From Yoonia sp. F2084L (GTDB taxonomy: Bacteria > Pseudomonadota > Alphaproteobacteria > Rhodobacterales > Rhodobacteraceae), in assembly GCF_023015625.1 (NCBI RefSeq), contig NZ_JALKAH010000001.1:124001-188000 (forward strand): DNA of 64,000 nucleotides. Direction: 5' to 3'. Below are positions 1 through 64,000 of this stretch, one piece after another; the first letter of the stretch is position 1; every line of letters begins with the position of its first letter. The notes beneath the pieces were generated by a model. It was not told the origin of the DNA and ran no database searches. It worked only from the letters and a program-made list of their open reading frames with translations. Both the position numbers and the translations under genes were made by a program.

Positions 1-333
1 AAGCGTTTGCAGGATGCAGGGATTATCGCTGGGCGCAGGTTAGAGTTGGATGCCGAAAAGGTGGGCTTTGGTGTGACGGTGTTTCTGGGCGTAAAGCTGG
101 CGACCAAAGGCCGGGTCAGTCTGGAGGATTTTGAGCGCGCCATTGGGGCTATTCCAGAAGTGCAAACCGTTGATCATGTCCTTGGCCTTTATGACTACCG
201 ACTGCGCGTGGTGGCGCGCGATTTGGCCGATTTCGAACGCGTGCTGCGTCGCCGGATCATGACCATGCCGGGCGTCGGGGACGTTGAGGCGAATGTGCTG
301 CTGTCAGAAGAGCGAAGGCCAGGACCGATTTAG
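1..333 (+). CDS. Lrp/AsnC-family transcriptional regulator (C-terminal part, cut by window edge)
   Basis: The reading frame is open from the first base and ends with TAG at 331-333, so the gene begins outside the window. The visible 110 residues contain the end of a helix-turn-helix (KRLQDAGII, the usual exit from the Lrp DNA-binding domain) followed by an alpha/beta RAM ligand-binding domain with the typical stretches VQTVDHVLGLYDYRL and MPGVGDVEANVLL. Lrp/AsnC proteins sense amino acids and control neighbouring or distant amino-acid genes. Its own target is not visible here. The next gene in the same direction, 55 bases on, is an unrelated cyclase. Confidence 0.88.
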   Translation, partial: KRLQDAGIIAGRRLELDAEKVGFGVTVFLGVKLATKGRVSLEDFERAIGAIPEVQTVDHVLGLYDYRLRVVARDLADFERVLRRRIMTMPGVGDVEANVLLSEERRPGPI

Positions 334-388
334 GCCCGGTGTTTACCGTTTACTGATCAATTAGGCGCATGAATGTCCACATGATCGA

Positions 389-1153
389 ATGTGGCACGAC
401 ATGAAGCGGGCTCTAAGCACTTGGACAGGCGTGTTTACAGCGTCCACCCTGACAACGGTTGCCTGTATGATCGTGTCTGAAGTGATGGTTTATCTGTTAT
501 TTCCGGGGCAGGATTTGTTGGCGGCCCTGCAGATTGCGCCACTGATCTCACTTGTCACGGCCTATCCGTTCAGCTTCTTTATCTGGTCGCAGGTGCGACG
601 GAATATACAAATGGGCATTGAATTGCAGCGCTTGGTCAATCGTGACCGGCTGACGGATGTAGCAACGCGCGATTTCTTTTTTGCCCGGATGCGCAGTGAT
701 CCGCAAGCCTATGGGATTTCGCTGATGGTGGATATTGATTTCTTCAAAACGGTGAACGACACGTTTGGGCATATGGCGGGTGACGCCGTTATAGTGCGGG
801 TCGCCGAGATATTGCATCAGAACACACGGGCCAATGACATTGTTTGCCGCTTCGGCGGTGAAGAGTTCGTGGTTTTCTTGCGTGAAAAGGGGTCATCGGA
901 TGGCTTTGACATCGCAGAGCGGATGCGCAAAGCGATTTCTGACGACGTAGTCGTCTTTGATGGACAAAACCTGAGCGTGACAGTGTCCATTGGCGGGTCG
1001 ATGAAAGAGCGATTGGCCGATGTGAACCTCGCTATTCAACAGGCGGACAGGGCGCTTTACCGGGCCAAGTCTTTGGGGCGGAACCGAACCATCTTTTCCG
1101 AACCGACCGATTTGATGGAGGAGCGCATGACGTCATCCTTCACAGGCATATAG
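389..1153 (+). CDS. Membrane-anchored diguanylate cyclase (GGDEF)
   Basis: 254 residues. Two hydrophobic helices (about 13-37 and 47-67) anchor the protein in the inner membrane with almost no periplasmic sensor domain. A GGDEF domain occupies about 85-245. The active-site motif is GGEEF (156-160), and an RxxD product-inhibition site (RAND, 147-150) lies exactly five residues before it, so the enzyme should make cyclic di-GMP from two GTP and be feedback-inhibited. No EAL domain is present. ATG at 389 is used; a second ATG at 401 is possible. It stands alone, with no partner gene. Confidence 0.93.
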   Translation: MWHDMKRALSTWTGVFTASTLTTVACMIVSEVMVYLLFPGQDLLAALQIAPLISLVTAYPFSFFIWSQVRRNIQMGIELQRLVNRDRLTDVATRDFFFARMRSDPQAYGISLMVDIDFFKTVNDTFGHMAGDAVIVRVAEILHQNTRANDIVCRFGGEEFVVFLREKGSSDGFDIAERMRKAISDDVVVFDGQNLSVTVSIGGSMKERLADVNLAIQQADRALYRAKSLGRNRTIFSEPTDLMEERMTSSFTGI

Positions 1154-1351
1154 CGTTTCTTATGCTGTAATGGTCGGCATTGACCTGATGGCGCGGTCAC
1201 AGGATCGGCGCGGCATTTAGACTAACCAGCCGTCCTTACATCGTTGTGTTCTGAACCATGCCAGACCGGCACCTGTTGCGGTATACTGAAATAGACTTTG
1301 CTTTGCGCCCACGCCCGCGTTAGCCAAGGGCACCGCATAAAGGAGGGACCT

Positions 1352-2479
1352 ATGGACGGAGCGAACACACAGATTGACCCGGATGGGCTGATGGAGTTTT
1401 CGGTTGTCTTTACAGACCGGTCTCTCAATCATATGTCGAAGGTATTTCAAGGTGTTATGGTCGACATTTCAACCATGTTGAAAGAAGTCTATAACGCCGA
1501 TCACGTGGCTTTGATCCCCGGCGGCGGCACCTATGGGATGGAGGCCGTGGCCCGCCAATTTGGTGCCGATGCCCATGCTTTTGTCGTGCGCAACGGTTGG
1601 TTTTCATACCGCTGGAGCCAGATTTTCGATGCGGGAGATTTCACCGCGAAAACAACTGTCATCAAAGCGCGTCAAGCCGGCAACGACACCCGCGCACCTT
1701 TCGCTCCAGCGCCCATCGCAGATGTCACCGCAGCCATCAAAGAGGCCAAGCCCGACGTTGTTTTTGCGCCGCATGTCGAAACTTCAGCCGGGATTATCTT
1801 GCCGGATGACTATATCAAGGCGCTTGCCGATGCGGCGCATGAGGTTGGGGCCTTGATGGTGCTGGACTGCATTGCATCAGGCTGCGCATGGGTGGATATG
1901 AAGGCCACCGGCGTTGACGTACTGATCTCGGCCCCGCAGAAGGGCTGGTCCTCTACGCCTTGCGCGGGCCTTGTCATGATGTCCGAACGAGCCGTGGTGC
2001 GGATGGCCGAGACGACATCGAATTCTTTTACTGTCGATCTGAAAAAGTGGCACAGCATCATGCAGGCCTATCTGAATGGTGGGCATGCGTATCACGCGAC
2101 AATGCCGACAGACGGTTTGCGCGCCTTCCGTGATACAATGCTGGAAACGCGGGAATTCGGGTTTGAGAAACTGAAAGCGGCGCAATGGGCCTTGGGCAAT
2201 GCTGTGCGCAAAGCGCTGGCAGATAAGGGTATGAGGTCGGTGGCAGCAGATGGTTTTGGCGCGCCGGGCGTTGTTGTCAGCTACACGGATGACCCCGACG
2301 TACAAAATGGATCAAAATTCGCAGCCCAAGGCATGCAAATCGCGGCAGGCGTTCCGCTGCAATGTGATGAACCCGATGACTTTCGTACCTTCCGGCTGGG
2401 TCTGTTCGGGCTTGATAAGCTCTACGATGTGGATGCGACACTGGTCCGGCTATTGCCGGTGTTGGACAAGGTTCTTTAG
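1352..2479 (+). CDS. Class V (serine-pyruvate type) PLP aminotransferase
   Basis: 375 residues. The fold-type I PLP lysine is in SAPQKGWSS (Lys197), with the cofactor aspartate in VLDCIAS (Asp172) and the phosphate-binding turn GGGTYGMEA near 57-65. This is the serine:pyruvate / alanine:glyoxylate aminotransferase family. The exact amino donor and acceptor cannot be read from the sequence. The ATG at 1352 was chosen because AAGGAGGG lies 5 bases upstream; the frame is open further back, but that part has no start signal. It converges on the UbiH-type gene with a 4-base overlap of stop codons. Confidence 0.88.
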   Translation: MDGANTQIDPDGLMEFSVVFTDRSLNHMSKVFQGVMVDISTMLKEVYNADHVALIPGGGTYGMEAVARQFGADAHAFVVRNGWFSYRWSQIFDAGDFTAKTTVIKARQAGNDTRAPFAPAPIADVTAAIKEAKPDVVFAPHVETSAGIILPDDYIKALADAAHEVGALMVLDCIASGCAWVDMKATGVDVLISAPQKGWSSTPCAGLVMMSERAVVRMAETTSNSFTVDLKKWHSIMQAYLNGGHAYHATMPTDGLRAFRDTMLETREFGFEKLKAAQWALGNAVRKALADKGMRSVAADGFGAPGVVVSYTDDPDVQNGSKFAAQGMQIAAGVPLQCDEPDDFRTFRLGLFGLDKLYDVDATLVRLLPVLDKVL

Positions 2480-3678
2480 CGCGCGCCAAGTCCAAGTTGC
2501 ATCAGTGACCTGCGTACGGGTGTGATGCCGTAAAGCGCTTCTATCCCCTTGGTGCGCAGTGATTGCATCGCGGGGTTTCCGGTGATGGAGGCACGGTTCA
2601 ATGCATCAATCCCGGTCACGCGCAGCTTGATGTCGGGATGCCGCTTGCGGGCATAAGCGCGCAGCATTTCAGGGTTGCCAAGCTGATCCGGCTTAGCAAT
2701 AGCAAGATCCAGCAGGCAAGACAGATCACGCAGTGACATGTTCAGCCCCTGTGCGCCGATAGGGGGCATCACATGTGCGGCCTCCGCGACCAAGGCGGTG
2801 CGTGGTGCAGTCAGCGCCTCAGCAATCTGGCTGATGATCGGCCAGACGCTACGACGGCTGGCCAGTTTCAGCGGACCATAAAGGAAAGCCGACCGGTCAT
2901 TGGCTGCCGCTTCGAATTCAGCCGTCGGTAAGTCCGCAAGTTTGTTCGCGTCGGCCCCGTGTTCCATCCAAACCACAGCAGAGCAGGGTTTGCCGTCATG
3001 ATCCGGCAATGGAACCAAAGTAAATGGCCCGCCAGAGCGGTGTATTTCGGTTGATACATTGTCGTGGGGTGCCGCATGCGTGACGGCAAAGGTCAGGGCT
3101 TTTTGCCCATAACGCGTTGTTTTCACGCCAATATCGGCGCTTTTCCGTACGGGTGAGCCACGTCCATCCGCACCGATGACAAGCTTCGCTGATATCTGTG
3201 TGTTGTCCGATAATGTGACAATCGCCGCGTCACTGCGTGCCAGCATCCGCGCGAAGCCGACACCAGGGCGAAAATCGACATTTGGCAATTCCGCCAGCCG
3301 TGCGACCATTTCGCGACGCAACAGCCAGTTCGGCAGATTCCATCCGAAAGGTTGGTCCGAGATATCGGCGGCATCAAAATCGCGTGTTGTATGGGCTTGC
3401 GTGCCGATATCGACGATCCGCATTACCTGTAGCGGCGTCGCATAAGGTGCAAGGCGTCCCCAAAGACCCGCTGTTTCCAGAAACCTTTGTGCAGGTTGCA
3501 AAAAAGCAGTGGTGCGCAGGTCAGACCCCGCCGCGTCAGCGGTGATGACCGGCGGCGTTGGGTCGATGATTGTGACATTGAAACCTGCCGTGCCAAAAGC
3601 CGCAGCTGCCGTCAGCCCGGCGACCCCGCCGCCCGCAATGACGATATCTGTTGATGCGCGTTCCATGAACAAAGACAT
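2476..3678 (-). CDS. UbiH/UbiF-family FAD-dependent hydroxylase
   Basis: 400 residues, the usual length for ubiquinone-ring hydroxylases. The N-terminal FAD-binding fingerprint is GGGVAGL near residues 16-22. The DG motif GADGRGSPVR is intact. The third, GD-type motif reads VAEAAHVMPPIGAQGLN, where most family members have GDAAH: the aspartate contacting the FAD ribityl chain is replaced by alanine/glutamate (AEAAH). The family hydroxylates the benzoquinone ring during ubiquinone synthesis at the inner membrane. The position hydroxylated is not decidable. A HAD hydrolase lies 27 bases upstream on the same strand and is probably cotranscribed. Confidence 0.85.
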   Translation of the reverse strand: MSLFMERASTDIVIAGGGVAGLTAAAAFGTAGFNVTIIDPTPPVITADAAGSDLRTTAFLQPAQRFLETAGLWGRLAPYATPLQVMRIVDIGTQAHTTRDFDAADISDQPFGWNLPNWLLRREMVARLAELPNVDFRPGVGFARMLARSDAAIVTLSDNTQISAKLVIGADGRGSPVRKSADIGVKTTRYGQKALTFAVTHAAPHDNVSTEIHRSGGPFTLVPLPDHDGKPCSAVVWMEHGADANKLADLPTAEFEAAANDRSAFLYGPLKLASRRSVWPIISQIAEALTAPRTALVAEAAHVMPPIGAQGLNMSLRDLSCLLDLAIAKPDQLGNPEMLRAYARKRHPDIKLRVTGIDALNRASITGNPAMQSLRTKGIEALYGITPVRRSLMQLGLGAR

Positions 3679-3705
3679 AGGCCTGTTGGTGACAGGCGGA
3701 AAGGG

Positions 3706-4353
3706 CTACCGGGTCAGCTGTGACAAGAAATCCGCCAAATGGTCGGTGTGATGATGAATGTGATCACCATCATGCGGGTCAGCATGCACATGGACAGTGC
3801 GCATCCCCAATGCATGCGGCACCGCAAGGTTGCGCGGCTCGTCCTCGAACATCGCGGCCTTCGTCGGCGTCACCCCGTCTTTGGCAAAGACCCGGGAAAA
3901 GGCCTCATGCGTGGGTTTGGGTTTGAAATCAGCATGTTCAACGCCATAGACCGCATCAAAATGTCGGGTCAAACCACGTGCGGCCAACACCCGTTTGGCA
4001 TGATTGTACGACCCGTTGGTATAGACGATTTTGCGCCCTGGCAGGGCTTTTATGGCCTTTGACAGTGCCTCATCCTCTTTCAGATGTGATATGTCGATAT
4101 CGTGCACATCGGCCAGAAAATGATGCGGATCAATATCATGGTGCTTCATTAACCCGGTCAGGGTCGAACCATAAGCGGCCCAATACTCCGCGCAAAGTTT
4201 CAGTGCGCGGGCATGATCAAGCCCGGTCAATCGCATCACATAGGCCGAAAACCGGCCGTCCATCTGACCAAACAGATCAGCCGATGGCGGATAAAGCGTG
4301 TTGTCGAGATCAAAGACCCATGTGACTACATGGGCAAAGTGCTGGGCTACCAT
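3706..4353 (-). CDS. HAD-family pyrimidine 5'-nucleotidase-like hydrolase
   Basis: 215 residues from the ATG at 4353 (a start two codons earlier is also possible). Motif I, FDLDNTLYP, carries both catalytic aspartates (Asp15 and Asp17). Motif II is YTNGS, the conserved lysine is in KPKPTHEAF, and motif III is MFEDEPRNL. This arrangement and the small helical cap match the SDT1/PHM8 subgroup of HAD phosphatases, annotated as pyrimidine 5'-nucleotidases. The C-terminus is unusually rich in histidine (HVHADPHDGDHIHHHTDH), which could bind metal; this is only an observation. It lies upstream of the UbiH-type gene on the same strand. Confidence 0.85.
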   Translation of the reverse strand: MVAQHFAHVVTWVFDLDNTLYPPSADLFGQMDGRFSAYVMRLTGLDHARALKLCAEYWAAYGSTLTGLMKHHDIDPHHFLADVHDIDISHLKEDEALSKAIKALPGRKIVYTNGSYNHAKRVLAARGLTRHFDAVYGVEHADFKPKPTHEAFSRVFAKDGVTPTKAAMFEDEPRNLAVPHALGMRTVHVHADPHDGDHIHHHTDHLADFLSQLTR

Positions 4354-4454
4354 GGTCACAGATTATGCGTGGCACCGGGCAACCGCAATCGCTTTGGCTT
4401 GATTGCAGGGCGGGCAGGGGCGTATGGTTGGGCCAGCACGAAAGGTACGACCCA

Positions 4455-5108
4455 ATGCACGACCAACGCGCGTCACAAAAAGACGCCTACGCCCTGATTC
4501 TCGAAGCGATTGACAGTCATGTCTATAAACCCGGTGATCGGCTGGTCGAAAGCGAACTGGCCGAGCGGTTCGGCGTATCGCGCACCCCGATCCGCGAGGC
4601 GCTGCAACGGCTAGAAACGCAATCGCTGCTGACGCGCGACGGGCGGTCGCTGATTGTGGCGTCGTTGGATCATTCGCAACTGTCAGAGCTTTATGTGGTG
4701 CGCGGTGAATTGGAAGGGCTGGCGGCGCGGCTGGCGGCCCGTCATGCCACACCCGAAGAGGTGAAAGTGCTACGCGATATGCTGGACGCTGATCAGCAAC
4801 TGGCAGATGACCCCAAAGCGCTGAGCCGCGCCAATAGGCGGTTCCACAAACAGATACATCTTGCATCGCATAATCGTTTTCTGGTGCAGCAGTTGGATTT
4901 GGTGCATCGGTCGATGGCGCTACTGGCAACGACATCTATCGCCGCAGAGGGCCGGGGTAATGAAACGCTGGAAGAACACGCCGCTATTGTCAGCGCGATT
5001 GAGGCCGGCGATGGCGACGCGGCTTATCAAGCGCTGCGCGAGCACATTTCAGAGGCCTTCGTGACCCGTTTGAAACTGGATGCTGAAGCGGTGGAAGCTG
5101 CAGAATAG
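4455..5108 (+). CDS. GntR-family regulator, FCD subfamily
   Basis: 217 residues. A winged helix-turn-helix (about 8-72) contains the GntR signature PGDRLVESELAERFGVSRTPIREAL, here spread over residues 27-51. It is followed by an all-helical FCD effector domain (about 75-205) with the metal-type residues R-x3-E in VVRGELEG and later histidines in FHKQIH and LEEHAAI. FCD regulators usually sense a small organic acid and repress adjacent catabolic genes, but no catabolic gene is adjacent here. ATG 4455 is preceded by AAAGG; the open frame extends upstream without a better start. Confidence 0.9.
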   Translation: MHDQRASQKDAYALILEAIDSHVYKPGDRLVESELAERFGVSRTPIREALQRLETQSLLTRDGRSLIVASLDHSQLSELYVVRGELEGLAARLAARHATPEEVKVLRDMLDADQQLADDPKALSRANRRFHKQIHLASHNRFLVQQLDLVHRSMALLATTSIAAEGRGNETLEEHAAIVSAIEAGDGDAAYQALREHISEAFVTRLKLDAEAVEAAE

Positions 5109-5214
5109 CCCTACTGCAGCCCACATAGCGAAATGCACGAAACGAACCTTAACACGTCAACTTACAACCGACTGTTCCGTAGCTGCAATTTGACCTAAAT
5201 GAGTTAAGCAAAAG

Positions 5215-6351
5215 TTAAGCGCTCATCGCTTCGGCAAATCTTTCGAACAAATAATAACTGTCTTGCGGGCCGGGGCTGGCTTCGGGGTGATATTGCACGC
5301 TGAAAACCGGGCGGTTGGCGATTCTGATCCCGCAATTGCTGCCATCAAAAAGAGACACATGGGTTTCTTCGACCCCATCAGGCAGGGTCTGGCTGTCTAC
5401 GGTAAAGCCGTGGTTCATCGACGTGATCTCGACCTTGCCGGTTTCCATGTCTTTGACAGGGTGGTTCGCACCGTGGTGACCGTGGTTCATCTTGATCGTC
5501 TTGGCACCAACAGCGAGGGCCAGCATCTGGTGGCCAAGGCAGATGCCAAAGACCGGAAGATCAGCCGCAAGCACACCTTTGATCATGGGCACAGCATATT
5601 CGCCTGTGGCGGCCGGATCGCCGGGTCCATTTGACAGGAACACGCCGTCTGGGTTCAGCGCCAATACCTCTTCGGCAGTCGCGGTCGCGGGCAGCACGGT
5701 CACATCACAGCCCGCACTGGCAAGGCAACGCAGAATGTTGCGTTTGGCACCAAAGTCGATCGCCACGACCTTATGCTTGGGGTTTGTCTGTGGGGTATAG
5801 CCTTCGGGCCAGGCCCACCGCATTTCATTCCAGCTATAGGATTGTGCGCAGGTTACATCCTTGGCAAGGTCGAGCCCTTCAAGCCCTTGGAAAGCCCGCG
5901 CTTTCTGAACCAGCGCTTCAATATCAAACTTGCCATCGGGGTCATGCGCAAGTGCGACATGCGGCGCACCTTGTTGCCGGATCGCACGCGTCAGCCGCCG
6001 GGTATCAACGCCGCCCATACCGATGCGGTTGCGTTTGGCCAACCATGCGGTCAATTCCTCAGTCGCGCGCCAGTTGGACGACTGGGTCGGATCCCATTTC
6101 ACGACCATGCCTTCGGCGACCGGGTCAGCGGTTTCATCATCTTCGGGGTTTACACCAGTGTTGCCGATATGGGGGAAGGTGAAAGTCACGACCTGGCCCG
6201 CATAGGAGGGGTCCGTCATGATTTCCTGATAGCCGGTCATCGCGGTGTTAAAGCAAAGCTCGGCGACCGTTTCGCCAGCCGCGCCAAAGCCCATACCATA
6301 GAAGATCGTTCCATCCGCAAGGGCCAGACAGGCCGTCGGTTTCTGCGTCAT
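5215..6351 (-). CDS. carA: Carbamoyl-phosphate synthase small (glutaminase) subunit
   Basis: 378 residues, full length for CarA. It hydrolyses glutamine and passes ammonia to CarB for arginine and pyrimidine synthesis. The N-terminal CarA-specific domain (1-190) is followed by a class I glutamine amidotransferase domain. The nucleophile is Cys271 in FGICLGHQML, and the rest of the triad is His355 and Glu357 in QYHPEASPGP. The start is ATG 6351, with GGGGAG 8-13 bases upstream; a TTG two codons earlier is less likely. carB is not in the window. It diverges from the YqeY-domain gene, with about 170 bases between them. Confidence 0.97.
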   Translation of the reverse strand: MTQKPTACLALADGTIFYGMGFGAAGETVAELCFNTAMTGYQEIMTDPSYAGQVVTFTFPHIGNTGVNPEDDETADPVAEGMVVKWDPTQSSNWRATEELTAWLAKRNRIGMGGVDTRRLTRAIRQQGAPHVALAHDPDGKFDIEALVQKARAFQGLEGLDLAKDVTCAQSYSWNEMRWAWPEGYTPQTNPKHKVVAIDFGAKRNILRCLASAGCDVTVLPATATAEEVLALNPDGVFLSNGPGDPAATGEYAVPMIKGVLAADLPVFGICLGHQMLALAVGAKTIKMNHGHHGANHPVKDMETGKVEITSMNHGFTVDSQTLPDGVEETHVSLFDGSNCGIRIANRPVFSVQYHPEASPGPQDSYYLFERFAEAMSA

Positions 6352-6525
6352 GATCAATCTCCCCAGATGTCAAATTGGGCCGGGTGTACGCAGGGCGGCG
6401 TGTCTGGTCAAGGCCGGATTGCGCCCTTGCAAACAAGGGGTGACGTGGCGGCGATGGTCCTTGTCACTTGCAACTGTGCCCACTATGTTTGCAATTCGTT
6501 TGAAGACAAATGTACGGGACACATT

Positions 6526-6987
6526 ATGGACATGCGCGACAGGGTCAGTTCGGCTCTTAAGGATGCAATGCGTTCGAAAGAAGCAGACCGTCTTTCCACA
6601 CTGCGATTGATCAATGCAGCGATCAAAGACAAAGACATTGCCGCGCGTGGCTCTGGCGATGACGACGCTGGTGTCAGCAATGATGATATCCTTGGCATCT
6701 TGGGGCGGATGGTCAAACAGCGCCAGGAAAGCGCACGTGCCTATGAAGAAGGTGGGCGGCTTGAACTGGCAGAGAAAGAACTGTCAGAAATCAAGATCAT
6801 CGAAGAGTTCCTGCCAAAGCAGTTGAGCGAAGATGAAGCGGCCAACGCCGTGGACGCCGCGATTGCTGACGTCGGCGCAACCAGCATCCGGGACATGGGC
6901 AAGGTGATGGGTGTGCTCAAGGGCAAGTACACGGGTCGCATGGATTTCGGCAAAGCCGGCCCGATGGTGAAAGATCGTCTGGGCTAG
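6526..6987 (+). CDS. GatB/YqeY-domain protein
   Basis: 153 residues forming the whole YqeY fold: an N-terminal helical part (MRDRVSSALKDAMRSK) and a C-terminal GatB-tail-like helical domain ending with the conserved GKVMGVLKGKYTGRMDF and KDRL. The family resembles the tRNA-binding tail of the amidotransferase subunit GatB; the free-standing protein has no firmly established role. The ATG at 6526 was taken because homology begins at MDMRDRV. The frame is open far upstream, but that part is antisense to carA. It ends directly against the convergent DUF2244 gene (stops at 6987 and 6988). Confidence 0.92.
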   Translation: MDMRDRVSSALKDAMRSKEADRLSTLRLINAAIKDKDIAARGSGDDDAGVSNDDILGILGRMVKQRQESARAYEEGGRLELAEKELSEIKIIEEFLPKQLSEDEAANAVDAAIADVGATSIRDMGKVMGVLKGKYTGRMDFGKAGPMVKDRLG

Positions 6988-7482
6988 TTATCTGCCAGTG
7001 ATCAGCGCGCGCTTAAGGTCGTCATAAAGTGTCAGGCGTTCTTCGGCATCCAAAAACGCCCCAATCTCAACCTCGCGGTCACCGCCGCGTAGGGTGATAT
7101 AGTTTTCAACCGGCCCGCCCTTTGGATGCAGATGCACGGTCACCCAATAGCGGTTCGCTTCCCACTCTTGTGTATCGCCTTTGGGATTATGGCGGATCAA
7201 CTGCGCGCGTGCCTCATCCACGGTCAGTTCTTCCAGCACTTCACCGCGCCGGTAGCTGATATGCAGCGCATACCAGATGCCTGCGATCATCAATCCAAAG
7301 AAGGGCAATAGGCCCCACATGACGGCTTGTCCGATCAACGTCAGTAGAGGCAAAGAAACCAGCGCCGCTGTACCGCCGATGAACAGCACGAAATCCTTGC
7401 GCAGCAATGACCGGTAAGGCCAAAGGCTAAGCTGCCATTGGGCGTGTTCATGTGGTGGTTCGGGGGTCCATTCGTAGGGCAT
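6988..7482 (-). CDS. DUF2244-domain membrane protein
   Basis: 164 residues. The N-terminal part is rich in Trp and Pro (WTPEPPHEHAQWQLSLWPYRSL). Two membrane helices follow (about 31-50 and 54-73), then a cytoplasmic domain with the conserved WEANRYWVTVHLHP and YITLRGGDREVEIGAFL. The family is of unknown function and in alphaproteobacteria is often found near cytochrome oxidase genes, as here, where ctaD is the next gene upstream on the same strand. A strong terminator separates the two, so they are probably not one transcript. Confidence 0.9.
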   Translation of the reverse strand: MPYEWTPEPPHEHAQWQLSLWPYRSLLRKDFVLFIGGTAALVSLPLLTLIGQAVMWGLLPFFGLMIAGIWYALHISYRRGEVLEELTVDEARAQLIRHNPKGDTQEWEANRYWVTVHLHPKGGPVENYITLRGGDREVEIGAFLDAEERLTLYDDLKRALITGR

Positions 7483-7557
7483 AGAAGTGTTTTAACACAG
7501 CTTCGGCGGGGTCCAACCGTCAGGGTGCCGCAGGGGACGCCTTTTTAAGACATCCCA

Positions 7558-7586
7558 CAAAAAAGCCCCGCCAGAATGGCGGGGCT
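7558..7586 (-). terminator. Rho-independent terminator of ctaD
   Basis: An 8-base perfect stem GCCCCGCC / GGCGGGGC (7565-7572 and 7578-7585) with a 5-base loop, followed on the minus strand by six T residues (A-run at 7559-7564). It lies 27 bases after the ctaD stop codon. Confidence 0.9.
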
Positions 7587-7612
7587 CTTCAGTATCTTTC
7601 GGTCAGCTTGCG

Positions 7613-9286
7613 CTAGTGCGAATGCTGTTTGTCCCAGTCAGACTGCTTTGGCAGCGTCTCGAACGTGTGCTCTGGTGGTGGGGATGGCAGTGTCCACTCC
7701 AGCGTATCAGCATATTCGTTCCAAGGGTTGTTTTCGGTGACGCGCTTGCCCTTTGTCAGGGTCCAGACCAACACACCGATGAAGAACAAGAACGATGCGA
7801 ATGACAGGAATGCACCCCAGCTGGAAACATAGTTCCAATAGGCAAATGCCTCAGGATAGTCGATGTAGCGGCGTGGCATGCCCTGACGACCCAGAAAGTG
7901 CTGTGGGAAGAATGTCAGGTTCGCACCGATGAACATCGCCCAGAAGTGCAGCTTACCTGCCCATTCAGGGTACATACGGCCCGACATTTTGGGCAGATAG
8001 AAGTAGATACCCGCAAAGATCGAGAAGACCGCACCAAGGCTCATCACATAGTGGAAGTGCGCCACAACATAGTAAGTGTCGTGATAAACACGGTCCACAC
8101 CGGCCTGAGACAGAACGATGCCGGTCACGCCACCCAAGGTGAACAGGAACAGGAAGCCAAAGGCCCAAAGCATCGGCGTCTTGAACTCAACCGAGCCGCC
8201 CCACATTGTGGCAATCCAGCTAAAGATTTTCACACCCGTCGGCACCGCAATCACCATGGTCGCCAGCATGAAATACGATTGCTGTGTCAGCGACATCCCC
8301 ACCGTGTACATATGGTGCGCCCAAACGACGAAGCCCAGCACACCAATCGCGACCATCGCATAAACCATCGGCAGATAACCAAAGATCGGTTTGCGGCTGA
8401 AGGTTGCGATGATGTGGCTGATGATACCAAAGCCCGGAATGACAATGATATACACCTCTGGGTGCCCAAAGAACCATAGGATGTGCTGATACAAGATCGG
8501 ATCGCCGCCGCCTTCAGGTTGGAAGAAGGTCGTGCCAAAGTTCCGGTCTGTCAGCAGCATTGTGATCGCACCAGCCAGAACGGGCAGGGCAAGAAGGATC
8601 AACCACGCCGTCACAAAGATCGACCACGCAAACAGCGGCACTTTGTGCAGCGTCATGCCTGGCGCGCGCATGTTCAGGAACGTCGTGATCATGTTGATCG
8701 CACCAAGGATCGAGGATGCCCCTGACAGGTGAACCGCAAAGATCGCAAGGTCCATCGACATACCGGTTTCAGACGTCGATAGCGGTGCATACATAACCCA
8801 GCCAACGCCAGAGCCTGCCTGCCCGTTACCGCCCGGTGCCAACATTGAGGCAACACCAAGGGACGCACCGGCCACAAACATCCAGTATGACAGGTTGTTC
8901 AGACGTGGGAACGCCATATCCGGCGCACCGATTTGCAGCGGCATAAAGTAGTTACCAAAGCCGCCGAACAGCGCTGGAATAACCACAAAGAACATCATCA
9001 ACACACCGTGGTAGGTGATCAAAACGTTCCAAAGGTGGCCGTTTGGCGTACATGTCTCGGCCTCGGATGCGAACATCCGTGCGCCTTCCAGGCACATGTA
9101 TTGCACGCCGGGCTCCATCAGCTCCATGCGCATGTAGACGGTGAATGCCACCGAGATAAAGCCCAGGATACCGGCGGTAAACAGGTACAAGATACCGATA
9201 TCTTTGTGGTTTGTGGACATAAACCAGCGGGTAAAGAAACCGCGCTCGTCTTCGTGTGCGTCGCCGTGGATGGCTGCGTCTGCCAT
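7613..9286 (-). CDS. ctaD: Cytochrome c oxidase subunit I (aa3 type)
   Basis: 557 residues with 12 membrane helices. It is the catalytic subunit of the terminal oxidase, carrying heme a, the heme a3-CuB centre and proton channels. Visible landmarks are the heme ligand region [27 protein letters not shown] with the CuB histidine and the cross-linked Tyr, AHHMY with the two other CuB histidines, and [11 protein letters not shown] with the heme a3 and heme a histidines. The ATG at 9286 has GGAGAG 6-11 bases upstream; the longer open frame to 9532 is not coding. No other oxidase subunit is adjacent, as is common for ctaD in this group. Confidence 0.97.
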
Positions 9287-9514
9287 TTGGCTCTCCTCGT
9301 ATTGGCTACTTTGAACACCACCGAGTCGTTGCAAGGCAGCTGTTTGGCATGGTTCTAGTGTGTCAAAGCTTAAGGAGCAACAAAGGATACACCCATTTGG
9401 TTGGGTTACTTTGGCGCAGGGGCGTCTTGGGTGGACCCAGTCTGCGTAAGAAGTGCCCATCTTGCGCCATACCCCTGCACAATGGCATGAAAGGCGTGGT
9501 GCAACACCTCGACT

Positions 9515-10168
9515 ATGCAAAGAAATGTGCACGCAATGGCAGATACAATACCCGTACCGCGCGTCCTTTGGCTGCTACAATCTGCCTGCCTGTGCATTGT
9601 CGTGTTGGGCCTTGGGCATCTGCAACTGACGACGCTGGCTGATACGATCGGCTTTTCCAGTAACCGCGACTTTTACTATGAAACCCTGCACCCGATACGC
9701 GCCATGATCCGTTTGGTGCTTTTGGTTGTGGGACTGGTCGGCGTCGCCGTTTGCATGGTGCTGTTGGCACGGCATGGGCGCAAGCCAGTATTGCGCGCCA
9801 CTTTGGTCATCTCTGGTATCTGCGCGGCCTGTGTCCTTGCTAGTTTTCTGTTGTTGGCCATCGCCATGGGTTTCGCGTTGATACGCGGCGAAGTGGGGCT
9901 GATCGAGCTATCGTTGACGATCGCCTTTCTTGTACCGCCGCTGTTGAGCACGATGGACGCCATTCGCTTGTTCCGGGGCATGAGTGGCCCACAAAACCTG
10001 CGGTTGTCGGTTGTGACGATTGCTTTGCTTGGGGTGCAGGCGGTCTTTCTGCTTCAAGACGGTATGCGGGCCTTTTTTCCAACATTGATGGTCTCTTGCG
10101 CTGCCGTGACCCTTGGCATCGTTGTGTGGCAGTTGGCCCGGCGACCGTTTGCCAAACACGTCCACTGA
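9515..10168 (+). CDS. Hypothetical integral membrane protein
   Basis: 217 residues (or 210 from a second ATG at 9536). I do not recognise a family. Hydropathy by eye shows about six membrane spans: near 18-40, 64-86, 93-118, 124-145, 160-177 and 184-205. The segments between are short, and no catalytic motif or signal peptide is seen. It lies between the divergent ctaD and the ybdK-like gene, 59 bases ahead of the latter on the same strand. The start is uncertain because neither ATG has a clear ribosome-binding site. Confidence 0.65.
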
Positions 10169-10227
10169 CAGTTCTTCTCGCCGAAACACGAAACGCGCGC
10201 TAACCTGAAGCGACAAGGAGGAAACAG

Positions 10228-11361
10228 ATGGCAGGATCACCGCCCCCGTTTACGATTGGCATCGAAGAAGAATACCTGCTGGTTGATCAGCAGACCTATG
10301 CGCTGGCACATGCGCCCGACGCCCTGATTGACGCCTGCAAGAAAGACCTTGCCGGAAAGGTCAGCCCTGAATTCCTGCAGTGTCAGATTGAGATCGGCAC
10401 GGGAGTCTGTCACACCATCGGCGAAGCCCGCGACGACCTTGCCCATCTGCGCCGCACAGTGGCCCGTCATGCCGCCAATTACGGGCTGGCCCCGATCGCT
10501 GCCTCTTGCCATCCATTTGCTGACTGGAAAGATCAGCACCACACCGACAAGGAACGCTACAACAAACTGCGCCGCGACCTTGCCGGGGTCGCACGGCGCA
10601 TGCTGATTTGCGGGATGCATGTGCATGTGGGTATCCCTGATGAGGAGATGCGGATAAGTTTAGTTAACCAACTCAAATACTTCCTGCCTCATCTTCATGC
10701 ACTTTCGACATCTTCGCCCTATTGGCAGGGTGACGATACCGGGATGAATTCCTACCGCCTTACAGTCTTTGATAACCTGCCGCGCACTGGCCTGCCGCCA
10801 TACATGAAAGACTGGGCGCAGTTTTCGTCTACAGTGGACACGCTCATTGATTTGGAGTTGATCGAGGACGCCTCGAAGATCTGGTGGGATCTACGTCCTT
10901 CATCCAAATTCCCAACGATTGAATCGCGGATTTGCGATGTGGCCCCACGGATGGAAGTGACGCTTACGCTGGCCGCCTTGACGCAATGCCTGACCCGGAT
11001 GCTGTGGCGTAAGTCATTGGAAGGCGACGGCTGGCGCGTGGTGCAGAATTTCATGGTTGGTGAAAACCGCTGGCGGGCGCAGCGCTATGGGGTGTCAGAG
11101 GGGTTGATCGACTTTGGACGCAAGTCGCTGATCCCTTTCTCGCAGGCGGTGGATGAAATTCTTGAGCTGGTCGCGGAGGACGCCAAAGCGCTCGATTGCG
11201 TGAAAGAGGTAGAGGCGGCGCGTGATATTCTGGCGACCGGTACCAGTTCTGACCAACAGCGCGGCGTGCATGCAGCAGCACGCAAGGCTGGCGCGAGCGA
11301 CAAAGACGCACTTAAGGCCGTGGTAGCTTCGCTTGTTGCTGATTTCGAGGCTGATCTGTGA
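10228..11361 (+). CDS. YbdK-family carboxylate-amine ligase (GCS2 fold)
   Basis: 377 residues, the same length as E. coli YbdK. The N-terminal [10 protein letters not shown] carries the acidic metal-ATP residues, and [10 protein letters not shown] and ESRICDVAP are the other family landmarks. The fold is that of glutamate-cysteine ligase type 2. YbdK itself has only weak gamma-glutamyl-cysteine ligase activity, so the true substrate is unknown. An AAGGAGG ribosome-binding site precedes the ATG. Its TGA overlaps the next ATG (TGATG), indicating translational coupling with the 2OG-oxygenase-type gene. Confidence 0.9.
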
Positions 11362-12008
11362 TGGACACGATGTTTGAGACAACTAAAACCGAAACGCTCT
11401 TTGCCACCCCGTTTGCGCGTATCAAAGTGGCGGATCACGATATTCTGGACGCGGAACTGCTTGCTGAAGGCGCACGGATGCGGGCCGCCAGCGAAGGGGT
11501 GCAGAAATCCAATCGCGGTGGCTGGCATTCCCAAGGCAACATATTCGACAACCCCGCAGAGTGTATCCAGCATTTACGCGCCGCCGCGCAGGCCGCAATT
11601 TTCGATCTGACACGGCAAGTGACCAAGCGGGTTGATCCGGCTGACCTGCAGATGAAGCTAAGCGGTTGGATGAACGCCAACCCGCAAGGTGGGTTCAATG
11701 CACCACACACGCACCCCGGCGCGCATTGGTCGGGGGTTTATTATGTCTCTCAACCGGACGTTGCCGATGGTACCTCTGGCATGATCGAATTTCTGGACCC
11801 GCGCACCGACCTGCCCAATTGGCGTATTCTGCGCGCGAACACGTTTCGCCCCAAACGCAAGATCAGACCAGCGGCGGGCGAGATCATTTTGTTCCCATCG
11901 TATCTTGTGCATTGGGTTTATCCGAATGAAACGGACGACGAACGGGTGACGGTTGCGTTCAATGCTACGTTTCGCAAGAAACGCAGCGCGCGGAAGAAAG
12001 CATCTTGA
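11361..12008 (+). CDS. Putative 2OG-Fe(II) oxygenase (TIGR02466 type)
   Basis: 215 residues. A double-stranded beta-helix region carries HTHPGAHWSGVYYV (first facial histidines), a downstream histidine in YLVHWVYP and an arginine in DDERVTVAFN, which fits a 2-oxoglutarate-binding pair. Proteins of this type were grouped as a putative 2OG-Fe(II) oxygenase family without a known substrate. The ATG overlaps the stop of the YbdK-type ligase, so the two are made together. That suggests the oxygenase acts on, or in the same pathway as, the ligase product; this is inference. Confidence 0.75.
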   Translation: MDTMFETTKTETLFATPFARIKVADHDILDAELLAEGARMRAASEGVQKSNRGGWHSQGNIFDNPAECIQHLRAAAQAAIFDLTRQVTKRVDPADLQMKLSGWMNANPQGGFNAPHTHPGAHWSGVYYVSQPDVADGTSGMIEFLDPRTDLPNWRILRANTFRPKRKIRPAAGEIILFPSYLVHWVYPNETDDERVTVAFNATFRKKRSARKKAS

Positions 12009-12081
12009 AATGCACTAATTAACAAGTAGCGGCGTTTGAAAATTGGCGGCCGGTCTGGTTGAAAAAGAAGGAAACCTATCT

Positions 12082-12936
12082 ATGCTCAGTAAGATAATTG
12101 TCCCGGTACGCGGTGATGGCATGGTCGAAACGGTGCTTGGGCACGCAGTGGCACTCGCCAAACATCACAACGCACACATCGTGGTCGCCCATTGTCGGGC
12201 AAGAACCGAAGACCTGATGCCTTACAGCCGGGCACTGCCAAGTTTTGCGCGTGATACGATGGTTGAACAGGCGCGCGAACTTGCCGATCAACAGGAACAG
12301 GCTGTGCGCGAGCAGTTGCATGATCTGGCGCAGTCGCTTGAGCTTATGGTAACCGACACACCTTCACAGGGCACTGCCTCTATCGAGTTTGTGGAAGAAT
12401 ACGGAATGATGGCCGATGTGATCAAACGCAGGGGCAGGCTCGCCGATCTTGTTGTGGTCGCCAAGCCGGATCGCGATCGCAACCTTGGTGTCAATTCACT
12501 GAAATCTGCGCTGTTTCGCGCAGGACGTCCGGTTTTGATGTGTCCGCCAAAAAGTGAAGCACCGGATGGCTTCGGAGGCCGCATGACTATCGCGTGGAAC
12601 GGGTCTTTGGAAGCGTCGCGCGCTGTTGCAATGACCTTGGGGATCGCCCAAGCGGCGCAGTCTGTCACCATCCTTTCAGGTGGCAAGGGCGAGCCGCAAG
12701 GTGCGCCTGCAGAAGAGCTGGTTGCGTATTACAGTCTTCGTGGAATCACGGCTGAAATTCATCGGTTTGAGACGCGGACCCCAGCGGAATCCTTGTTGAG
12801 CATCACAACGGAACTTGGTGCGAATTTGCTTGTTATGGGGGCCTACGGCCAAAACCATGAACGCGAAACATTGTTCGGCGGCAATACGCAAGTCGTTGTA
12901 GACAAGGCGGAAATCCCGGTCATTTTAGTACACTAG
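12082..12936 (+). CDS. Tandem universal stress protein (two UspA domains)
   Basis: 284 residues in two UspA folds: about 1-150, starting KIIVPVRGDG with an LVVVAKPDRDRN segment, and 165-284, starting TIAWNGSLEASRAV and ending in the ATP-type loop LLVMGAYGQNHERETLFGG. UspA proteins bind nucleotides and are induced under stress; no enzymatic role is assumed. The ATG at 12082 has AAGGAA upstream; an earlier in-frame ATG at 12043 lacks one. It lies alone between the 2OG-type gene and a long AT-rich gap before tctC. Confidence 0.87.
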   Translation: MLSKIIVPVRGDGMVETVLGHAVALAKHHNAHIVVAHCRARTEDLMPYSRALPSFARDTMVEQARELADQQEQAVREQLHDLAQSLELMVTDTPSQGTASIEFVEEYGMMADVIKRRGRLADLVVVAKPDRDRNLGVNSLKSALFRAGRPVLMCPPKSEAPDGFGGRMTIAWNGSLEASRAVAMTLGIAQAAQSVTILSGGKGEPQGAPAEELVAYYSLRGITAEIHRFETRTPAESLLSITTELGANLLVMGAYGQNHERETLFGGNTQVVVDKAEIPVILVH

Positions 12937-13092
12937 GGTATTCATTGGCTGGTTAACAAAGTATTACTTGAAAAGCTTTTTGAACAAGATATCTCTTAAG
13001 TGATTTGAGCGAGTTTATTTTTTTGAGGTGCATTTTGCGGTTGTGTCAGCACCGTTGACTCTATTGCTCGGATCCATAATGGGAGAACTTTA

Positions 13093-14064
13093 ATGAAACT
13101 AACGAAACGTTCGCTTCTCGGCCTTGTCGGCGCCTCATTTCTTGCAACAACACCGATGCAAGCCCTTGCGCAAGACTGGCAACCAACCAAACCAATTGAC
13201 TTTGTGATTATGGCCGGCGCTGGTGGTGGTGCTGACCAGATTGCGCGATTTATTCAGGCAGTCGCAGAGCAGCAAGATCTGACCAACCGCCCTCTGGTGC
13301 CCAACAACAAAGGTGGCGGCTCAGGTGCCGAGGCGTTGATCCACGTCAGTACCGCCAGTGATCCTGACCACACAATCCTTGTGACATTGAACTCGTTTTT
13401 CACGACACCACTGCGTCAGGAAAACCTGGGTATCGACATCCAAACCTTTACGCCGGTTGCGATGATGGGCGTCGATCCGTTTGTACTTTGGGTGCACAAA
13501 GACAGTGGCATCACTACATTTGAAGAGTACATCAGTAAGGTCCAAGAGATGGATGGCGAATATGTCATGGGCGGCACGGGTGCCGGTCAGGAAGACAGCA
13601 TCGTTATCGCCTACCTTTCGGGCGCTTATGACCTTGATATCAAGTATATCCCTTATGATGGTGGCGGCGCTGTTGCCAAGGACCTTGCCGGTCAGCAGAT
13701 CATGGCAACCGTGAATAACCCAGCTGAAGCCAAAGGTTTCTATGAAGCTGGTGACTTTGTCCCGCTTCTGGCGTTTTCCGATGAGCGTATGCCAGCATAT
13801 CCAGATGTGCCCACGTTGAAAGAAAAGGGCCATGACTTTTCATACTACAACCAGCGCGCCGTTGTTGGTGCGCCGGGTATGTCTGATGAGGCAGCCGCTT
13901 ACTATCAGGATCTTTTCACAACGATCTACGAAAGCGAAGAATGGCAGGGTTACCTGACATCCGAAAGCCTTTCACCATTGTGGATGAATGCCGATGAGCA
14001 GCGCGACTACTGGGCGTTGCAGGTTGAAAACCACATGGAACTGCTTGCCGCACTCGGCGAGTAA
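13093..14064 (+). CDS. tctC: TctC-type periplasmic solute-binding protein (Bug family)
   Basis: 323 residues with a clear Sec signal peptide (basic start MKLTKR, hydrophobic core, cleavage after AQALAQ near residue 27). The mature part shows the Bug fold with GAGGGADQIARF near the ligand site and PYDGGGAVAKDLAGQQI later on. It delivers a carboxylated compound such as a tri- or dicarboxylate to the TctAB permease. The ligand cannot be named. It is the first gene of tctC-tctB-tctA; the 156 bases upstream are AT-rich and presumably hold the promoter, but I see no defined box. Confidence 0.9.
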   Translation: MKLTKRSLLGLVGASFLATTPMQALAQDWQPTKPIDFVIMAGAGGGADQIARFIQAVAEQQDLTNRPLVPNNKGGGSGAEALIHVSTASDPDHTILVTLNSFFTTPLRQENLGIDIQTFTPVAMMGVDPFVLWVHKDSGITTFEEYISKVQEMDGEYVMGGTGAGQEDSIVIAYLSGAYDLDIKYIPYDGGGAVAKDLAGQQIMATVNNPAEAKGFYEAGDFVPLLAFSDERMPAYPDVPTLKEKGHDFSYYNQRAVVGAPGMSDEAAAYYQDLFTTIYESEEWQGYLTSESLSPLWMNADEQRDYWALQVENHMELLAALGE

Positions 14065-14119
14065 GAAGACTTAAGGCACGATTGTCACACCCTATGTGTC
14101 GATCAAGAAGGAGAGCCAG

Positions 14120-14623
14120 ATGCGTGTTGGCGAAATAGTAACCGCCGGATTTCTGGCTCTTCTTTCAATCTACCTGATGTGGAAAAGCGCCGAGCTTCCC
14201 ATTGGTTATATCTCGGGAACGGGGCCGGGCGGGGGCGCATGGCCTTTCTGGCTTTCCGCTATCATGCTGATCAGCTGTGGCTGTATCGCGTTTAACTGGT
14301 GGCGTGGCACCAGCCCCGCTTCGCAGTCTGATGAACCTGTTCTTGACAGCCATGGCTGGCGGTCCTTGATCTTTGTAGGTGGGGGCATCATCGGTTTTGT
14401 GGCACTTGTTAGTGTCATCTCGATGTACGGCGCGATTGCTGTCTTCTTGTTTTACTATACGTGGTTTCTGGGGCGGCATAGTTTGTTGCTCAGCCTTTCG
14501 ATGGCGTTGATCACGCCCGTCGCACTGTTCTTTTTCTTTGAGGGTGCGATGCGGATCACGATGCCAACTGGCATGTCGTTCACCGACCCGGTGTTCAACT
14601 TCCTCTATGATATCATCTACTGA
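14120..14623 (+). CDS. tctB: TctB-type small permease subunit
   Basis: 167 residues with four hydrophobic spans (about 8-28, 38-58, 81-104 and 108-145) and the conserved PGGGAWPFWLS stretch after the first. It forms the small membrane subunit of the tripartite tricarboxylate transporter. The start at ATG 14120 was chosen for the AAGGAGAG box just upstream. It follows tctC after 55 bases and precedes tctA by 37 bases, so the three form one transcript. Confidence 0.88.
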   Translation: MRVGEIVTAGFLALLSIYLMWKSAELPIGYISGTGPGGGAWPFWLSAIMLISCGCIAFNWWRGTSPASQSDEPVLDSHGWRSLIFVGGGIIGFVALVSVISMYGAIAVFLFYYTWFLGRHSLLLSLSMALITPVALFFFFEGAMRITMPTGMSFTDPVFNFLYDIIY

Positions 14624-14660
14624 GGTGCTGGCGCGCCGTTCCTAAAGAAAGTCCCTGACG

Positions 14661-16178
14661 ATGGAAGTCCTTTCTCTACTTGGCGATGGTATGATCCTGT
14701 CGCTTCAGCCTTTGAACCTTATGATGATCCTGATCGGGGTCACTGTCGGGCTGTTCATTGGTGCGATGCCGGGGCTGGGGTCCGTCAATGGTGTGGCAAT
14801 CCTGCTGCCGGTGACCTTTCTGGTGCCGCCCGGATCAGCGATCATCTTTCTTGCGGCAATTTATTATGGGGCGATGTACGGCGGTGCGGTGTCTTCCATC
14901 ACCTTGGGCATACCGGGCGCATCGACGGCTGTTGCGACCACCTTTGACGGCAGACCGTTGGCGAAAAAAGGGCGGGCAAGCCTGGCGCTTGTAACGGCTG
15001 CACTTGCGTCTTTTGTTGGTGGTACGATTGCCAACGTGCTGTTCACACTCTTTGCACCGCTTCTTGCATCGGTGGCGCTGTCTTTTGGTCCGCCCGAGGT
15101 TTTTGCCCTGATGCTGCTCGCCTTTGCGACTTTCGTGGGCTTGGGTGGCGACGACATTCCCAAAACAGTTTTCTCCATTTGTCTGGGCTTGGTATTGGGT
15201 GCGGTTGGGTTTGATCAGATATCAGGTGCGCCCCGGCTGGTGCTGTTCGACTACAACGGCTTCTTACAAGGCATTGGTTTCCTCGTGCTGGCCATCGGGG
15301 TTTATGGCATCGGAGAGATGCTTTGGACCATTGACCAAACCCGCGGTGACGTGACTGCGACGACACCCAAGATGACGGTCAAAGGCATGGCGTCTGATAC
15401 CAAAGAAGCAGCAAAAAAGGGCTGGAAGGGCACGATGATCGGATCGTTCCTTGGGTTCTTTGTCGGCATCCTGCCCGCAGCCGGGGCAACACCCGGATCG
15501 TTGATGTCTTACGGCGTGGCCAAGATGGTGTCACGCAAGCCTGACGAATTCGGCAAAGGATCCGTGGATGGGGTCGCGGCACCCGAGGCTGCCAATAACT
15601 CGGCCTCCACAGGGTCGATGCTGCCTATGCTGACGCTTGGTATTCCGGGTTCGCCCACTACAGCTATCTTGTTGGGCGGCATGGTGATTTGGGGGCTGGT
15701 GCCGGGGCCGCGGTTATTTGTGGATGAGCAAGAGTTCGTCTGGGGCTTGATCGGATCATTCTACATTTCAAACGTGGCGGCTTTGCTGATCAATCTGGCC
15801 TTTATTCCCGTGTTTATCTGGATGTTGCGGATGCCCTTCACCATTCTGGCACCAATGATTTTTGTCTTGTCGATTGTGGGTGGCTTTGCTGCGACGCGCG
15901 ATATGTTTGATATCTGGCTTATGGTCGGTTTTGGTCTTGGTGCGTTCTTCCTGCGCAAGTTTGACTACCCCCTCGCACCTGCGGTTCTCGCGATTGTGCT
16001 TGGGCCGATTGCCGAACCCACGCTGCGTCAGTCTTTGTTGCTGTCCTCGGGTGATCCGTCGATCTTTTTCACCCGGCCCGTTGCGGGACCGATCACGATT
16101 GTCGCGTTGATTCTGATCTTTTTGCCAGCCATCAAAATGCTGCGTCGCATGCGCAACAAAAGCAAAAAGCCCGCGTAA
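14661..16178 (+). CDS. tctA: TctA-type large permease subunit
   Basis: 505 residues, full length, about 12 membrane helices. It is the channel of the tripartite tricarboxylate transporter. The family signatures GAMPGLGSVNGVAILLP and GIPGSPTTAILLGGM are present, as is the mid-protein GILPAAGATPGSLMSYG with EAANNSAS. Together with tctC and tctB it should import a carboxylic acid using the membrane potential. The gene ends inside the stem of a terminator shared with the convergent panE-like gene. Confidence 0.93.
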   Translation: MEVLSLLGDGMILSLQPLNLMMILIGVTVGLFIGAMPGLGSVNGVAILLPVTFLVPPGSAIIFLAAIYYGAMYGGAVSSITLGIPGASTAVATTFDGRPLAKKGRASLALVTAALASFVGGTIANVLFTLFAPLLASVALSFGPPEVFALMLLAFATFVGLGGDDIPKTVFSICLGLVLGAVGFDQISGAPRLVLFDYNGFLQGIGFLVLAIGVYGIGEMLWTIDQTRGDVTATTPKMTVKGMASDTKEAAKKGWKGTMIGSFLGFFVGILPAAGATPGSLMSYGVAKMVSRKPDEFGKGSVDGVAAPEAANNSASTGSMLPMLTLGIPGSPTTAILLGGMVIWGLVPGPRLFVDEQEFVWGLIGSFYISNVAALLINLAFIPVFIWMLRMPFTILAPMIFVLSIVGGFAATRDMFDIWLMVGFGLGAFFLRKFDYPLAPAVLAIVLGPIAEPTLRQSLLLSSGDPSIFFTRPVAGPITIVALILIFLPAIKMLRRMRNKSKKPA

Positions 16179-16192
16179 AGACGCGGGCTTTT
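16166..16192. terminator. Bidirectional terminator between tctA and panE
   Basis: An 11-base perfect stem AAAGCCCGCGT / ACGCGGGCTTT (16166-16176 and 16181-16191) with a 4-base loop and T/A runs on both sides. The tctA stop codon TAA (16176-16178) lies in the stem end and loop. It can serve both convergent transcripts. Confidence 0.88.
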
Positions 16193-16216
16193 GAAGTTCC
16201 TCTAAGGCTGCGTCGG

Positions 16217-17194
16217 TTACCCGTAAAGGCCTGCAACTTTCCCGCGCAACTGGATCAATGCCAGCACGGTATCAATGGTGGGGGTAGGGGTGTTCGTCAC
16301 CCGACCCAGCTCTTGCACGGACCCAACCAAAGCGTCGATTTCCATGGGACGATTGGCGTCAAGGTCTTGCAACATTGATGTGCGATGCGCACCGACATCC
16401 GCACCGCCTTGAATGCGGCGATCCACATCAATCGGAAATTTGACGCCCAGTTTTTCGGCGATGGTCTGCGCTTCAAGCATCATGTTGCGGGCCACCTCAC
16501 GCGTGCCCGGCTCGGTGCACAGCACATCAAGCGTTGCGTGCGTCAGCGCCGAGATCGGGTTGAAAGACAGGTTTCCCCAAAGTTTGACCCAAATCTCATC
16601 ACGGATCTTGGGGCGCACCGGCGCTTTCAAACCAGCCGCACTCAGCGCCTTTGACAGCGCCATCGCGCGTTCGGACTTTTCACCTGATGGCTCACCCAGT
16701 GAAAAGCGGTTGCCTTCTATGTGTTTGATGACGCCCGGTTCAATCACTTCAGCGGCGGGATAGACCACGCAGCCCAGCACATTGTCAGGTCCAAAGCCGT
16801 CCCATTGGGCATTGCCGGGATCGACGCTGGCAAGCCGCGTGCCTTCCAAATCGCCACCAACCTTGTGGAAATACCACCAAGGGACACCGTTCACACCGGA
16901 AACGATTGTGGTGTTTGGGCCAATCAGCGGTTTCATCTTGTCAACGACCGGAGGCACTGAATGCGCCTTCAGTGTCACGATGACATAGTCCTGAGGACCC
17001 AGATCAGCGGAATTATCTGACACTGTGACGGGAACCGTCTTTGAGACACCCTCTTCAATGAGCGTCAGGCCATTCTCTTGCATTGCCGCCAGATGCGGCC
17101 CGCGGGCGACAAGGCTGACATCAGCACCAGCCTCGGCCAGTTTTGCACCCATATAGCCGCCGATTGCGCCTGCACCAAAGATACAAATCTTCAT
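16217..17194 (-). CDS. panE: 2-dehydropantoate 2-reductase family protein
   Basis: 325 residues. The N-terminal Rossmann motif GAGAIGGYMG begins at residue 7, the conserved lysine is in VTLKAHSV, and the C-terminal helical ApbA domain has KLWGNLSFNPISALTHAT and a closing NTPTPTID. The family reduces ketopantoate to pantoate with NADPH for coenzyme A synthesis, but many paralogs act on other 2-oxoacids. Its ATG overlaps the stop of the upstream acyl-CoA synthetase (ATGA), so it may serve a catabolic pathway rather than pantothenate synthesis. Confidence 0.82.
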   Translation of the reverse strand: MKICIFGAGAIGGYMGAKLAEAGADVSLVARGPHLAAMQENGLTLIEEGVSKTVPVTVSDNSADLGPQDYVIVTLKAHSVPPVVDKMKPLIGPNTTIVSGVNGVPWWYFHKVGGDLEGTRLASVDPGNAQWDGFGPDNVLGCVVYPAAEVIEPGVIKHIEGNRFSLGEPSGEKSERAMALSKALSAAGLKAPVRPKIRDEIWVKLWGNLSFNPISALTHATLDVLCTEPGTREVARNMMLEAQTIAEKLGVKFPIDVDRRIQGGADVGAHRTSMLQDLDANRPMEIDALVGSVQELGRVTNTPTPTIDTVLALIQLRGKVAGLYG

Positions 17195-18732
17195 GATGCG
17201 GCCGTATCAACAAGGCCCAGCTTTTCGGCAAGACCGATCCGCTGCATCTTGCCTGTCGCCCCTTTTGGGATTTCATCCAGAATGATCACCTTGCGCGGTA
17301 CCTTGAAATCCGCCAGCCGCTCTGATGCGAAATTTCTGATGTCGCGATCTGTCACCTCTTCGCCTTCGCGCAGCACGACAGCGGCGGCCACCTCTTCGCC
17401 CAGTTTGGGATGTGGCAACGCGAATGTCACAACCTGCGCAATTGCGGGGTGGGCCGAAAGGACACCATCAACCTCCAGCGGGCTAACTTTTTCGCCGCCC
17501 CGGTTGATGATCTCTTTCAACCGCCCTGTCAGCGTCAGGTAGCCGTCATCATCAAACGTGCCTTGATCGCCAGTCCGGAACCAGCGTTTGCCATCAACCT
17601 CAAAGAAATTCTTGGCATTGGCGTCTGGGTTGTTTTCATAGCCGGGTGTCACATTGGGGCCGGATATCACGACCTCTCCTATGTCGCTGTTGCCGACCAG
17701 ATTAGGCTCAACCTCATGCGCGATACGCACCTCGGGGCCCGCAGGCACACCCACCGCGCCCGGTTTTTGCAACCCGGGTTTGAGGGGGTTTGAACACATC
17801 TGATGTGCGGCTTCCGTCATGCCGTAGCCTTCGATGACAGGCACGCCAAAAGTTTCAAACAGTTTTTCCATCACCGGTCCGGGCAGTGAGGCGGAAGAAG
17901 AGCGCAAGAAACGCAGTCGCGCGCCTTCAATCACGTCCGCATTGCGTCCAGCGCGCGACAAGATCGCCTGATGCATGGTCGGAACGGCCGTATACCAGGT
18001 TGGATCGGCATCGCGCATCCATCCAAAGAACCGCAGCGCATCAAATCCGGGTGCGCACCAAACCTGTCCACCAGTTGCAAGCGTGGCTGAGACAGCGGCC
18101 AAAAGACCGTGGATGTGAAACAGCGGCATCACATTCATGCAACGATCATCCGCTGTTAGGTCAAGCGATGTCGCAATGTTCTGCGCCGATGCGGCAACAT
18201 TGGATTGGAGCAATGGCACGATCTTGGGGCGCGATGTTGTGCCTGATGTGTGCAGGATCAAGGCCACGTCACCCGCGTCAGGTGCGCTCTGATCGCAGCT
18301 TGCTGTGCTGTCGGTATGCAGGGTGAACCGGCCCGCAGGCTGCGCTGGGTCGGTCTTTAGTCGCAATACGGTCACGCCAAGTTTTTCGGCTGCGGCACTT
18401 GCCGGACCGTCGTCGCCATCCATCAGGACAACAGCTTTGGCTTTCAAATCGTCAATATAAAATGCGAACTCATCTTCGCGGTAAGCCGGGTTCAAAGGTG
18501 CTGTCACCGCTGTCTGTGCAATTGTGATAAAGGCCGTCGCCATCTCGGGGCCGTTTGGCAGCACGATCGCGACCCGATCACCACGTCCGACGCCCGCGCT
18601 GTGCAGTGATGCAGCCACAGTTTCGGCAAGCGTCCGCAGGTCGCCATAGCTAAGCCAACCCCGGTCCGGCGCGCCAATTGCATTTGCGGTACTTGGGTGG
18701 TTTGCCAACAATCCTTTGAGAGTATCTGACAC
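17191..18732 (-). CDS. AMP-dependent acyl-CoA synthetase, oxalyl-CoA-synthetase-like
   Basis: 513 residues of the ANL superfamily. It has the P-loop LHTSGTTSRPK, the A5 motif EGYGMTEAAHQM, the A7/A8 region WFRTGDQG and GRLKEIINRGGEKVSP, and the C-terminal catalytic lysine in KGATGKMQR. The stretch PLFHIHGLLAAV with WYTAVPTMHQA is what I associate with oxalate-CoA ligases (yeast Pcs60, plant AAE3), so a small dicarboxylate such as oxalate is a reasonable substrate guess. It is translationally coupled to the panE-like gene and converges on tctCBA, a carboxylate importer. Confidence 0.82.
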   Translation of the reverse strand: MSDTLKGLLANHPSTANAIGAPDRGWLSYGDLRTLAETVAASLHSAGVGRGDRVAIVLPNGPEMATAFITIAQTAVTAPLNPAYREDEFAFYIDDLKAKAVVLMDGDDGPASAAAEKLGVTVLRLKTDPAQPAGRFTLHTDSTASCDQSAPDAGDVALILHTSGTTSRPKIVPLLQSNVAASAQNIATSLDLTADDRCMNVMPLFHIHGLLAAVSATLATGGQVWCAPGFDALRFFGWMRDADPTWYTAVPTMHQAILSRAGRNADVIEGARLRFLRSSSASLPGPVMEKLFETFGVPVIEGYGMTEAAHQMCSNPLKPGLQKPGAVGVPAGPEVRIAHEVEPNLVGNSDIGEVVISGPNVTPGYENNPDANAKNFFEVDGKRWFRTGDQGTFDDDGYLTLTGRLKEIINRGGEKVSPLEVDGVLSAHPAIAQVVTFALPHPKLGEEVAAAVVLREGEEVTDRDIRNFASERLADFKVPRKVIILDEIPKGATGKMQRIGLAEKLGLVDTAAS

Positions 18733-18860
18733 TTCAATTCTCCAATTAATCTAGTGAAGCAAACGTAGCGTAAATACACCCGGTTTCAACGCATTATGAA
18801 AGGGCGCACGAGAGGTTCTTTGTCGAAAGAGCGTTAGCCGTTTTGCGCAAGCGGCGTTAA

Positions 18861-19517
18861 TCAGGCTTGACCGTCAAAATACGCATCAAACGACGCCTTC
18901 AGCGCGACATCCAGATCGTCCATTGTCACGGGCAGCCCCAGATCGACCAACGATGTCACCCCATGTTCACGGATACCGCAAGGGACGATCCCGTCAAAAT
19001 GGCTCAGGTCTGGTTCGACGTTGATCGACAGCCCATGAAATGACACCCATTTGCGCAGGCGGATGCCGAGGGCCGCGATCTTATCCTCGGCCTGCGATCC
19101 GTCGGGATTGAGGGGTTTGTCAGGGCGCCCGACCCAGACACCCACACGACCTTCGCGGATTTCGCCTTTAACGTTGAAGCGGTCCAGCGTCGCAATCACC
19201 CAGTTCTCAAGATCTTTGACGAACTGGCGCACATCATGGCCGCGCTTGCCGACATCAAGCATCACATAAGCCACCCGCTGCCCCGGTCCGTGGTACGTAT
19301 ATTCGCCGCCACGGCGGGCCTCATAGACAGGAAAGCGGTCGGCATCGACAAGGTCTTCGGGTTTGGCCGAGGTGCCCGCAGTATAAAGCGGCGGATGTTC
19401 CAGCAGCCAGATACATTCATCTGCCGTGCCATCAACGATGCCCGCAACGCGGCTTTCCATGAAGGACAACGCCTCTTCATAGTCGGTCAGCCCATTGGTT
19501 GTGATCCATTCCACCAT
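18861..19517 (-). CDS. lipB: Octanoyl-ACP:protein octanoyltransferase
   Basis: 218 residues. LipB moves octanoyl groups from acyl carrier protein to lipoyl domains, the first step of lipoate attachment. The active-site Cys180 lies in [15 protein letters not shown] and the catalytic Lys146 in [32 protein letters not shown] is the substrate loop. ATG 19517 is the start implied by homology; the long open frame beyond runs antisense to the tRNA and is not coding. lipA is not in the window. Confidence 0.95.
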
Positions 19518-19623
19518 TGTGCTTGCGTACCCTTGCGCCGGGGCGATGAAAAGGGGGGTGATTTCCCTCTTGGCATCGCAAATGCCCTCGTCTATGAGTG
19601 CCGCACTTACCAGCCTTGGACAA

Positions 19624-19710
19624 GCGGTCGTGGCGGAATTGGTAGACGCGCAGCGTTGAGGTCGCTGTGAGGTAACACTCGTGGGGGTTCGAGTCCCCCC
19701 GACCGCACCA
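19624..19710 (+). tRNA. tRNA-Leu, anticodon GAG
   Basis: An 87-base cloverleaf including an encoded CCA. The acceptor arms are GCGGTCG and CGACCGC, the D arm contains GGTAGACGC, and the anticodon stem CAGCG/CGCTG carries loop TTGAGGT (anticodon GAG at 19658-19660, reading CUC and CUU). A class II long variable arm (TGTGAGGTAACACTC) and a T arm GGGGGTTCGAGTCCCCC follow. It sits between lipB and rluE, both on the minus strand. Confidence 0.97.
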
Positions 19711-19729
19711 GAATTCCAGGCGATAGAGG

Positions 19730-20272
19730 TCAGGCCGAAATCCAAGCGCCGCTCTCTACCCCATCTAGCGTCCAGCTTCCCACACGCCACCGGACCAGCC
19801 GCAATGTCGGAAACCCGATATGTGCTGTCATGCGCCGCACTTGCCTGTTTCGCCCTTCGCTGATCGTGATCTCGATCCATGTATCTGGCACTGATTTGCG
19901 GAAACGCACCGGGGGATCACGCTCCCACAAATCTGGCGGCTCAATCGGCCGGACCTTTGCAGGGCGGGTGGGGCCGTCCTTCAGCGTTACCCCATCGCGC
20001 AGCGGTTGGAGCTCTGCGTCTGTCGGTGCGCCTTCAACCTGCACTAGATAGGTTTTGCTCATCTTGTTTTTGGGGTCTGCTATGCGGCCCTGCAACTTGC
20101 CATCGTCCGTCAAGACCAGCAACCCCTCGCTGTCGCGGTCCAGACGACCGGCGGGGTAGACGTCTGGTACATCAATGAAAGCCGACAGCGTCGGACGCGG
20201 TGTCGGGCTTTTGGCATCTGTGAACTGTGACAGAACACCGAAAGGTTTGTTGAAGAGGATTACGCGCGTCAT
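19730..20272 (-). CDS. rluE: 23S rRNA pseudouridine synthase, RluE type
   Basis: 180 residues, lacking an S4 domain as RluE does. The catalytic aspartate is Asp45 in [27 protein letters not shown] and [25 protein letters not shown] are the other RsuA/RluB/E/F landmarks. RluE modifies U2457 of 23S rRNA in E. coli. The protein begins directly [17 protein letters not shown], the typical first strand. It stands alone, divergent from the decarboxylase leader region. Confidence 0.92.
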
Positions 20273-20518
20273 GTGTCTGCCTAACCTGAGTTATGCAGTT
20301 TCGTCCACGCTGTTATGAAAAAGTCATCGTATGCATTTTGCATCTTGCAACGAATCCAAAACAGGCGCTTATGCGCAATTATAGACGCCAACGCACGCGC
20401 CTCTGGCCGGTGAAAAGTCAACGCACACGTGTTTACGTAGCGACGGTAACGTCTCCCTTGGAACTGAGCGGTCTTTGGTGGGACATCCCATTATGGCCGG
20501 GTCTTTTGGAGATGACCC
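20273..20518 (+). promoter_or_regulatory. Long structured leader of the ornithine-type decarboxylase gene (speF-motif candidate)
   Basis: 246 bases separate rluE from the decarboxylase ATG. The last hairpin has arms GGGTC (20499-20503) and GACCC (20514-20518) ending exactly at the start codon, with the ribosome-binding GGAG in its loop, so pairing would limit access to the start. A second small stem, TGGG/CCCA, lies at about 20479-20490. An Arg-rich reading frame beginning at ATG 20371 runs through the leader into the gene. Alphaproteobacterial genes of this kind are known to carry a conserved leader (speF motif). I cannot align it here, so the assignment is a candidate. Confidence 0.4.
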
Positions 20519-21691
20519 ATGACACTACATTTCGCGCCCGATGTGGCGTTCCCTGTTGCTGATCCGTATGCGCGCCTGAACAGCTTTATTGCGAACCGTC
20601 AATTTGACCGGCCAACACTGGTGATGGACCTTGACCGTGTTGCCTGCCAGTACCGGGCGCTCAAGGCAGGTCTGGGCCGGGCGGACATTCACTATGCAGT
20701 CAAGGCGAACCCCGCACGCCAGATCATCGCACGGCTGGTTGACCTCGGCTCGCATTTTGATGCGGCGTCAAAAGCCGAAATCGCGCTGTGTCTTGAAGAA
20801 GGGGCCGAACCCGCAGACATATCCTTTGGCAATACCGTCAAACGCGCCAGTGATATCGCATGGGCTTACGGGCAAGGTATCCGCTTGTTTGCAGCGGATG
20901 CAGAGGAAGAACTGCAAAAGATCGCGGCCAACGCGCCGGGGTCGTCCATCTATATTCGCCTGATTGTGGAACTGTCGCAGGCCGACTGGCCATTGTCGCG
21001 CAAGTTTGGGTGTGACCGGGCGATGGCACTGTCTTTGCTGGACCAGGCCCGCGCGCTGGGCTTGAACCCGGTTGGTTTTTCGTTCCATGTCGGATCGCAA
21101 ACCCGCCAAGCGGCGATGTGGGCACCCACGCTTGATGTCTTTGCCGAGGTTTGGGCTGCGGCCAATGCAGCAGGTCATCAACTGTGTTTGCTGAACATCG
21201 GCGGCGGTTTCCCTGCCTTCTACGGCGAAGAAATCGCCGCCCCGGCAGAGTATGCAGCCCAAGTTATGGCGCTGGTCGATGCCCGTTTTCCAGGCGCCAT
21301 GACAGTGATGGCCGAACCCGGACGTGGCATGGTTGCCGAAGCCGGACTGATTGTCGCTGAAGTGATGCTGGTCAGCCGTAAATCCGAACGTGACCTGCAC
21401 CGTTGGGTCTATCTGGATATCGGTCGCTTTTCCGGACTGGCGGAAACCGAGGGCGAGGCGATCCGGTACCAATTTCAGACCGCACGCGATGCGGACCCGG
21501 TGGGGCCGTGTATTCTGGCTGGACCAAGCTGCGACAGCGCGGATGTGTTGTATGAAAAGCGACCTGTCTTGATGCCACTGACCTTAAAGGCAGGCGACCG
21601 GGTTTTGATCCGCAACACCGGTGCTTACACATCGACGTATTCTTCGGTTTGTTTTAACGGATTTCCTCCGCTTGATGTTGTGATCCTCTGA
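20519..21691 (+). CDS. Ornithine/diaminobasic-acid decarboxylase (alanine-racemase-fold, eukaryotic type)
   Basis: 390 residues. PLP-binding Lys62 is in HYAVKANPARQI, the glycine loop is LNIGGGFPAFYG, and MAEPGRGMVAEAG binds the cofactor phosphate. The catalytic Cys338-Asp339 pair sits in AGPSCDSADVLYE. This is the group IV decarboxylase family that makes putrescine from ornithine, or cadaverine from lysine, and starts polyamine synthesis. Ornithine versus lysine cannot be told from the motifs. The unusual leader in front suggests control at the RNA or translation level. Confidence 0.92.
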   Translation: MTLHFAPDVAFPVADPYARLNSFIANRQFDRPTLVMDLDRVACQYRALKAGLGRADIHYAVKANPARQIIARLVDLGSHFDAASKAEIALCLEEGAEPADISFGNTVKRASDIAWAYGQGIRLFAADAEEELQKIAANAPGSSIYIRLIVELSQADWPLSRKFGCDRAMALSLLDQARALGLNPVGFSFHVGSQTRQAAMWAPTLDVFAEVWAAANAAGHQLCLLNIGGGFPAFYGEEIAAPAEYAAQVMALVDARFPGAMTVMAEPGRGMVAEAGLIVAEVMLVSRKSERDLHRWVYLDIGRFSGLAETEGEAIRYQFQTARDADPVGPCILAGPSCDSADVLYEKRPVLMPLTLKAGDRVLIRNTGAYTSTYSSVCFNGFPPLDVVIL

Positions 21692-21815
21692 TCTTGGCGC
21701 TGGCGTGCGGTATACGACTGTACGCCAGTAACCTATTATTATTATTCATGTTTTTGTTTACTCCCGCCGAAACGCCGCTAAGTTACTGAGCGAAGCAGTA
21801 ACAAAGGCCTAGGCT

Positions 21816-23096
21816 ATGCCGCCCATCACTGATCATCCACTGCGCTATGCCATGGCGAATGAACTGCACGCCCGGCCGTTCCCGGCGGTCGATGCACCAA
21901 GCCGCGCCGCCTATCTTGCGATTAAGCCTGCCAGTAATGCCGCTGGTCGCGACCGCGATGCGGATCGCACGCATCTGATTGATTTACTTGACCGTTTTGG
22001 CGCACAGCACCCGCAACCCGACGCGACGCATTACTTTGGCAAGATTGGCAAACATCATATTAAATGGGAAAGCCACACAGAATTTGTGACCTACACGATC
22101 TTTGGCGAAGGATTGGCGGAACGTCCTTTTGATGCTGCCACCTTTGGTGTTTTTCCCGAAGACTGGTTAGAGGCGGCCCCTGGCACGCGTGTGACGTCGG
22201 CCTTAATCCGCATCGAGGTGGCGGACGGCGATGACGGCATCATCGAAAAGGCGCGCGAATGGTTTGTGCCTGAAAGCCTGGCCATCAGTCGGGTTGTGGG
22301 TAACGACCTTGTCGTCGCGGGTGATTTTCGGATTGATCCGGCGGGCCATATGCGGTTTGCGGTTTTTGCGCGCCCGCATGTGGGTAATCGCCGGGTGGGC
22401 CGCGTTGTGCAGCGCCTGTGCGAGATCGAAACTTATAAGGCGATGTCGATGCTTGGGCTTAGTCGCGTCCGCGAGTTGGGTCCCAAACTGGGCGAATTTG
22501 ACCGACAGTTGACCAGCCTTCTGGAGGATATGCGCGGCTCTGACGCTGACCCGGCCAAGGTTTTGCAATCGCTTCTTGAGGTCTCTGCCGAGATTGAGAA
22601 TACGCTCGCCCAATCGTCATTTCGTTTTGGTGCAACAGGGGCTTACGAGACGATCGTCAACCAACGGATTGATGTTTTGCGTGAAGATCGTTTTGCCGGA
22701 CGGCAAACATTCGGTGAATTCATGATGCGCCGTTTTGATCCGGCCATGCGCACCGTGAAGTCAACGCAACAACGGCTACAGGCTATGTCGGATCGTGCCT
22801 TGCGCGCGGGCGATCTGCTGCGGACACGTGTTGATGTCGAACGCTCTGCACAAAACCAGGAACTGCTCACCAGCATGGATAAGCGAGCCGACTTGCAACT
22901 GCGGTTGCAGCGCACGGTTGAGGGGTTGTCGGTTGTCGCAATCAGCTACTATGCCGTCAATCTGGTGCTGAATATGACCGGGCCGCTCGAAGAGTCCTTT
23001 GGCCTCAGCAAGGCGATGATGGCTGCGGTGGCGACCCCAGTTGTGCTGGGGCTGGTCTGGTTTATGGTCAACCGCATTCGCAAAAAGATGGAGTGA
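21816..23096 (+). CDS. DUF3422-family membrane-associated protein
   Basis: 426 residues. A soluble N-terminal region starts with HPLRYAMANELHARPFP, the family's opening signature. A long helical, probably coiled-coil middle (about 245-370) follows, with two membrane helices close to the C-terminus (about 375-393 and 402-419). The function is unknown. The topology suggests a cytoplasmic protein tethered to the inner membrane by its tail. The start ATG follows AAAGGCCTAGGCT. It is 65 bases ahead of the di-heme peroxidase gene and could be cotranscribed with it. Confidence 0.88.
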   Translation: MPPITDHPLRYAMANELHARPFPAVDAPSRAAYLAIKPASNAAGRDRDADRTHLIDLLDRFGAQHPQPDATHYFGKIGKHHIKWESHTEFVTYTIFGEGLAERPFDAATFGVFPEDWLEAAPGTRVTSALIRIEVADGDDGIIEKAREWFVPESLAISRVVGNDLVVAGDFRIDPAGHMRFAVFARPHVGNRRVGRVVQRLCEIETYKAMSMLGLSRVRELGPKLGEFDRQLTSLLEDMRGSDADPAKVLQSLLEVSAEIENTLAQSSFRFGATGAYETIVNQRIDVLREDRFAGRQTFGEFMMRRFDPAMRTVKSTQQRLQAMSDRALRAGDLLRTRVDVERSAQNQELLTSMDKRADLQLRLQRTVEGLSVVAISYYAVNLVLNMTGPLEESFGLSKAMMAAVATPVVLGLVWFMVNRIRKKME

Positions 23097-23161
23097 TCTG
23101 CCGCACTTGTGCGCCGACCGATCCATGCTAACCATTCAGCGGTGAAACAAGCAGGTGAGTG

Positions 23162-24475
23162 ATGCGGATTTTCTTGGGGTCAGTCTTGGTGATCATGGCG
23201 GCTGCGGCATGGGCCGACAATTTGCCCGCCCCATTGACCGATGCGCATTTCGCGCCTGTCGATGAGGCCGAGGCGCGGCTGGGCCAGCTGTTGTTTTATG
23301 ATCCGATCTTGTCGGGTAACCGCAATGTCTCATGCGGGACCTGCCACCATCCGGCCTTTGGCACCAGCGATGGTCTGTCGCTGGGGATCGGGGACGGTGG
23401 TATCGGGCTGGGTCCTGATCGCGTGGCTGATCCTGAAAACATGCCTGAACAACGTATTCCACGCAACGCGCCCGCGCTGTTCAATCTTGGTGCGCAGGAA
23501 TTCACCGTGCTTTTCCACGATGGCCGCATCGAGGTTGATCCTGACCGCCCCGGTGGTCTGCGCACGCCGCTTGATGCGGATATGGTGGATGGCTTCGCAT
23601 CGCTCTTGTCGGCACAAACGATGTTTCCGGTGCTCAGCCCTGACGAAATGGCCGGACACTACAGCGAGAATGATGTCGCTCAAGCAGTACGGCGCGGCGT
23701 GATCACCGGGAAAGGGGGCGCGTGGGACACTATTGCGCGCCGCGTTGGTGACGTTCCCACCTATGCAACCGAATTCGCGGCCGTTTATGACCATATTGAT
23801 GCGCCCGAACAGATTACGTTTGCCGATATCTCCAACGCGATTGCAGCGTTTATGGAATTCGAGTGGCGCTCAGATAATGCGCCATTCGATGCCGTCCTGC
23901 GCGGTGAGGCCGCCTTGCCAGAACCCGCCGCGACCGGCATGGCCGTGTTCTATGGCGACGCAGGCTGTGCGGCTTGCCACAGTGGGCCGTTTCTGACGGA
24001 TCACAGCTTTCACGCGATGGGCGCCCCCCAAATTGGCCCCGGCAAAGCGGCCCGCTTTGAAAACCATGCCCGTGATGAAGGGCGGTTTCGGGTAACGGGC
24101 AATGCGGATGATCTTTATGCGTTTCGCACCCCGTCACTGCGCAATGTTGCGTTGACGGGCCCTTATGGTCATGCGGGCGCACACAGCGATCTGCGCAGTT
24201 TTGTTGCCGCACATCTTTATCCTGTGACGGGGCTGGACAGCTATGATCTAAGTCAGGCGGTTTTGCCCGATTTGCCGGTTGATGATGCGCGCGGATTGGA
24301 TGACCGTGCAGCGATTGCCACTGCGGTACGCTATGAGCCGCGCAACATTTCCGATGCGCAAGTCACTGCTTTGATTGCATTTTTAGATGCATTGACGGAC
24401 CCAGCAGCAATTGAGGGGCGTTTAGGCATCCCCGATGCGGTCCCAAGCGGTCTGCCGATAGACCGCCCACGCTAG
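23162..24475 (+). CDS. Di-heme cytochrome c peroxidase/MauG-family protein
   Basis: 437 residues with a signal peptide (cleavage near AWA-DN, residue 18). Two c-type heme sites are present: C58-x2-C61-H62 (CGTCH) and C269-x2-C272-H273 (CAACH). The conserved RIPRNAPALFNLG and AFRTPSLRNVALTGPYGHAG blocks are characteristic. It is periplasmic. Family members either reduce hydrogen peroxide or, like MauG and MbnH, oxidise other proteins; which applies here is open. The stop overlaps that of the convergent FG-GAP protein by 4 bases. A paralog lies at 36750-38051. Confidence 0.9.
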   Translation: MRIFLGSVLVIMAAAAWADNLPAPLTDAHFAPVDEAEARLGQLLFYDPILSGNRNVSCGTCHHPAFGTSDGLSLGIGDGGIGLGPDRVADPENMPEQRIPRNAPALFNLGAQEFTVLFHDGRIEVDPDRPGGLRTPLDADMVDGFASLLSAQTMFPVLSPDEMAGHYSENDVAQAVRRGVITGKGGAWDTIARRVGDVPTYATEFAAVYDHIDAPEQITFADISNAIAAFMEFEWRSDNAPFDAVLRGEAALPEPAATGMAVFYGDAGCAACHSGPFLTDHSFHAMGAPQIGPGKAARFENHARDEGRFRVTGNADDLYAFRTPSLRNVALTGPYGHAGAHSDLRSFVAAHLYPVTGLDSYDLSQAVLPDLPVDDARGLDDRAAIATAVRYEPRNISDAQVTALIAFLDALTDPAAIEGRLGIPDAVPSGLPIDRPR

Positions 24476-25938
24476 CGGTTGATGTTCAAAACGCCATTCG
24501 CGGCACCTTGATGCGTTGTCACTGTGCCGTCGGGCCAAGTCACCTGCACGCGCGCCTCTGTTGCGTCACCCAGACCGAAATGCAGTGGCAAGGCCTTGCC
24601 ACCCGCGTGCCCGCCTCCGACGGTCAGTTGCTGGCTTTGCCGGATATCACCCGCCACGACCACCACCGTCGCGCCAACCGCGTTCACGTTGCCACCGGGT
24701 TGGTTAAGTGCCACCGCCAACCAGTTGCCCGTATCCGGGCTGATGTTGCGATAAAGCTCCATCGGTGCGCGGCGATTCATCACCACCAGATCAAGCCGTC
24801 CGTCGCCGTCGAAATCCGCCAGTGCAGCACCACGTGAGCGGTCCTTGGTGGCAATACCCGCCGTCGCTGCCGTTTCGCGAAATGTGCCGTCGGCGTTTTG
24901 CATCAACAGGTTATTGGGGTCTTTGATGGCAAGGCCGGGCATCTGGTCGACATTACCCTTGGCGATGAAAAGATCGGCCCGTCCATCGTTGTCGACATCC
25001 GCAAACTCCGCATGCCATCCGGTCGAAGGGCGACCATCGTCGCCGGTATGCGGACGCTGCGCATAGGTGCCTATGGTGAAAGGGGCGGCGGCATAGGTGC
25101 CGTCGTCGCCTGCGATCTGCATCAGTTGATCACCCATCGACGTCAGCATCACCTCATCCCGGCCATCGCCTGTCAGATCACGGCTGGCGATGCCCATGCC
25201 CCAAAGCGAGACAGTCTCCCAGCCATCCTCGGCCCCAAGGAAACGCTGCTCCGCGATATCCCACATCTGCTCATACCCACCGCGCACATAGTAGTGGCGG
25301 TCGTTGGAAATACGTAAGGTCGGGCGACCGCGTGCATCGTTGGCGGCAAGCATGGAAAGGGGACAGAAGCCGGGGGTAAGCGGCGTTTGGACATAGTCGC
25401 CGTCACCGGGCCAAAGCAGGTAATTGTCATCGCAAGCACCAAACGGCCCTTCGGGATCGTCCCGATCGACATAGTTGCCAATCGCCATAACGATGCGGTC
25501 GTCCGTATCCCACCATGCCGAAAACGCTGTCGTCCAATCGTCATTTGGAGGGAGTTCGCGGTCGCGTGTAAACTGGCAGTTGCCGTCGCCCATCATTATT
25601 TGGTTTTGGCCCACGCGCATGACGAAAAGATCAAGCGCGCCATCTGCGTTGATGTCCAATGGGTAGGCGCCCGTCACACCTGTCATTTCAGCAATCGGGG
25701 CCGCGCTGAACTGAAAGTTGCCTTGGTTTACGAGTAGTTTCGCAGGGTTTTCACCGCCTGCCGCGAACATATCAGGCAAAGCATCCCCGTTGCAATCAAA
25801 CACGGCAACGCCACCGCCGACGAAATGTTCCCAACCGCCGCCATAGATGTGTTCGGGCAATCCCGATGAGCGATCCTCAAACAGTGGATCAGCCGCGACA
25901 GGCATTGCTGCAAACAGGCAAAACAGGGTGCGTATCAC
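24472..25938 (-). CDS. FG-GAP/VCBS repeat protein with ASPIC/UnbV C-terminus (CRTAC1-like)
   Basis: 488 residues with a short signal peptide (cleavage near PVA-ADP). Several calcium-binding FG-GAP loops are visible: FDCNGDALPDMF, DINADGALDLF, DLTGDGRDEVML, DVDNDGRADLF and DFDGDGRLDLVVM. They are arranged as a beta-propeller, with a C-terminal ASPIC/UnbV domain ending in VTWPDGTVTTHQG. It is probably a secreted or periplasmic binding protein of unknown partner. Its start overlaps the stop of the xylR-type gene (ATGA), so it could be transcribed with that regulator. It converges on a di-heme peroxidase gene. Confidence 0.87.
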   Translation of the reverse strand: MIRTLFCLFAAMPVAADPLFEDRSSGLPEHIYGGGWEHFVGGGVAVFDCNGDALPDMFAAGGENPAKLLVNQGNFQFSAAPIAEMTGVTGAYPLDINADGALDLFVMRVGQNQIMMGDGNCQFTRDRELPPNDDWTTAFSAWWDTDDRIVMAIGNYVDRDDPEGPFGACDDNYLLWPGDGDYVQTPLTPGFCPLSMLAANDARGRPTLRISNDRHYYVRGGYEQMWDIAEQRFLGAEDGWETVSLWGMGIASRDLTGDGRDEVMLTSMGDQLMQIAGDDGTYAAAPFTIGTYAQRPHTGDDGRPSTGWHAEFADVDNDGRADLFIAKGNVDQMPGLAIKDPNNLLMQNADGTFRETAATAGIATKDRSRGAALADFDGDGRLDLVVMNRRAPMELYRNISPDTGNWLAVALNQPGGNVNAVGATVVVVAGDIRQSQQLTVGGGHAGGKALPLHFGLGDATEARVQVTWPDGTVTTHQGAANGVLNINR

Positions 25939-27200
25939 GCGCGCGCCTCACCCAATGCATCGTCGGTCACGGCGGCGAGTGCGAGTGCGGTCGCACCCCG
26001 CGCCCAGATCATGTCGCCCCATGCGTGAATTTCGACCTTACAGGGGGTGCGCCCATCGCTCAGGGTCAGTTTCTGCATCTCCGCCAGAACCTCTTCGGCA
26101 TAAAGATAGTCATACTGCATGCGCGCGCCTGACAGGATGATCAGACCAGGATCAAAAAGCTGGACAACATTGGACAGGCCCACGGACAGATACCGCCCGG
26201 CGCGGCGAAAGATCGTGCGCGCGGCTTCATTGCCGGATTTAGCCTGGGCAAAAAGATCATCCAGCATCGCTTTTGGACTTTGCAGGTTGCGTGGATTGCG
26301 GTGCAGGGCGGTCGCGGCTTCGCGGGCCAATGCATAATCGGCCAAATACGCCTCAAGACAGCCACGTTGACCGCATCGGCAAAGCGCGCCATCAAGCTGC
26401 ACCTTGGTGTGTCCGACCTCCAGCCCCATGCCGCGCGCGCCCCGGAACAGCCGGTTATCAAGCACAAGACCCATGCCCACACCGTTTTCGATCGTGACAA
26501 CGGCAAAGTCAGAAATCGACCGTCCCGCTCCGAACCAAAGTTCTGCAAGTGTCAGCACATTGGTGTCATTGTCGACATGCACCGGTACGCCGAAGCGTTC
26601 AACGAATGCGCGGCGCAAATCAACGTCAGGCTCTGCCATCAAGGGGGACCACGGCACCGTGCCGCTGTTGTGGTCAATGATGCCCGACATACCGATGCCA
26701 ACGGCCGAGATATCGGGGAGCGTCTTTTGCCCATCGGTCAGTACAAGGTCTATCAGACCGCTAATTTCATCGAGCAACGCATCAACCGTTTTGCGCATCG
26801 GTGCGGAAGGCAGGGTGGCATTGGCCAGGATATGACCGGCGAAGTCGGTCAGCACAGCTGAGTGGGTGTCATCTGAAAGCTTGATGCCGATGACATAGCG
26901 GGCCTCCGGGACGACCTCCAAAGCGACGGGCGGGCGGCCCCGGCCTGCTTCGCGCGGCAGACCTTCAACCTCGCGTAAAAGACCTGCGCTAATCAGGTCA
27001 GCCGTCAGTGTTGTCGCGGAACCAGCGCTGATCCCCAGTGCGCGGGTGACATCAGCGCGCGCGGCACGGCCCGATGCGCGGACATGCTCAAACACTTGTT
27101 GGCGCAAAGGCTTGCTGTCAGAGGTATCCGTCAGCAACAATGGACCGCAGCCAGATGCGGCCTCTGATTCGTTACTTTCTGGTTCAATGACGTCATACAT
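25935..27200 (-). CDS. xylR: ROK-family transcriptional regulator of the xylose locus (XylR type)
   Basis: 421 residues. An N-terminal winged helix (about 30-88, with DVTRALGISAGSATTLT) is followed by a ROK sugar-binding domain. The domain contains GIGMSGIID, DNDTNVLTLAELWFGAG, the EVGHTKV histidine and the zinc cluster LCRCGQRGCLEAYL. It is divergent from xylF, 207 bases away, the usual position of a xylose repressor relieved by the sugar. This differs from the AraC-type XylR of enterobacteria. Its targets are inferred from position only. Confidence 0.88.
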   Translation of the reverse strand: MYDVIEPESNESEAASGCGPLLLTDTSDSKPLRQQVFEHVRASGRAARADVTRALGISAGSATTLTADLISAGLLREVEGLPREAGRGRPPVALEVVPEARYVIGIKLSDDTHSAVLTDFAGHILANATLPSAPMRKTVDALLDEISGLIDLVLTDGQKTLPDISAVGIGMSGIIDHNSGTVPWSPLMAEPDVDLRRAFVERFGVPVHVDNDTNVLTLAELWFGAGRSISDFAVVTIENGVGMGLVLDNRLFRGARGMGLEVGHTKVQLDGALCRCGQRGCLEAYLADYALAREAATALHRNPRNLQSPKAMLDDLFAQAKSGNEAARTIFRRAGRYLSVGLSNVVQLFDPGLIILSGARMQYDYLYAEEVLAEMQKLTLSDGRTPCKVEIHAWGDMIWARGATALALAAVTDDALGEARA

Positions 27201-27373
27201 AGTTTAAGCCTTGAAGTAATTGGGCTGGCGAAATCACCAGATAATCCCGATATTTCTAGACTGCCCAATAAATTCGCACGTTCAAAGCACTATTTTTGCT
27301 TTTTCTAGCGATTTTTATTTTGACAACTGAATTTAATGCGTCATCCTGAGCGACGTAGGGTCAAAAGACCCAC

Positions 27374-27389
27374 GCCCCATGCATGGGGC
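27374..27389. promoter_or_regulatory. 16-base perfect palindrome before xylF (possible operator)
   Basis: GCCCCATGCATGGGGC is a perfect two-fold repeat 19-34 bases before the xylF ATG, just upstream of the GGGAGG ribosome-binding site. As it has no loop it suits a dimeric DNA-binding protein better than an RNA hairpin. The ROK regulator encoded divergently is the obvious candidate. A TTGACA box at 27320-27325 may belong to the xylF promoter, though no good -10 partner is evident. Confidence 0.4.
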
Positions 27390-27407
27390 ACACTATGGGA
27401 GGAAAAC

Positions 27408-28436
27408 ATGCATAAATCCGTTATCGCGGCAGCCATTGTTGCTGCTGGTCTAAGCTCAGCCGCTTTTGCTGATGGCCACGGCGTCACAGTTGGCGTCAGC
27501 TGGTCCGACTTTCAGGAAGAGCGTTGGAAAACAGACGAAGCTGCCATGTTGGGCGCGCTTGACGCTGCTGGTGCTTCATATTTGTCCGCAGATGCGCAGT
27601 CTTCTGCGACAAAGCAACTTGCTGACGTTGAAAGCCTGATCACACAAGGCGTCGATGCGCTGATCATCCTGGCACAGGACGGTGCATCCATCGGCCCGGC
27701 ACTGGATGCTGCCGAAGCGGCTGGCATTCCTGTCATCGGCTATGACCGCCTGATCGAAGATCCACGCGCGTTCTACCTGACATTCGACAACGTCGAAGTG
27801 GGTCGCATGCAGGCACAGGCTGTTTTTGATGTGCAGCCAGAGGGCAACTATGTGTTCATCAAAGGCTCGCCAACAGACCCGAACTCTGACTTCCTGCGTG
27901 GCGGTCAGCAAGAGGTGCTGCAAGCAGCCATCGACAGCGGTGCAATCACTGTTGTGGGCGAAGCCTATACGGATGGCTGGCAGCCATCCAATGCACAGCG
28001 CAACATGGAGCAGATCCTGACGCAGACCAACAATGAAGTTGATGCGGTTGTTGCCTCCAACGACGGTACTGCCGGTGGTGTTGTGGCGGCGCTTGCCGCA
28101 CAGGGTATGGACGGCATTCCAGTGTCTGGTCAGGACGGCGACCATGCCGCGCTGAACCGTGTCGCACTTGGCACACAGACCGTATCTGTCTGGAAAGACA
28201 GCCGTGAGCTGGGCCGGAATGCAGGCGAAATCGCTGTCGCATTGGCCGGTGGTTCTATGATGAAGGACGTTGCAGGTGCGGCTGAATTCACTTCACCCGG
28301 TGGCGTGACTGTAAACTCTATGCTGTTGGCTCCACAGCCGATCACACAGGACAACCTGAACCTGGTTCTTGAAGCTGGCTGGATCGAAAAAGACGTCCTT
28401 TGCCAAGGCGTTTCTGGTCTCGCAGTCTGCGAATAA
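27408..28436 (+). CDS. xylF: D-xylose ABC transporter substrate-binding protein
   Basis: 342 residues with a signal peptide cleaved after AFA near residue 21. It is a periplasmic sugar-binding protein of the LacI-like fold. GVSWSDFQEERWKTDEAAM contacts the ligand in the XylF family; VIGYDRLIED, NDGTAGGVVAAL and SGQDGDHAALNRV are other hallmarks. Two cysteines at the very C-terminus (VLCQGVSGLAVCE) could form a disulfide. The ATG has GGGAGGAAAAC upstream. It is first in xylFHGBA and separated from xylH by a terminator-like hairpin, which would raise its level over the permease. Confidence 0.94.
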   Translation: MHKSVIAAAIVAAGLSSAAFADGHGVTVGVSWSDFQEERWKTDEAAMLGALDAAGASYLSADAQSSATKQLADVESLITQGVDALIILAQDGASIGPALDAAEAAGIPVIGYDRLIEDPRAFYLTFDNVEVGRMQAQAVFDVQPEGNYVFIKGSPTDPNSDFLRGGQQEVLQAAIDSGAITVVGEAYTDGWQPSNAQRNMEQILTQTNNEVDAVVASNDGTAGGVVAALAAQGMDGIPVSGQDGDHAALNRVALGTQTVSVWKDSRELGRNAGEIAVALAGGSMMKDVAGAAEFTSPGGVTVNSMLLAPQPITQDNLNLVLEAGWIEKDVLCQGVSGLAVCE

Positions 28437-28456
28437 GCTGACGCAGTAAGACATAG

Positions 28457-28491
28457 GCCCCATCCGCCATGTGCGGGTGGGGCTTTCTTTT
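28457..28491 (+). terminator. Terminator-like hairpin between xylF and xylH
   Basis: An 11-base stem GCCCCATCCGC / GCGGGTGGGGC (28457-28467 and 28473-28483, one G-T pair) with a 5-base loop followed by TTTCTTTT. It starts 20 bases after the xylF stop. As xylH follows with no visible new promoter, it most likely causes partial termination or protects xylF mRNA. Confidence 0.82.
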
Positions 28492-28528
28492 AAGTCGGCT
28501 CTGCCACGGGCCATAGGGGAGGAAACCA

Positions 28529-29794
28529 ATGTCGGGCGGACTTGGGAATTTAATCAAAACACTACAGATTGATACGCGATTGCTGGGCATGATCGGTGCC
28601 TTTATCGTGATCTCTTTGGTGTTTCACGTCGCAACCGGGGGCACGTTTCTGACCCCGCGGAACTTATTTACACTGACGCTGCAAACAGCCTCGGTTGCTG
28701 TGATGGCTACCGGCATGGTGTTTGTCATCGTCACCCGCAATATTGATCTGTCCATCGGGTCACTGCTGGGTATCGTCGGTATGCTGATGGGCGTTATTCA
28801 GGTGCAAATCTTGCCCGATATCGTTGGTTTCGGTAGCCCCTCTATCTGGATCATCACAGTCACTATCGGCATTTTGCTGGGTGCCGCGATTGGTGCGTTC
28901 CAAGGGTGGCTGATCGGTTATCTGGTGATCCCATCCTTTATCGTGACACTTGGCGGTCTCTTGATCTGGCGCGGTGGCGCATGGTGGGTATCTAAGGGCA
29001 CAACCATTTCCCCGCTTGACCCGAACTTTGTCATGCTGGGCGGCGCGTCTGGGACAATCGGCGTCACAGCAAGCTGGGCACTGGCGATTGTCGGATCCAT
29101 CCTTACCGTTCTTTTCTTGATCAACACACGTCGCAAGCACGTCAGCCATAACTTTGCAGTTAAGCCGCTTTGGGCCGAATACGCGCTGGGTGCGATCCTT
29201 GTCAGTGCAATCTGCGGGATCACGGCCGTGATGAACGCCTATCTGGTGCCGACCCGCATCTTGGAGCGCCGCTTTGCTGCGGAAGGTTTGGAAATGCCCG
29301 AAGGCTATACCGAGGCTTACGGCTTCCCGATCTCGGTCCTGATCGTTCTGTTTGTGACTATCGCAATGACTATCGTGGCAAAGAAAACCCGTTTCGGTCG
29401 CTATATCTTTGCGATGGGCGGCAACCCTGATGCGGCTGAACTGTCCGGTATCAATACGCGTATGCTGACTGTCAAAGTCTTCGCCTTGATGGGCGCGCTG
29501 ACTGCTATCGCCGCGGTGATCGCTTCGGCCCGGCTTGGCTCTGCCGGTTCATCCTTGGGTGAATTGGACGAACTGCGCGTGATTGCAGCGGCCGTGATTG
29601 GCGGCACCGCATTGGCGGGAGGCGTCGGCACGATTTACGGCGCAATCCTTGGTGCCTTGATCATGCAGGCGCTTGTGTCCGGTATGGGCATGGTGGGCGT
29701 TGATTCACCTTTGCAAAACATGATCGTGGGTGGCGTGCTTATCATCGCTGTCTGGATCGACATCATCTACCGCCGCAAAACAGGAGACGCATAA
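28529..29794 (+). CDS. xylH: D-xylose ABC transporter permease
   Basis: 421 residues with about ten or more membrane helices. NIDLSIGSLLG is the BPD-type sugar permease signature and GGTALAGGVGTIYGAILGALI the conserved C-terminal block. A roughly 60-residue hydrophilic-plus-helix segment around 190-260 is typical for XylH compared with RbsC. It forms the inner-membrane channel for XylF-delivered xylose. The start ATG has GGGGAGGAAACC upstream. Its TAA shares a base with the xylG ATG (TAATG). Confidence 0.94.
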   Translation: MSGGLGNLIKTLQIDTRLLGMIGAFIVISLVFHVATGGTFLTPRNLFTLTLQTASVAVMATGMVFVIVTRNIDLSIGSLLGIVGMLMGVIQVQILPDIVGFGSPSIWIITVTIGILLGAAIGAFQGWLIGYLVIPSFIVTLGGLLIWRGGAWWVSKGTTISPLDPNFVMLGGASGTIGVTASWALAIVGSILTVLFLINTRRKHVSHNFAVKPLWAEYALGAILVSAICGITAVMNAYLVPTRILERRFAAEGLEMPEGYTEAYGFPISVLIVLFVTIAMTIVAKKTRFGRYIFAMGGNPDAAELSGINTRMLTVKVFALMGALTAIAAVIASARLGSAGSSLGELDELRVIAAAVIGGTALAGGVGTIYGAILGALIMQALVSGMGMVGVDSPLQNMIVGGVLIIAVWIDIIYRRKTGDA

Positions 29795-30543
29795 TGAGCA
29801 CCCCACTTTTGGAAATGCGCAATATCTCGATCCATTTTGGCGGGATCAAAGCGGTAGACGATGTGTCCATCGACGTGATGCCGGGTGAAGTTGTGGGCCT
29901 ATTGGGCCATAATGGGGCCGGTAAATCGACCCTCATCAAGATCCTGTCGGGCGCCTACAAGAAGGATGCAGGCGAGATCTACGTGGACGGCAAAAAGGTT
30001 GAGATCAACAGCCCGATTGATGCCCGTCAGCATAACATCGAGACGATTTATCAGACACTTGCCTTGTCCGATAATCTTGATGCCGCGTCGAACCTGTTTC
30101 TGGGCCGCGAGATCACGACCAAGTTTGGTCTGGTCGATGACACAGCCATGGAGGCGGAATCGCGCAAGATCATGGCGCGGTTAAACCCGAATTTCCAACG
30201 CTTCTCTGAACCGGTTCGGTCCTTGTCTGGTGGTCAACGCCAGTCTGTTGCGATTGCGCGCGCAGTCTATTTCAACGCCCGTATCCTGATCATGGACGAA
30301 CCAACAGCGGCCTTGGGCGTGCATGAAACGGCTATGGTTGCGGATCTGATCAAAGAGCTGAAAGCCCAAGGCCTTGGTATCTTCCTGATCAGCCACGACA
30401 CCCGTGAGATGATGGACCTGTGTGACCGTGTATCAGTGATGAAAAACGGCCAACTGATCGGGACTGAGCGGGTCGAGGATGTCACCGAAGATGACATCCT
30501 GTCGATGATCATCATGGGTAAGAATCCTAAAAAGGCAGCGTAA
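29794..30543 (+). CDS. xylG: Xylose ABC transporter ATPase (single nucleotide-binding domain)
   Basis: 249 residues with one complete ABC domain: Walker A GHNGAGKST (38-46), signature LSGGQ (144-148), Walker B ILIMDEP (164-170), and a switch histidine in LISHD. E. coli XylG is a double-domain protein of about 500 residues, so this transporter must use a homodimer of a half-size ATPase, as FrcA-type importers do. TAATG overlaps on both sides couple it to xylH and xylB. Confidence 0.92.
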   Translation: MSTPLLEMRNISIHFGGIKAVDDVSIDVMPGEVVGLLGHNGAGKSTLIKILSGAYKKDAGEIYVDGKKVEINSPIDARQHNIETIYQTLALSDNLDAASNLFLGREITTKFGLVDDTAMEAESRKIMARLNPNFQRFSEPVRSLSGGQRQSVAIARAVYFNARILIMDEPTAALGVHETAMVADLIKELKAQGLGIFLISHDTREMMDLCDRVSVMKNGQLIGTERVEDVTEDDILSMIIMGKNPKKAA

Positions 30544-31982
30544 TGTATATCGGTCTTGATCTGGGCACATCCGGTCTCAAGGCTGTTTTGATCAACGACG
30601 CACAGGCGATTGTGGCAGAAGCCACAGCGCCGCTTGAGGCCACACGGCCTGCGCCCGGTTGGTCGGAACAAGCCCCAGCGACATGGTTGGATGCGGCGGA
30701 TACAGTGATGCAAACGCTTGGCGCGCAGGCGTCACTGGCATCGGTACGCGGCATCGGCTTATCGGGGCAGATGCATGGTGCGACGCTGGTCGATGCGGAT
30801 GATGCGGTCTTGCGCCCATGCATCTTGTGGAATGATACGCGGTCTGCCGTCGAAGCGGCCGCGTTGGACGCTGATCCAAAGTTTCGCGCGCTGACCGGCA
30901 ACATCGTGTTCCCCGGATTTACCGCGCCGAAACTGGCGTGGGTCGCAAGGCATGAACCCGATATTTTCGCCAGAGTCGCACGCGTTCTTTTGCCAAAGGA
31001 TTATCTGCGCCTTTGGCTGACGGGTGAAGCCGTGGCTGAGATGTCGGATGCAGCAGGCACCAGTTGGCTTGATGTAGGCAAACGCGATTGGTCTGATGAG
31101 TTGCTGGCCGCGACAGGCATGACCCGCGCGCAGATGCCACGGCTTGTCGAAGGGTCAGAAGTGTCTGGCCACGTCCGCGATGAATTGGCTGCGCGCTGGG
31201 GGGTGCCAAAAAGCGTCGTCGTTGCGGGCGGGGGCGGAGACAACGCCGCCAGCGCTGTCGGTGTCGGTGTTGTGAAAGCGGGCGATGCATTTGTATCGCT
31301 TGGGACTTCGGGCGTGCTGTTTGCTGCCTCAGACGCCTATCAACCTGATGCCGCAACTGCAGTGCATACGTTTTGTCATGCCTTGCCAGATACTTGGCAT
31401 CAGATGGGCGTGATTTTGGCGGCGGCGGATGCCCTGAACTGGTTTGCCAAGATCACCGACAAACCCTCGGCCACCCTGACGGGTGTTCTCGGTGAACTCG
31501 AAGCGCCCGGTCGGTCGCTGTTCTTGCCCTATCTGGGCGGTGAGCGCACCCCGCACAATGACGCCAGTATTCGTGGGTCTTTCTTGCATCTGGGTCACAG
31601 TACCGATCAGGCCGCAATGACCCGCGCTGTTTTGGAAGGCGTCACACATGCCATCCGCGACAGCTATGATGCGCTTTCGGCCACTGGTACGCAGATCAAC
31701 CGCTTGATTGCTGTCGGTGGTGGGTCAAAATCCGACTACTGGGTGAAGGCGATTGCGACCTCCTTGGACTTACCAATTGAACTGCCCGTTGCCGGTGACT
31801 TCGGTGGCGCATTCGGTGCAGCACGCCTTGGCATGATGGCGGCGACCGGGGCAGGGGTTGAGATTGCAACCGCCCCGCAAATCGCCCGCAGGATTGACCC
31901 CGACACATCACTCACCAGCGCTTTTGTCGAGGCGCACGCAAGATACCGCGCCAGTTATGACGCGTTGAAAGGACTGACATGA
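30543..31982 (+). CDS. xylB: Xylulokinase
   Basis: 479 residues of the FGGY kinase family. The N-terminal phosphate-binding loop is [23 protein letters not shown] is diagnostic of xylulokinases. The C-terminal ATP site is [17 protein letters not shown] with the catalytic aspartate region [12 protein letters not shown]. It phosphorylates D-xylulose to xylulose 5-phosphate, which feeds the pentose phosphate pathway. Its ATG shares a base with the xylG stop, and its own stop overlaps the xylA ATG (ATGA). Confidence 0.95.
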
Positions 31983-33280
31983 CCGATTTTTTCAAAGGCA
32001 TTCCCGCCGTCAAATATGAAGGCACCGCCAGCGACAATGACTTCGCCTTCCGTCATTACAATCCGGACGAGGTCGTGATGGGCAAGGCGCTGAAAGATCA
32101 TCTGCGCTTTGCCGCTGCCTATTGGCATTCCTTCGCGTGGCCTGGTGGCGACCCTTTTGGCGGACAGACCTTTGACCGCCCGTGGTTTGGTGACAGCATG
32201 GATGCGGCGCGGCTTAAGGCCGATGTCGCGTTTGAGATGTTCCAGATTTTAGGTGTGCCGTACTTCTGTTTCCATGACGCGGACGTGCGCCCAGAGGGGG
32301 CGACATTCGCTGAGAACACGAAAAACCTAGAGCAAATCGTTGATTATTTTGGCGAAAAGATGGATGCGACCGGGGTAAAACTGCTCTGGGGCACGGCGAA
32401 CCTGTTTTCGCACAAACGCTTCATGTCTGGGGCAGCGACAAACCCGGACCCTGATGTCTTTGCCTACTCTGCCGCGACGATCAAAACCTGCATGGATGCG
32501 ACCATGAAACTGGGCGGTGAAAACTATGTCCTTTGGGGGGGGCGCGAAGGGTATGAAACGCTACTCAACACTGACATGGGCCGCGAGAGGCAGCAGGCAG
32601 GTGCCATGTTGCAGATGGTCGTCGACTACAAACACAAGACAGGTTTCAAAGGTGCGATCCTGATCGAACCCAAGCCGCAGGAACCCACCAAGCACCAGTA
32701 TGATTATGATGTGGCTACGGTTTATGGCTTCCTCAAGGATTTTGGTCTGGAAGGCGAAGTGCAGGTGAATATCGAGCAAGGACACGCGATCCTGGCAGGC
32801 CACTCGTTTGAACATGAGTTGGCCTTGGCCCGCGAGCTGGGTATCTTCGGGTCCATCGACATGAACCGCAATGACTATCAATCCGGCTGGGACACCGACC
32901 AGTTCCCCAACAATGTGCCCGAGATGGCATTGGCCTATTATGAGGTTCTGCGCGCGGGTGGTTTCACCACTGGCGGCACCAACTTTGACGCGAAACTACG
33001 GCGCCAGTCACTTGATCCAGAAGACCTGATCCTGGCCCATGTTGGCGGGATGGATGCCTGCGCTGCTGGTCTGAAAGCGGCGGCTGCCATGCTGGAAGAT
33101 GGCAAGCTGGAAGCGGCGCGTGATGCGCGCTATGCCGGATGGGACACCGTTGCGGGCAAGGCTTTGCTGAGCAGCGATCTTGATAGTATCGCAGCAAAGG
33201 TAGTCGCAGATGGCATTGACCCCCAACCACGCTCGGGTCGTCAGGAACGGCTGGAAAACGTCGTGAACCGTTACCTCTGA
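31979..33280 (+). CDS. xylA: Xylose isomerase
   Basis: 433 residues, class II length. The ring-opening His99 and its partner Asp102 are in [58 protein letters not shown] and [20 protein letters not shown] (fragments of the metal sites with Glu, His and Asp ligands) are all intact. It converts D-xylose to D-xylulose in the cytoplasm using two divalent metals. It is the last gene of the xyl operon, coupled to xylB through a 4-base overlap. Confidence 0.97.
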
Positions 33281-33346
33281 GCCAGTCCACTTGTGCCTTA
33301 TCCCTGCCGCCCCTAACGTGGGCCCGGTGGGGATAGGTATGGCAAG

Positions 33347-34300
33347 GTGATCAGCACAATTTTTAAGGCGCTTGGGCGCAACTACATGGACGTGACCCTG
33401 CGCACCGGGGCCGATTATGTCGTGCGGATCGTCGAACGCCCCGGTCTTTGGATGGATGGCGTCGCACTTGCCGAACTCAGCGCGCAATTGCGGGTGATTG
33501 CCGCCCGCACCTTGGAGGCTGGGACCCTGACCTATGGTGTGTTTTCAGGCGACAAAGCGCGGATGGGCGCGGTGATCATCACCCTTGTGACACGGCGCGA
33601 CGGCACGCCTGTGGCCTTCAACGCCTTGGCGGTGATGGAACTGGATACCGCCCCGCAGCCAACGGATGTACTGCATCTTGGCCTTGTGATGGTGGACCCT
33701 GATGAGCGATCCAAGAGCCTGTCTTGGGTGCTTTATGGGCTGACCTGTTTTTTGATCTTCTTTCGCCGCCAGTTCCGACCCATTTGGGTGTCCAATGTCA
33801 CGCAGGTCCCCGCCGTTGTTGGCATGGTGTCCGAGATGTTTTCCGATGTCTGGCCCAACCCGCGCGAAGGGCGACGCAGTCTGAACCACGTGCTTTTGGC
33901 GCGCGAGATCATGGCCAGCCACCGCCATGTTTTCGGGGTCGGGGCAGAGGCGGGCTTTGAGGAAGACCGCTTTGTGATCACGGATGCCTATACAGGCGGG
34001 TCTGATGATCTGAAAAAGACGTGGGATCAAGCGGCAAAGCATCGTGACGACCGCTACAACGACTATTGCAAGGACGCGCTGGATTATGTGCGCGGCGATG
34101 ACGTGCTCCAATTGGGGCGCATGGATTTGGCGGCGATCCGCACCTATCTGACGCGCGAGGTACCAAAGTCTGCGGTGATCGGTCTTTTGCTGACCGGGGG
34201 CATGGTCGCACTGCGTCGCATTGTTCTGCCTGCGGTCCATTGGGCGGATACATCGCGCACATGGTCCATTCTGCGGCCCTATAAGGTGCGCAAGAAATGA
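33347..34300 (+). CDS. Hypothetical protein, possible acyltransferase-like fold
   Basis: 317 residues, not recognised with confidence. The stretch LGLVMVDPDERSKSLSWVLYGL looks like the acetyl-CoA loop region of GNAT enzymes without the canonical Q/RxxGxG/A, so an acyltransferase-like fold is only a suggestion. A single hydrophobic helix may lie near 272-292 (SAVIGLLLTGGMVALRRIVLP). The start is GTG 33347 preceded by a weak AAGG; ATG 33388 is the alternative. It begins 66 bases after xylA and its stop overlaps the next gene (ATGA), forming a unit with the membrane protein and perhaps glycerate kinase. Confidence 0.6.
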   Translation: MISTIFKALGRNYMDVTLRTGADYVVRIVERPGLWMDGVALAELSAQLRVIAARTLEAGTLTYGVFSGDKARMGAVIITLVTRRDGTPVAFNALAVMELDTAPQPTDVLHLGLVMVDPDERSKSLSWVLYGLTCFLIFFRRQFRPIWVSNVTQVPAVVGMVSEMFSDVWPNPREGRRSLNHVLLAREIMASHRHVFGVGAEAGFEEDRFVITDAYTGGSDDLKKTWDQAAKHRDDRYNDYCKDALDYVRGDDVLQLGRMDLAAIRTYLTREVPKSAVIGLLLTGGMVALRRIVLPAVHWADTSRTWSILRPYKVRKK

Positions 34301-35484
34301 TCGCAGCGGCCACGGTTATTACCCAGCTTTTCTTATCCTGTGCGGCTTTGCTTGGGCTGTTTGTCTTGCAAACCGTGCTGGTACGGCGCGACCCGTGGGA
34401 GCCGATCAACCGCCGGTTCCTGTTTGGCGTGCGGATCACGATGGTGCTGTTTGCCGGGCGGGTCTTGATGATCCTGACGGGGATCGAGGCGTTTCGCATC
34501 CTGATCCTTTTTGCGGCGGCGATTATCCCGCTGGCGGTGTTGATCCTGACCGAAGGGTTGTTGCGACGCCATGCGCCACCCGCGATCAAGGCGGTGATCG
34601 GCGGCGGTGCGATCCTGTTCGCGATATCCTCGCTTTGGTATTCTGATAGCATCGACCCCGCACGCTTGTTTGCCTTGCTGGGCTTTCAGTTGCTGGGGTT
34701 TATCCTGTCCGGCTGGCTGGTCGTGACACGTGACCGCGCATCGCTGTCATCCAATGAAAATGCGATGGTCGTGCGACTTGGCTTGTCGCTGATCCTGTTT
34801 ATTCCGTTGGCCGCCGGGGACTTCTTGTTGCTTTACATCGGCTTGCCGATCCAGTTTTCGGCGCTTGGTGTGCTGATCCTGTGCTGGCTCGCGATTGGGC
34901 TGGGGCGCACTTATCTGGGCCACCGCGCAACCTTGGTGAACCTTGCGGTGATGGTTATGGCTGCGGTTTTGGTAGGCTTCATGATCGCGACCTTCGCGAG
35001 CCTTGGTCGAGATGGGTATCTGCTGACGATTGCGGCCATCATGACAACGCTCTTTGTCGTGGCCATCCTCAGCGATGCGCGTGCGCTGCGGCTGGAAGAG
35101 CAAAGCCTGGGGCTGTTACGTCAATTGGCCGTCGCAAAAACGGATGATCCAATGGTGTTTCTGCGGGACTTGCAGGATCACCCGCTGGTGGACGGTGCGG
35201 TTGTGGTCAGCGAAGACAGCCTTGCCGGGTTGCAAGACGACGTCCTTGATCAGATATTTGATGCAGCGCCGGTCTTGCGCCGCGTTGATCCGCCGCAATT
35301 GGGGCCGGTTGCAGATGATCACATCGCCTATCTATTTGAACGCTACTCTGCGACCCATGTGATGCTGGCGGTGCCGAAACCGCGTACGCTTGTCGCACTG
35401 TCGATGCCATCGCTGAGCGCATCACCATCTGCGGAACTGGAGCTACAAGTCGTGCAGCGTATGGCGGCACTGATCGCAAAGTAG
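34297..35484 (+). CDS. Hypothetical polytopic membrane protein with C-terminal soluble domain
   Basis: 395 residues. The first 260 carry about eight hydrophobic helices (near 5-27, 47-63, 68-86, 97-114, 123-142, 161-180, 185-203 and 211-232, with another around 240-258). The last 130 residues form a soluble alpha/beta part with VFLRDLQDHPLVDGAVVVS and HVMLAVPKPRTLVALSMPS. The layout, a membrane block then a small cytoplasmic domain, resembles sensor or regulatory membrane proteins, but no known domain is recognised. It is translationally coupled to the preceding unknown gene. Confidence 0.65.
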   Translation: MIAAATVITQLFLSCAALLGLFVLQTVLVRRDPWEPINRRFLFGVRITMVLFAGRVLMILTGIEAFRILILFAAAIIPLAVLILTEGLLRRHAPPAIKAVIGGGAILFAISSLWYSDSIDPARLFALLGFQLLGFILSGWLVVTRDRASLSSNENAMVVRLGLSLILFIPLAAGDFLLLYIGLPIQFSALGVLILCWLAIGLGRTYLGHRATLVNLAVMVMAAVLVGFMIATFASLGRDGYLLTIAAIMTTLFVVAILSDARALRLEEQSLGLLRQLAVAKTDDPMVFLRDLQDHPLVDGAVVVSEDSLAGLQDDVLDQIFDAAPVLRRVDPPQLGPVADDHIAYLFERYSATHVMLAVPKPRTLVALSMPSLSASPSAELELQVVQRMAALIAK

Positions 35485-35496
35485 AAGGACACGGTG

Positions 35497-36684
35497 ATGC
35501 AGGACGCCCGACAAGAGGCTTTGCGGATTTTCCAAGCGGGTGTGAAGGCGGCTGATCCATATGCTGCTGTCGCGAGCGCTTTGGATGATGTGGCTGCACC
35601 GTCGTTAATTGTCGCGGTCGGCAAGGCTGCGCGGTTGATGGCCAAAGCGGCGTTGGAGCGGTGCGCGGGCGTGCCCTGTCTGATTGTGACGAACTATGAA
35701 AATGCAAAGCCGCTGGCCGGTGCCAAGGTCGTGGCGGCGGGCCACCCTGTACCCGATGAAAATGGGGCGATTGCCGCACGGGAAGTGATCAAGGCCTTGA
35801 AGGCAGCTAAAGGCCCAGTCCTGGCGCTGATCTCTGGTGGTGGATCAGCGCTGCTGCCGGCACCTGCGGGTGCGTTGACCTTGGCGGACAAAGCGCGGGT
35901 GAGCGATCTGTTGCTGGCTTCGGGGCAGGATATCGTAGCGATGAATCTGATCCGACAGCAACTGTCTGATCTGAAGGGTGGCGGGTTTCTGCGTCAGGCG
36001 GCACCGCACCCGGTGACCGCGCTGATCTTGTCTGACGTGATCGGGGATGATCTTTCCGCTATTGCCAGCGGGCCAACGGTTGCGCCACTGGGGACGGCGG
36101 CTGAAGCGGTCGCGGCTTTGCAAGACGCCGGACTTTGGGACGAGCTGCCATCTGCCGTGCGTGCACATTTGCAAGACGCGCAACCACTTGCTGCGCTGCC
36201 GAAGGCGCGCAACCGTCTTGTGGGGTCGAACAGTCAAAGCGTGATGGCGATGGCGGCGGCTGCGCGCGATGCGCATGTGATTGCTGATCCGGTTGTGGGC
36301 GATGTCGCCGACGCCGCCCGCATGATCTGTGACCAGTCCGTAATCGGCACGACCGTTTGGGGCGGTGAAACCACTGTTGTCTTACGCGGAACGGGACGTG
36401 GTGGCCGCAATCAGGAACTGGCGTTGCGGATCGCGCAAGAGGCGGCCCAGCGGGGGTGGACCCAGTGGACGTGTCTGCAAGGCGGTAGCGATGGTCGCGA
36501 TGGGCCAACGGATGCCGCAGGTGGGTTGGTGGATCAGGATACATTAAGCAAGATCAGCGATCTCGACGGGCTTTTGGCGAACAACGATAGCTATGCTGCC
36601 CTGAAAGAAGCGGGCGATTTGCTGATGACGGGTGCGACGGGCACGAATGTGGCTGATCTGGGCGTGATGATACGGACCGGTTGA
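35497..36684 (+). CDS. Glycerate 2-kinase (GckA/TtuD, MOFRL family)
   Basis: 395 residues in two domains: DUF4147 with VAVGKAARLMAKAA, GHPVPDENG and ALISGGGSALLPAP, then the MOFRL domain with GTTVWGGETTVVLRGTGRGGRNQELALR and LQGGSDGRDGPTDAAGG (the nucleotide and substrate loops). The family phosphorylates D-glycerate to 2-phosphoglycerate, used in serine-cycle, glyoxylate and tartrate metabolism. ATG 35497 overlaps an earlier GTG at 35494; AGAAGGACAC lies upstream. It follows the unknown membrane protein after 12 bases. Confidence 0.93.
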   Translation: MQDARQEALRIFQAGVKAADPYAAVASALDDVAAPSLIVAVGKAARLMAKAALERCAGVPCLIVTNYENAKPLAGAKVVAAGHPVPDENGAIAAREVIKALKAAKGPVLALISGGGSALLPAPAGALTLADKARVSDLLLASGQDIVAMNLIRQQLSDLKGGGFLRQAAPHPVTALILSDVIGDDLSAIASGPTVAPLGTAAEAVAALQDAGLWDELPSAVRAHLQDAQPLAALPKARNRLVGSNSQSVMAMAAAARDAHVIADPVVGDVADAARMICDQSVIGTTVWGGETTVVLRGTGRGGRNQELALRIAQEAAQRGWTQWTCLQGGSDGRDGPTDAAGGLVDQDTLSKISDLDGLLANNDSYAALKEAGDLLMTGATGTNVADLGVMIRTG

Positions 36685-36702
36685 GCCTTCGGCTGGTGTC
36701 CG

Positions 36703-36738
36703 AGCCTCCGACGGGGGTTTATCGGGCAAGATGATAAG
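36703..36738. repeat. Extragenic element, copy 1 (shares GGCAAGATGATAAG)
   Basis: AGCCTCCGACGGGGG followed by TTTATC and GGCAAGATGATAAG (36725-36738). The 14-base end is identical to 46188-46201. Both copies sit just after or between genes and next to a GC-rich inverted repeat (CCTCCG/CGGGGG here, imperfect). It looks like a dispersed intergenic, terminator-like element. Confidence 0.55.
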
Positions 36739-36749
36739 TGGCTTGGCGA

Positions 36750-38036
<1,287 letters not shown>

Positions 38037-38051
<15 letters not shown>

Positions 38052-38537
38052 AAAGCGTACAGAACCTGCACATACATCTGTGCGGCCATACTGTTTTTGG
38101 CGGCCCCTGCGCGCGCCGATATGGAGGTCGCGCGCGATCTGATGGAGGCGGGCGAATACGCCGAGGCCCGCGCGCTTTTTGAGGTTTACGCGCGCTCCGG
38201 CAATGCCGAAGCCGAGGAATTGATCGGGGTGATGTACGCCCTTGGCCTTGGCGTCGACCGCGACGACGAGCGGGCCTTTGACTGGTATCTGCGGGCGTCT
38301 TTGAAAGGGCATCCGGGGGCGCAATCGGGGCTAGGGTGGTACTATGAAGTTGGCCGGGGCATCCCCGCGCCTGATATGGTGCGAGCCTATCTTTGGTATG
38401 CTTTGTCGGCAATAGGCGGGGACCCGGACGCGCTGGATTCACTGGAGTTGATCACGCCACGGTTGACGTCGGATGAGCGGGCGCGGGCGGAGGTGCTGGT
38501 GGATGATTACAAGGAGTGGATGTATCCGTTTCGGTGA
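38037..38537 (+). CDS. Sel1-repeat (TPR-like) secreted protein
   Basis: 166 residues with a signal peptide (cleavage after ARA, about residue 27). Helical repeats follow: ARDLMEAGEYAEARALFEVYARSG, then Sel1-type AEELIGVMYALGLGVDRDDERAFDWYLRAS and AQSGLGWYYEVGRGI, spread over about 30-130. Sel1 repeats mediate protein-protein contacts, often in the periplasm. ATG 38037 has a strong AAGGAGG box 7 bases upstream. It is divergent from, and overlaps by 15 bases, the di-heme peroxidase; control of the two is likely shared. Confidence 0.82.
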
Positions 38538-38661
38538 GAGGGTGTGTCTGGGATGAATTGTGCGAAGGTCCGGGTTGAGCCCATTTTGACCGATGCTGCG
38601 CTAAGCACCAAGGTCAGCTTTTGCGATGACGTTATGCCGCTAAAGTTGCTAGGCTTATCGC

Positions 38662-39150
38662 ATGACTAGAGAATCCACCTACAACTTTCAGCGAGCGACT
38701 TCGGATGATCTTGCTCTGCTAGCAACATGGCAGTCGGCCTCACATGTGCGCGAATGGTGGGATTCAGATGAGCCTTATGACTCAAGTGACTTGACCGACC
38801 CTAAGGTGGCGCGTTGGATAGTCTCTTTCGCGAACCAACCTTTTGCGTTCATGCAAGACTACGCAGTGCACGGATGGGGCGACCACCATTTCGCTTATCT
38901 GCCCGAAGGATCGCGCGGTATTGATCAATTCATCGGAGAACCAGATATGGTCGGCTGCGGGCATGGATCGGTGTTCATCAAACAGCGAATGGATGATATC
39001 TTCGATGGTGGTGCACCAGTCATTGCAACCGATCCACACCCGGACAACAAGAGAGCGATTGCCGTTTACGGGAAGGTGGGTTTCAAACCGTTAGGGCCGA
39101 CCCAAGAAACCAAATGGGGTTTGATCCTTCCGATGGCTGCAATGCGGTAG
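38662..39150 (+). CDS. GNAT acetyltransferase, AAC(6')-like
   Basis: 162 residues. YNFQRATSDDLALLATWQSASHVREWWD and GIDQFIGEPDMVGCGHGSVFIKQ are typical of the AAC(6')-Ib-like branch of GNAT enzymes, and ATDPHPDNKRAIAVYGKVGFKPLG is the closing beta-bulge region. It transfers acetyl from acetyl-CoA to an amine. Whether the substrate is an aminoglycoside or a cell metabolite is unknown, and it sits in ordinary chromosomal surroundings with no mobile element. The same-strand DinB gene follows after 45 bases. Confidence 0.85.
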   Translation: MTRESTYNFQRATSDDLALLATWQSASHVREWWDSDEPYDSSDLTDPKVARWIVSFANQPFAFMQDYAVHGWGDHHFAYLPEGSRGIDQFIGEPDMVGCGHGSVFIKQRMDDIFDGGAPVIATDPHPDNKRAIAVYGKVGFKPLGPTQETKWGLILPMAAMR

Positions 39151-39195
39151 CTGTACCTCGACACCCTTACAATGTGCGCCAAGGAGCAAATTACG

Positions 39196-39705
39196 ATGAT
39201 TGATACTAAGTATGCGCGGACAATGGCGCGGTATGATAGGTGGCAGAACAAGTCGCTCATCGTGGCGGCAGATAAGATGACGGATGAAGATCGGTGGAAG
39301 AATAGGGGCACATTCTTTGGTTCAATTGCTGAAACGCTTAACCATGTCCTTTGGGATCATCGAGTCTGGCTTGCCCGTCAGCGGGGCGACAGTGTTACCG
39401 CTCGTGAGATTGGCGCACGCCATCCTTATACAGACGCCCCGCAGGACTGGTCTGACTACAAGCGCCAGCGAGAAGCGTTAGACGAAGAAATCAGGTTATG
39501 GGGCGACAGCCTGACTGATGCGGACGTATCACGAGAGGTTCAATGGATGAAGGGCGACACGTCTGTACAGACGAATTTCGGTTTCAATCTCGTCCATATG
39601 TTCAATCATGCCACACACCATCGCGGGCAGGTCCATGCCATGCTCACGAGTGCGGGTATTGATCCGGGTTCTACAGACCTGCCAATGCTCCCTGACGATG
39701 TCTGA
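39196..39705 (+). CDS. DinB-family four-helix protein
   Basis: 169 residues. The metal histidines of the DinB/YfiT bundle are visible in ETLNHVLWDHRVWL (about residue 48), HMFNHATHHRGQVHAML (about 135-150). The family includes metal-dependent thiol-S-transferases and stress-induced proteins; the actual reaction is unknown. ATG 39196 follows an AAGGAG box at 39181-39186. A GNAT gene precedes it on the same strand, and the pair ends against the convergent phosphate transporter gene. Confidence 0.88.
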   Translation: MIDTKYARTMARYDRWQNKSLIVAADKMTDEDRWKNRGTFFGSIAETLNHVLWDHRVWLARQRGDSVTAREIGARHPYTDAPQDWSDYKRQREALDEEIRLWGDSLTDADVSREVQWMKGDTSVQTNFGFNLVHMFNHATHHRGQVHAMLTSAGIDPGSTDLPMLPDDV

Positions 39706-39799
39706 ACAAGAACAGGCGGATTTTCAGTGACCAAAGCAAAGCCGCCATTTGCGCACCCGCCGCGAAATGGCGATATGTCCGCATACTCGCCTTTGCCCA

Positions 39800-41284
39800 T
39801 CACCCCATTGCCGCGTTAATCACGTAGAAAATGACTGCCGAGAGGGTCGCCGCCGCTGGCACGGTGATCACCCATGCTGCGATGATTGTCAGGAAATGGG
39901 ACCTGCGGACCAGTTTGCGTCGCCGCCGTTCCTCGGGTGCGTAGGTCGCGCGGTTGGGCATCTCAAGGCGTGCCTTGCGGATGCGCCGCTCTGCGTCCCA
40001 TTCGCGGAAGAAACCGACGCCAAAGACACCACCGACCGCGATGTGGGTTGAGCTGACGGGCAGGCCAAGCCAACTGGCCACGATCACGGTGAAGGCCGCA
40101 GATAATGCCACGCAATAGGCGCGCATGGGGTTCAGTTTCGTGATCTGACCGCCGACCATGCGGATGAGTTTGGGTCCGAAAAGGAACAACCCGAATGAAA
40201 TACCAAAAGCTCCGATCACCATCACCCAAAACGGGATGGAGACGGCTTGTGTGAAATCACCCGATTGTGAGGCTTGCACAATGGCGGCGAGCGGGCCCAC
40301 CGCATTGGCAACGTCATTGGCACCATGCGCAAAGCTGAGGAGGGCTGCAGAAACCACCAGTGGAATGCCGAAAAGGATCTTGAGCGATTTGTTGCGGTTT
40401 TCCAGCCCCTGCGATTGTTTGCGGATGGTTGGTATCATCACCAGCCAGACGATTGCACCAATCGCAGCCCCAATGAGCAGCGCCGTGGGCATGTCGATCT
40501 TGATGATCTTTTTCAGACCCTTCAGCGCCAGATAGGATGCAAATGCCCCCGCCATGATACCCACAAGGATCGGGACCCATGTGCGGGCCGCTGCGATCTT
40601 ATCCTCGCGGTAGATGATCCGCGATTTGATGACCCACAGGAAAAACGCGGCGATGGCACCGCCCAACACGGGTGAGATCACCCAACTGGCGGCAATCGCG
40701 CTCATCGTGGGCCAATTGACTGCGGCAAAGCCAGCAGCGGCGATGCCGGCACCCATCACACCACCCACGACTGAATGGGTGGTTGAGACCGGCGCACCAA
40801 CCCAGGTGGCGAGGTTCACCCAGAGCGCCGCCGAAAGAAGTGCCGCCATCATCGCCCAGATAAAGACGGATGCGGTGCCCATGCTTTCAGGCGCGATAAT
40901 CCCCTTGGCGATTGTTGACACGACGTCACCGCCAGCAATCAATGCGCCAGCACTTTCGAAGACCACCGCAATCGCAATGGCAGCCCCCATCGACAGCGCA
41001 TTTGCGCCCACAGCGGGCCCCATGTTGTTGGCCACGTCATTGGCGCCGATGTTCAGCGCCATATAGGCCCCAAGGCTGGCCGCGATAACGACGATGATCG
41101 TGTTGTTTTCATGTCCAAAAAACAACATTGCAGCAAGGCCTGCCAAAACCACAAACAGAAACGAAATGCCTATTCCAACCATAGGACGTGAGGCATAATT
41201 CGTGGCATTTTCGAGGTTTGAAAAGCGCGCCAGATCGCGGTCGAGCGTTTCGAGATGGCGTGCATCGCCCTGTTGGTCAGTCAT
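39800..41284 (-). CDS. pit: Inorganic phosphate transporter, PiT family
   Basis: 494 residues with about ten membrane helices. Two inverted repeats each carry the PiT signature: NIGANDVANNMGPAVGANAL in the first half and AHGANDVANAVGPLAAI in the second, plus VSTTHSVVGGVMGAG and VSSTHIAVGGVFGVG. It couples phosphate (as metal-phosphate) uptake to protons or sodium. The N-terminal hydrophilic extension of about 35 residues and the Arg-rich cytoplasmic loop near 430-455 (PEERRRRKLVRRS) are normal for this branch. No PhoU-like partner is adjacent. Confidence 0.94.
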   Translation of the reverse strand: MTDQQGDARHLETLDRDLARFSNLENATNYASRPMVGIGISFLFVVLAGLAAMLFFGHENNTIIVVIAASLGAYMALNIGANDVANNMGPAVGANALSMGAAIAIAVVFESAGALIAGGDVVSTIAKGIIAPESMGTASVFIWAMMAALLSAALWVNLATWVGAPVSTTHSVVGGVMGAGIAAAGFAAVNWPTMSAIAASWVISPVLGGAIAAFFLWVIKSRIIYREDKIAAARTWVPILVGIMAGAFASYLALKGLKKIIKIDMPTALLIGAAIGAIVWLVMIPTIRKQSQGLENRNKSLKILFGIPLVVSAALLSFAHGANDVANAVGPLAAIVQASQSGDFTQAVSIPFWVMVIGAFGISFGLFLFGPKLIRMVGGQITKLNPMRAYCVALSAAFTVIVASWLGLPVSSTHIAVGGVFGVGFFREWDAERRIRKARLEMPNRATYAPEERRRRKLVRRSHFLTIIAAWVITVPAAATLSAVIFYVINAAMG

Positions 41285-41367
41285 TGTTGGTCGTTCCCTG
41301 AATTCGGGACAGACCTAACGCCGAGACAGGCGCGAAAGCAACAACGCAGTTAACGATCTACCAAGAT

Positions 41368-41826
41368 TTACTGGCTGCGGAACAGCGACTTCAACTCGGC
41401 CTCATTCACCATCTCGGCTGCTGCGTCGGCATCGACCCAACGCCGTTCGCGTTCCTTGGCTTCGGGGAAGTCTTCGGACAGGTCGTTGACCGCCACCGAA
41501 TACACCAGCGTTTCCACAGGAATTTCGACCCCGTTGTCCTGCCTTTTGAGGTAAGTGTAGCGGCCCACAGGATCTTTTGCAGTTGTGCGGCCTTTGACCC
41601 CAGCTTCTTCCCACGCTTCTTGCAACGCCGTTTCATTGGAATTCAACCCACGGATAGGCCAGCCTTTTGGAATGACCCAACGGCCTGTGTCGCGGCTGGT
41701 GACCAGCAGGTATTCCTTGTTTTCCCCTTCGCCACGATGACACAGGGCCGCCATTTGCAACCCTTTGGGACGTTTTAACATTGGACTGAGAACAGAGTTC
41801 CAGACCGATCTGAATTGGGCGTACAT
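41368..41826 (-). CDS. NUDIX hydrolase
   Basis: 152 residues from ATG 41826 (a GTG four codons earlier is possible). The Nudix box spans GWPIRGLNSNETALQEAWEEAGV with the catalytic glutamates EE in place; the usual REUxEE reads QEAWEE. The preceding RWVIPKG is typical of diphosphoinositol/diadenosine-type NUDIX enzymes of alphaproteobacteria. It hydrolyses a nucleoside-diphosphate-linked substrate that cannot be named. It precedes the phosphate transporter gene on the same strand by 83 bases. Confidence 0.88.
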   Translation of the reverse strand: MYAQFRSVWNSVLSPMLKRPKGLQMAALCHRGEGENKEYLLVTSRDTGRWVIPKGWPIRGLNSNETALQEAWEEAGVKGRTTAKDPVGRYTYLKRQDNGVEIPVETLVYSVAVNDLSEDFPEAKERERRWVDADAAAEMVNEAELKSLFRSQ

Positions 41827-41928
41827 TTTTGAAACCACTCAATGCGTATTTTTTGCTTTTGTAATACGTACTTAAGTCATCCAAGCGAGATTTGCAAATT
41901 GGGTGGGTTGTATCGGGCGATGCGTGGC

Positions 41929-42708
41929 CTAGCCAAGCCGCCCATAAAACGTCATTCGCGCGTTCTCGGACAGGGCGACACCGGGCTCTGCATTGTAGGC
42001 CAAAACGGCCAACATGCGGGTCTTGTCGCTTTCATTTGGGGACACACGGTGGATTGAATTGCGGCCACGGAAAAGCACCAGCGTTCCCGGTTCCATTGTC
42101 AAAACCTGCGGTGCCACATCGCCCTGCAACAGCGCCCCGACGCCTTCATAGTTCATCTCGCCCGCATCTGCGTCGCGCAGATCCTTGACATACTCAAAGC
42201 GACCACCTGCATCCGGCTTCTCGATCAGTAATGTGATCGCGAATGTGGAATTGTCGAAATGCCAGCCCAATTCCTGCCCGCGACCGGCGTAGTGGATGTT
42301 GATGGATGACAGCGGGTCGGCGTAGGGGTGCAATTCGGGTTGCCCTGTCACATGGGCGACAAATGCGCGGAAGTCGCGACTGTCATAGAGCGTGCGGAGT
42401 GGGGATTGGGCGTCAATCACATCGTCACAGATGCATCCTTTGGATGAGACGACCTGTCGGTTTTGCGGGTGATCATCGGGGAAATTGGAATCGTGTGGTG
42501 TTAGGTAGACGGAGTGATTTTGCGCACAGAAATACGCTTGCGACAGGCCTGCGGTCGCTTCGTATTTCATTGCTTGCAATGCGGCCGCGCCAATGAAATC
42601 TGGCAATACCAAAACACCTGTTTCATTCAATGTGCGTTGGCATTGATCGGCAAAGTCGCTGTCACTGATAGGGTAGGTGGCGAGGTCGATTGTATCTGCA
42701 ATTGTCAT
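41929..42708 (-). CDS. 2OG-Fe(II) dioxygenase-like protein (PhyH/ArpA-like)
   Basis: 259 residues. The iron triad is His150 and Asp152 (GWHFDNSTF) and His220 (NSIHRVSP), with 2-oxoglutarate-binding Arg231 (KTRMLAVLAYN). The jelly-roll core spans about 125-245. A non-haem oxygenase of the phytanoyl-CoA-hydroxylase type is therefore well supported; the substrate is not known. It is downstream of the TRAP operon on the same strand, but the terminator at 42796-42822 lies between, so it is probably expressed on its own. Confidence 0.82.
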   Translation of the reverse strand: MTIADTIDLATYPISDSDFADQCQRTLNETGVLVLPDFIGAAALQAMKYEATAGLSQAYFCAQNHSVYLTPHDSNFPDDHPQNRQVVSSKGCICDDVIDAQSPLRTLYDSRDFRAFVAHVTGQPELHPYADPLSSINIHYAGRGQELGWHFDNSTFAITLLIEKPDAGGRFEYVKDLRDADAGEMNYEGVGALLQGDVAPQVLTMEPGTLVLFRGRNSIHRVSPNESDKTRMLAVLAYNAEPGVALSENARMTFYGRLG

Positions 42709-42795
42709 AGCGCGTAGGGGTTCCTTGATTTGGCGATCATTGAAACCTGGTTATGTTGACAATGGAAGACCACAGCATTGCACAGGTCAAAAAGA

Positions 42796-42822
42796 AAAGG
42801 GCCGCCCTTGGGACGGCCCTTT
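42796..42822 (-). terminator. Terminator of the TRAP/monooxygenase operon
   Basis: A 9-base perfect stem AAAGGGCCG / CGGCCCTTT (42796-42804 and 42814-42822) with a 9-base loop. On the minus strand it is followed by a T-rich tail (complement of AAAAAGAAAA at 42789-42798). It begins 20 bases after the dctP-type stop. Confidence 0.85.
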
Positions 42823-42842
42823 CGTAGATTGGTTTGGAAACC

Positions 42843-43907
42843 TTAGTTCAGGTCGCTGGCGTAGGCGCTCTCCAACTCGGCCTCGACTTCGGCTGTTGCG
42901 GCCAGCAATGCGTCAAGCATTTCGCTGCCACCGTCCACGTTTTCGCGGAACCATGCGTTCACTGGCTCAGCCGCTGCTGCGAATGCGGCTTTCTCTTCGG
43001 GTGTTGGTACGTAGATGTCGCCGCCACCTTCAACAAAGGCTTCATAGGCTTCGATCGACTTGCGCTTTGGTGATGCGAATGTCGCTTGCTGCAGGGCCGA
43101 GAATCCGTCCACGACAACGCGGCGCAGGTCTTCGGGCATCGCCATGAAGTTTTCATTGCTCATCCACCACAGCGCACCCATGTAAGAATGCCCGTCAAGC
43201 GTGAGGTACTGCAGGCCCGCATCTGGGAATTTCATGCCCATGATGTCGGTGATGCCGTTTGCCGTGCCTTCTACAACGCCAGTTTGCAGCGATGTGAACA
43301 GCTCTGGCCACGGGATCGGTGTCGCGGATGCGCCCATTGCTTCGACCAGTTGCACTGGCAGATCGGCCACAACAGTCCGCAGCTTCAGGCCCGCCATATC
43401 ATCAGGACCCGTCACGCGGCGTTCGGTGTTGGCAAAGTTGCGCCAGCCGCCGGTGTTACCTACTGTCATCAGGCGCAAAGTGTTGCCGCTGTCTTCAAGC
43501 GCTTTGGCGCGCAGAGTGCGGACGAAATCACCAGAGAGTACTGCCTCGGCGACGCGGTCGCTGGACATCAGATAGGGCAGGTCGAGGACTTGCACGTATG
43601 GGAAGATCCCGGCAGCACCACCTGAGGTGGAGATATAGACGTCAATTGACCCTTCAGACACACCTTCGAGGCATTCCGCACCGGTGGCGCAAAGCTGTGT
43701 GCCGATGAAAAGCTCGACCGCGATGCGCCCGTTAGAGGCGGCTTCGACGTAGTTTTTAAAGACAACCAGACCGTCATAGTCTTCGTCATTCTCGTTTGAG
43801 TTGGCGGTCGCGCGGATTGTGAACTCCGTATGGCCGTCAGCCCAAGCAGCCAGCGGTGCCGCCAGCAATGCAGCGGTTGCCGCTATTCTTGTAAGGTGTT
43901 TAATCAT
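42843..43907 (-). CDS. TRAP transporter solute-binding protein (DctP type)
   Basis: 354 residues with a signal peptide cleaved after AWA (about residue 23). GLKLRTVVADLPVQLVEAMGA contains the conserved arginine that clamps the acidic group of the ligand, and TSLQTGVVEGTANGITDI is the other family block. A cysteine pair in LCATGAECLEGV suggests a disulfide. It captures an anionic compound in the periplasm for the DctQM permease just upstream. As the same transcript seems to carry a sulfoquinovose-type monooxygenase set, sulfoquinovose or its glyceride is the proposed ligand; this is inference. Confidence 0.9.
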   Translation of the reverse strand: MIKHLTRIAATAALLAAPLAAWADGHTEFTIRATANSNENDEDYDGLVVFKNYVEAASNGRIAVELFIGTQLCATGAECLEGVSEGSIDVYISTSGGAAGIFPYVQVLDLPYLMSSDRVAEAVLSGDFVRTLRAKALEDSGNTLRLMTVGNTGGWRNFANTERRVTGPDDMAGLKLRTVVADLPVQLVEAMGASATPIPWPELFTSLQTGVVEGTANGITDIMGMKFPDAGLQYLTLDGHSYMGALWWMSNENFMAMPEDLRRVVVDGFSALQQATFASPKRKSIEAYEAFVEGGGDIYVPTPEEKAAFAAAAEPVNAWFRENVDGGSEMLDALLAATAEVEAELESAYASDLN

Positions 43908-43931
43908 TAGTCTCTCCCTAAGTAGTGGTCG

Positions 43932-45503
43932 TTAGTTGATGCCCGGTGGTGGGCTAATGCAAGCGCTAAACCCGATCTCTGGGGCGCAGCCCAAGAAGCC
44001 GGCGAGGTATGGCACTGTCATGGAAATGGCGGGGATATAGGTGATCAGGAAGATCACCAGAATTTCTACCGCAAGGAATGGCAGGATGGCTTTGGCGATG
44101 GTTTCCACCTTTTCGCCCGAGACCGTACTGGCCACGAATAACACCAGCCCCATGGGTGGCGTTGCCAGCCCCACGGTCAGGTTCACGGACATGATGATCG
44201 CGAAGTGAACGGGGTGGACCCCAAGGTCCACAAATATCGGCCCCAGGATCGGGCCGAGGATGATAATGGCTGGGCCTGCGTCGAGGAACATGCCGACGAT
44301 GAAAAGCAGCAAGTTGATCAGGAACAGCAGGATCAGCGGGTTTTCGGACAGCGACAGGATGTAGTCGCTGAGGATCTGTGGCGCGTAGCTGAGGCTGACG
44401 ACGGTTTTGAAAGCCACTGCGGCACCAACCAAGAAAAGGACCGCCGATGTTGCGAGGGCGGAGCGAGTCAGCACCTCGCCGAGGTCTTTCATTTTCATCG
44501 ACCGTAGCACGAAGAAGCTGACGATCAGGGCGTAGGCGACGGCGACGGCAGAGGCTTCGGTTGGAGTGAAGACACCGACGAGGATGCCGCCCAAGATGAT
44601 GATCGGGGTTTGCAGGGGCGCGACCGCCTTTTTGCAGACCATGCGGAAGTCGTTGCTGACGCGGCCACGGTAGCTCATCAGCATGAAATGTGATGCGGCG
44701 AGCAGGGCTGCGAAGACAATCCAGAGGCTGAGGTTATGTACCTTATCGCCAGCCTCATTGATGGACGCGAGGCCCACAAAGGTCGACAAGCCGCTGTAGA
44801 TCGCCATCAGGATGCCCGCGAAGTTTATGCGGATCAGTGCAAAGCTGACCCAATACTCGACGGGCGTGATCTCTTGATTTTTGGTGACGATCCGCTCGGC
44901 CTTGGGCAGGTCGTAGCGGTCAGCCATCAGGCGGACCATGACCATCAGGCCCACGCCAACCATAATGCCTGGCACGATGCCCGCAAGAAATAGCGAGGCC
45001 ACACTTTCGCCCATGACATAGGCGTAGATGATCATGATGCCGGATGGTGGAATGATTGGGCCAATGACGGATGAGGCGGCGGTAATCGCGGCGGCGAATT
45101 TGCGGGTATAGCCGTTTTTCTCCATCGCGGGGATCATGGTGGATCCGATGGCAGAGGTGTCAGCGACAGCAGACCCGGACAGACCCGCAAACAGCATGGA
45201 TGACAGAATGTTCACGTGCGCAAGGCCACCGCGCAGGTGGCCCATGAAGGCTTGGGCGAATTCAACAAGGCGCAGGGTAATACCGCCGCGGTTCATAATC
45301 TCACCCGCCAGCATAAAGAAGGGCAGCGCCATCAACGGAAAGCTGTCCATGCCGTTGTAAAGGTTGCGATAAAGACCAGCAACGACGTTGCGATTGTCGC
45401 CTTCGAGCATGATCAATGCGAAGGGGGATGCCAGCAGGGCAAAGACCACCGGCAGGCCGATCATAATCAGGATGAGGAAGAGAGGGAGGAACCACAAAAG
45501 CAT
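43932..45503 (-). CDS. TRAP transporter large permease (DctM type) with extra insert
   Basis: 523 residues against about 430 for usual DctM proteins. The core is normal: PLMALPFFMLAGEIM, ADTSAIGSTMIPAM, IIPPSGIMIIYAY, GVFTPTEASAVAVAYAL and TVGLATPPMGLVLF. The added length is at about 203-282, containing two additional hydrophobic segments (about 217-245 and 257-276) placed between helices where other members have a short loop. The permease exchanges substrate for sodium together with DctQ. Its start overlaps the dctQ stop (TGATG). Confidence 0.9.
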   Translation of the reverse strand: MLLWFLPLFLILIMIGLPVVFALLASPFALIMLEGDNRNVVAGLYRNLYNGMDSFPLMALPFFMLAGEIMNRGGITLRLVEFAQAFMGHLRGGLAHVNILSSMLFAGLSGSAVADTSAIGSTMIPAMEKNGYTRKFAAAITAASSVIGPIIPPSGIMIIYAYVMGESVASLFLAGIVPGIMVGVGLMVMVRLMADRYDLPKAERIVTKNQEITPVEYWVSFALIRINFAGILMAIYSGLSTFVGLASINEAGDKVHNLSLWIVFAALLAASHFMLMSYRGRVSNDFRMVCKKAVAPLQTPIIILGGILVGVFTPTEASAVAVAYALIVSFFVLRSMKMKDLGEVLTRSALATSAVLFLVGAAVAFKTVVSLSYAPQILSDYILSLSENPLILLFLINLLLFIVGMFLDAGPAIIILGPILGPIFVDLGVHPVHFAIIMSVNLTVGLATPPMGLVLFVASTVSGEKVETIAKAILPFLAVEILVIFLITYIPAISMTVPYLAGFLGCAPEIGFSACISPPPGIN

Positions 45504-46099
45504 CAGTCAGCTCCCGCAAAGTCATCGGCGCTGAGCGGCTTAAGCCGGTCGCCTTGGCCCAGAAGCTTGATCACTTGGCGGATCATCAACTCGATATTCA
45601 CGAGGATCAGAAGGTTCACACCCACCCAGAGCGAGGCGTATTGGTAGTTATTCTGGAACTTGTCACCGCATTTGCCGATCTCGATCCCAAAGGGCCATTT
45701 CAGCGAGGAAGAGCAGCCGCGACCGGAAAGCGTATCGACGTGGTTGTTCAGGCCCCGTTCCCAAGCAATGACAAGGACCCAAAGCATGATGGCAAGCAGG
45801 AGCAGCGTCAGTGCGGCAGAAACAATCCGGGGCAGGGCCCGTTCCAGCATGTCGATGGAGACGAAACCACCCATCCGGTAGGCCAGCGGCGCCATAAGCC
45901 CGGTCATCCAGAGCATACCAAAGCGCGCGCCTTCTTCTGTCCAGTTGGGCGCATCGCTGAGCACATAGCGGAAGAAGACCTGCCCGAGGATCAGGGCGAC
46001 CATAATCGCAAGGGCAATCACTGCGATGACCCTGCCGACGGCAAGGATAGCGGTGTTAAACCGTTCTAGTGGCCACAAAAGGCCAAACAGGACCGACAT
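45503..46099 (-). CDS. TRAP transporter small permease (DctQ type)
   Basis: 198 residues with four membrane helices (about 15-38, 53-70, 92-115 and 155-175) and the DctQ landmark TEEGARFGMLWMTGLMAPLAYRMGGFVSIDML. A cysteine-containing loop (GRGCSSSLKWPFGIEIGKCGDK, about 126-147) is longer than usual. It pairs with the DctM subunit. GGGGAGGAG precedes the ATG. A 104-base gap with three hairpins separates it from the flavin reductase gene upstream, but no terminator T-run follows, so read-through from that gene is likely. Confidence 0.9.
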   Translation of the reverse strand: MSVLFGLLWPLERFNTAILAVGRVIAVIALAIMVALILGQVFFRYVLSDAPNWTEEGARFGMLWMTGLMAPLAYRMGGFVSIDMLERALPRIVSAALTLLLLAIMLWVLVIAWERGLNNHVDTLSGRGCSSSLKWPFGIEIGKCGDKFQNNYQYASLWVGVNLLILVNIELMIRQVIKLLGQGDRLKPLSADDFAGAD

Positions 46100-46121
46100 C
46101 GGCTCCTCCCCTGTTTATGTT

Positions 46122-46201
46122 GCGGGTTTTCCCCGCGTTATTTGGGGCGTTGCCCCCGCCGCTTTGCGGCTCTCCCAGAGTTTTTCTGGCAAGATGATAA
46201 G
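46122..46201 (-). repeat. Three tandem hairpins plus extragenic element copy 2
   Basis: Between the flavin reductase stop and dctQ are three short perfect hairpins: GCGGG/CCCGC (46122-46126, 46132-46136), GGGGC/GCCCC (46144-46148, 46152-46156) and GCCGC/GCGGC (46158-46162, 46166-46170). They are followed by GGCAAGATGATAAG (46188-46201), identical to 36725-36738. Such a block inside a probable operon would affect mRNA stability or relative expression of the two halves. Confidence 0.6.
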
Positions 46202-46203
46202 GT

Positions 46204-46707
46204 TTAAGTCGCGTGAAACTGTCCATACTTGCCAGCGTGAAACACAAGCGGGTCGCCGCCACGGTGGTGTGCTTTGGTCACAAGACCTACGACAATGACG
46301 TGGTCGCCTGCGTCATGGGTGGTCGCGAGGTTGCATTCGAATGTGGCGAGCGCGCCTTCGATAATGGGCATACCGCAGTGTGACAGATGCGTTGGCACGT
46401 CGCTGATTGCGGTTTTTGACTTGATGATCGCGGCACAGATATCACGTTGATCAGCACCCAGAACATGCACAGCAAAACGGCGCGAGCCCGCGAAATGCTC
46501 GAACCGTTTGGATGACTTCGCAGGTGACCACAGCACCAAAGGCGGGTCGAGTGATACGCTCGCAAAGCTATTGGCAACGATGGCGACCGGTCCTTCGGGA
46601 CTGTCTGTTGTGACCACTGTGACACCTGTTACGAATGTGCCAAGCGCGCCGCGAAAGCTGTCGCTGTCGGTACTTGGGTCGAATGTCGCGATAGTGCCTG
46701 CGTCCAT
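46204..46707 (-). CDS. smoA: Flavin reductase, SmoA-like
   Basis: 167 residues of the short-chain HpaC/DszD flavin reductase family. FVTGVTVVTT, VANSFASVSLDPPLVLWSP and FAVHVLGADQRD are the FMN-binding blocks, and GDHVIVVGLV the closing strand. It supplies FMNH2 to the two-component monooxygenase encoded by the third gene of this unit. The true start is ATG 46707, with GGAGG upstream and a TAATG overlap with the aldo/keto reductase gene. In the sulfo-SMO pathway SmoA plays exactly this part. Confidence 0.8.
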   Translation of the reverse strand: MDAGTIATFDPSTDSDSFRGALGTFVTGVTVVTTDSPEGPVAIVANSFASVSLDPPLVLWSPAKSSKRFEHFAGSRRFAVHVLGADQRDICAAIIKSKTAISDVPTHLSHCGMPIIEGALATFECNLATTHDAGDHVIVVGLVTKAHHRGGDPLVFHAGKYGQFHAT

Positions 46708-47603
46708 TATGGGACCTCCGTGCCGCGTGCGGCTGTATAAAGTTCGAACCACATTTCGCGGCTCATGTTGACTTTCAAAGCGTCTGATAGCGCTTTGATA
46801 CGATTTACATTATTGGTGCCCATCACTGGCATGATGTTGGCAGGGTGCGCAAGCAGCCATGCGACGGCAACAGCACCGATATCAACGTCGTTTTTGCGTG
46901 CAACATTGGTCATCACCGTGCGCAGTTCTGCGTTGCCTTGTCCACTGACAAGGCTGCCGCCGCCCAAGGGTGACCATGCCATGATGGGGATGTTGCGTTC
47001 TTGCAGATAGGCGACGTCACCGTTGGTGAACCCCTGGTGTGCAGCCAACGAGACTTCGATCTGATTGGTGATCAGCGGCGTCTTCATTGCCGATTGCAAA
47101 AGCGTCCAGTCGTGCAGCTTGAAGTTGGACACGCCAACCGTGCGGACTTTGCCGGAGGCCACGACTTCGTCGAGTGCCGCACCCGTTTCATGGTGGTCCA
47201 TCATCGGATCAGGGCGGTGGATCAGCAGCGTGTCGATCTTGTCGATGTTCATCAAACGCAGCGAATGGTCGACTGATGCGAGAATATGCGCACGGCTGGT
47301 GTCGTAGTATTTGACCCGCGCGTCGCTGTATCGTCCGGCAGGGGCCACGATATCGCATTTGGTGACGATCTCGATCTGGTCTTTGAGTGCGGGAGCGGCT
47401 TTGAGCGTATTCCCGAGGACTTCTTCTGCTTCATAGCCGCCGTAGATGTCGGCCTGATCCATGGTCGTGATGCCTTGCGCAAGACAGGCTTCGATCTTGG
47501 CTTGGACGTGTGCAACAGATGTGTCGCTGTCATCGCCCAGACGCCACATGCCATAGATGATGCGGCTGAAAGAAAGGTCGGCTGAGATATCAATGCGGTT
47601 CAA
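46707..47603 (-). CDS. smoB: Aldo/keto reductase, SmoB-like (6-oxo-glucose reductase candidate)
   Basis: 298 residues, a full TIM barrel. The catalytic tetrad is Asp49, Tyr54, Lys82 and His129 (TTMDQADIYGG, VTKCDIV, LLIHRPDP). The NADPH-binding end reads PVMGTNNVNRIK. GMWRLGDDSDTSVAHVQAKIE at the start resembles the YdhF-like branch to which SmoB of Agrobacterium belongs. In that pathway the enzyme reduces 6-oxo-glucose, released by desulfonation, to glucose. It is sandwiched between the monooxygenase and flavin reductase genes with 4-base and 1-base overlaps, so all three are translated together. Confidence 0.78.
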   Translation of the reverse strand: MNRIDISADLSFSRIIYGMWRLGDDSDTSVAHVQAKIEACLAQGITTMDQADIYGGYEAEEVLGNTLKAAPALKDQIEIVTKCDIVAPAGRYSDARVKYYDTSRAHILASVDHSLRLMNIDKIDTLLIHRPDPMMDHHETGAALDEVVASGKVRTVGVSNFKLHDWTLLQSAMKTPLITNQIEVSLAAHQGFTNGDVAYLQERNIPIMAWSPLGGGSLVSGQGNAELRTVMTNVARKNDVDIGAVAVAWLLAHPANIMPVMGTNNVNRIKALSDALKVNMSREMWFELYTAARGTEVP

Positions 47604-48757
47604 CGGCGTGGTCCTGTGCCCAATGGGGTCGCTGGAGTTTCGGATGGCACACGCCCGTATTCATGAGGCAATGAGCAGGTTTTGAGGTGTGGCATCACGC
47701 GGCTGCCGAAATGTTCGGCCTCGTCGATATGCGGATACCCCGAGAAGATGAAAGCACGGATGCCCATCTTTTGATAGGCTTCAATTTTGGACATGATCTG
47801 GTCGGTTGAACCCACAAGTGCAGCCCCGCAGCCAGAGCGCGCCCGGCCAACGCCTGTCCAAAGACCGGGCTCGACATAGCCGAATTTATCAGCCAGTTCG
47901 CGCGCTTTGGCTTGGTGTGCGACGCCCAATGAGATGCTGTCATGGGCGCGGTCGCGGATCAGTTTGCCGTATTCATCGTCCAGTTTGGACGCGATGTAAT
48001 CGGCGTATTCTTTGGCTTCTGCTTCGGTATCGCGCACGATCATGTGCACCCGCAGGCCATAGTCGAGTGTGCGGTTGTGGGCTGCGGCGCGGTCGTTCAC
48101 GTCTTTCATGCGCTGTGCCAATTGTTCCATCGGTTCCGGCCACATCAGGTAGACATCGCATTGCGCGCCGCAAAGTTCCAATGCGGCGGGCGAGTAGCCA
48201 CCGAAATACAGCAGCGGGCCGCCGTTTGTTTGGTAGGGGCGGGCTGGGTCCGTGGACAGTTTCGAGATTTGGTAGATGTCACCGTGGTAGCTGACTTCGT
48301 CCTGCGTCCAGCATTTGCGCAGGATTTCGACGACCTCGTGGGATCGCTTATAGCGGAAAGCGCTTTCCGCGACTTCACCGGGGAAGTCAGAGCTGATGAC
48401 GTTCAGGGTCAGCCGACCTTTGAGCATGTGATCGAGCGTCGCGATGGTGCGGGCAAGCATGATCGGTTGCACTTCGCCACAGCGGATGGCGGCGAGGAAA
48501 TTGATCTTTTCGGTTAGCGGCGCCATGCCTGCGACGAAAGACAATGTGTCTTGGCCAACCTGGTAGGAAGACGGCGCGAGGATGTTGCGGAAGCCTTGCT
48601 TCTCTGCGGTCAAAGCGATGTCGCGGCAGTGTTCCCACGACGACCGCAGATCGCCATCGGGCACGCCGAGGAATTGATAATCATCCGAGCAAAGCGCTGA
48701 GAACCAGGAAACTTCTGCTGCATCAAGATCGGCGCTGGTGACAGGCACGATGGTCAT
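47600..48757 (-). CDS. smoC: LLM-class FMNH2-dependent monooxygenase, SmoC/SsuD-like
   Basis: 385 residues of the bacterial-luciferase/alkanesulfonate-monooxygenase family. LTEKINFLAAIRCGEVQPIMLARTIATLDHMLKGRLTLNV is spread over about 83-122 and matches the SsuD barrel core, with YFGGYSPAALELC and VHMIVRDTEAEA later on. From position it should be the sulfoquinovose monooxygenase that cleaves the C-S bond to give sulfite and 6-oxo-glucose. The ATG at 48757 has GGGGAGGAG upstream. It starts a leftward unit (smoC-smoB-smoA, then dctQMP), divergent from a GntR regulator. The sugar-sulfonate substrate is inference; another alkanesulfonate is the alternative. Confidence 0.78.
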   Translation of the reverse strand: MTIVPVTSADLDAAEVSWFSALCSDDYQFLGVPDGDLRSSWEHCRDIALTAEKQGFRNILAPSSYQVGQDTLSFVAGMAPLTEKINFLAAIRCGEVQPIMLARTIATLDHMLKGRLTLNVISSDFPGEVAESAFRYKRSHEVVEILRKCWTQDEVSYHGDIYQISKLSTDPARPYQTNGGPLLYFGGYSPAALELCGAQCDVYLMWPEPMEQLAQRMKDVNDRAAAHNRTLDYGLRVHMIVRDTEAEAKEYADYIASKLDDEYGKLIRDRAHDSISLGVAHQAKARELADKFGYVEPGLWTGVGRARSGCGAALVGSTDQIMSKIEAYQKMGIRAFIFSGYPHIDEAEHFGSRVMPHLKTCSLPHEYGRVPSETPATPLGTGPRR

Positions 48758-48861
48758 TGATTCTCCTCCCCAGAAGTCATGTCTTTCCACTTGCCTAGCA
48801 CGCAAGTATCTGTGCAACAATAGTGTATCAATTTATCGCACAGGCTCAGGGAGGGGTCGCT

Positions 48862-49569
48862 GTGGCAAAAACCTCTGCCTTACCGAAGTTCATTCAGCTG
48901 AGTGAAATGTTGATCCGCGAGATTGCCGCCGGGCATCTGGCTGATGGCGCGCGACTGCCGCCAGAGCGGGATATGGCGGATGATCTGGGAGTGGCCGTTG
49001 GTACGCTGCGTAAGGCGTTGGCAGATGTAGAAGCCAAGGGTTTGCTGGACCGGGTGCAGGGGTCTGGCAACTATGTGCGGCACCGTCCAGCGGTTGATTC
49101 TGTCTATGCATTCTTTCGGCTGGAACTGCTGAAAGGGGGCGGTTTGCCGACGGCGCAGGTGGTGTCCGTGGATCGCTTGACCAAGCCTGCCGGCTTTGCG
49201 CGCTTGGGTGGTGATCCGCAGGGCCACCGGATTATTCGCCTGCGGTCGCTGGATGGTGTGCTGATCGCATTGGAAGAGATCTGGCTGGACGCTGCGGTGC
49301 GCGAGAATGTTGCTGTCTCAGACTTATCTGACTCGCTTTATCATTTTTACCGGCATGAATTGGGCCTAGTCATTGCCTCGGTTGAGGATCGGGTCGGGGT
49401 TGACGCGATGCCAAGCTGGACACCCGATGCATTTCACCTCAAGGCGGGGCAAAACGCAGGGTATATTGAGCGGGTCAGTTGGACCGCCGCGAAAGAACCA
49501 GCAGAATTTTCGCGCACTTGGTATGATGCCAAACGCGCCAACTACATCTCTCGTATGGGCAAGGGTTAG
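48862..49569 (+). CDS. GntR-family regulator with UTRA-type effector domain (SmoD-like)
   Basis: 235 residues. The wHTH (about 8-70) has GARLPPERDMADDLGVAVGTLRKALADVE, spread over 27-55, and GLLDRVQGSGNYV. A HutC/FarR-like effector domain with RIIRLRSLDG and ALEEIWLD follows. GTG 48862 was chosen because GGGAGGGG lies 6 bases upstream; an earlier GTG at 48823 has none. It is divergent from the smoC-like gene with about 100 bases between, the expected place for a local repressor responding to the imported sugar. The Gfo/Idh gene follows after 6 bases. Confidence 0.85.
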   Translation: MAKTSALPKFIQLSEMLIREIAAGHLADGARLPPERDMADDLGVAVGTLRKALADVEAKGLLDRVQGSGNYVRHRPAVDSVYAFFRLELLKGGGLPTAQVVSVDRLTKPAGFARLGGDPQGHRIIRLRSLDGVLIALEEIWLDAAVRENVAVSDLSDSLYHFYRHELGLVIASVEDRVGVDAMPSWTPDAFHLKAGQNAGYIERVSWTAAKEPAEFSRTWYDAKRANYISRMGKG

Positions 49570-49575
49570 AACGAC

Positions 49576-50664
49576 GTGGATACGGTAAACTACGGCCTGA
49601 TTGGCTGCGGCATGATGGGTCGCGAACATATCTTGAACATCAATTTGCTGCCGCAGGGGCGGGTGTCAGTGGTGTACGATCCGGTTGCGGAATTGGCAGA
49701 ATCCGCGGCAACCCTGGCTGAGGATGCGCATGTTGCGGGCTCGCTGGAAGAGCTGCTGGCGTTTGAGGCCCTGGACGCCGTGGTGATCGTCAGCCCCAAC
49801 TATCTGCATGTGCAGCAGTTGCAGCAGATCGCTACGACGCGCCCCATGCCGATCTTATGCGAAAAGCCGCTTTATACGGATCCGGCGGACGCCGCGGTGC
49901 TTGATAAGCTGTTTGAAGGATATGCGCACCCGGTGTGGGTGGCGATGGAGTATCGTTATATGCCGCCGGTGGCCGCTTTGATCGCGCAGGCCGAACAGGC
50001 GACCGGCGGGATCAAGATGTTGACGATCCGCGAACACCGCTTTCCGTTTTTGCCCAAGATTGGCGACTGGAATCGTTTTAACGCCAAGACAGGTGGTACG
50101 TTGGTGGAAAAATGCTGTCACTTCTTTGATCTGATGCGGTTGATTTTGGACGATGAACCAATACGGGTCATGGCCAGTGCAGGGCAATCGCTAAACCACA
50201 TTGATGAGCGTTATGACGGGGAAGCGCCTGACATTTGGGACAATGGCTATGTGATTTTGGATTTTGCGAAGGGAAGCCGCGCGATGCTTGAGCTTTGTAT
50301 GTTCGCCGAAGGATCAAAGTACCAAGAAGAAATCAGCGCGGTTGGCCCCAAAGGCAAGATTGAAGCACTTGTGCCGGGGCCTGGGCGGTTTTGGCCCAAG
50401 CTGTTAGGTACGCCACCGGTGCCGCAGATGATCATCAGCCCGCGTGCGCCCAAAGGCCCGTATGTGTCAGAGATTCCGGTCGATCCCGCGTTGCTAGAGG
50501 CAGGTGACCATAACGGATCGACCTTCTATCAGCATCAGCGCTTTAACGCCGTCGTGCGAGGCGAAGGCGAGGTTGAGGTGACCTTGGCCGATGGGGCCAA
50601 GGCGATTGCTATTGGATTGGCCGCACAAGAAAGTGCGCGCACAGGGCAAGCGGTGACGCTTTAG
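49576..50664 (+). CDS. Gfo/Idh/MocA-family NAD-binding protein (candidate NAD-dependent sulfoquinovosidase)
   Basis: 362 residues. The Rossmann motif GLIGCGMMGREH (7-18), the EKP motif ILCEKPLY with Lys97, and a histidine in KCCHFFDLM (His182) are typical of Gfo/Idh/MocA enzymes. Most are sugar dehydrogenases. A recently defined branch (glycoside hydrolase family 188) uses a bound NAD to hydrolyse sulfoquinovosides, and such genes occur at sulfoquinovose loci. No GH31 sulfoquinovosidase is present here, so this protein could fill that gap. Family membership is sure; the specific role is a proposal. The start is GTG 49576 directly after the GntR gene. Confidence 0.85.
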   Translation: MDTVNYGLIGCGMMGREHILNINLLPQGRVSVVYDPVAELAESAATLAEDAHVAGSLEELLAFEALDAVVIVSPNYLHVQQLQQIATTRPMPILCEKPLYTDPADAAVLDKLFEGYAHPVWVAMEYRYMPPVAALIAQAEQATGGIKMLTIREHRFPFLPKIGDWNRFNAKTGGTLVEKCCHFFDLMRLILDDEPIRVMASAGQSLNHIDERYDGEAPDIWDNGYVILDFAKGSRAMLELCMFAEGSKYQEEISAVGPKGKIEALVPGPGRFWPKLLGTPPVPQMIISPRAPKGPYVSEIPVDPALLEAGDHNGSTFYQHQRFNAVVRGEGEVEVTLADGAKAIAIGLAAQESARTGQAVTL

Positions 50665-50924
50665 CCTTCGGCGCGATCAGCCTGCGCAAATCCAAAGCAG
50701 TTTGTGCCTTCGCATGTGACCATTTCAATCGGAACGTGCAGGTCGCCGTTTTCAGTTTTGATGATATATGCGTTTTCTTCGAACCCTGCGAATTCGCCGG
50801 ATACGGTCAAGTCATGCTTCTCAAACGTCAGCGTGATTTCTCCTGCGCTGGCGTTTGAGGGGACCATGAGGACCAGTGTGCCCAAGACCAAAGAACCAAT
50901 TTTACTATTTACTGTTTTTACCAT
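50661..50924 (-). CDS. Small secreted hypothetical protein
   Basis: 87 residues from ATG 50924 (a GTG three codons earlier is possible). There is a signal peptide with cleavage after NASA-GE (about residue 28). The mature 60 residues are two or three strands, ITLTFEKHDLTVSGEFAGFEENAYIIKT, followed by IPIEMVTCEGTNCFG with two cysteines likely forming a disulfide. This looks like the small N-terminal domain found in front of larger roseobacter periplasmic OmpA-linked binding proteins, but nothing follows here, so it may be a free-standing domain or a remnant. It converges on the Gfo/Idh gene with a 4-base overlap. Confidence 0.6.
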   Translation of the reverse strand: MVKTVNSKIGSLVLGTLVLMVPSNASAGEITLTFEKHDLTVSGEFAGFEENAYIIKTENGDLHVPIEMVTCEGTNCFGFAQADRAEG

Positions 50925-51113
50925 TACGACCACTCGTTACAATTTTAGTTTACGCGTGTTAATTACGACTGGGTTGACTTTGGGTCAATAAAATTCCCCG
51001 AAAATGGTTTACAAGCTGACCAAAAAGGTAGCGTCACGGTGCAATGCGCACATTTTGGATGCATTGTTGCCCTGATTGCGCCACGTTTTGCCATATTTCC
51101 CGGTCTGGATCCG

Positions 51114-51974
51114 CTAAGTTACCAGAATCTCAATCCCGTCGGCACCTATATCGAATTCCGCGGAATCGATTTGCCACAAGTTCTTGAGCAACGATGCAGA
51201 TACAGTGCGATGGTCGGGGGTGTGCACAAGATCCTCCTCAACAAGTGCTGTCAGAGATGGCCGCTCGCCGCTTAACCCGTATTTGACACTGCCACCTGCG
51301 ATGAAAAGTGCGGCTGCGGTGCCGTGGTCTGTGCCTGCCGGTGCATTCTCTCGGGCGGTCCGCCCAAATTCAGAAAGTGTCACGATGCTGACCCTATCCC
51401 ACAGCCCGATGTCGGGCAGTGCTGAACTGAAACTGGCAATCGACTGGGTCAGATCATTCAGCAAATCGCGATGCTGATCTGGCTAGTTGTCATGCGTGTC
51501 ATAACCATCCTGCACAACCTTGACGACAGAGAGATCAACGCGCGCATCCAACAAACGGGTGGCCGCGCGCAGCTGCGTGCCCAATGCGCTGTCCGGGAAA
51601 TCAAAGTGACGTGCGGCACTGTTTTGCAATCGTTTGAGAATTGCGCCTGCTGTTATCTGTGCACTGTCATAGGTTTCCAGCACATGAGAGTGAGGGGTGT
51701 TCGCAGCCTTGGGCCGGACAGGGTGCATGGTGCCTGGCAGGTTATCGAAAGTTTCAAAGAACACCTCCTCGTCGCGCATCGCTGAAAATCGCCCTGCGCC
51801 ATCCTGCGGCCGCATCGCCCTACCCAGCACAAGCCCGTCAGCATCGGCAGCCCTTTGCGGATGCTGCGCGGGCCCTGCCGAAACTCACCCTTGGCGCACC
51901 TGGCTTTCGGCGCTGCGTCCGACGTTCCAAATCTCGGTTGCGCGGAAGTGGGACCGATTTGGATTGGGATATCC
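51114..51974 (-). pseudogene. Broken DUF1501-family gene (two in-frame stops, 5' end lost)
   Basis: On the minus strand one continuous frame carries DUF1501 landmarks: GYPNPNRSHFRATEIWN (near 51974-51924), VVKVVQDGYDTHDN, then RVSIVTLSEFGRTARENA and GTDHGTAAALFIAGG. It is interrupted by TGA at 51885-51887, where homologous proteins have the tryptophan of a GW pair, and by TAG at 51483-51485, where HDN*PDQHRDLL suggests an original CAG. Both are single transitions. The first 80-90 codons expected upstream are not recognisable. DUF1501 proteins are exported, Tat-type proteins of unknown role, often next to DUF1800 genes; no DUF1800 gene is present. Confidence 0.75.
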
Positions 51975-52315
51975 GGTGGCGAAAGGATCGTGCATAATAG
52001 TGTCAGTTTTTCGGTTAAGGGCGTTGCCGTTTCGACCATTTCCTTCAACCACCAACCCGGTCACCAAGGCTGCCGCGTGTTCAGCATCAGAACGGGGCAA
52101 TGCCCATTCCGCGCAACACGCGCAGAACGGTGATGCCATGCATATTCTGCAACATGCGGTCAGGGATCATGCAGCTGTCATGCCAGATGCACGTTTCAGT
52201 AGCCCGTCTTTGGGATTTGCAGACCAGTCAACGTTCCGGGTGTATTCGCTCAGCGACGGGCCAATGAGATTGAGATCATATGCAGGCGGGCTTTGGCATG
52301 CGGATGATTGGCGTG
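51975..52315. other. Decayed non-coding stretch between the DUF1501 pseudogene and the CheW gene
   Basis: About 340 bases hold no convincing gene. On the minus strand a 50-codon open tail with protein-like composition (…AYDLNLIGPSLSEYTRNVDW…) runs from about 52320 to a stop near 52180, and an unrelated short frame follows toward the pseudogene. They look like leftovers of an older gene rather than functional sequence. I see no promoter or terminator here. Confidence 0.45.
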
Positions 52316-53734
52316 TTAAGCCATTTCCTGGGCGGTCATGTCGATGGCATCCATAAGGTTCATTTTCGGTAGTATTGTCGCTGAAGCCCCGTCGCCCAGT
52401 TGCACCAAAGTCGTCGCCTTTCTTGCATCACCTTTGGGCGGCAGTTCGTACCATTGGGACATTTCGATGCCAACAACCCGATCAACCATAAAGCCTATCT
52501 GGTAGCCGGCAGCCCCTGTCAGAAGAATTTTTGCGTTGTTTGGGTCTGCCGGACTGCGCCCCATGCAGGCGCTCAGATCAAAAAGTGCGATACTTTCTTC
52601 AAAACGCACAAAGTAGCCGCAAAACCCCGGCTTCTTGCGAAACGTATCGGTCAAGTGGTCAGGTGGTTCGACCACGCAATTGACTTGCGCCAGCGGGATG
52701 GCGATCCGCTCTGAGGCATCAACGACAAGATAGCGTTCCTTGGTGTGGACGACGTTTTGTTGATCGGACACCTGCGGCTTTGCCTTGACCTCGGGCTCTG
52801 GTTCGCGTTCAGACAGGCTCGCGATTTCTTGTAGGTCCGTTGCCACGTGAAGCTGCGCTACACTGATTGCATAGAGTTGTTTGTCATCGTCAAGAATGAT
52901 GATTTTTTCGATGAAATTGCGTGCGGCTTGCCAAAGCGGAACGGGTGTCTCGCGGCCTTTTGAAAACGTACCGATCTCATGGATGGCATCCACTGCGAAG
53001 CCAAGAACCAGATCGCCAGGGAACCGCAGTGCGACAACCTCTGTCGTAATTGACGGGGTTTGGCTTCCCAAGCCAAGCGTGCGCACAGGACAAACAACGG
53101 GAATGCGGCGGCCGTGATATTTGATCTCACCTAGGCATGCGCCCATTGTGATTGCCGTTCGTTCAATTTGTTGTCGGGGGATCGCGGCGTAAACCTCGAC
53201 CGCGGGCACAGAGTAGAGCGCGTTGCCGGCCTCGAATGTCAGCATTGGCGGCCGAGTGCGTAATAGTTCCTTTTGTGTGATGTTGGGGCGTTGGGCAGTG
53301 TAGACATCGGGCAGTGCAAAGACATGAGGGACATTCAGGACCGAGACGAATTGGTCCTGGTGCGCGAACATTTTGCCAAATAATGTGGTTGTTTCGTCGG
53401 TGCCTGCGCTGATCGCGTGAATATCCTCTTCGGCGACAGTCGTGATGTCCGCAATCATATCGACAAAACAAGCGAGGAGCTTTTTTTCATATTCCAGAAT
53501 AACACCGAAGTTTGGTGTTTGGTTGGTATTCTTAAGTTCACCCATCCGGCCCAGATTCAGAACTGGAACGAGCCTGCCGCGTAGCGCGATCCCGCCGCGC
53601 AGATAGTCGCTGGCTTGCGGCAAAACCTCCTCTTTGTCGACGTGAAAAACTTCGGACAAATGCTCAATCGGAATACCAAGCGCCGTTTGCCCGATTTGAA
53701 CAACACCAAACTGTTTGCTGCCCTTTTCAGTCAT
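52316..53734 (-). CDS. Triple CheW-domain scaffold protein
   Basis: 472 residues in three CheW-like beta-barrel units, about 8-145, 163-300 and 333-468. Each has the GIPI/VPAVEVYAA/IPLAQVNCVV type first strand and a RLVPVLNLG, RRIPVVCPVR or ESIALFDLSA second-barrel strand. CheW couples receptors to the CheA kinase; a three-fold version could bridge several receptors, or compete for CheA. An acidic linker (EREPEPEVKAKPQ, about 309-321) precedes the last unit. Its ATG overlaps the receptor stop (TGATG), so the two are made together. No cheA or cheY is in the window. Confidence 0.82.
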   Translation of the reverse strand: MTEKGSKQFGVVQIGQTALGIPIEHLSEVFHVDKEEVLPQASDYLRGGIALRGRLVPVLNLGRMGELKNTNQTPNFGVILEYEKKLLACFVDMIADITTVAEEDIHAISAGTDETTTLFGKMFAHQDQFVSVLNVPHVFALPDVYTAQRPNITQKELLRTRPPMLTFEAGNALYSVPAVEVYAAIPRQQIERTAITMGACLGEIKYHGRRIPVVCPVRTLGLGSQTPSITTEVVALRFPGDLVLGFAVDAIHEIGTFSKGRETPVPLWQAARNFIEKIIILDDDKQLYAISVAQLHVATDLQEIASLSEREPEPEVKAKPQVSDQQNVVHTKERYLVVDASERIAIPLAQVNCVVEPPDHLTDTFRKKPGFCGYFVRFEESIALFDLSACMGRSPADPNNAKILLTGAAGYQIGFMVDRVVGIEMSQWYELPPKGDARKATTLVQLGDGASATILPKMNLMDAIDMTAQEMA

Positions 53735-56559
53735 CACAGCGCTTTAGTTGCGACTTTGACTTGTAGGCTTTCGGCGATTTTCATCACCTCATCCATATTA
53801 TTCGACTGTGTCTGGGTCTGTTCAATAATGGTTTGCAGGGCCTTTGTGGTTTGATCCAAAGTATTGGTTTGCGCGCCAAAGTCATCAAGAACCGCTTGTG
53901 TGCTATGCGCGCCAGCCGAGATATGTCCTGTCGCTTGTTCGACATGGCGACTGATCCCGCGCGCGGCTTCGCCATTGCGTTCGGCAAGTTTGCGGACTTC
54001 GTCGGCCACAATTGAAAAACCGATGCCGTGTTCACCTGCGCGGGCAGCCTCAATCGCCGCGTTGAACGCAAGCAGGTTGGTCTGGACGGCGATTTCGCCC
54101 ACAACTTCAACGATTTCAGCCAGCTCGGACACCTCTGCTGAAACTTGGTTGAGTTTACCGAGCGTTGTTTCCACTTTGGATTTGTTCTGCAATGTCAGAT
54201 CATGGGCCGATTGTGTTGCGGTCGATAGGTCTTCGGCGTTGCGCCTGATCTGTGCATTCGATGTGGCGCCACCATTCATGACTGTCGCGATCTGCTTGCC
54301 GCTTTCGGTCGCAGATTGCTCAAGTGCGATTTGCGGTGAAATCTCTACCCCAGATTTGATAATCTTTGTCACTTCACCGTCAATGTTGCGCACAGGATGA
54401 TAGTTTGCCGACAGATACACATCACGGTTAAAGCGGGCGATCCGGCGCACCCGTCCGGTGTAGCCCTCACCTTTGCCAAGGTTGAACCAAAGCGATCTAT
54501 ACTCTTCGGTCTGCACATAGTCGGGTGAGCAGAACATCGAGTGGTGCTGCCCGACGATTTCACGCAAGGAATACCCGAAGGTCTTAAGGAAAATATCGTT
54601 TGCACGCAGGATGTTTCCGGCCGTATCAAATTCAATAACCGATTGCAGGGTATTAAGCGCATCCAGTCGGTAGCGCGTTTCGAGGCGGTTGAGTTTTTCC
54701 GATGTGATGTCGCTGCCATAGAAGATAACGCTGGACACGGCCTTTCTAGGGTCAAGAATTGGGCTGTACGCGCCCAAGAGCCATAGGTCCTGGTCACTTT
54801 GGTCACGATGCCGAAATTCGCCTTTTTCGCTGTTCCCGCCCATAACCTGCTCCCACATCTTGCGATGGGAATCTCTTTCTTGGGCGTCGTTGGCATATAG
54901 CGTGCTCAGCTTTTGACCTTTGACTTCCTGTTGTGAGATGCCGAACGCAGAGGTGAATTTTTCATTGACGTCGAGAACTGTCCCGTCCGGGGCATATTCG
55001 ACCATCATTTGGGTCAGATTGATGGCCCGCATCCGTTCATCAAGTTTCATTTCACGGATTCTGCTTTGGGTGACGTCAACAAAGAACAACACCATTTTCC
55101 AGAAGTTGCCGCTTGGCGTGAATAGCGGCACATAGCTCGCCTTAATGTAGACGGTATCCCCTTCCGTTGTTTGCATCTCATCTGTTTTTTCGATCGTCGT
55201 GCCTTCATGCATGCGATCCCAGAAGTTGCGATAAAGGGCGTCGGCGGTCATGCGGCCGGAGAAAAGCCCTTTCAAATTGCCTTTCGAAAGTTCCTCAGGT
55301 TCAATTTTAAAGAGCTTGCGGAAGGTCTTATTGGCCCGCAGCAATGCGCCAGCCCCATCGAATTCTGCACGCCCCACCATGTCCTCGGAGGCGGTCAGCA
55401 TCGCGCGACAATCTATGTAATCTTCGTATTCGTCGGTGATGTTTTCGGCGACTTTGATCACTTTTTGCAGTTCCCCTGCAGCATCCAGGACCGGGATCAG
55501 CGTTGACGACAGCCAGACCAAGCTGTGATCGCGTGCACGGTGTCTGATCCGAAGGTGCTGTATGCGGCCCTCTGCCAGGTCTTCCCAGGTCTTTTTATAC
55601 AAGGTGCCACGCGCGAACCCTTTGTCGCAGAAATCGTTGTCGTGCTTTCCAACGGCATCATCGGGGTCATGGCCCAACGCATCTGCCATCAGCTTGTTCA
55701 TCGCCGATACATGCTGATCTTTGTCAAATTCACACATCGGCAAGCTACGCCATAGTCCGTCGCTTTGCTCAATGGCCTTTTCAGCGGCATAGGTGCTTTC
55801 CGAGACGTCCATCAAGCACTGCAGCACGCGGCTTGCCTGACCGCTACTGTCCTCAATCGGGGTATAGATGCTGTGAAACCATACCTCTGTGCCGACCGCG
55901 GTGATATGTTTGTAGCGCCCTTCCACACTGCGCCCTTGCCGCAGCTTTTCCCAGAAATCAAAGTATTCTTCGGATTGGCAGACCGACTTGGGCCAGATTT
56001 TGTCGTGGTTCTGCCCGACAAGTTCTTCGCCATAGTCCTCCATCGCTGTCATGGCCCGATCGTTGAGCGATAGGATGTTGCCATCAAGGTCAAACTGAAT
56101 TGTGCCTATAGCGGCATTCATACTATTTAACAGTGGGTTGTCGTCGCCGCTTTGTGTGCTTGCCGCTGACGGCGCTACCTCTGTCAGCTGAACCAAAACA
56201 TGGGTTGCGGTGTCACCAACGCCGCAAGCGACGGCGCGTAGGTCCCCAGCCACCGAAAGCCCCAGCGCGCCTTCAATCGAGCCGGACCATGTGCAATCCG
56301 CACCGTCGTTTAGCGCGGTCCAGTGCAGATCCGCTGATTCCGCCCCGACCATTTCGGCAAATGTGGGCTGAATTGGATTGGTCAAGTCGAGCCCAAGCTG
56401 CATTTGCGCATTGTCATTCGTTGCAACCAACGTACCGGTTTCCAAATCAAACAAGAGCAGGGTTTTGTCTGCGAGCATTTTCGCCGCAATAGGCCCAATG
56501 ATCTGCGGCAATAATGCTGCGGTGTCGTCGACTTCAATGCTGAGTGGTTCTTCGGTCAT
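53734..56559 (-). CDS. Soluble multi-PAS chemoreceptor (methyl-accepting chemotaxis protein)
   Basis: 941 residues with no membrane segment and no HAMP domain. Five PAS domains follow one another at about 146-260, 266-380, 390-504, 513-626 and 633-743, after a degenerate PAS-like N-terminus (28-128). The C-terminal signalling helix hairpin (about 755-941) carries the CheA/CheW-contact tip [20 protein letters not shown] with the [10 protein letters not shown] that follows. There is no C-terminal receptor-methylase pentapeptide. PAS domains of this type bind haem, flavin or small ligands and sense redox, oxygen or light. It is cotranscribed with the triple CheW protein and divergent from tyrosine ammonia-lyase. 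Confidence 0.9.
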
Positions 56560-56716
56560 TGCCAATCCTTCGGTTCAGGACCGTGTCATAAACGCTGATC
56601 TTTAAGGATTTCTTTCGATCAACACGGGCAAACGCATTTTTCGCATCAAACCGGACGCCTTAGGCTTGCGTTAACCAAGCCGCCCTTAGTGTCACCTGGA
56701 AAATAAGGGGGGCCAG

Positions 56717-58303
56717 ATGAGCCTGATGAAAACCGTCTTGAAGGCTGAAATCGTTCTGGATCGCCAATTGTCGATACCGGATGCTGTTGCTGTGGTTTGG
56801 GGCCGCGCGACCCTTAGCTTACATGCGCGCGCGCGCGATCGCTGCCGTGCCGCGCATCGCAGGTTGACGCGTGTGATTGCCGAGGATCGCCATGTTTATG
56901 GATTAACGACGGGATTTGGCCCACTTGCCAACCGTCTGGTCGATAAGGAATCTGGCGTCCAGTTGCAGCAAAATCTAGTGTATCATCTGGCGACTGGTGT
57001 TGGGCCCAATTTTGACTGGGCCAGTGCACGTGCAATGGTTTTGGCGCGCCTGATGTCTATTGTGCAAGGGGCATCTGGGGCGTCTGAGCATGCAATTGGC
57101 GCACTGATGGGAATGTTGAATTCTGATCTGTCGCCTTGCGTGCCCAGTCAGGGCACAGTGGGGGCGTCGGGTGATCTGACGCCCTTGGCGCATATGGTGT
57201 TGTGTTTTCAAGGTCGTGGTGCGTTCACAGATCAGAACGATCGCATGTTTGAGGGGGCGACCGGGCTTGAACGCTTGGGCCTTTCGCCGATTGATCTAGC
57301 CTGTCGGGATGGGCTGGCCTTGGTCAACGGCACCTCTGCGATGACCGGTGTTGCGGTGCTAAATGCGGACTTTTCTGAGCGTGCAGTGGCGTGGTCAATC
57401 GCGCTGACGGCGGCGATGGCAGAAACCCAGCAGGCGCGGGTTGAGGCGTGGCATCCCGCTTTTGGAGAATTGCGACCGCACGCGCGGCAGGTCGATGCGG
57501 CGCGGGATCTTTGCTTGCGCGTTGAAGGTAGCGACCGAGTGGTGCGAAGCCATTTGGCTGATCGCCGCCTGACAAATGTGGGCCCCGTTATTGAAGAGCA
57601 GGCCGGGCAGGATGCCTACACCTTACGGTGCGCACCGCAAGTAATTGGTGCTGTTTGGGATACTTTGGACTGGCACAACACAGTCGTCCTGACAGAGTTA
57701 TCGTCAGTGACCGACAACCCGATTTTCCCGCCGACTGATGCGGACGATTTGCGCGTTCTGCATGGCGGCAACTTTATGGGGCAACATGTGGGGCTTGCAT
57801 CTGATGCGCTGGCGAATGCTATCTGTGTGCTTGCCGGGCTTGCTGAACGGCAAGTCGCCCGGCTGACTGATGAGACGCTGAACCGCGGGTTGCCAGCATT
57901 TCTACACCTTGGGGCGCCGGGATTGAATTCGGGGTTGATGGGCGCGCAGGTAACAGCCACTGCGCTTTTGGCGGAAATGCGCACGTCGGGCGCTGCGTCT
58001 GTCCAGTCGATATCCACCAACGGCGCCAATCAAGACGTGGTGTCAATGGGCACGATTGCGGCGCGAATGGTTCAATCCAAGCTGAAGAAACTTGCACAAA
58101 TCCAGGCTATTATGGGCCTGGCTGTAGCGCAGGCCATTGATATTCAGGACGAAGCGCAACCTGATAGGATGTTTTCCGACAGCGCCCTGAGCATCCGTGA
58201 TTTTATACGTCAGATCAGCCCGCCCCTAAAGCAGGACCGGCCGCTGGGACGGGACGTCGAAGCAATCGCCCAAGCGCTTGCAAACAACGCCCCGCCAGCG
58301 TGA
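56717..58303 (+). CDS. Tyrosine ammonia-lyase
   Basis: 528 residues of the aromatic amino acid lyase family. The MIO prosthetic group forms from Ala150-Ser151-Gly152 in GTVGASGDLTPLAHM, and the catalytic Tyr61 is in HVYGLTTGFGPL. The residue pair that sets substrate choice is His90-Leu91 (LVYHLATGVGP), as in the Rhodobacter sphaeroides tyrosine ammonia-lyase (His89-Leu90); histidine lyases have Ser-His and phenylalanine lyases Phe-Leu. The product is p-coumarate, the chromophore precursor of photoactive yellow protein. GGGGGGCC precedes the ATG. It ends 11 bases from the convergent gvpA stop, without a terminator between. Confidence 0.9.
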   Translation: MSLMKTVLKAEIVLDRQLSIPDAVAVVWGRATLSLHARARDRCRAAHRRLTRVIAEDRHVYGLTTGFGPLANRLVDKESGVQLQQNLVYHLATGVGPNFDWASARAMVLARLMSIVQGASGASEHAIGALMGMLNSDLSPCVPSQGTVGASGDLTPLAHMVLCFQGRGAFTDQNDRMFEGATGLERLGLSPIDLACRDGLALVNGTSAMTGVAVLNADFSERAVAWSIALTAAMAETQQARVEAWHPAFGELRPHARQVDAARDLCLRVEGSDRVVRSHLADRRLTNVGPVIEEQAGQDAYTLRCAPQVIGAVWDTLDWHNTVVLTELSSVTDNPIFPPTDADDLRVLHGGNFMGQHVGLASDALANAICVLAGLAERQVARLTDETLNRGLPAFLHLGAPGLNSGLMGAQVTATALLAEMRTSGAASVQSISTNGANQDVVSMGTIAARMVQSKLKKLAQIQAIMGLAVAQAIDIQDEAQPDRMFSDSALSIRDFIRQISPPLKQDRPLGRDVEAIAQALANNAPPA

Positions 58304-58314
58304 TGAAGCGTCTG

Positions 58315-58527
58315 TTAGGCGGTGGCGGGATCAACCGTCAGGCCAACTGCTTCGGCGTATTTGAGCCAAGTTTCGACCGATGATACGACAGCGCGTACCT
58401 CGATCGCGATCAACTCAATCCCGACAAGTGAAATGCGCACAAATGCGTCAATCACAATGCCTTTGTCGAGGATACGATCCACGACTTCCGCGATGGACGC
58501 GGACGCGATATTTTTCTCGATTGCCAT
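58315..58527 (-). CDS. gvpA: Gas vesicle major structural protein GvpA
   Basis: 70 residues, the canonical size. [18 protein letters not shown] (helix 1, strand 1), [19 protein letters not shown] (strand 2, helix 2) and [15 protein letters not shown] are near-consensus GvpA. The protein polymerises into the ribs of the gas-filled vesicle wall. ATG 58527 is preceded by GGAG; an in-frame ATG five codons earlier contains that same GGAG and is unlikely. It is the last gene of the leftward cluster. A 7-base hairpin lies 31 bases ahead of it. Confidence 0.96.
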
Positions 58528-58557
58528 GTTATTCTCCATCAATTGACAACGCTGCAG

Positions 58558-58576
58558 GCCTTACGTTTTGTAAGGC
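58558..58576 (-). promoter_or_regulatory. Hairpin in the gvpA leader
   Basis: A perfect 7-base stem GCCTTAC / GTAAGGC (58558-58564 and 58570-58576) with a 5-base loop, between the coiled-coil gene and gvpA. On the minus strand it is not followed by a T-run, so it is more likely an mRNA-end or processing structure that protects gvpA message than a terminator. Confidence 0.5.
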
Positions 58577-58640
58577 TCGTTTCGGTGTATCGTGCAGTCC
58601 ATAATTTTGTGTTGATCAGTGCATTTAGATGATGAAAGTT

Positions 58641-60473
58641 TTAGTGTTCTGGATGTATCCGACAGTCTTCGGTTTTGCTGTCTGATCGTGCATTGTCCAT
58701 AATCTGCTTGGCGATCAGCTCTGCAAAACTGTGGCGCAAAGCCTCTAATGAAATGCGATCATCAGCAAAGTTGATCGGTGTCTGCTCGTGCGTTTGTCGC
58801 GCGGGCGCCGTTTCCGTGGGTGTTTCGAGTACGTGAATGCCGTCAGGTACGGCTTCGATTTGACCGGCGACCGCTTCAAGTCGGTTGAGCATTGCACCCA
58901 TGGCCGTGCCAAACTGCGCCAGGCTGGCGCGTTGCATGGTCAAGTCGAGCACTGGTCCGGGTTGCTCTAGATGCGTCGTTACAGCGTTCCGTAGTTGTAT
59001 GATTTCGTGCCGTTGAGTCTGCAATAGATTGGCCAGCTCGTTTGACAGCGTGTCAGGCTTCGCAGAAGCCTGATTTGTGTCCAACCGTGCCAGAATTTCG
59101 TTGAGTGTTTTGTCTTCATCAAACTGCGCGGCAACAGTTTCCAGCCGGGCGATCGCCGTCCCAATCGCATTGGCAAAATGCGCAAGGCACCGACGTTGTT
59201 CCGTCAGATCAAGAACTGGATCAGGGCGTTGTTTCATGTCAGCGACAGCTGCAGCGATTTCTTCCGACTTTTTGGGCAGCGTCTGCAGGTCTGCGCCTAA
59301 CGCAGAAATTTGATCGCCTAGTTGGTTCAACGGGCTGATCTGCGCGGTCAGCGCGTCGATCTGTTGTGACAACTGGTTGATTGCGGGATCGGTGCCATTC
59401 GGTTCAAGGACGCAAAGCCGTTCAGTCTCGGTTTCCAAGCGCGCGAGTACCGTACCCATGGCCGTTTGAAACCGCGCGAACCCCAATCGCTGTTCGGTCA
59501 TGTCGATGGTGGGATCAGGACGTTGTCTAACTGCGGTTACTTCAGTCGCCAACGCATTGATTTGCATGCTAAGTTGGTTGAAAGGTGCTTCTTCAGGCGC
59601 AGCGTGCGACGCATGGTTCAAGGTTTCGGTCAGTGCCTGTATCGCGCCTTGAACATGTGATAGTTTGTCGTCGATGTCCTCCAAGACTGAAAGACGATCT
59701 GCGATCTTATCCACGTCAAAGGTCTGAGCCGCCGCATCCGCCAAACTGCTTTGCTGCGTCGTCACAACGCCCAGATCGGATGATACTGAGTCCAGGGCCC
59801 GCAACATCGCGTCTTGTCGGGTGGTGATGTCAACAATGGCTTCCGGTGGCAATTGCGAAGCTGTTTGGGTGATCATTCGCTCTTCAAAGCTCGCCAGTAT
59901 CTGCGTCAGCCTGTCCGGCGCGTCATCCCTATTTGTCGCTTCAATGCGGGTGACGGTCTTGGCAATGTCCTCTGTCTGTTTGCGCACCGAGTTTAGGTCA
60001 TGCGCCGATTCAAGCATATCTGGTAAAGCCGCGATTTGTTTTTGAATGGCGTCCAGTGCCGAGACATCAGTCAGTTTTGCAGCGATGGCGTCGTGGCCGG
60101 ATTGCAGCTTGTGTTCGATTTGGTCGATGCGGTCGTTCATGGACCCGCTGATGTGTGCGTGTTGGTCTAGCGCGGCACTGATGCTGTCCAGCCTGCTGAC
60201 CAGAGTGTCAAGAAGAGGCGTGCTAACTTCGGTTTGTGGCTCTTCACTGGGCGGGATTGGGTTTGCGATGTTTACAAGCGGCTCAGGCAGGTCGCCATGA
60301 CAGCCCAACACGATAGATCCATCTTCGAACGCTGCAGCAAAGGAAATCTCGGGAAAGTCGCGCACCTTTGAAAGCGCGAAAATCGGATCGACGGCATCAG
60401 CATTTTCTACAATATGCGTCGCAACCCCCGCCTGATGCAGGTTCCTAATCTGTGTCTGAAAGGACATCCCCAT
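58641..60473 (-). CDS. Large coiled-coil repeat protein of the gas vesicle cluster (GvpC-like candidate)
   Basis: 610 residues from ATG 60473 (ATGs at 60497 and 60467 also possible; AAGGA favours 60473). No known family is recognised. The first 75 residues form a compact domain (FQTQIRNLHQAGVATHIV…GSIVLGCHGDLPEP). Nearly all the rest is predicted helix with coiled-coil spacing. Three copies of a 30-residue unit of pattern PxPxxDxTxQRxxxAxFxxAxGxxxxRLE start near residues 319, 417 and 505, spaced 98 and 88. It lies between gvpK and gvpA on their strand. A role as an outer vesicle scaffold, like GvpC, is a guess based on repeats and position. Confidence 0.7.
   Translation of the reverse strand: MGMSFQTQIRNLHQAGVATHIVENADAVDPIFALSKVRDFPEISFAAAFEDGSIVLGCHGDLPEPLVNIANPIPPSEEPQTEVSTPLLDTLVSRLDSISAALDQHAHISGSMNDRIDQIEHKLQSGHDAIAAKLTDVSALDAIQKQIAALPDMLESAHDLNSVRKQTEDIAKTVTRIEATNRDDAPDRLTQILASFEERMITQTASQLPPEAIVDITTRQDAMLRALDSVSSDLGVVTTQQSSLADAAAQTFDVDKIADRLSVLEDIDDKLSHVQGAIQALTETLNHASHAAPEEAPFNQLSMQINALATEVTAVRQRPDPTIDMTEQRLGFARFQTAMGTVLARLETETERLCVLEPNGTDPAINQLSQQIDALTAQISPLNQLGDQISALGADLQTLPKKSEEIAAAVADMKQRPDPVLDLTEQRRCLAHFANAIGTAIARLETVAAQFDEDKTLNEILARLDTNQASAKPDTLSNELANLLQTQRHEIIQLRNAVTTHLEQPGPVLDLTMQRASLAQFGTAMGAMLNRLEAVAGQIEAVPDGIHVLETPTETAPARQTHEQTPINFADDRISLEALRHSFAELIAKQIMDNARSDSKTEDCRIHPEH
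58872..58961 (-). repeat. Coiled-coil protein repeat unit 3
   Basis: Encodes the third 30-residue unit, PGPVLDLTMQRASLAQF followed by GTAMGAMLNRLEA. Shares the DLTxQR and RLE anchors with units 1 and 2. Confidence 0.75.
59136..59225 (-). repeat. Coiled-coil protein repeat unit 2
   Basis: Encodes the second unit, PDPVLDLTEQRRCLAHF followed by ANAIGTAIARLET; the best match to the consensus. Confidence 0.75.
59430..59519 (-). repeat. Coiled-coil protein repeat unit 1
   Basis: Encodes the first unit, PDPTIDMTEQRLGFARF followed by QTAMGTVLARLET. A weaker fourth relative may precede it near residue 209 (PPEAIVDITTRQDAMLRAL). Confidence 0.75.
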
Positions 60474-60549
60474 ATTGTTTGATCCTTCACACTGCAAATG
60501 GGGTAACCCGGCCCATGTGATCAGTCATGCACCTGTTTCGTGCTTCATT

Positions 60550-60572
60550 GTGTAACCAGAATTCATTTACAC
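60550..60572. promoter_or_regulatory. Inverted repeat GTGTAA-N11-TTACAC ahead of the coiled-coil gene
   Basis: Two perfect 6-base arms 11 bases apart in the 114-base gap between gvpK and the coiled-coil gene, with a further GTGTTAC at 60574-60580. The spacing suits a dimeric DNA-binding protein, so a separate regulated promoter for the coiled-coil/gvpA part is possible. The regulator is unknown. Confidence 0.4.
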
Positions 60573-60587
60573 CGTGTTACCGGTCAT

Positions 60588-60917
60588 TCAGATGGTTTTG
60601 CCCAAAGGTCCAAGATCAAGCGACAGATCGGCGGGCGTTAGGCCGAATTTTGCGGCGATATCATGAATTGCCGCCTCCGCTCGCATCAGCGTTGATCCAA
60701 GTTTTTCTTCTTGGATATCGGTCAGCGCGCCGTTGTCCATCTGGCGAATGGCCTGCAACTCCATAAGCTGGCGGAGAAACTCCATCAGTCCCAAGACAAG
60801 GCGCGCAAGGTCTTGTTCAACGGTTTCTGGGTCAATCGTCACGCGATTGTTGTCATCGGCTACATGGGCAAGAGCATCCTGGACCGCGGCACTGTTAATC
60901 TCAAACGGATATGTCAT
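60588..60917 (-). CDS. gvpK: Gas vesicle protein GvpK
   Basis: 109 residues. RVTIDPETVEQDLARLVLGLMEFLRQLMELQAIRQMD is spread over about 24-60 and is the GvpK core, and EEKLGSTLMRAEAAIHDIAAKFGL the second conserved helix pair. GvpK is a minor protein needed for vesicle assembly. Its ATG overlaps the stop of the GvpF/L gene upstream (ATGA), so the two are translationally coupled. Confidence 0.95.
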   Translation of the reverse strand: MTYPFEINSAAVQDALAHVADDNNRVTIDPETVEQDLARLVLGLMEFLRQLMELQAIRQMDNGALTDIQEEKLGSTLMRAEAAIHDIAAKFGLTPADLSLDLGPLGKTI

Positions 60918-61522
60918 GTCACCGCCGCGTGGTCAGTGCGCAGTTTGGCAAATCCAAAGGGCGGCCAAGGTCCCGTGACAAATAGCGATGCATTTGGAGA
61001 GGTGTCAATCGCAGCGGCTTGGGTGATCAAGCGTTCTTGTGTCAGAGCTACATCCTGTTGCTTGATTAGAAGATCGCATTGGACGGCATCCGCCTGATGA
61101 CGCAGTGATGATAGGGCCGTCTTAGGACCAGCCACCATTGAACGCAAAATCTGTTCGTCTTGCAGCATTTCATCGTGCTGCGCCTTACGCGAGTGTATCC
61201 ATTGGCGTCCCGAAGTGGGCTTGCTAAGGGTCGTCTGCGCCTTTGTAAGCGATACCGTCAATTGGCCCATGCCGCTCAGGCGGCGCATTTGCTCTTGCAA
61301 ATCGACGTCTTCGGCAAGCCGCTGTGCCTGAAGAAAGCTTAAGTCAGCAGTTGGGGCCACAGGCATCAGATCCCATTCTGCTTTGAAACACTGCACTTGC
61401 AACGCAAGCCGTTCGCGCCCTTTGTCGGCATCGGTCAGCAAGACAAAAAGCCCCGCATGATGGCCGCAAGATACGCCTTGGGGCCATGGACCGTGCTTTG
61501 TTGTCCAGCCGAGGACATTCAT
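60914..61522 (-). CDS. Gas vesicle GvpF/GvpL-family protein (third copy, short)
   Basis: 202 residues, shorter than usual GvpF/L (about 240-270). The C-terminal block with SLFVTGPWPPFGFAKL is the hallmark GPWPPYxF of the family; LTQERLITQAAAID precedes it. The N-terminal domain is reduced (LGWTTKHGPWPQGVSCGHHAGLFVLLTDADKGRERLALQ, in part). GvpF/L proteins nucleate the vesicle wall and contact GvpA during assembly. It overlaps genes on both sides by 4 bases. Confidence 0.88.
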   Translation of the reverse strand: MNVLGWTTKHGPWPQGVSCGHHAGLFVLLTDADKGRERLALQVQCFKAEWDLMPVAPTADLSFLQAQRLAEDVDLQEQMRRLSGMGQLTVSLTKAQTTLSKPTSGRQWIHSRKAQHDEMLQDEQILRSMVAGPKTALSSLRHQADAVQCDLLIKQQDVALTQERLITQAAAIDTSPNASLFVTGPWPPFGFAKLRTDHAAVT

Positions 61523-61713
61523 TGCGGTGCTCCAGAAGCGCGCATTTTGTGGGGTGCTGCCAAAAGCAGATCAATACCGAGAAAGACCAAATCGACATCA
61601 GCGACTGTGAGCCAAAGCTCGCCGCGGATGACAACCCCGTGGTGTAACAGGCCGTCAACCAGATCGACCAAACGACGATCGCTTGATCCTATCGCATCTT
61701 CTGCTGTTGCCAT
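61519..61713 (-). CDS. GvpA-related minor vesicle protein (GvpJ/GvpS type)
   Basis: 64 residues from ATG 61713, with GGAG about 9 bases upstream; longer open sequence reaching 61830 overlaps the GvpF/L gene and is not needed. RRLVDLVDGLLHHGVVIRGELWLTVADVDLVFLGIDLLLAAP has the GvpA fold (helix, two strands, helix) but differs from GvpA in the strands, as the J, M and S proteins do. These sit at the tips of vesicles and help start assembly. The gap after the upstream GvpF/L stop is 1 base, and the stop overlaps the next start. Confidence 0.88.
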   Translation of the reverse strand: MATAEDAIGSSDRRLVDLVDGLLHHGVVIRGELWLTVADVDLVFLGIDLLLAAPHKMRASGAPQ

Positions 61714-61714
61714 T

Positions 61715-62440
61715 TCAAGCTCCAGTGGCATCATGGACCTCTTGTGTTGTCGCAGCATCCGGGTTGAAAGAATAGGGCGGCCAAGGCCCAGCGACGACCA
61801 GATCAAGACCGTTTTCTTTGGCCGGGCCATCCAGCGTACGTGCCATGCGCTGCAAGTTGGTAACCCTTTCGATGTCTACCAGAATTGCACAATTGAGCAG
61901 CTTGTCTGGCTTGGCATTCCCAGCGGAAGTTACCTGCAATGCGTCGGTTTTGAGTCTTTCAAGGATGTCATGGGCCATTCTTCTCTGGCTGACGTGAAGC
62001 TGTTGCCGCGTGTCCCGCTGATGTCGTCGCGCCTGCAAGAAAGCTCTGCCGCCTTTTGGTTCAGAAGCGGTGATCGGCGGCGGCTCTGTCAACGTTAGTT
62101 GAACCGTGTACTCTTTCACCTGCGCCAGTGCGCGAAGCGACTGACAGTGTTTATCAATTTCTGCCATTACCTCGCGTTTGATGGCAGCGTCGCTGGAAAA
62201 TACGGCACCAACCGCCATGGGTAGAACAGGTGTATTAGCACAATATGCCAGCAGGACCGCATGGTGGTGCATCGCCCATGCGGCGACCTCATCCGAGGTG
62301 AGGTTTTCGAATTTCTTCAAGCTTGGGAACGAGCTGATCAATGCAGTCACCGGGCCGCAAGTTAGTAAACGATGCGCAGGGCCGCCGGATTGCGCCTGCG
62401 CGAATTTTGGAAGGAGTCCGTGAAGTTGCATCAGTCCCAT
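61715..62440 (-). CDS. Gas vesicle GvpF/GvpL-family protein (second copy)
   Basis: 241 residues, standard size. It opens MGLMQLHGLLPKF, has VAAWAMHHHAVLLAYCANTPVLPMAVGAVF (about 66-95), and ends in NGLDLVVAGPWPPYSF, the family's closing motif. ATG 62440 lies 1 base after the stop of the previous GvpF/L gene; an upstream in-frame start overlapping that gene is less likely. It is likely a wall-nucleating assembly factor. Confidence 0.93.
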   Translation of the reverse strand: MGLMQLHGLLPKFAQAQSGGPAHRLLTCGPVTALISSFPSLKKFENLTSDEVAAWAMHHHAVLLAYCANTPVLPMAVGAVFSSDAAIKREVMAEIDKHCQSLRALAQVKEYTVQLTLTEPPPITASEPKGGRAFLQARRHQRDTRQQLHVSQRRMAHDILERLKTDALQVTSAGNAKPDKLLNCAILVDIERVTNLQRMARTLDGPAKENGLDLVVAGPWPPYSFNPDAATTQEVHDATGA

Positions 62441-62441
62441 T

Positions 62442-63380
62442 TCATGCGACCTTTTGTACCGATTTGGCGTGGGCCGCACCTTCTGCCTGGACCGTACAAA
62501 GCATCAATGCTTGGTCAAATGCGCCCACACGCACAGCGGCCTCAACAACTGTCACAGCCTGTTTGATTTGGGCGGCGTCCTGCGGTGTTCGTAGCAGGGC
62601 ATCCCGGCGGGCCTGCTGAATGGCGTTGATCGTGATCTTTTTGTCTAGGCCGAGCCGATCAATCGCATATCTAATCTCAAGTGGGGTGATTGGCGCTATG
62701 TCAAGCAAAGCGAAAGATGCGGCAGGGGACGGACCAATTTGTTTGATGAGGAAGCCGTCGCTCCAGATACCATCAACTAATTCAATAGCTTGATCGAGTT
62801 TATCGGCGTGGTTGGCGGGCAGTAACACAACAGTGTTGATAAGCATGTCTTCAGCACAGGGCAGATGCAGCAAGTCGGTCGAGACACCATCAAGGATATC
62901 TGCAATATCACTGTGCAGCCGTGCGGCCAGCGCTGTAATTCCCAGCGTCAACGCATCTTGGCTGGTTTGGCCAGATTGAAAGATTGGCGTTATTTCGGGC
63001 GCGCTGCGGAAATGATCCAAGACCCCCGGTGGTGTCCAACTCACTGATACCTGAAATTGCACCATATCGCGCAGCTGGCCAGCCAGTCGATCCAGAACAG
63101 GTTGATTTGCGGTGACGAAAGCCGTCAATTCATTGATGTCCAGATGGCACCCGGGGCGAAAGACAAGTAGCGGCCCCAGCGGCATACATGCTTCAAGCAA
63201 GGATTGGCGAACGGCCGCATCTTGCAGCACCTGCCGACGACTTTGCGGCAACGCAATTGTTGGGCGTTTACTTTTTTTCAGCACGGCTGTGAAACCAGCG
63301 GCGGTTACAAACTGCAGGCGATGATCGGGGGCAGGTGTGTCGACGGTCGGGAGAATAGCAAGGATTTCATGAGACGGCAC
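62442..63380 (-). CDS. Gas vesicle GvpF/GvpL-family protein (first copy, long)
   Basis: 312 residues if GTG 63380 is used, preceded by GGGGGG; the open frame to 63530 is antisense-like and overlaps the ATPase gene. EACMPLGPLLVFRPGCHLDINELTAFVTANQPVLDRLAGQLRDMVQFQVSVSW is recognisable across about 90-145 as the GvpF/L N-terminal domain. The C-terminal third (LLPANHADKLDQAIELVDGIWSDGFLIKQIGPSPAASF) departs from the usual GPWPPY ending. It overlaps the ATPase gene by 14 bases. Confidence 0.82.
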   Translation of the reverse strand: MPSHEILAILPTVDTPAPDHRLQFVTAAGFTAVLKKSKRPTIALPQSRRQVLQDAAVRQSLLEACMPLGPLLVFRPGCHLDINELTAFVTANQPVLDRLAGQLRDMVQFQVSVSWTPPGVLDHFRSAPEITPIFQSGQTSQDALTLGITALAARLHSDIADILDGVSTDLLHLPCAEDMLINTVVLLPANHADKLDQAIELVDGIWSDGFLIKQIGPSPAASFALLDIAPITPLEIRYAIDRLGLDKKITINAIQQARRDALLRTPQDAAQIKQAVTVVEAAVRVGAFDQALMLCTVQAEGAAHAKSVQKVA

Positions 63381-64000
63381 TGGATGACCCCCCGGTTGTA
63401 ATAAAGTCTTGGAGGCGGGATGCATCTGACACCGCAAGCGCGGCCAATGCTGTCTTGAAGTCTGCCATTGTGATAGCCGGATCAGTTGTCTTTTGTGACA
63501 TCGCGGTACGTAGTGCCGACCGCGCGGCACTTTTCGTCAAGGCCGCGAGCGTGGCACCCGATGTGCCTTCAGTGTTGCGCACGATTTGATCAAGATCCAC
63601 ATCCGGCGCAAGCGGCAAGGTGTTGCAATGGACCTGCAAGATTGCGTGTCGCGCATCGGCGTCGGGCAATGGGATCGGGACGATAATATCAAACCGACCC
63701 GGCCGCGTAAGCGCCGGATCAATGGCCGCCGCCCGGTTTGTGGCAGCCAGAACAATCACGTCAGTGTTGCGCGACAGGCCATCCAACTCAGTCAGCAATT
63801 GCGCGACAATCCGGTCCAGCACCGCATCCTTGCCAGTCCGGCGAGGGGCCAGCGCGTCAAGCTCATCAAAAAATATCACGCATGGGGCGGATTGGCGGGC
63901 CTTTGCAAAAATGTCGGCGACGGCGCGTTCTGCATCCCCTAAGAACTGTGACATGATGCGACCGGGCCGGACGGGGATGAAGTTCATCCCGCTTTCAGTG
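63367..64000 (-). CDS. CDC48-like AAA ATPase of the gas vesicle cluster (cut by window edge)
   Basis: The last 210 residues are inside the window and the N-terminus with Walker A lies beyond 64000. Walker B is CVIFFDELDALAPRR, the second region of homology VIVLAATNRAAAIDPALTRPGRFD with arginine fingers, and the C-terminal lid domain has GTSGATLAALTKSAARSAL. This is the classic AAA type (CDC48/FtsH-like), different from the MoxR-type GvpN. ATPases of this sort accompany gvp genes in several bacteria and probably remodel assembly proteins. It is upstream of, and overlaps, the first GvpF/L gene. Confidence 0.9.
   Translation of the reverse strand, partial: TESGMNFIPVRPGRIMSQFLGDAERAVADIFAKARQSAPCVIFFDELDALAPRRTGKDAVLDRIVAQLLTELDGLSRNTDVIVLAATNRAAAIDPALTRPGRFDIIVPIPLPDADARHAILQVHCNTLPLAPDVDLDQIVRNTEGTSGATLAALTKSAARSALRTAMSQKTTDPAITMADFKTALAALAVSDASRLQDFITTGGSSSAVS

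Follow-up and report, generated by a model that had tools for sequence, protein, structure and literature searches.

Sulfoquinovose (SQ) is a sulfur-containing sugar found in the membranes of plants and algae. Among the described routes for its use, the sulfo-SMO system of Agrobacterium (sulfo-ASMO; SmoA-SmoI) resembles the locus analysed here in its orthologous SmoC, SmoB and GntR proteins, its flavin reductase of the same family and its regulator gene divergent from smoC, but has an ABC system and a GH31 sulfoquinovosidase where our locus has a TRAP system and a GH188 homologue. Sulfo-SMO together with GH188 is already in print for Roseobacter-clade bacteria (Kaur et al., 2023; PMC10755693), and the main text of that paper, which also cites Liu L. 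et al. (2023, ISME J), gives GH188 as near-universal in the sulfo-SMO clusters of this clade. The same main text holds no word starting with transport, permease, ABC, importer or TRAP; its figures and supplements, or the Liu paper, may show TRAP genes. In the literature searched, which included the main text of PMC10755693, we found no description of a TRAP importer for SQ, nor of an SQ uptake route in marine Rhodobacterales. The importer is the less familiar part of the locus, the enzymes and GH188 having already been reported in Roseobacter-clade bacteria.

The locus lies in a stretch of 64,000 nucleotides, the whole of which is called the window below. Open reading frame calls and Pfam profiles give, on the minus strand from 48757 to 42843, the gene order smoC-smoB-smoA-dctQ-dctM-dctP, with a GntR/UTRA gene divergent from it (Table 1). 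Every gene of the original prediction (monooxygenase, aldo/keto reductase, flavin reductase, dctQMP and divergent GntR) is present by Pfam, and the DctP, DctQ and DctM families stand side by side, each above its own Pfam cut-off. Genes overlap by 4 nt (SmoC/SmoB) or 1 nt (SmoB/SmoA and DctQ/DctM). Alignment to relatives places the SmoC start at ATG 48757 and not at TTG 48820; SmoA starts at ATG 46707, and the GntR gene probably at GTG 48862, preceded by ggagggg. The range first proposed, which ran to 50664, took in a Gfo/Idh/MocA-fold gene but left it uninterpreted; we read it as a GH188 homologue. We consider it likely, judging from the sequence, that the locus encodes a system that takes up sulfoquinovose glycosides and desulfonates them oxidatively.

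Table 1. Features of the locus and its surroundings, with predicted functions and their basis.
Feature	Position	Strand	Predicted function	Basis or remark
smoC	47600..48757	-	Predicted FMNH2-dependent sulfoquinovose monooxygenase (SQ to 6-oxo-glucose and sulfite)	PF00296, PDB matches, tree
smoB	46707..47603	-	Predicted aldo/keto reductase (6-oxo-glucose to glucose)	PF00248, PDB match
smoA	46204..46707	-	Putative flavin reductase for FMNH2, assigned at family level only	PF01613, 126.6 bits
dctQ	45503..46099	-	TRAP small permease subunit	PF04290
dctM	43932..45503	-	TRAP large permease subunit, long form of 523 aa	PF06808, TIGR00786
dctP	42843..43907	-	TRAP solute-binding protein; probable ligand SQ or sulfoquinovosyl glycerol	PF03480, genome co-occurrence
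Hairpin behind dctP	42795..42823	-	Intrinsic-terminator-like	13-pair stem and T-rich tail
smoC/GntR intergenic region	48758..48861	.	Putative divergent promoter/operator region	Position
GntR/UTRA gene	48862..49569	+	SmoD-like regulator	PF00392 and PF07702
GH188 gene	49576..50664	+	Putative NAD+-dependent sulfoquinovosidase (SqgA-like), freeing SQ from its glycoside	SqgA structure matches, SQ-contact residues
MauG-like di-haem protein gene	36750..38069	-		PF03150; 4.8 kb from dctP
Sel1-repeat protein gene	38037..38537	+		PF08238; found with the MauG-like gene in relatives of SMO type

In keeping with the sulfo-SMO reading put forward originally, SmoC and SmoB are orthologous to the Agrobacterium proteins: SmoC scores 736 bits against PDB 7olf and 707 against 7oh2 (205 against 7jv3), and SmoB 415 bits against 7bby/7bbz, with the next aldo/keto reductase at 210 bits. 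We take 7olf and 7oh2 to be SmoC and 7bby to be SmoB, in line with their near-identity by eye to the genes of an Agrobacterium locus in our survey (L220). Clustering with SsuD had been named beforehand as an outcome that would refute this reading; in a quick tree, the window SmoC falls instead in a supported clade with Agrobacterium SmoC, and E. coli SsuD and a SquD-like group lie outside. This tree held 82 SmoC rows (the window, every ABC locus, one in three TRAP loci and one in two of the loci with no importer of the types searched; no loci cut off) and, as outgroups, eight SquD-like rows and SsuD, among which long branches drew a program warning; like the DctP tree below, it was built without bootstrap. 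A monooxygenase of SsuD, SfnG or MsuD type was also considered and rejected; SmoC scores 244.9 bits against the SsuD model TIGR03565 (cut-off 518.2) and 190 bits against SsuD itself. SmoA identity among relatives is either about 72-95% or 38-57%. By these orthologies, the predicted pathway at the locus is that of SQ monooxygenase.

From its matches, the product of 49576-50664 is a homologue of the GH188 NAD+-dependent sulfoquinovosidases, with 379 and 377 bits against the SqgA structures 8qc3 and 8qc2, and 522 bits against 8zn9, a structure without stated function. An inositol dehydrogenase (IolG) reading of this gene was rejected, its 104.8 bits standing against a cut-off of 355 and against 377-522 bits for 8qc2, 8qc3 and 8zn9. 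Residue roles in GH188 are given in the available text of PMC10755693 and PMC11465081, from which the ArSqgA set compared was R166/L170/K172 of the sulfonate site plus K107, Y136, E189, H193 and H321; the window matches all eight of these published SQ-contact residues, with K97, Y126, R155, L159, K161, E178, H182 and H312. Every aligned locus retains them as well, both the 171 outside L226-L247 and the 21 within that range (H321 being unaligned in one of each), counts that include some duplicates and, for the 171, the window and SquD-type loci. Sequence does not reveal substrate specificity, and PMC12421959 describes a Paracoccus with a pathway for sulfofucose, but it is hardly credible that a related sulfosugar or an alkanesulfonate, and not SQ itself, is the substrate here: the sulfofucose system, according to the same source, has other enzymes and an ABC importer, the window's SmoC and SmoB are closely orthologous to their Agrobacterium counterparts, and GH188 keeps its sulfonate site and catalytic residues.

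In the pathway that we propose for SQ, the DctP/DctQ/DctM TRAP system would use an ion gradient to import sulfoquinovosyl glycerol, SQ or both, and the GH188 enzyme, to judge from its family and conserved residues, would free SQ through a transient C3 oxidation that uses bound NAD+. SmoA, by family and place, would supply FMNH2, with which, together with O2, SmoC would split the C-S bond to give sulfite and 6-oxo-glucose, and SmoB would convert 6-oxo-glucose to glucose, both steps being modelled on the orthologous Agrobacterium enzymes; the GntR protein would act as a local regulator. The genome of the organism yielded no PF03404 or PF03916 gene (a SoeC-like subunit may escape PF03916); its one PF03601 gene and its five PF01925 genes all lie off the window's contig. 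The lack of a PF03404 or PF03916 match fits sulfite as a sulfur source, and the fold family and flavin-reductase partner are common to SsuD, which together would suit an SsuD-like role of the operon in scavenging sulfur during sulfur starvation, and not one as a carbon-source system. We give that account a slim chance, the orthology being to SmoC and not to SsuD, and glucose being made available, as predicted, by SmoB and the glycosidase.

For the importer, 192 chosen loci of relatives were surveyed (12 of 29 plasmid records, 100 stretches spread over genera and hand-picked among the matches listed, and the best 80 of 581 confirmed matches), from which 12 below 550 bits to SmoC (a SquD-like group) and seven duplicates were removed. 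The 173 distinct SmoC loci thus sampled comprise 101 with TRAP, 30 with ABC, 34 with neither nearby and 8 cut off, where the 34 are loci without the three importer types searched, some having other ABC genes (e.g., L148, L149, L052). A TRAP importer in place of ABC, as originally predicted, is the commonest arrangement, and because the TRAP genes recur in so many loci the gene arrangement is not due to chance. Marinovum-type neighbours were seen in L172 and L175, two of the 34. In Agrobacterium locus L220 the same smoC-smoB-GntR set has GH31 and ABC transporter genes next to it, and the window holds no ABC or GH31 match to the Agrobacterium or Marinovum references; the ABC importer and GH31 are features of the Agrobacterium type locus, not of the chemistry. 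Across the order, DctP accompanies SmoC or GH188 in 154 of 155 DctP-bearing genomes (the exception is G240) and is present in all 22 genomes with GH188 and no SmoC, while 62 of 194 SmoC genomes lack it; the genomes are related, and these figures do not count independent events. The limits were E 1e-60 for SmoC, 1e-80 for DctP and 1e-90 for GH188, and weak SmoC matches in G024, G114 and G254 were removed.

DctP occurs without SmoC in 23 genomes, and 22 such loci were read. An SQ-isomerase-like protein, a PfkB kinase and a LacD-type aldolase are all found in 19 of the 22 and at least two of them in 21, and GH188 and often an aldose epimerase lie beside these sulfo-EMP2-like enzymes. These loci carry a different, sulfo-EMP2-like predicted SQ pathway, whose isomerase scores 241.5 against a model cut-off of 700; neither the window locus nor the other survey loci gave a match to a sulfo-EMP2-type isomerase (0/193). 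The original prediction, right in setting a TRAP importer beside sulfo-SMO, had overlooked the presence of this TRAP family next to a second SQ pathway. The DctP tree, built from 51 of the 100 SMO-type rows, the full set of 22 SmoC-less rows and three separate ones, mixes the two pathway types, with two changes of type forced by well-supported branches alone and five on the whole tree. Because one family stands beside two unrelated SQ chemistries, we argue that this TRAP family would transport SQ or its glycoside. A TRAP system that hitchhikes, importing some other compound (an organic acid or a sulfonate, say) next to enzymes that degrade SQ brought in by another transporter, would fit the 34 SmoC loci without the three importer types and the 30 with ABC, the 62 SmoC genomes without DctP, and the three genomes (G076, G329, G083) in which the TRAP genes and smoC lie on different contigs. 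This is improbable, however: DctP is retained in those three genomes, its pairing with SmoC or GH188 fails in a single genome, and its place beside another SQ pathway in 21 of the 22 SmoC-less loci would call for an unlikely double hitchhiking.

DctP belongs to a subfamily of its own, in which the cysteine pair C73/C79 is conserved (132 DctP rows, some duplicates). Its top Foldseek match is the isethionate-binding IseP (PDB 8t9t/8te9; 24% identity), with a tiny lead, 1.5e-21 as against 1.5e-20 at rank 3, where the TM-score is higher; identity to the 50 solved structures among the matches listed by Foldseek is 20-28%. A MauG-like di-haem protein is genetically linked to the TRAP family in relatives: a strong orthologue (limit 1e-140, set after a gap in the list was seen) occurs in 129 genomes, with DctP in 123 of these and absent from 6, and 32 DctP genomes are without one. 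A Sel1-repeat gene lies near 55 of 101 TRAP loci and 0 of 72 others. We suggest, tentatively and with more doubt than confidence, that the TRAP family is dedicated to SQ glycosides, moves as a module between sulfo-SMO and sulfo-EMP2, has repeatedly been exchanged with ABC, and works with the MauG-like protein in the periplasm, which would have a direct and so far unrecognised sulfosugar role.

The window GntR protein is 51% identical to that of Agrobacterium locus L220. A candidate operator of the relatives, ATTGAT-N4-ATCAAT, is matched with two mismatches or fewer by 76 of the 173 upstream regions, versus 8 of 865 random stretches from the same loci; the best site in the window's divergent region has five mismatches (three in L220), and we therefore claim no operator for the window. 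A CTTGC-N7-GCAAG palindrome in that region was set aside, being absent from the 25 inverted repeats most common to the relatives. In a scan of 42500-50800, the divergent region yielded no sigma-70-like promoter, and the whole scan gave one sigma-70-like site (at 44938) against 4.1 +/- 2.3 in shuffles. Terminator-like sites numbered 14 against 7.8 +/- 2.4; the hairpin directly behind dctP (42823-42795) has 13 pairs and the next longest site 7.

A TRAP system would make SQ uptake ion-gradient driven, and DctP, which in this sample has neither SmoC nor GH188 alongside it in 1 of 155 genomes, would serve as a simple marker of SQ use in marine genomes. As to known systems, the window fits the Roseobacter-clade sulfo-SMO clusters of the main text of PMC10755693, with the same enzymes in the same bacterial group. 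The isethionate system of IseP belongs to the same transporter class, but takes a C2 sulfonate where a sulfosugar is the probable cargo here. Sulfo-EMP2, with its SftI/SqvD-type isomerase, PfkB kinase and aldolase, shares the TRAP family and GH188 in relatives, and differs in its chemistry, releasing a C3 sulfonate where sulfo-SMO releases sulfite.

The gene order of the original prediction, an LLM monooxygenase, an aldo/keto reductase, a flavin reductase and dctQMP with a divergent GntR gene, was recovered in full on contig C4 of the 3.88-Mb host genome. Overlaps of a few bases join smoC, smoB and smoA, and dctQ and dctM overlap by 1 base; a terminator scan found no minus-strand terminator-like site in the 104-base smoA–dctQ gap and a terminator-like hairpin of 13 pairs immediately 3' of dctP, suggesting that smoC to dctP are likely transcribed as a single six-gene unit. 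A promoter scan found no sigma-70-like promoter in the smoC/GntR divergent region. Many relatives, though not the window, carry a candidate operator, ATTGAT-N4-ATCAAT, mostly 59–66 bases before smoC. Directly behind the dctP terminator lies a gene of the HalD-like Fe(II)/2-oxoglutarate halogenase or oxygenase family (41929–42708, minus strand; PF23169, 60.4 bits).

Features of the candidate sulfoquinovose (SQ) locus, its companions and the second locus type
Feature	Position	Strand	Remarks
smoC	47600-48757	-	
smoB	46707-47603	-	
smoA	46204-46707	-	
dctQ	45503-46099	-	
dctM	43932-45503	-	
dctP	42843-43907	-	
GntR/UTRA gene	48862-49569	+	opposite to smoC-dctP
Gfo/Idh/MocA-fold gene	49576-50664	+	opposite to smoC-dctP
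MauG-like di-haem protein	36750-38069	-	
Sel1-repeat protein	38037-38537	+	
Second conserved SQ locus type (probable), L226-L247 (Rhodobacterales)	e.g. L232:713-13481		DeoR, same TRAP, MauG-like, PfkB kinase, LacD-type aldolase, SQ-isomerase-like, GH188, aldose epimerase, aldehyde dehydrogenase

The SmoC protein scored 736 bits against PDB 7olf, 707 against 7oh2, 205 against 7jv3 and 190 against SsuD, and the SsuD model TIGR03565 gave 244.9 bits against a cut-off of 518.2. A quick maximum-likelihood tree built from 91 rows, whose outgroup branches are long, groups the window's SmoC with all nine Agrobacterium-type loci in a clade of 36 rows (SH-aLRT 96) that excludes both E. coli SsuD and the SquD-like group; support for the whole SmoC group is 84. 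Tree and bit scores thus place the monooxygenase with Agrobacterium SmoC and not with SsuD, as had been proposed. The smoC of the Agrobacterium locus itself, judged by eye, is nearly identical to 7olf, and shares its locus with smoB and with genes for GntR, GH31 and an ABC transporter; this pathway is reportedly the subject of a 2022 PNAS paper. SmoB scored 415 bits against 7bby (next-best AKR, 210), and SmoA is assigned at family level only. Among the best 80 of 581 confirmed matches, the nearest named relatives by SmoC identity are Yoonia (95%) and Loktanella (93%). Of candidate genes for disposing of the sulfite, neither a Mo-co_dimer (SorA/SoxC-type) nor an NrfD-family gene was found in the window's own genome.

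The Gfo/Idh/MocA-fold gene, inside the predicted range and passed over there, encodes a product scoring 522 bits against 8zn9, 379 against 8qc3 and 377 against 8qc2, the last two being the GH188 sulfoquinovosidases ArSqgA and FlSqgA in the available text of Kaur et al. (2023; PMC10755693). The window retains all eight SQ-contacting residues listed there (K107, Y136, R166, L170, K172, E189, H193 and H321; chain numbering is 13 higher by our count). The aligned relatives retain them too, at 171 of 171 loci outside L226–L247 and at 21 of 21 within this set, apart from H321, which is unaligned at a single locus of each set. Because the same text describes GH188 as near-universal among the sulfo-SMO clusters of Roseobacter bacteria, this pairing is already known biology. 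Beyond this gene, three overlapping short frames (51114–52048, minus strand) possibly represent a broken gene: a single frame across them contains 8 stops, and frame 51114–51464 matches only positions 269–352 of DUF1501 (390).

Importers were surveyed at 192 loci with a SmoC-like gene (12 of 29 plasmid records, 100 genome stretches and the best 80 of 581 confirmed named-genome matches), of which 180 belong to the SmoC group, or 173 once duplicates are removed. TRAP genes homologous to the window's occur at 101 of these 173, bearing out the prediction of TRAP in place of ABC; 21 have a Marinovum-type and nine an Agrobacterium-type ABC system, 34 have none of the three types nearby, and eight are cut off by contig ends. 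GH188 accompanies 97 of the 101 TRAP-type loci and none of the nine Agrobacterium-type loci, all of which have GH31. The TRAP/ABC label requires 11 changes on the SmoC tree, and TRAP against all others requires six forced by well-supported branches alone; the enzyme set has thus stayed constant while its importer was swapped several times. The TRAP version also occurs in Rhizobium (L034, L171).

A census of 390 mutually related genomes, evenly drawn from the order and with three weak SmoC matches dropped, identified SmoC in 194, GH188 in 215 and DctP in 155. DctP occurs with SmoC in 132 genomes, with SmoC or GH188 in 154, and in 22 of 22 genomes with GH188 and no SmoC. We read 22 of the 23 DctP loci without SmoC (L226–L247), leaving out G240, a genome with neither SmoC nor GH188. 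Of the three genes for PfkB kinase, LacD-type aldolase and isomerase, 21 loci carry at least two and 19 carry all; also present are GH188 (21), aldose epimerase (17), a DeoR regulator (14) and aldehyde dehydrogenase (12). In the example L232, the sole NCBIfam match of the isomerase is sulfoquinovose isomerase SftI (241.5 bits, below the cut-off of 700), and the aldolase exceeds the threshold of the tagatose-1,6-bisphosphate aldolase model; the SQ-isomerase-like gene occurs in 0 of 193 sequences of the SmoC-locus survey set. With their enzymes tentatively assigned, these loci look like the SQ pathway named sulfo-EMP2 in the available text of PMC12890257 and PMC9594981. The two pathway types are interleaved on the DctP tree (five changes, two forced by well-supported branches). 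The chief reason to regard SQ or its glycoside as the probable ligand of DctP is that this one family stands beside two unrelated chemistries sharing a starting sugar.

A MauG-like di-haem gene occurs in the surrounding stretch of 53 of 101 TRAP loci versus 0 of 72 other SmoC loci, and a Sel1-repeat gene in 55 versus 0; in the window the pair lies 4.3–4.8 kb behind dctP. The MauG-like gene is also present at 21 of the 22 DctP loci without SmoC, and 123 of the 129 census genomes with a strong orthologue have DctP (32 DctP genomes lack one). Its occurrence with sulfo-EMP2-like genes indicates that it accompanies the importer rather than the oxygen-using monooxygenase, and makes scavenging of SmoC-leaked peroxide an insufficient explanation; the linkage to TRAP could possibly reflect simple inheritance of the neighbourhood. 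A second, paralogous MauG-like gene (23159–24475, plus strand) adjoins an FG-GAP/UnbV_ASPIC protein (24472–25938), and sugar ABC transporter genes followed by, judged by eye, xylB- and xylA-like genes occupy 27336–33280 (plus strand).

GH188 and the sulfo-SMO pathway of Roseobacter-clade bacteria have both been published already, and the part that may be new here is the TRAP importer with known SQ enzymes. We found no description of a TRAP transporter for SQ uptake among the open-licence papers listed, and the word TRAP is absent from the main texts of PMC10755693, PMC12890257, PMC9594981 and PMC13372026. In the text available, PMC12421959 (2025) describes ABC transporters for SQ uptake and uses 'trap' for chromatography or ion trapping, and sulfoquinovose is named once each in PMC6386719, on taurine use by gut bacteria, and PMC10507020, on a taurine-respiring gut bacterium, the one paper that matched SQ and TRAP transporter together. 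The link may well already stand in the 2022 PNAS or 2023 ISME J Roseobacter papers, or in figures or supplements.

Across 132 family rows, DctP has near-invariant R118, R145, R156, R177, R282, H240, a C73/C79 pair and four tryptophans. R177 aligns with the arginine of a GLKIRT-type stretch kept in all five TRAP proteins compared, and may be the canonical anion-binding arginine. DctM occurs in relatives in two lengths, approximately 428–430 aa and 490–523 aa; the window has the long form, in which family models break at about residue 237–246, as if an insertion were present. Among known systems, a Foldseek search of PDB with the AlphaFold model of DctP (mean pLDDT 82.9, pTM 0.81) placed IseP of the TRAP isethionate system first, by a margin of little meaning. 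On a plasmid of Rhizobium sp. WSM4643 (L042), ABC genes sharing 78–90% identity with their counterparts at the Agrobacterium smo locus lie near a SquD-like monooxygenase (51% to SmoC) and a LacI regulator; compared with the Agrobacterium locus, the importer is similar but the monooxygenase belongs to a different group.
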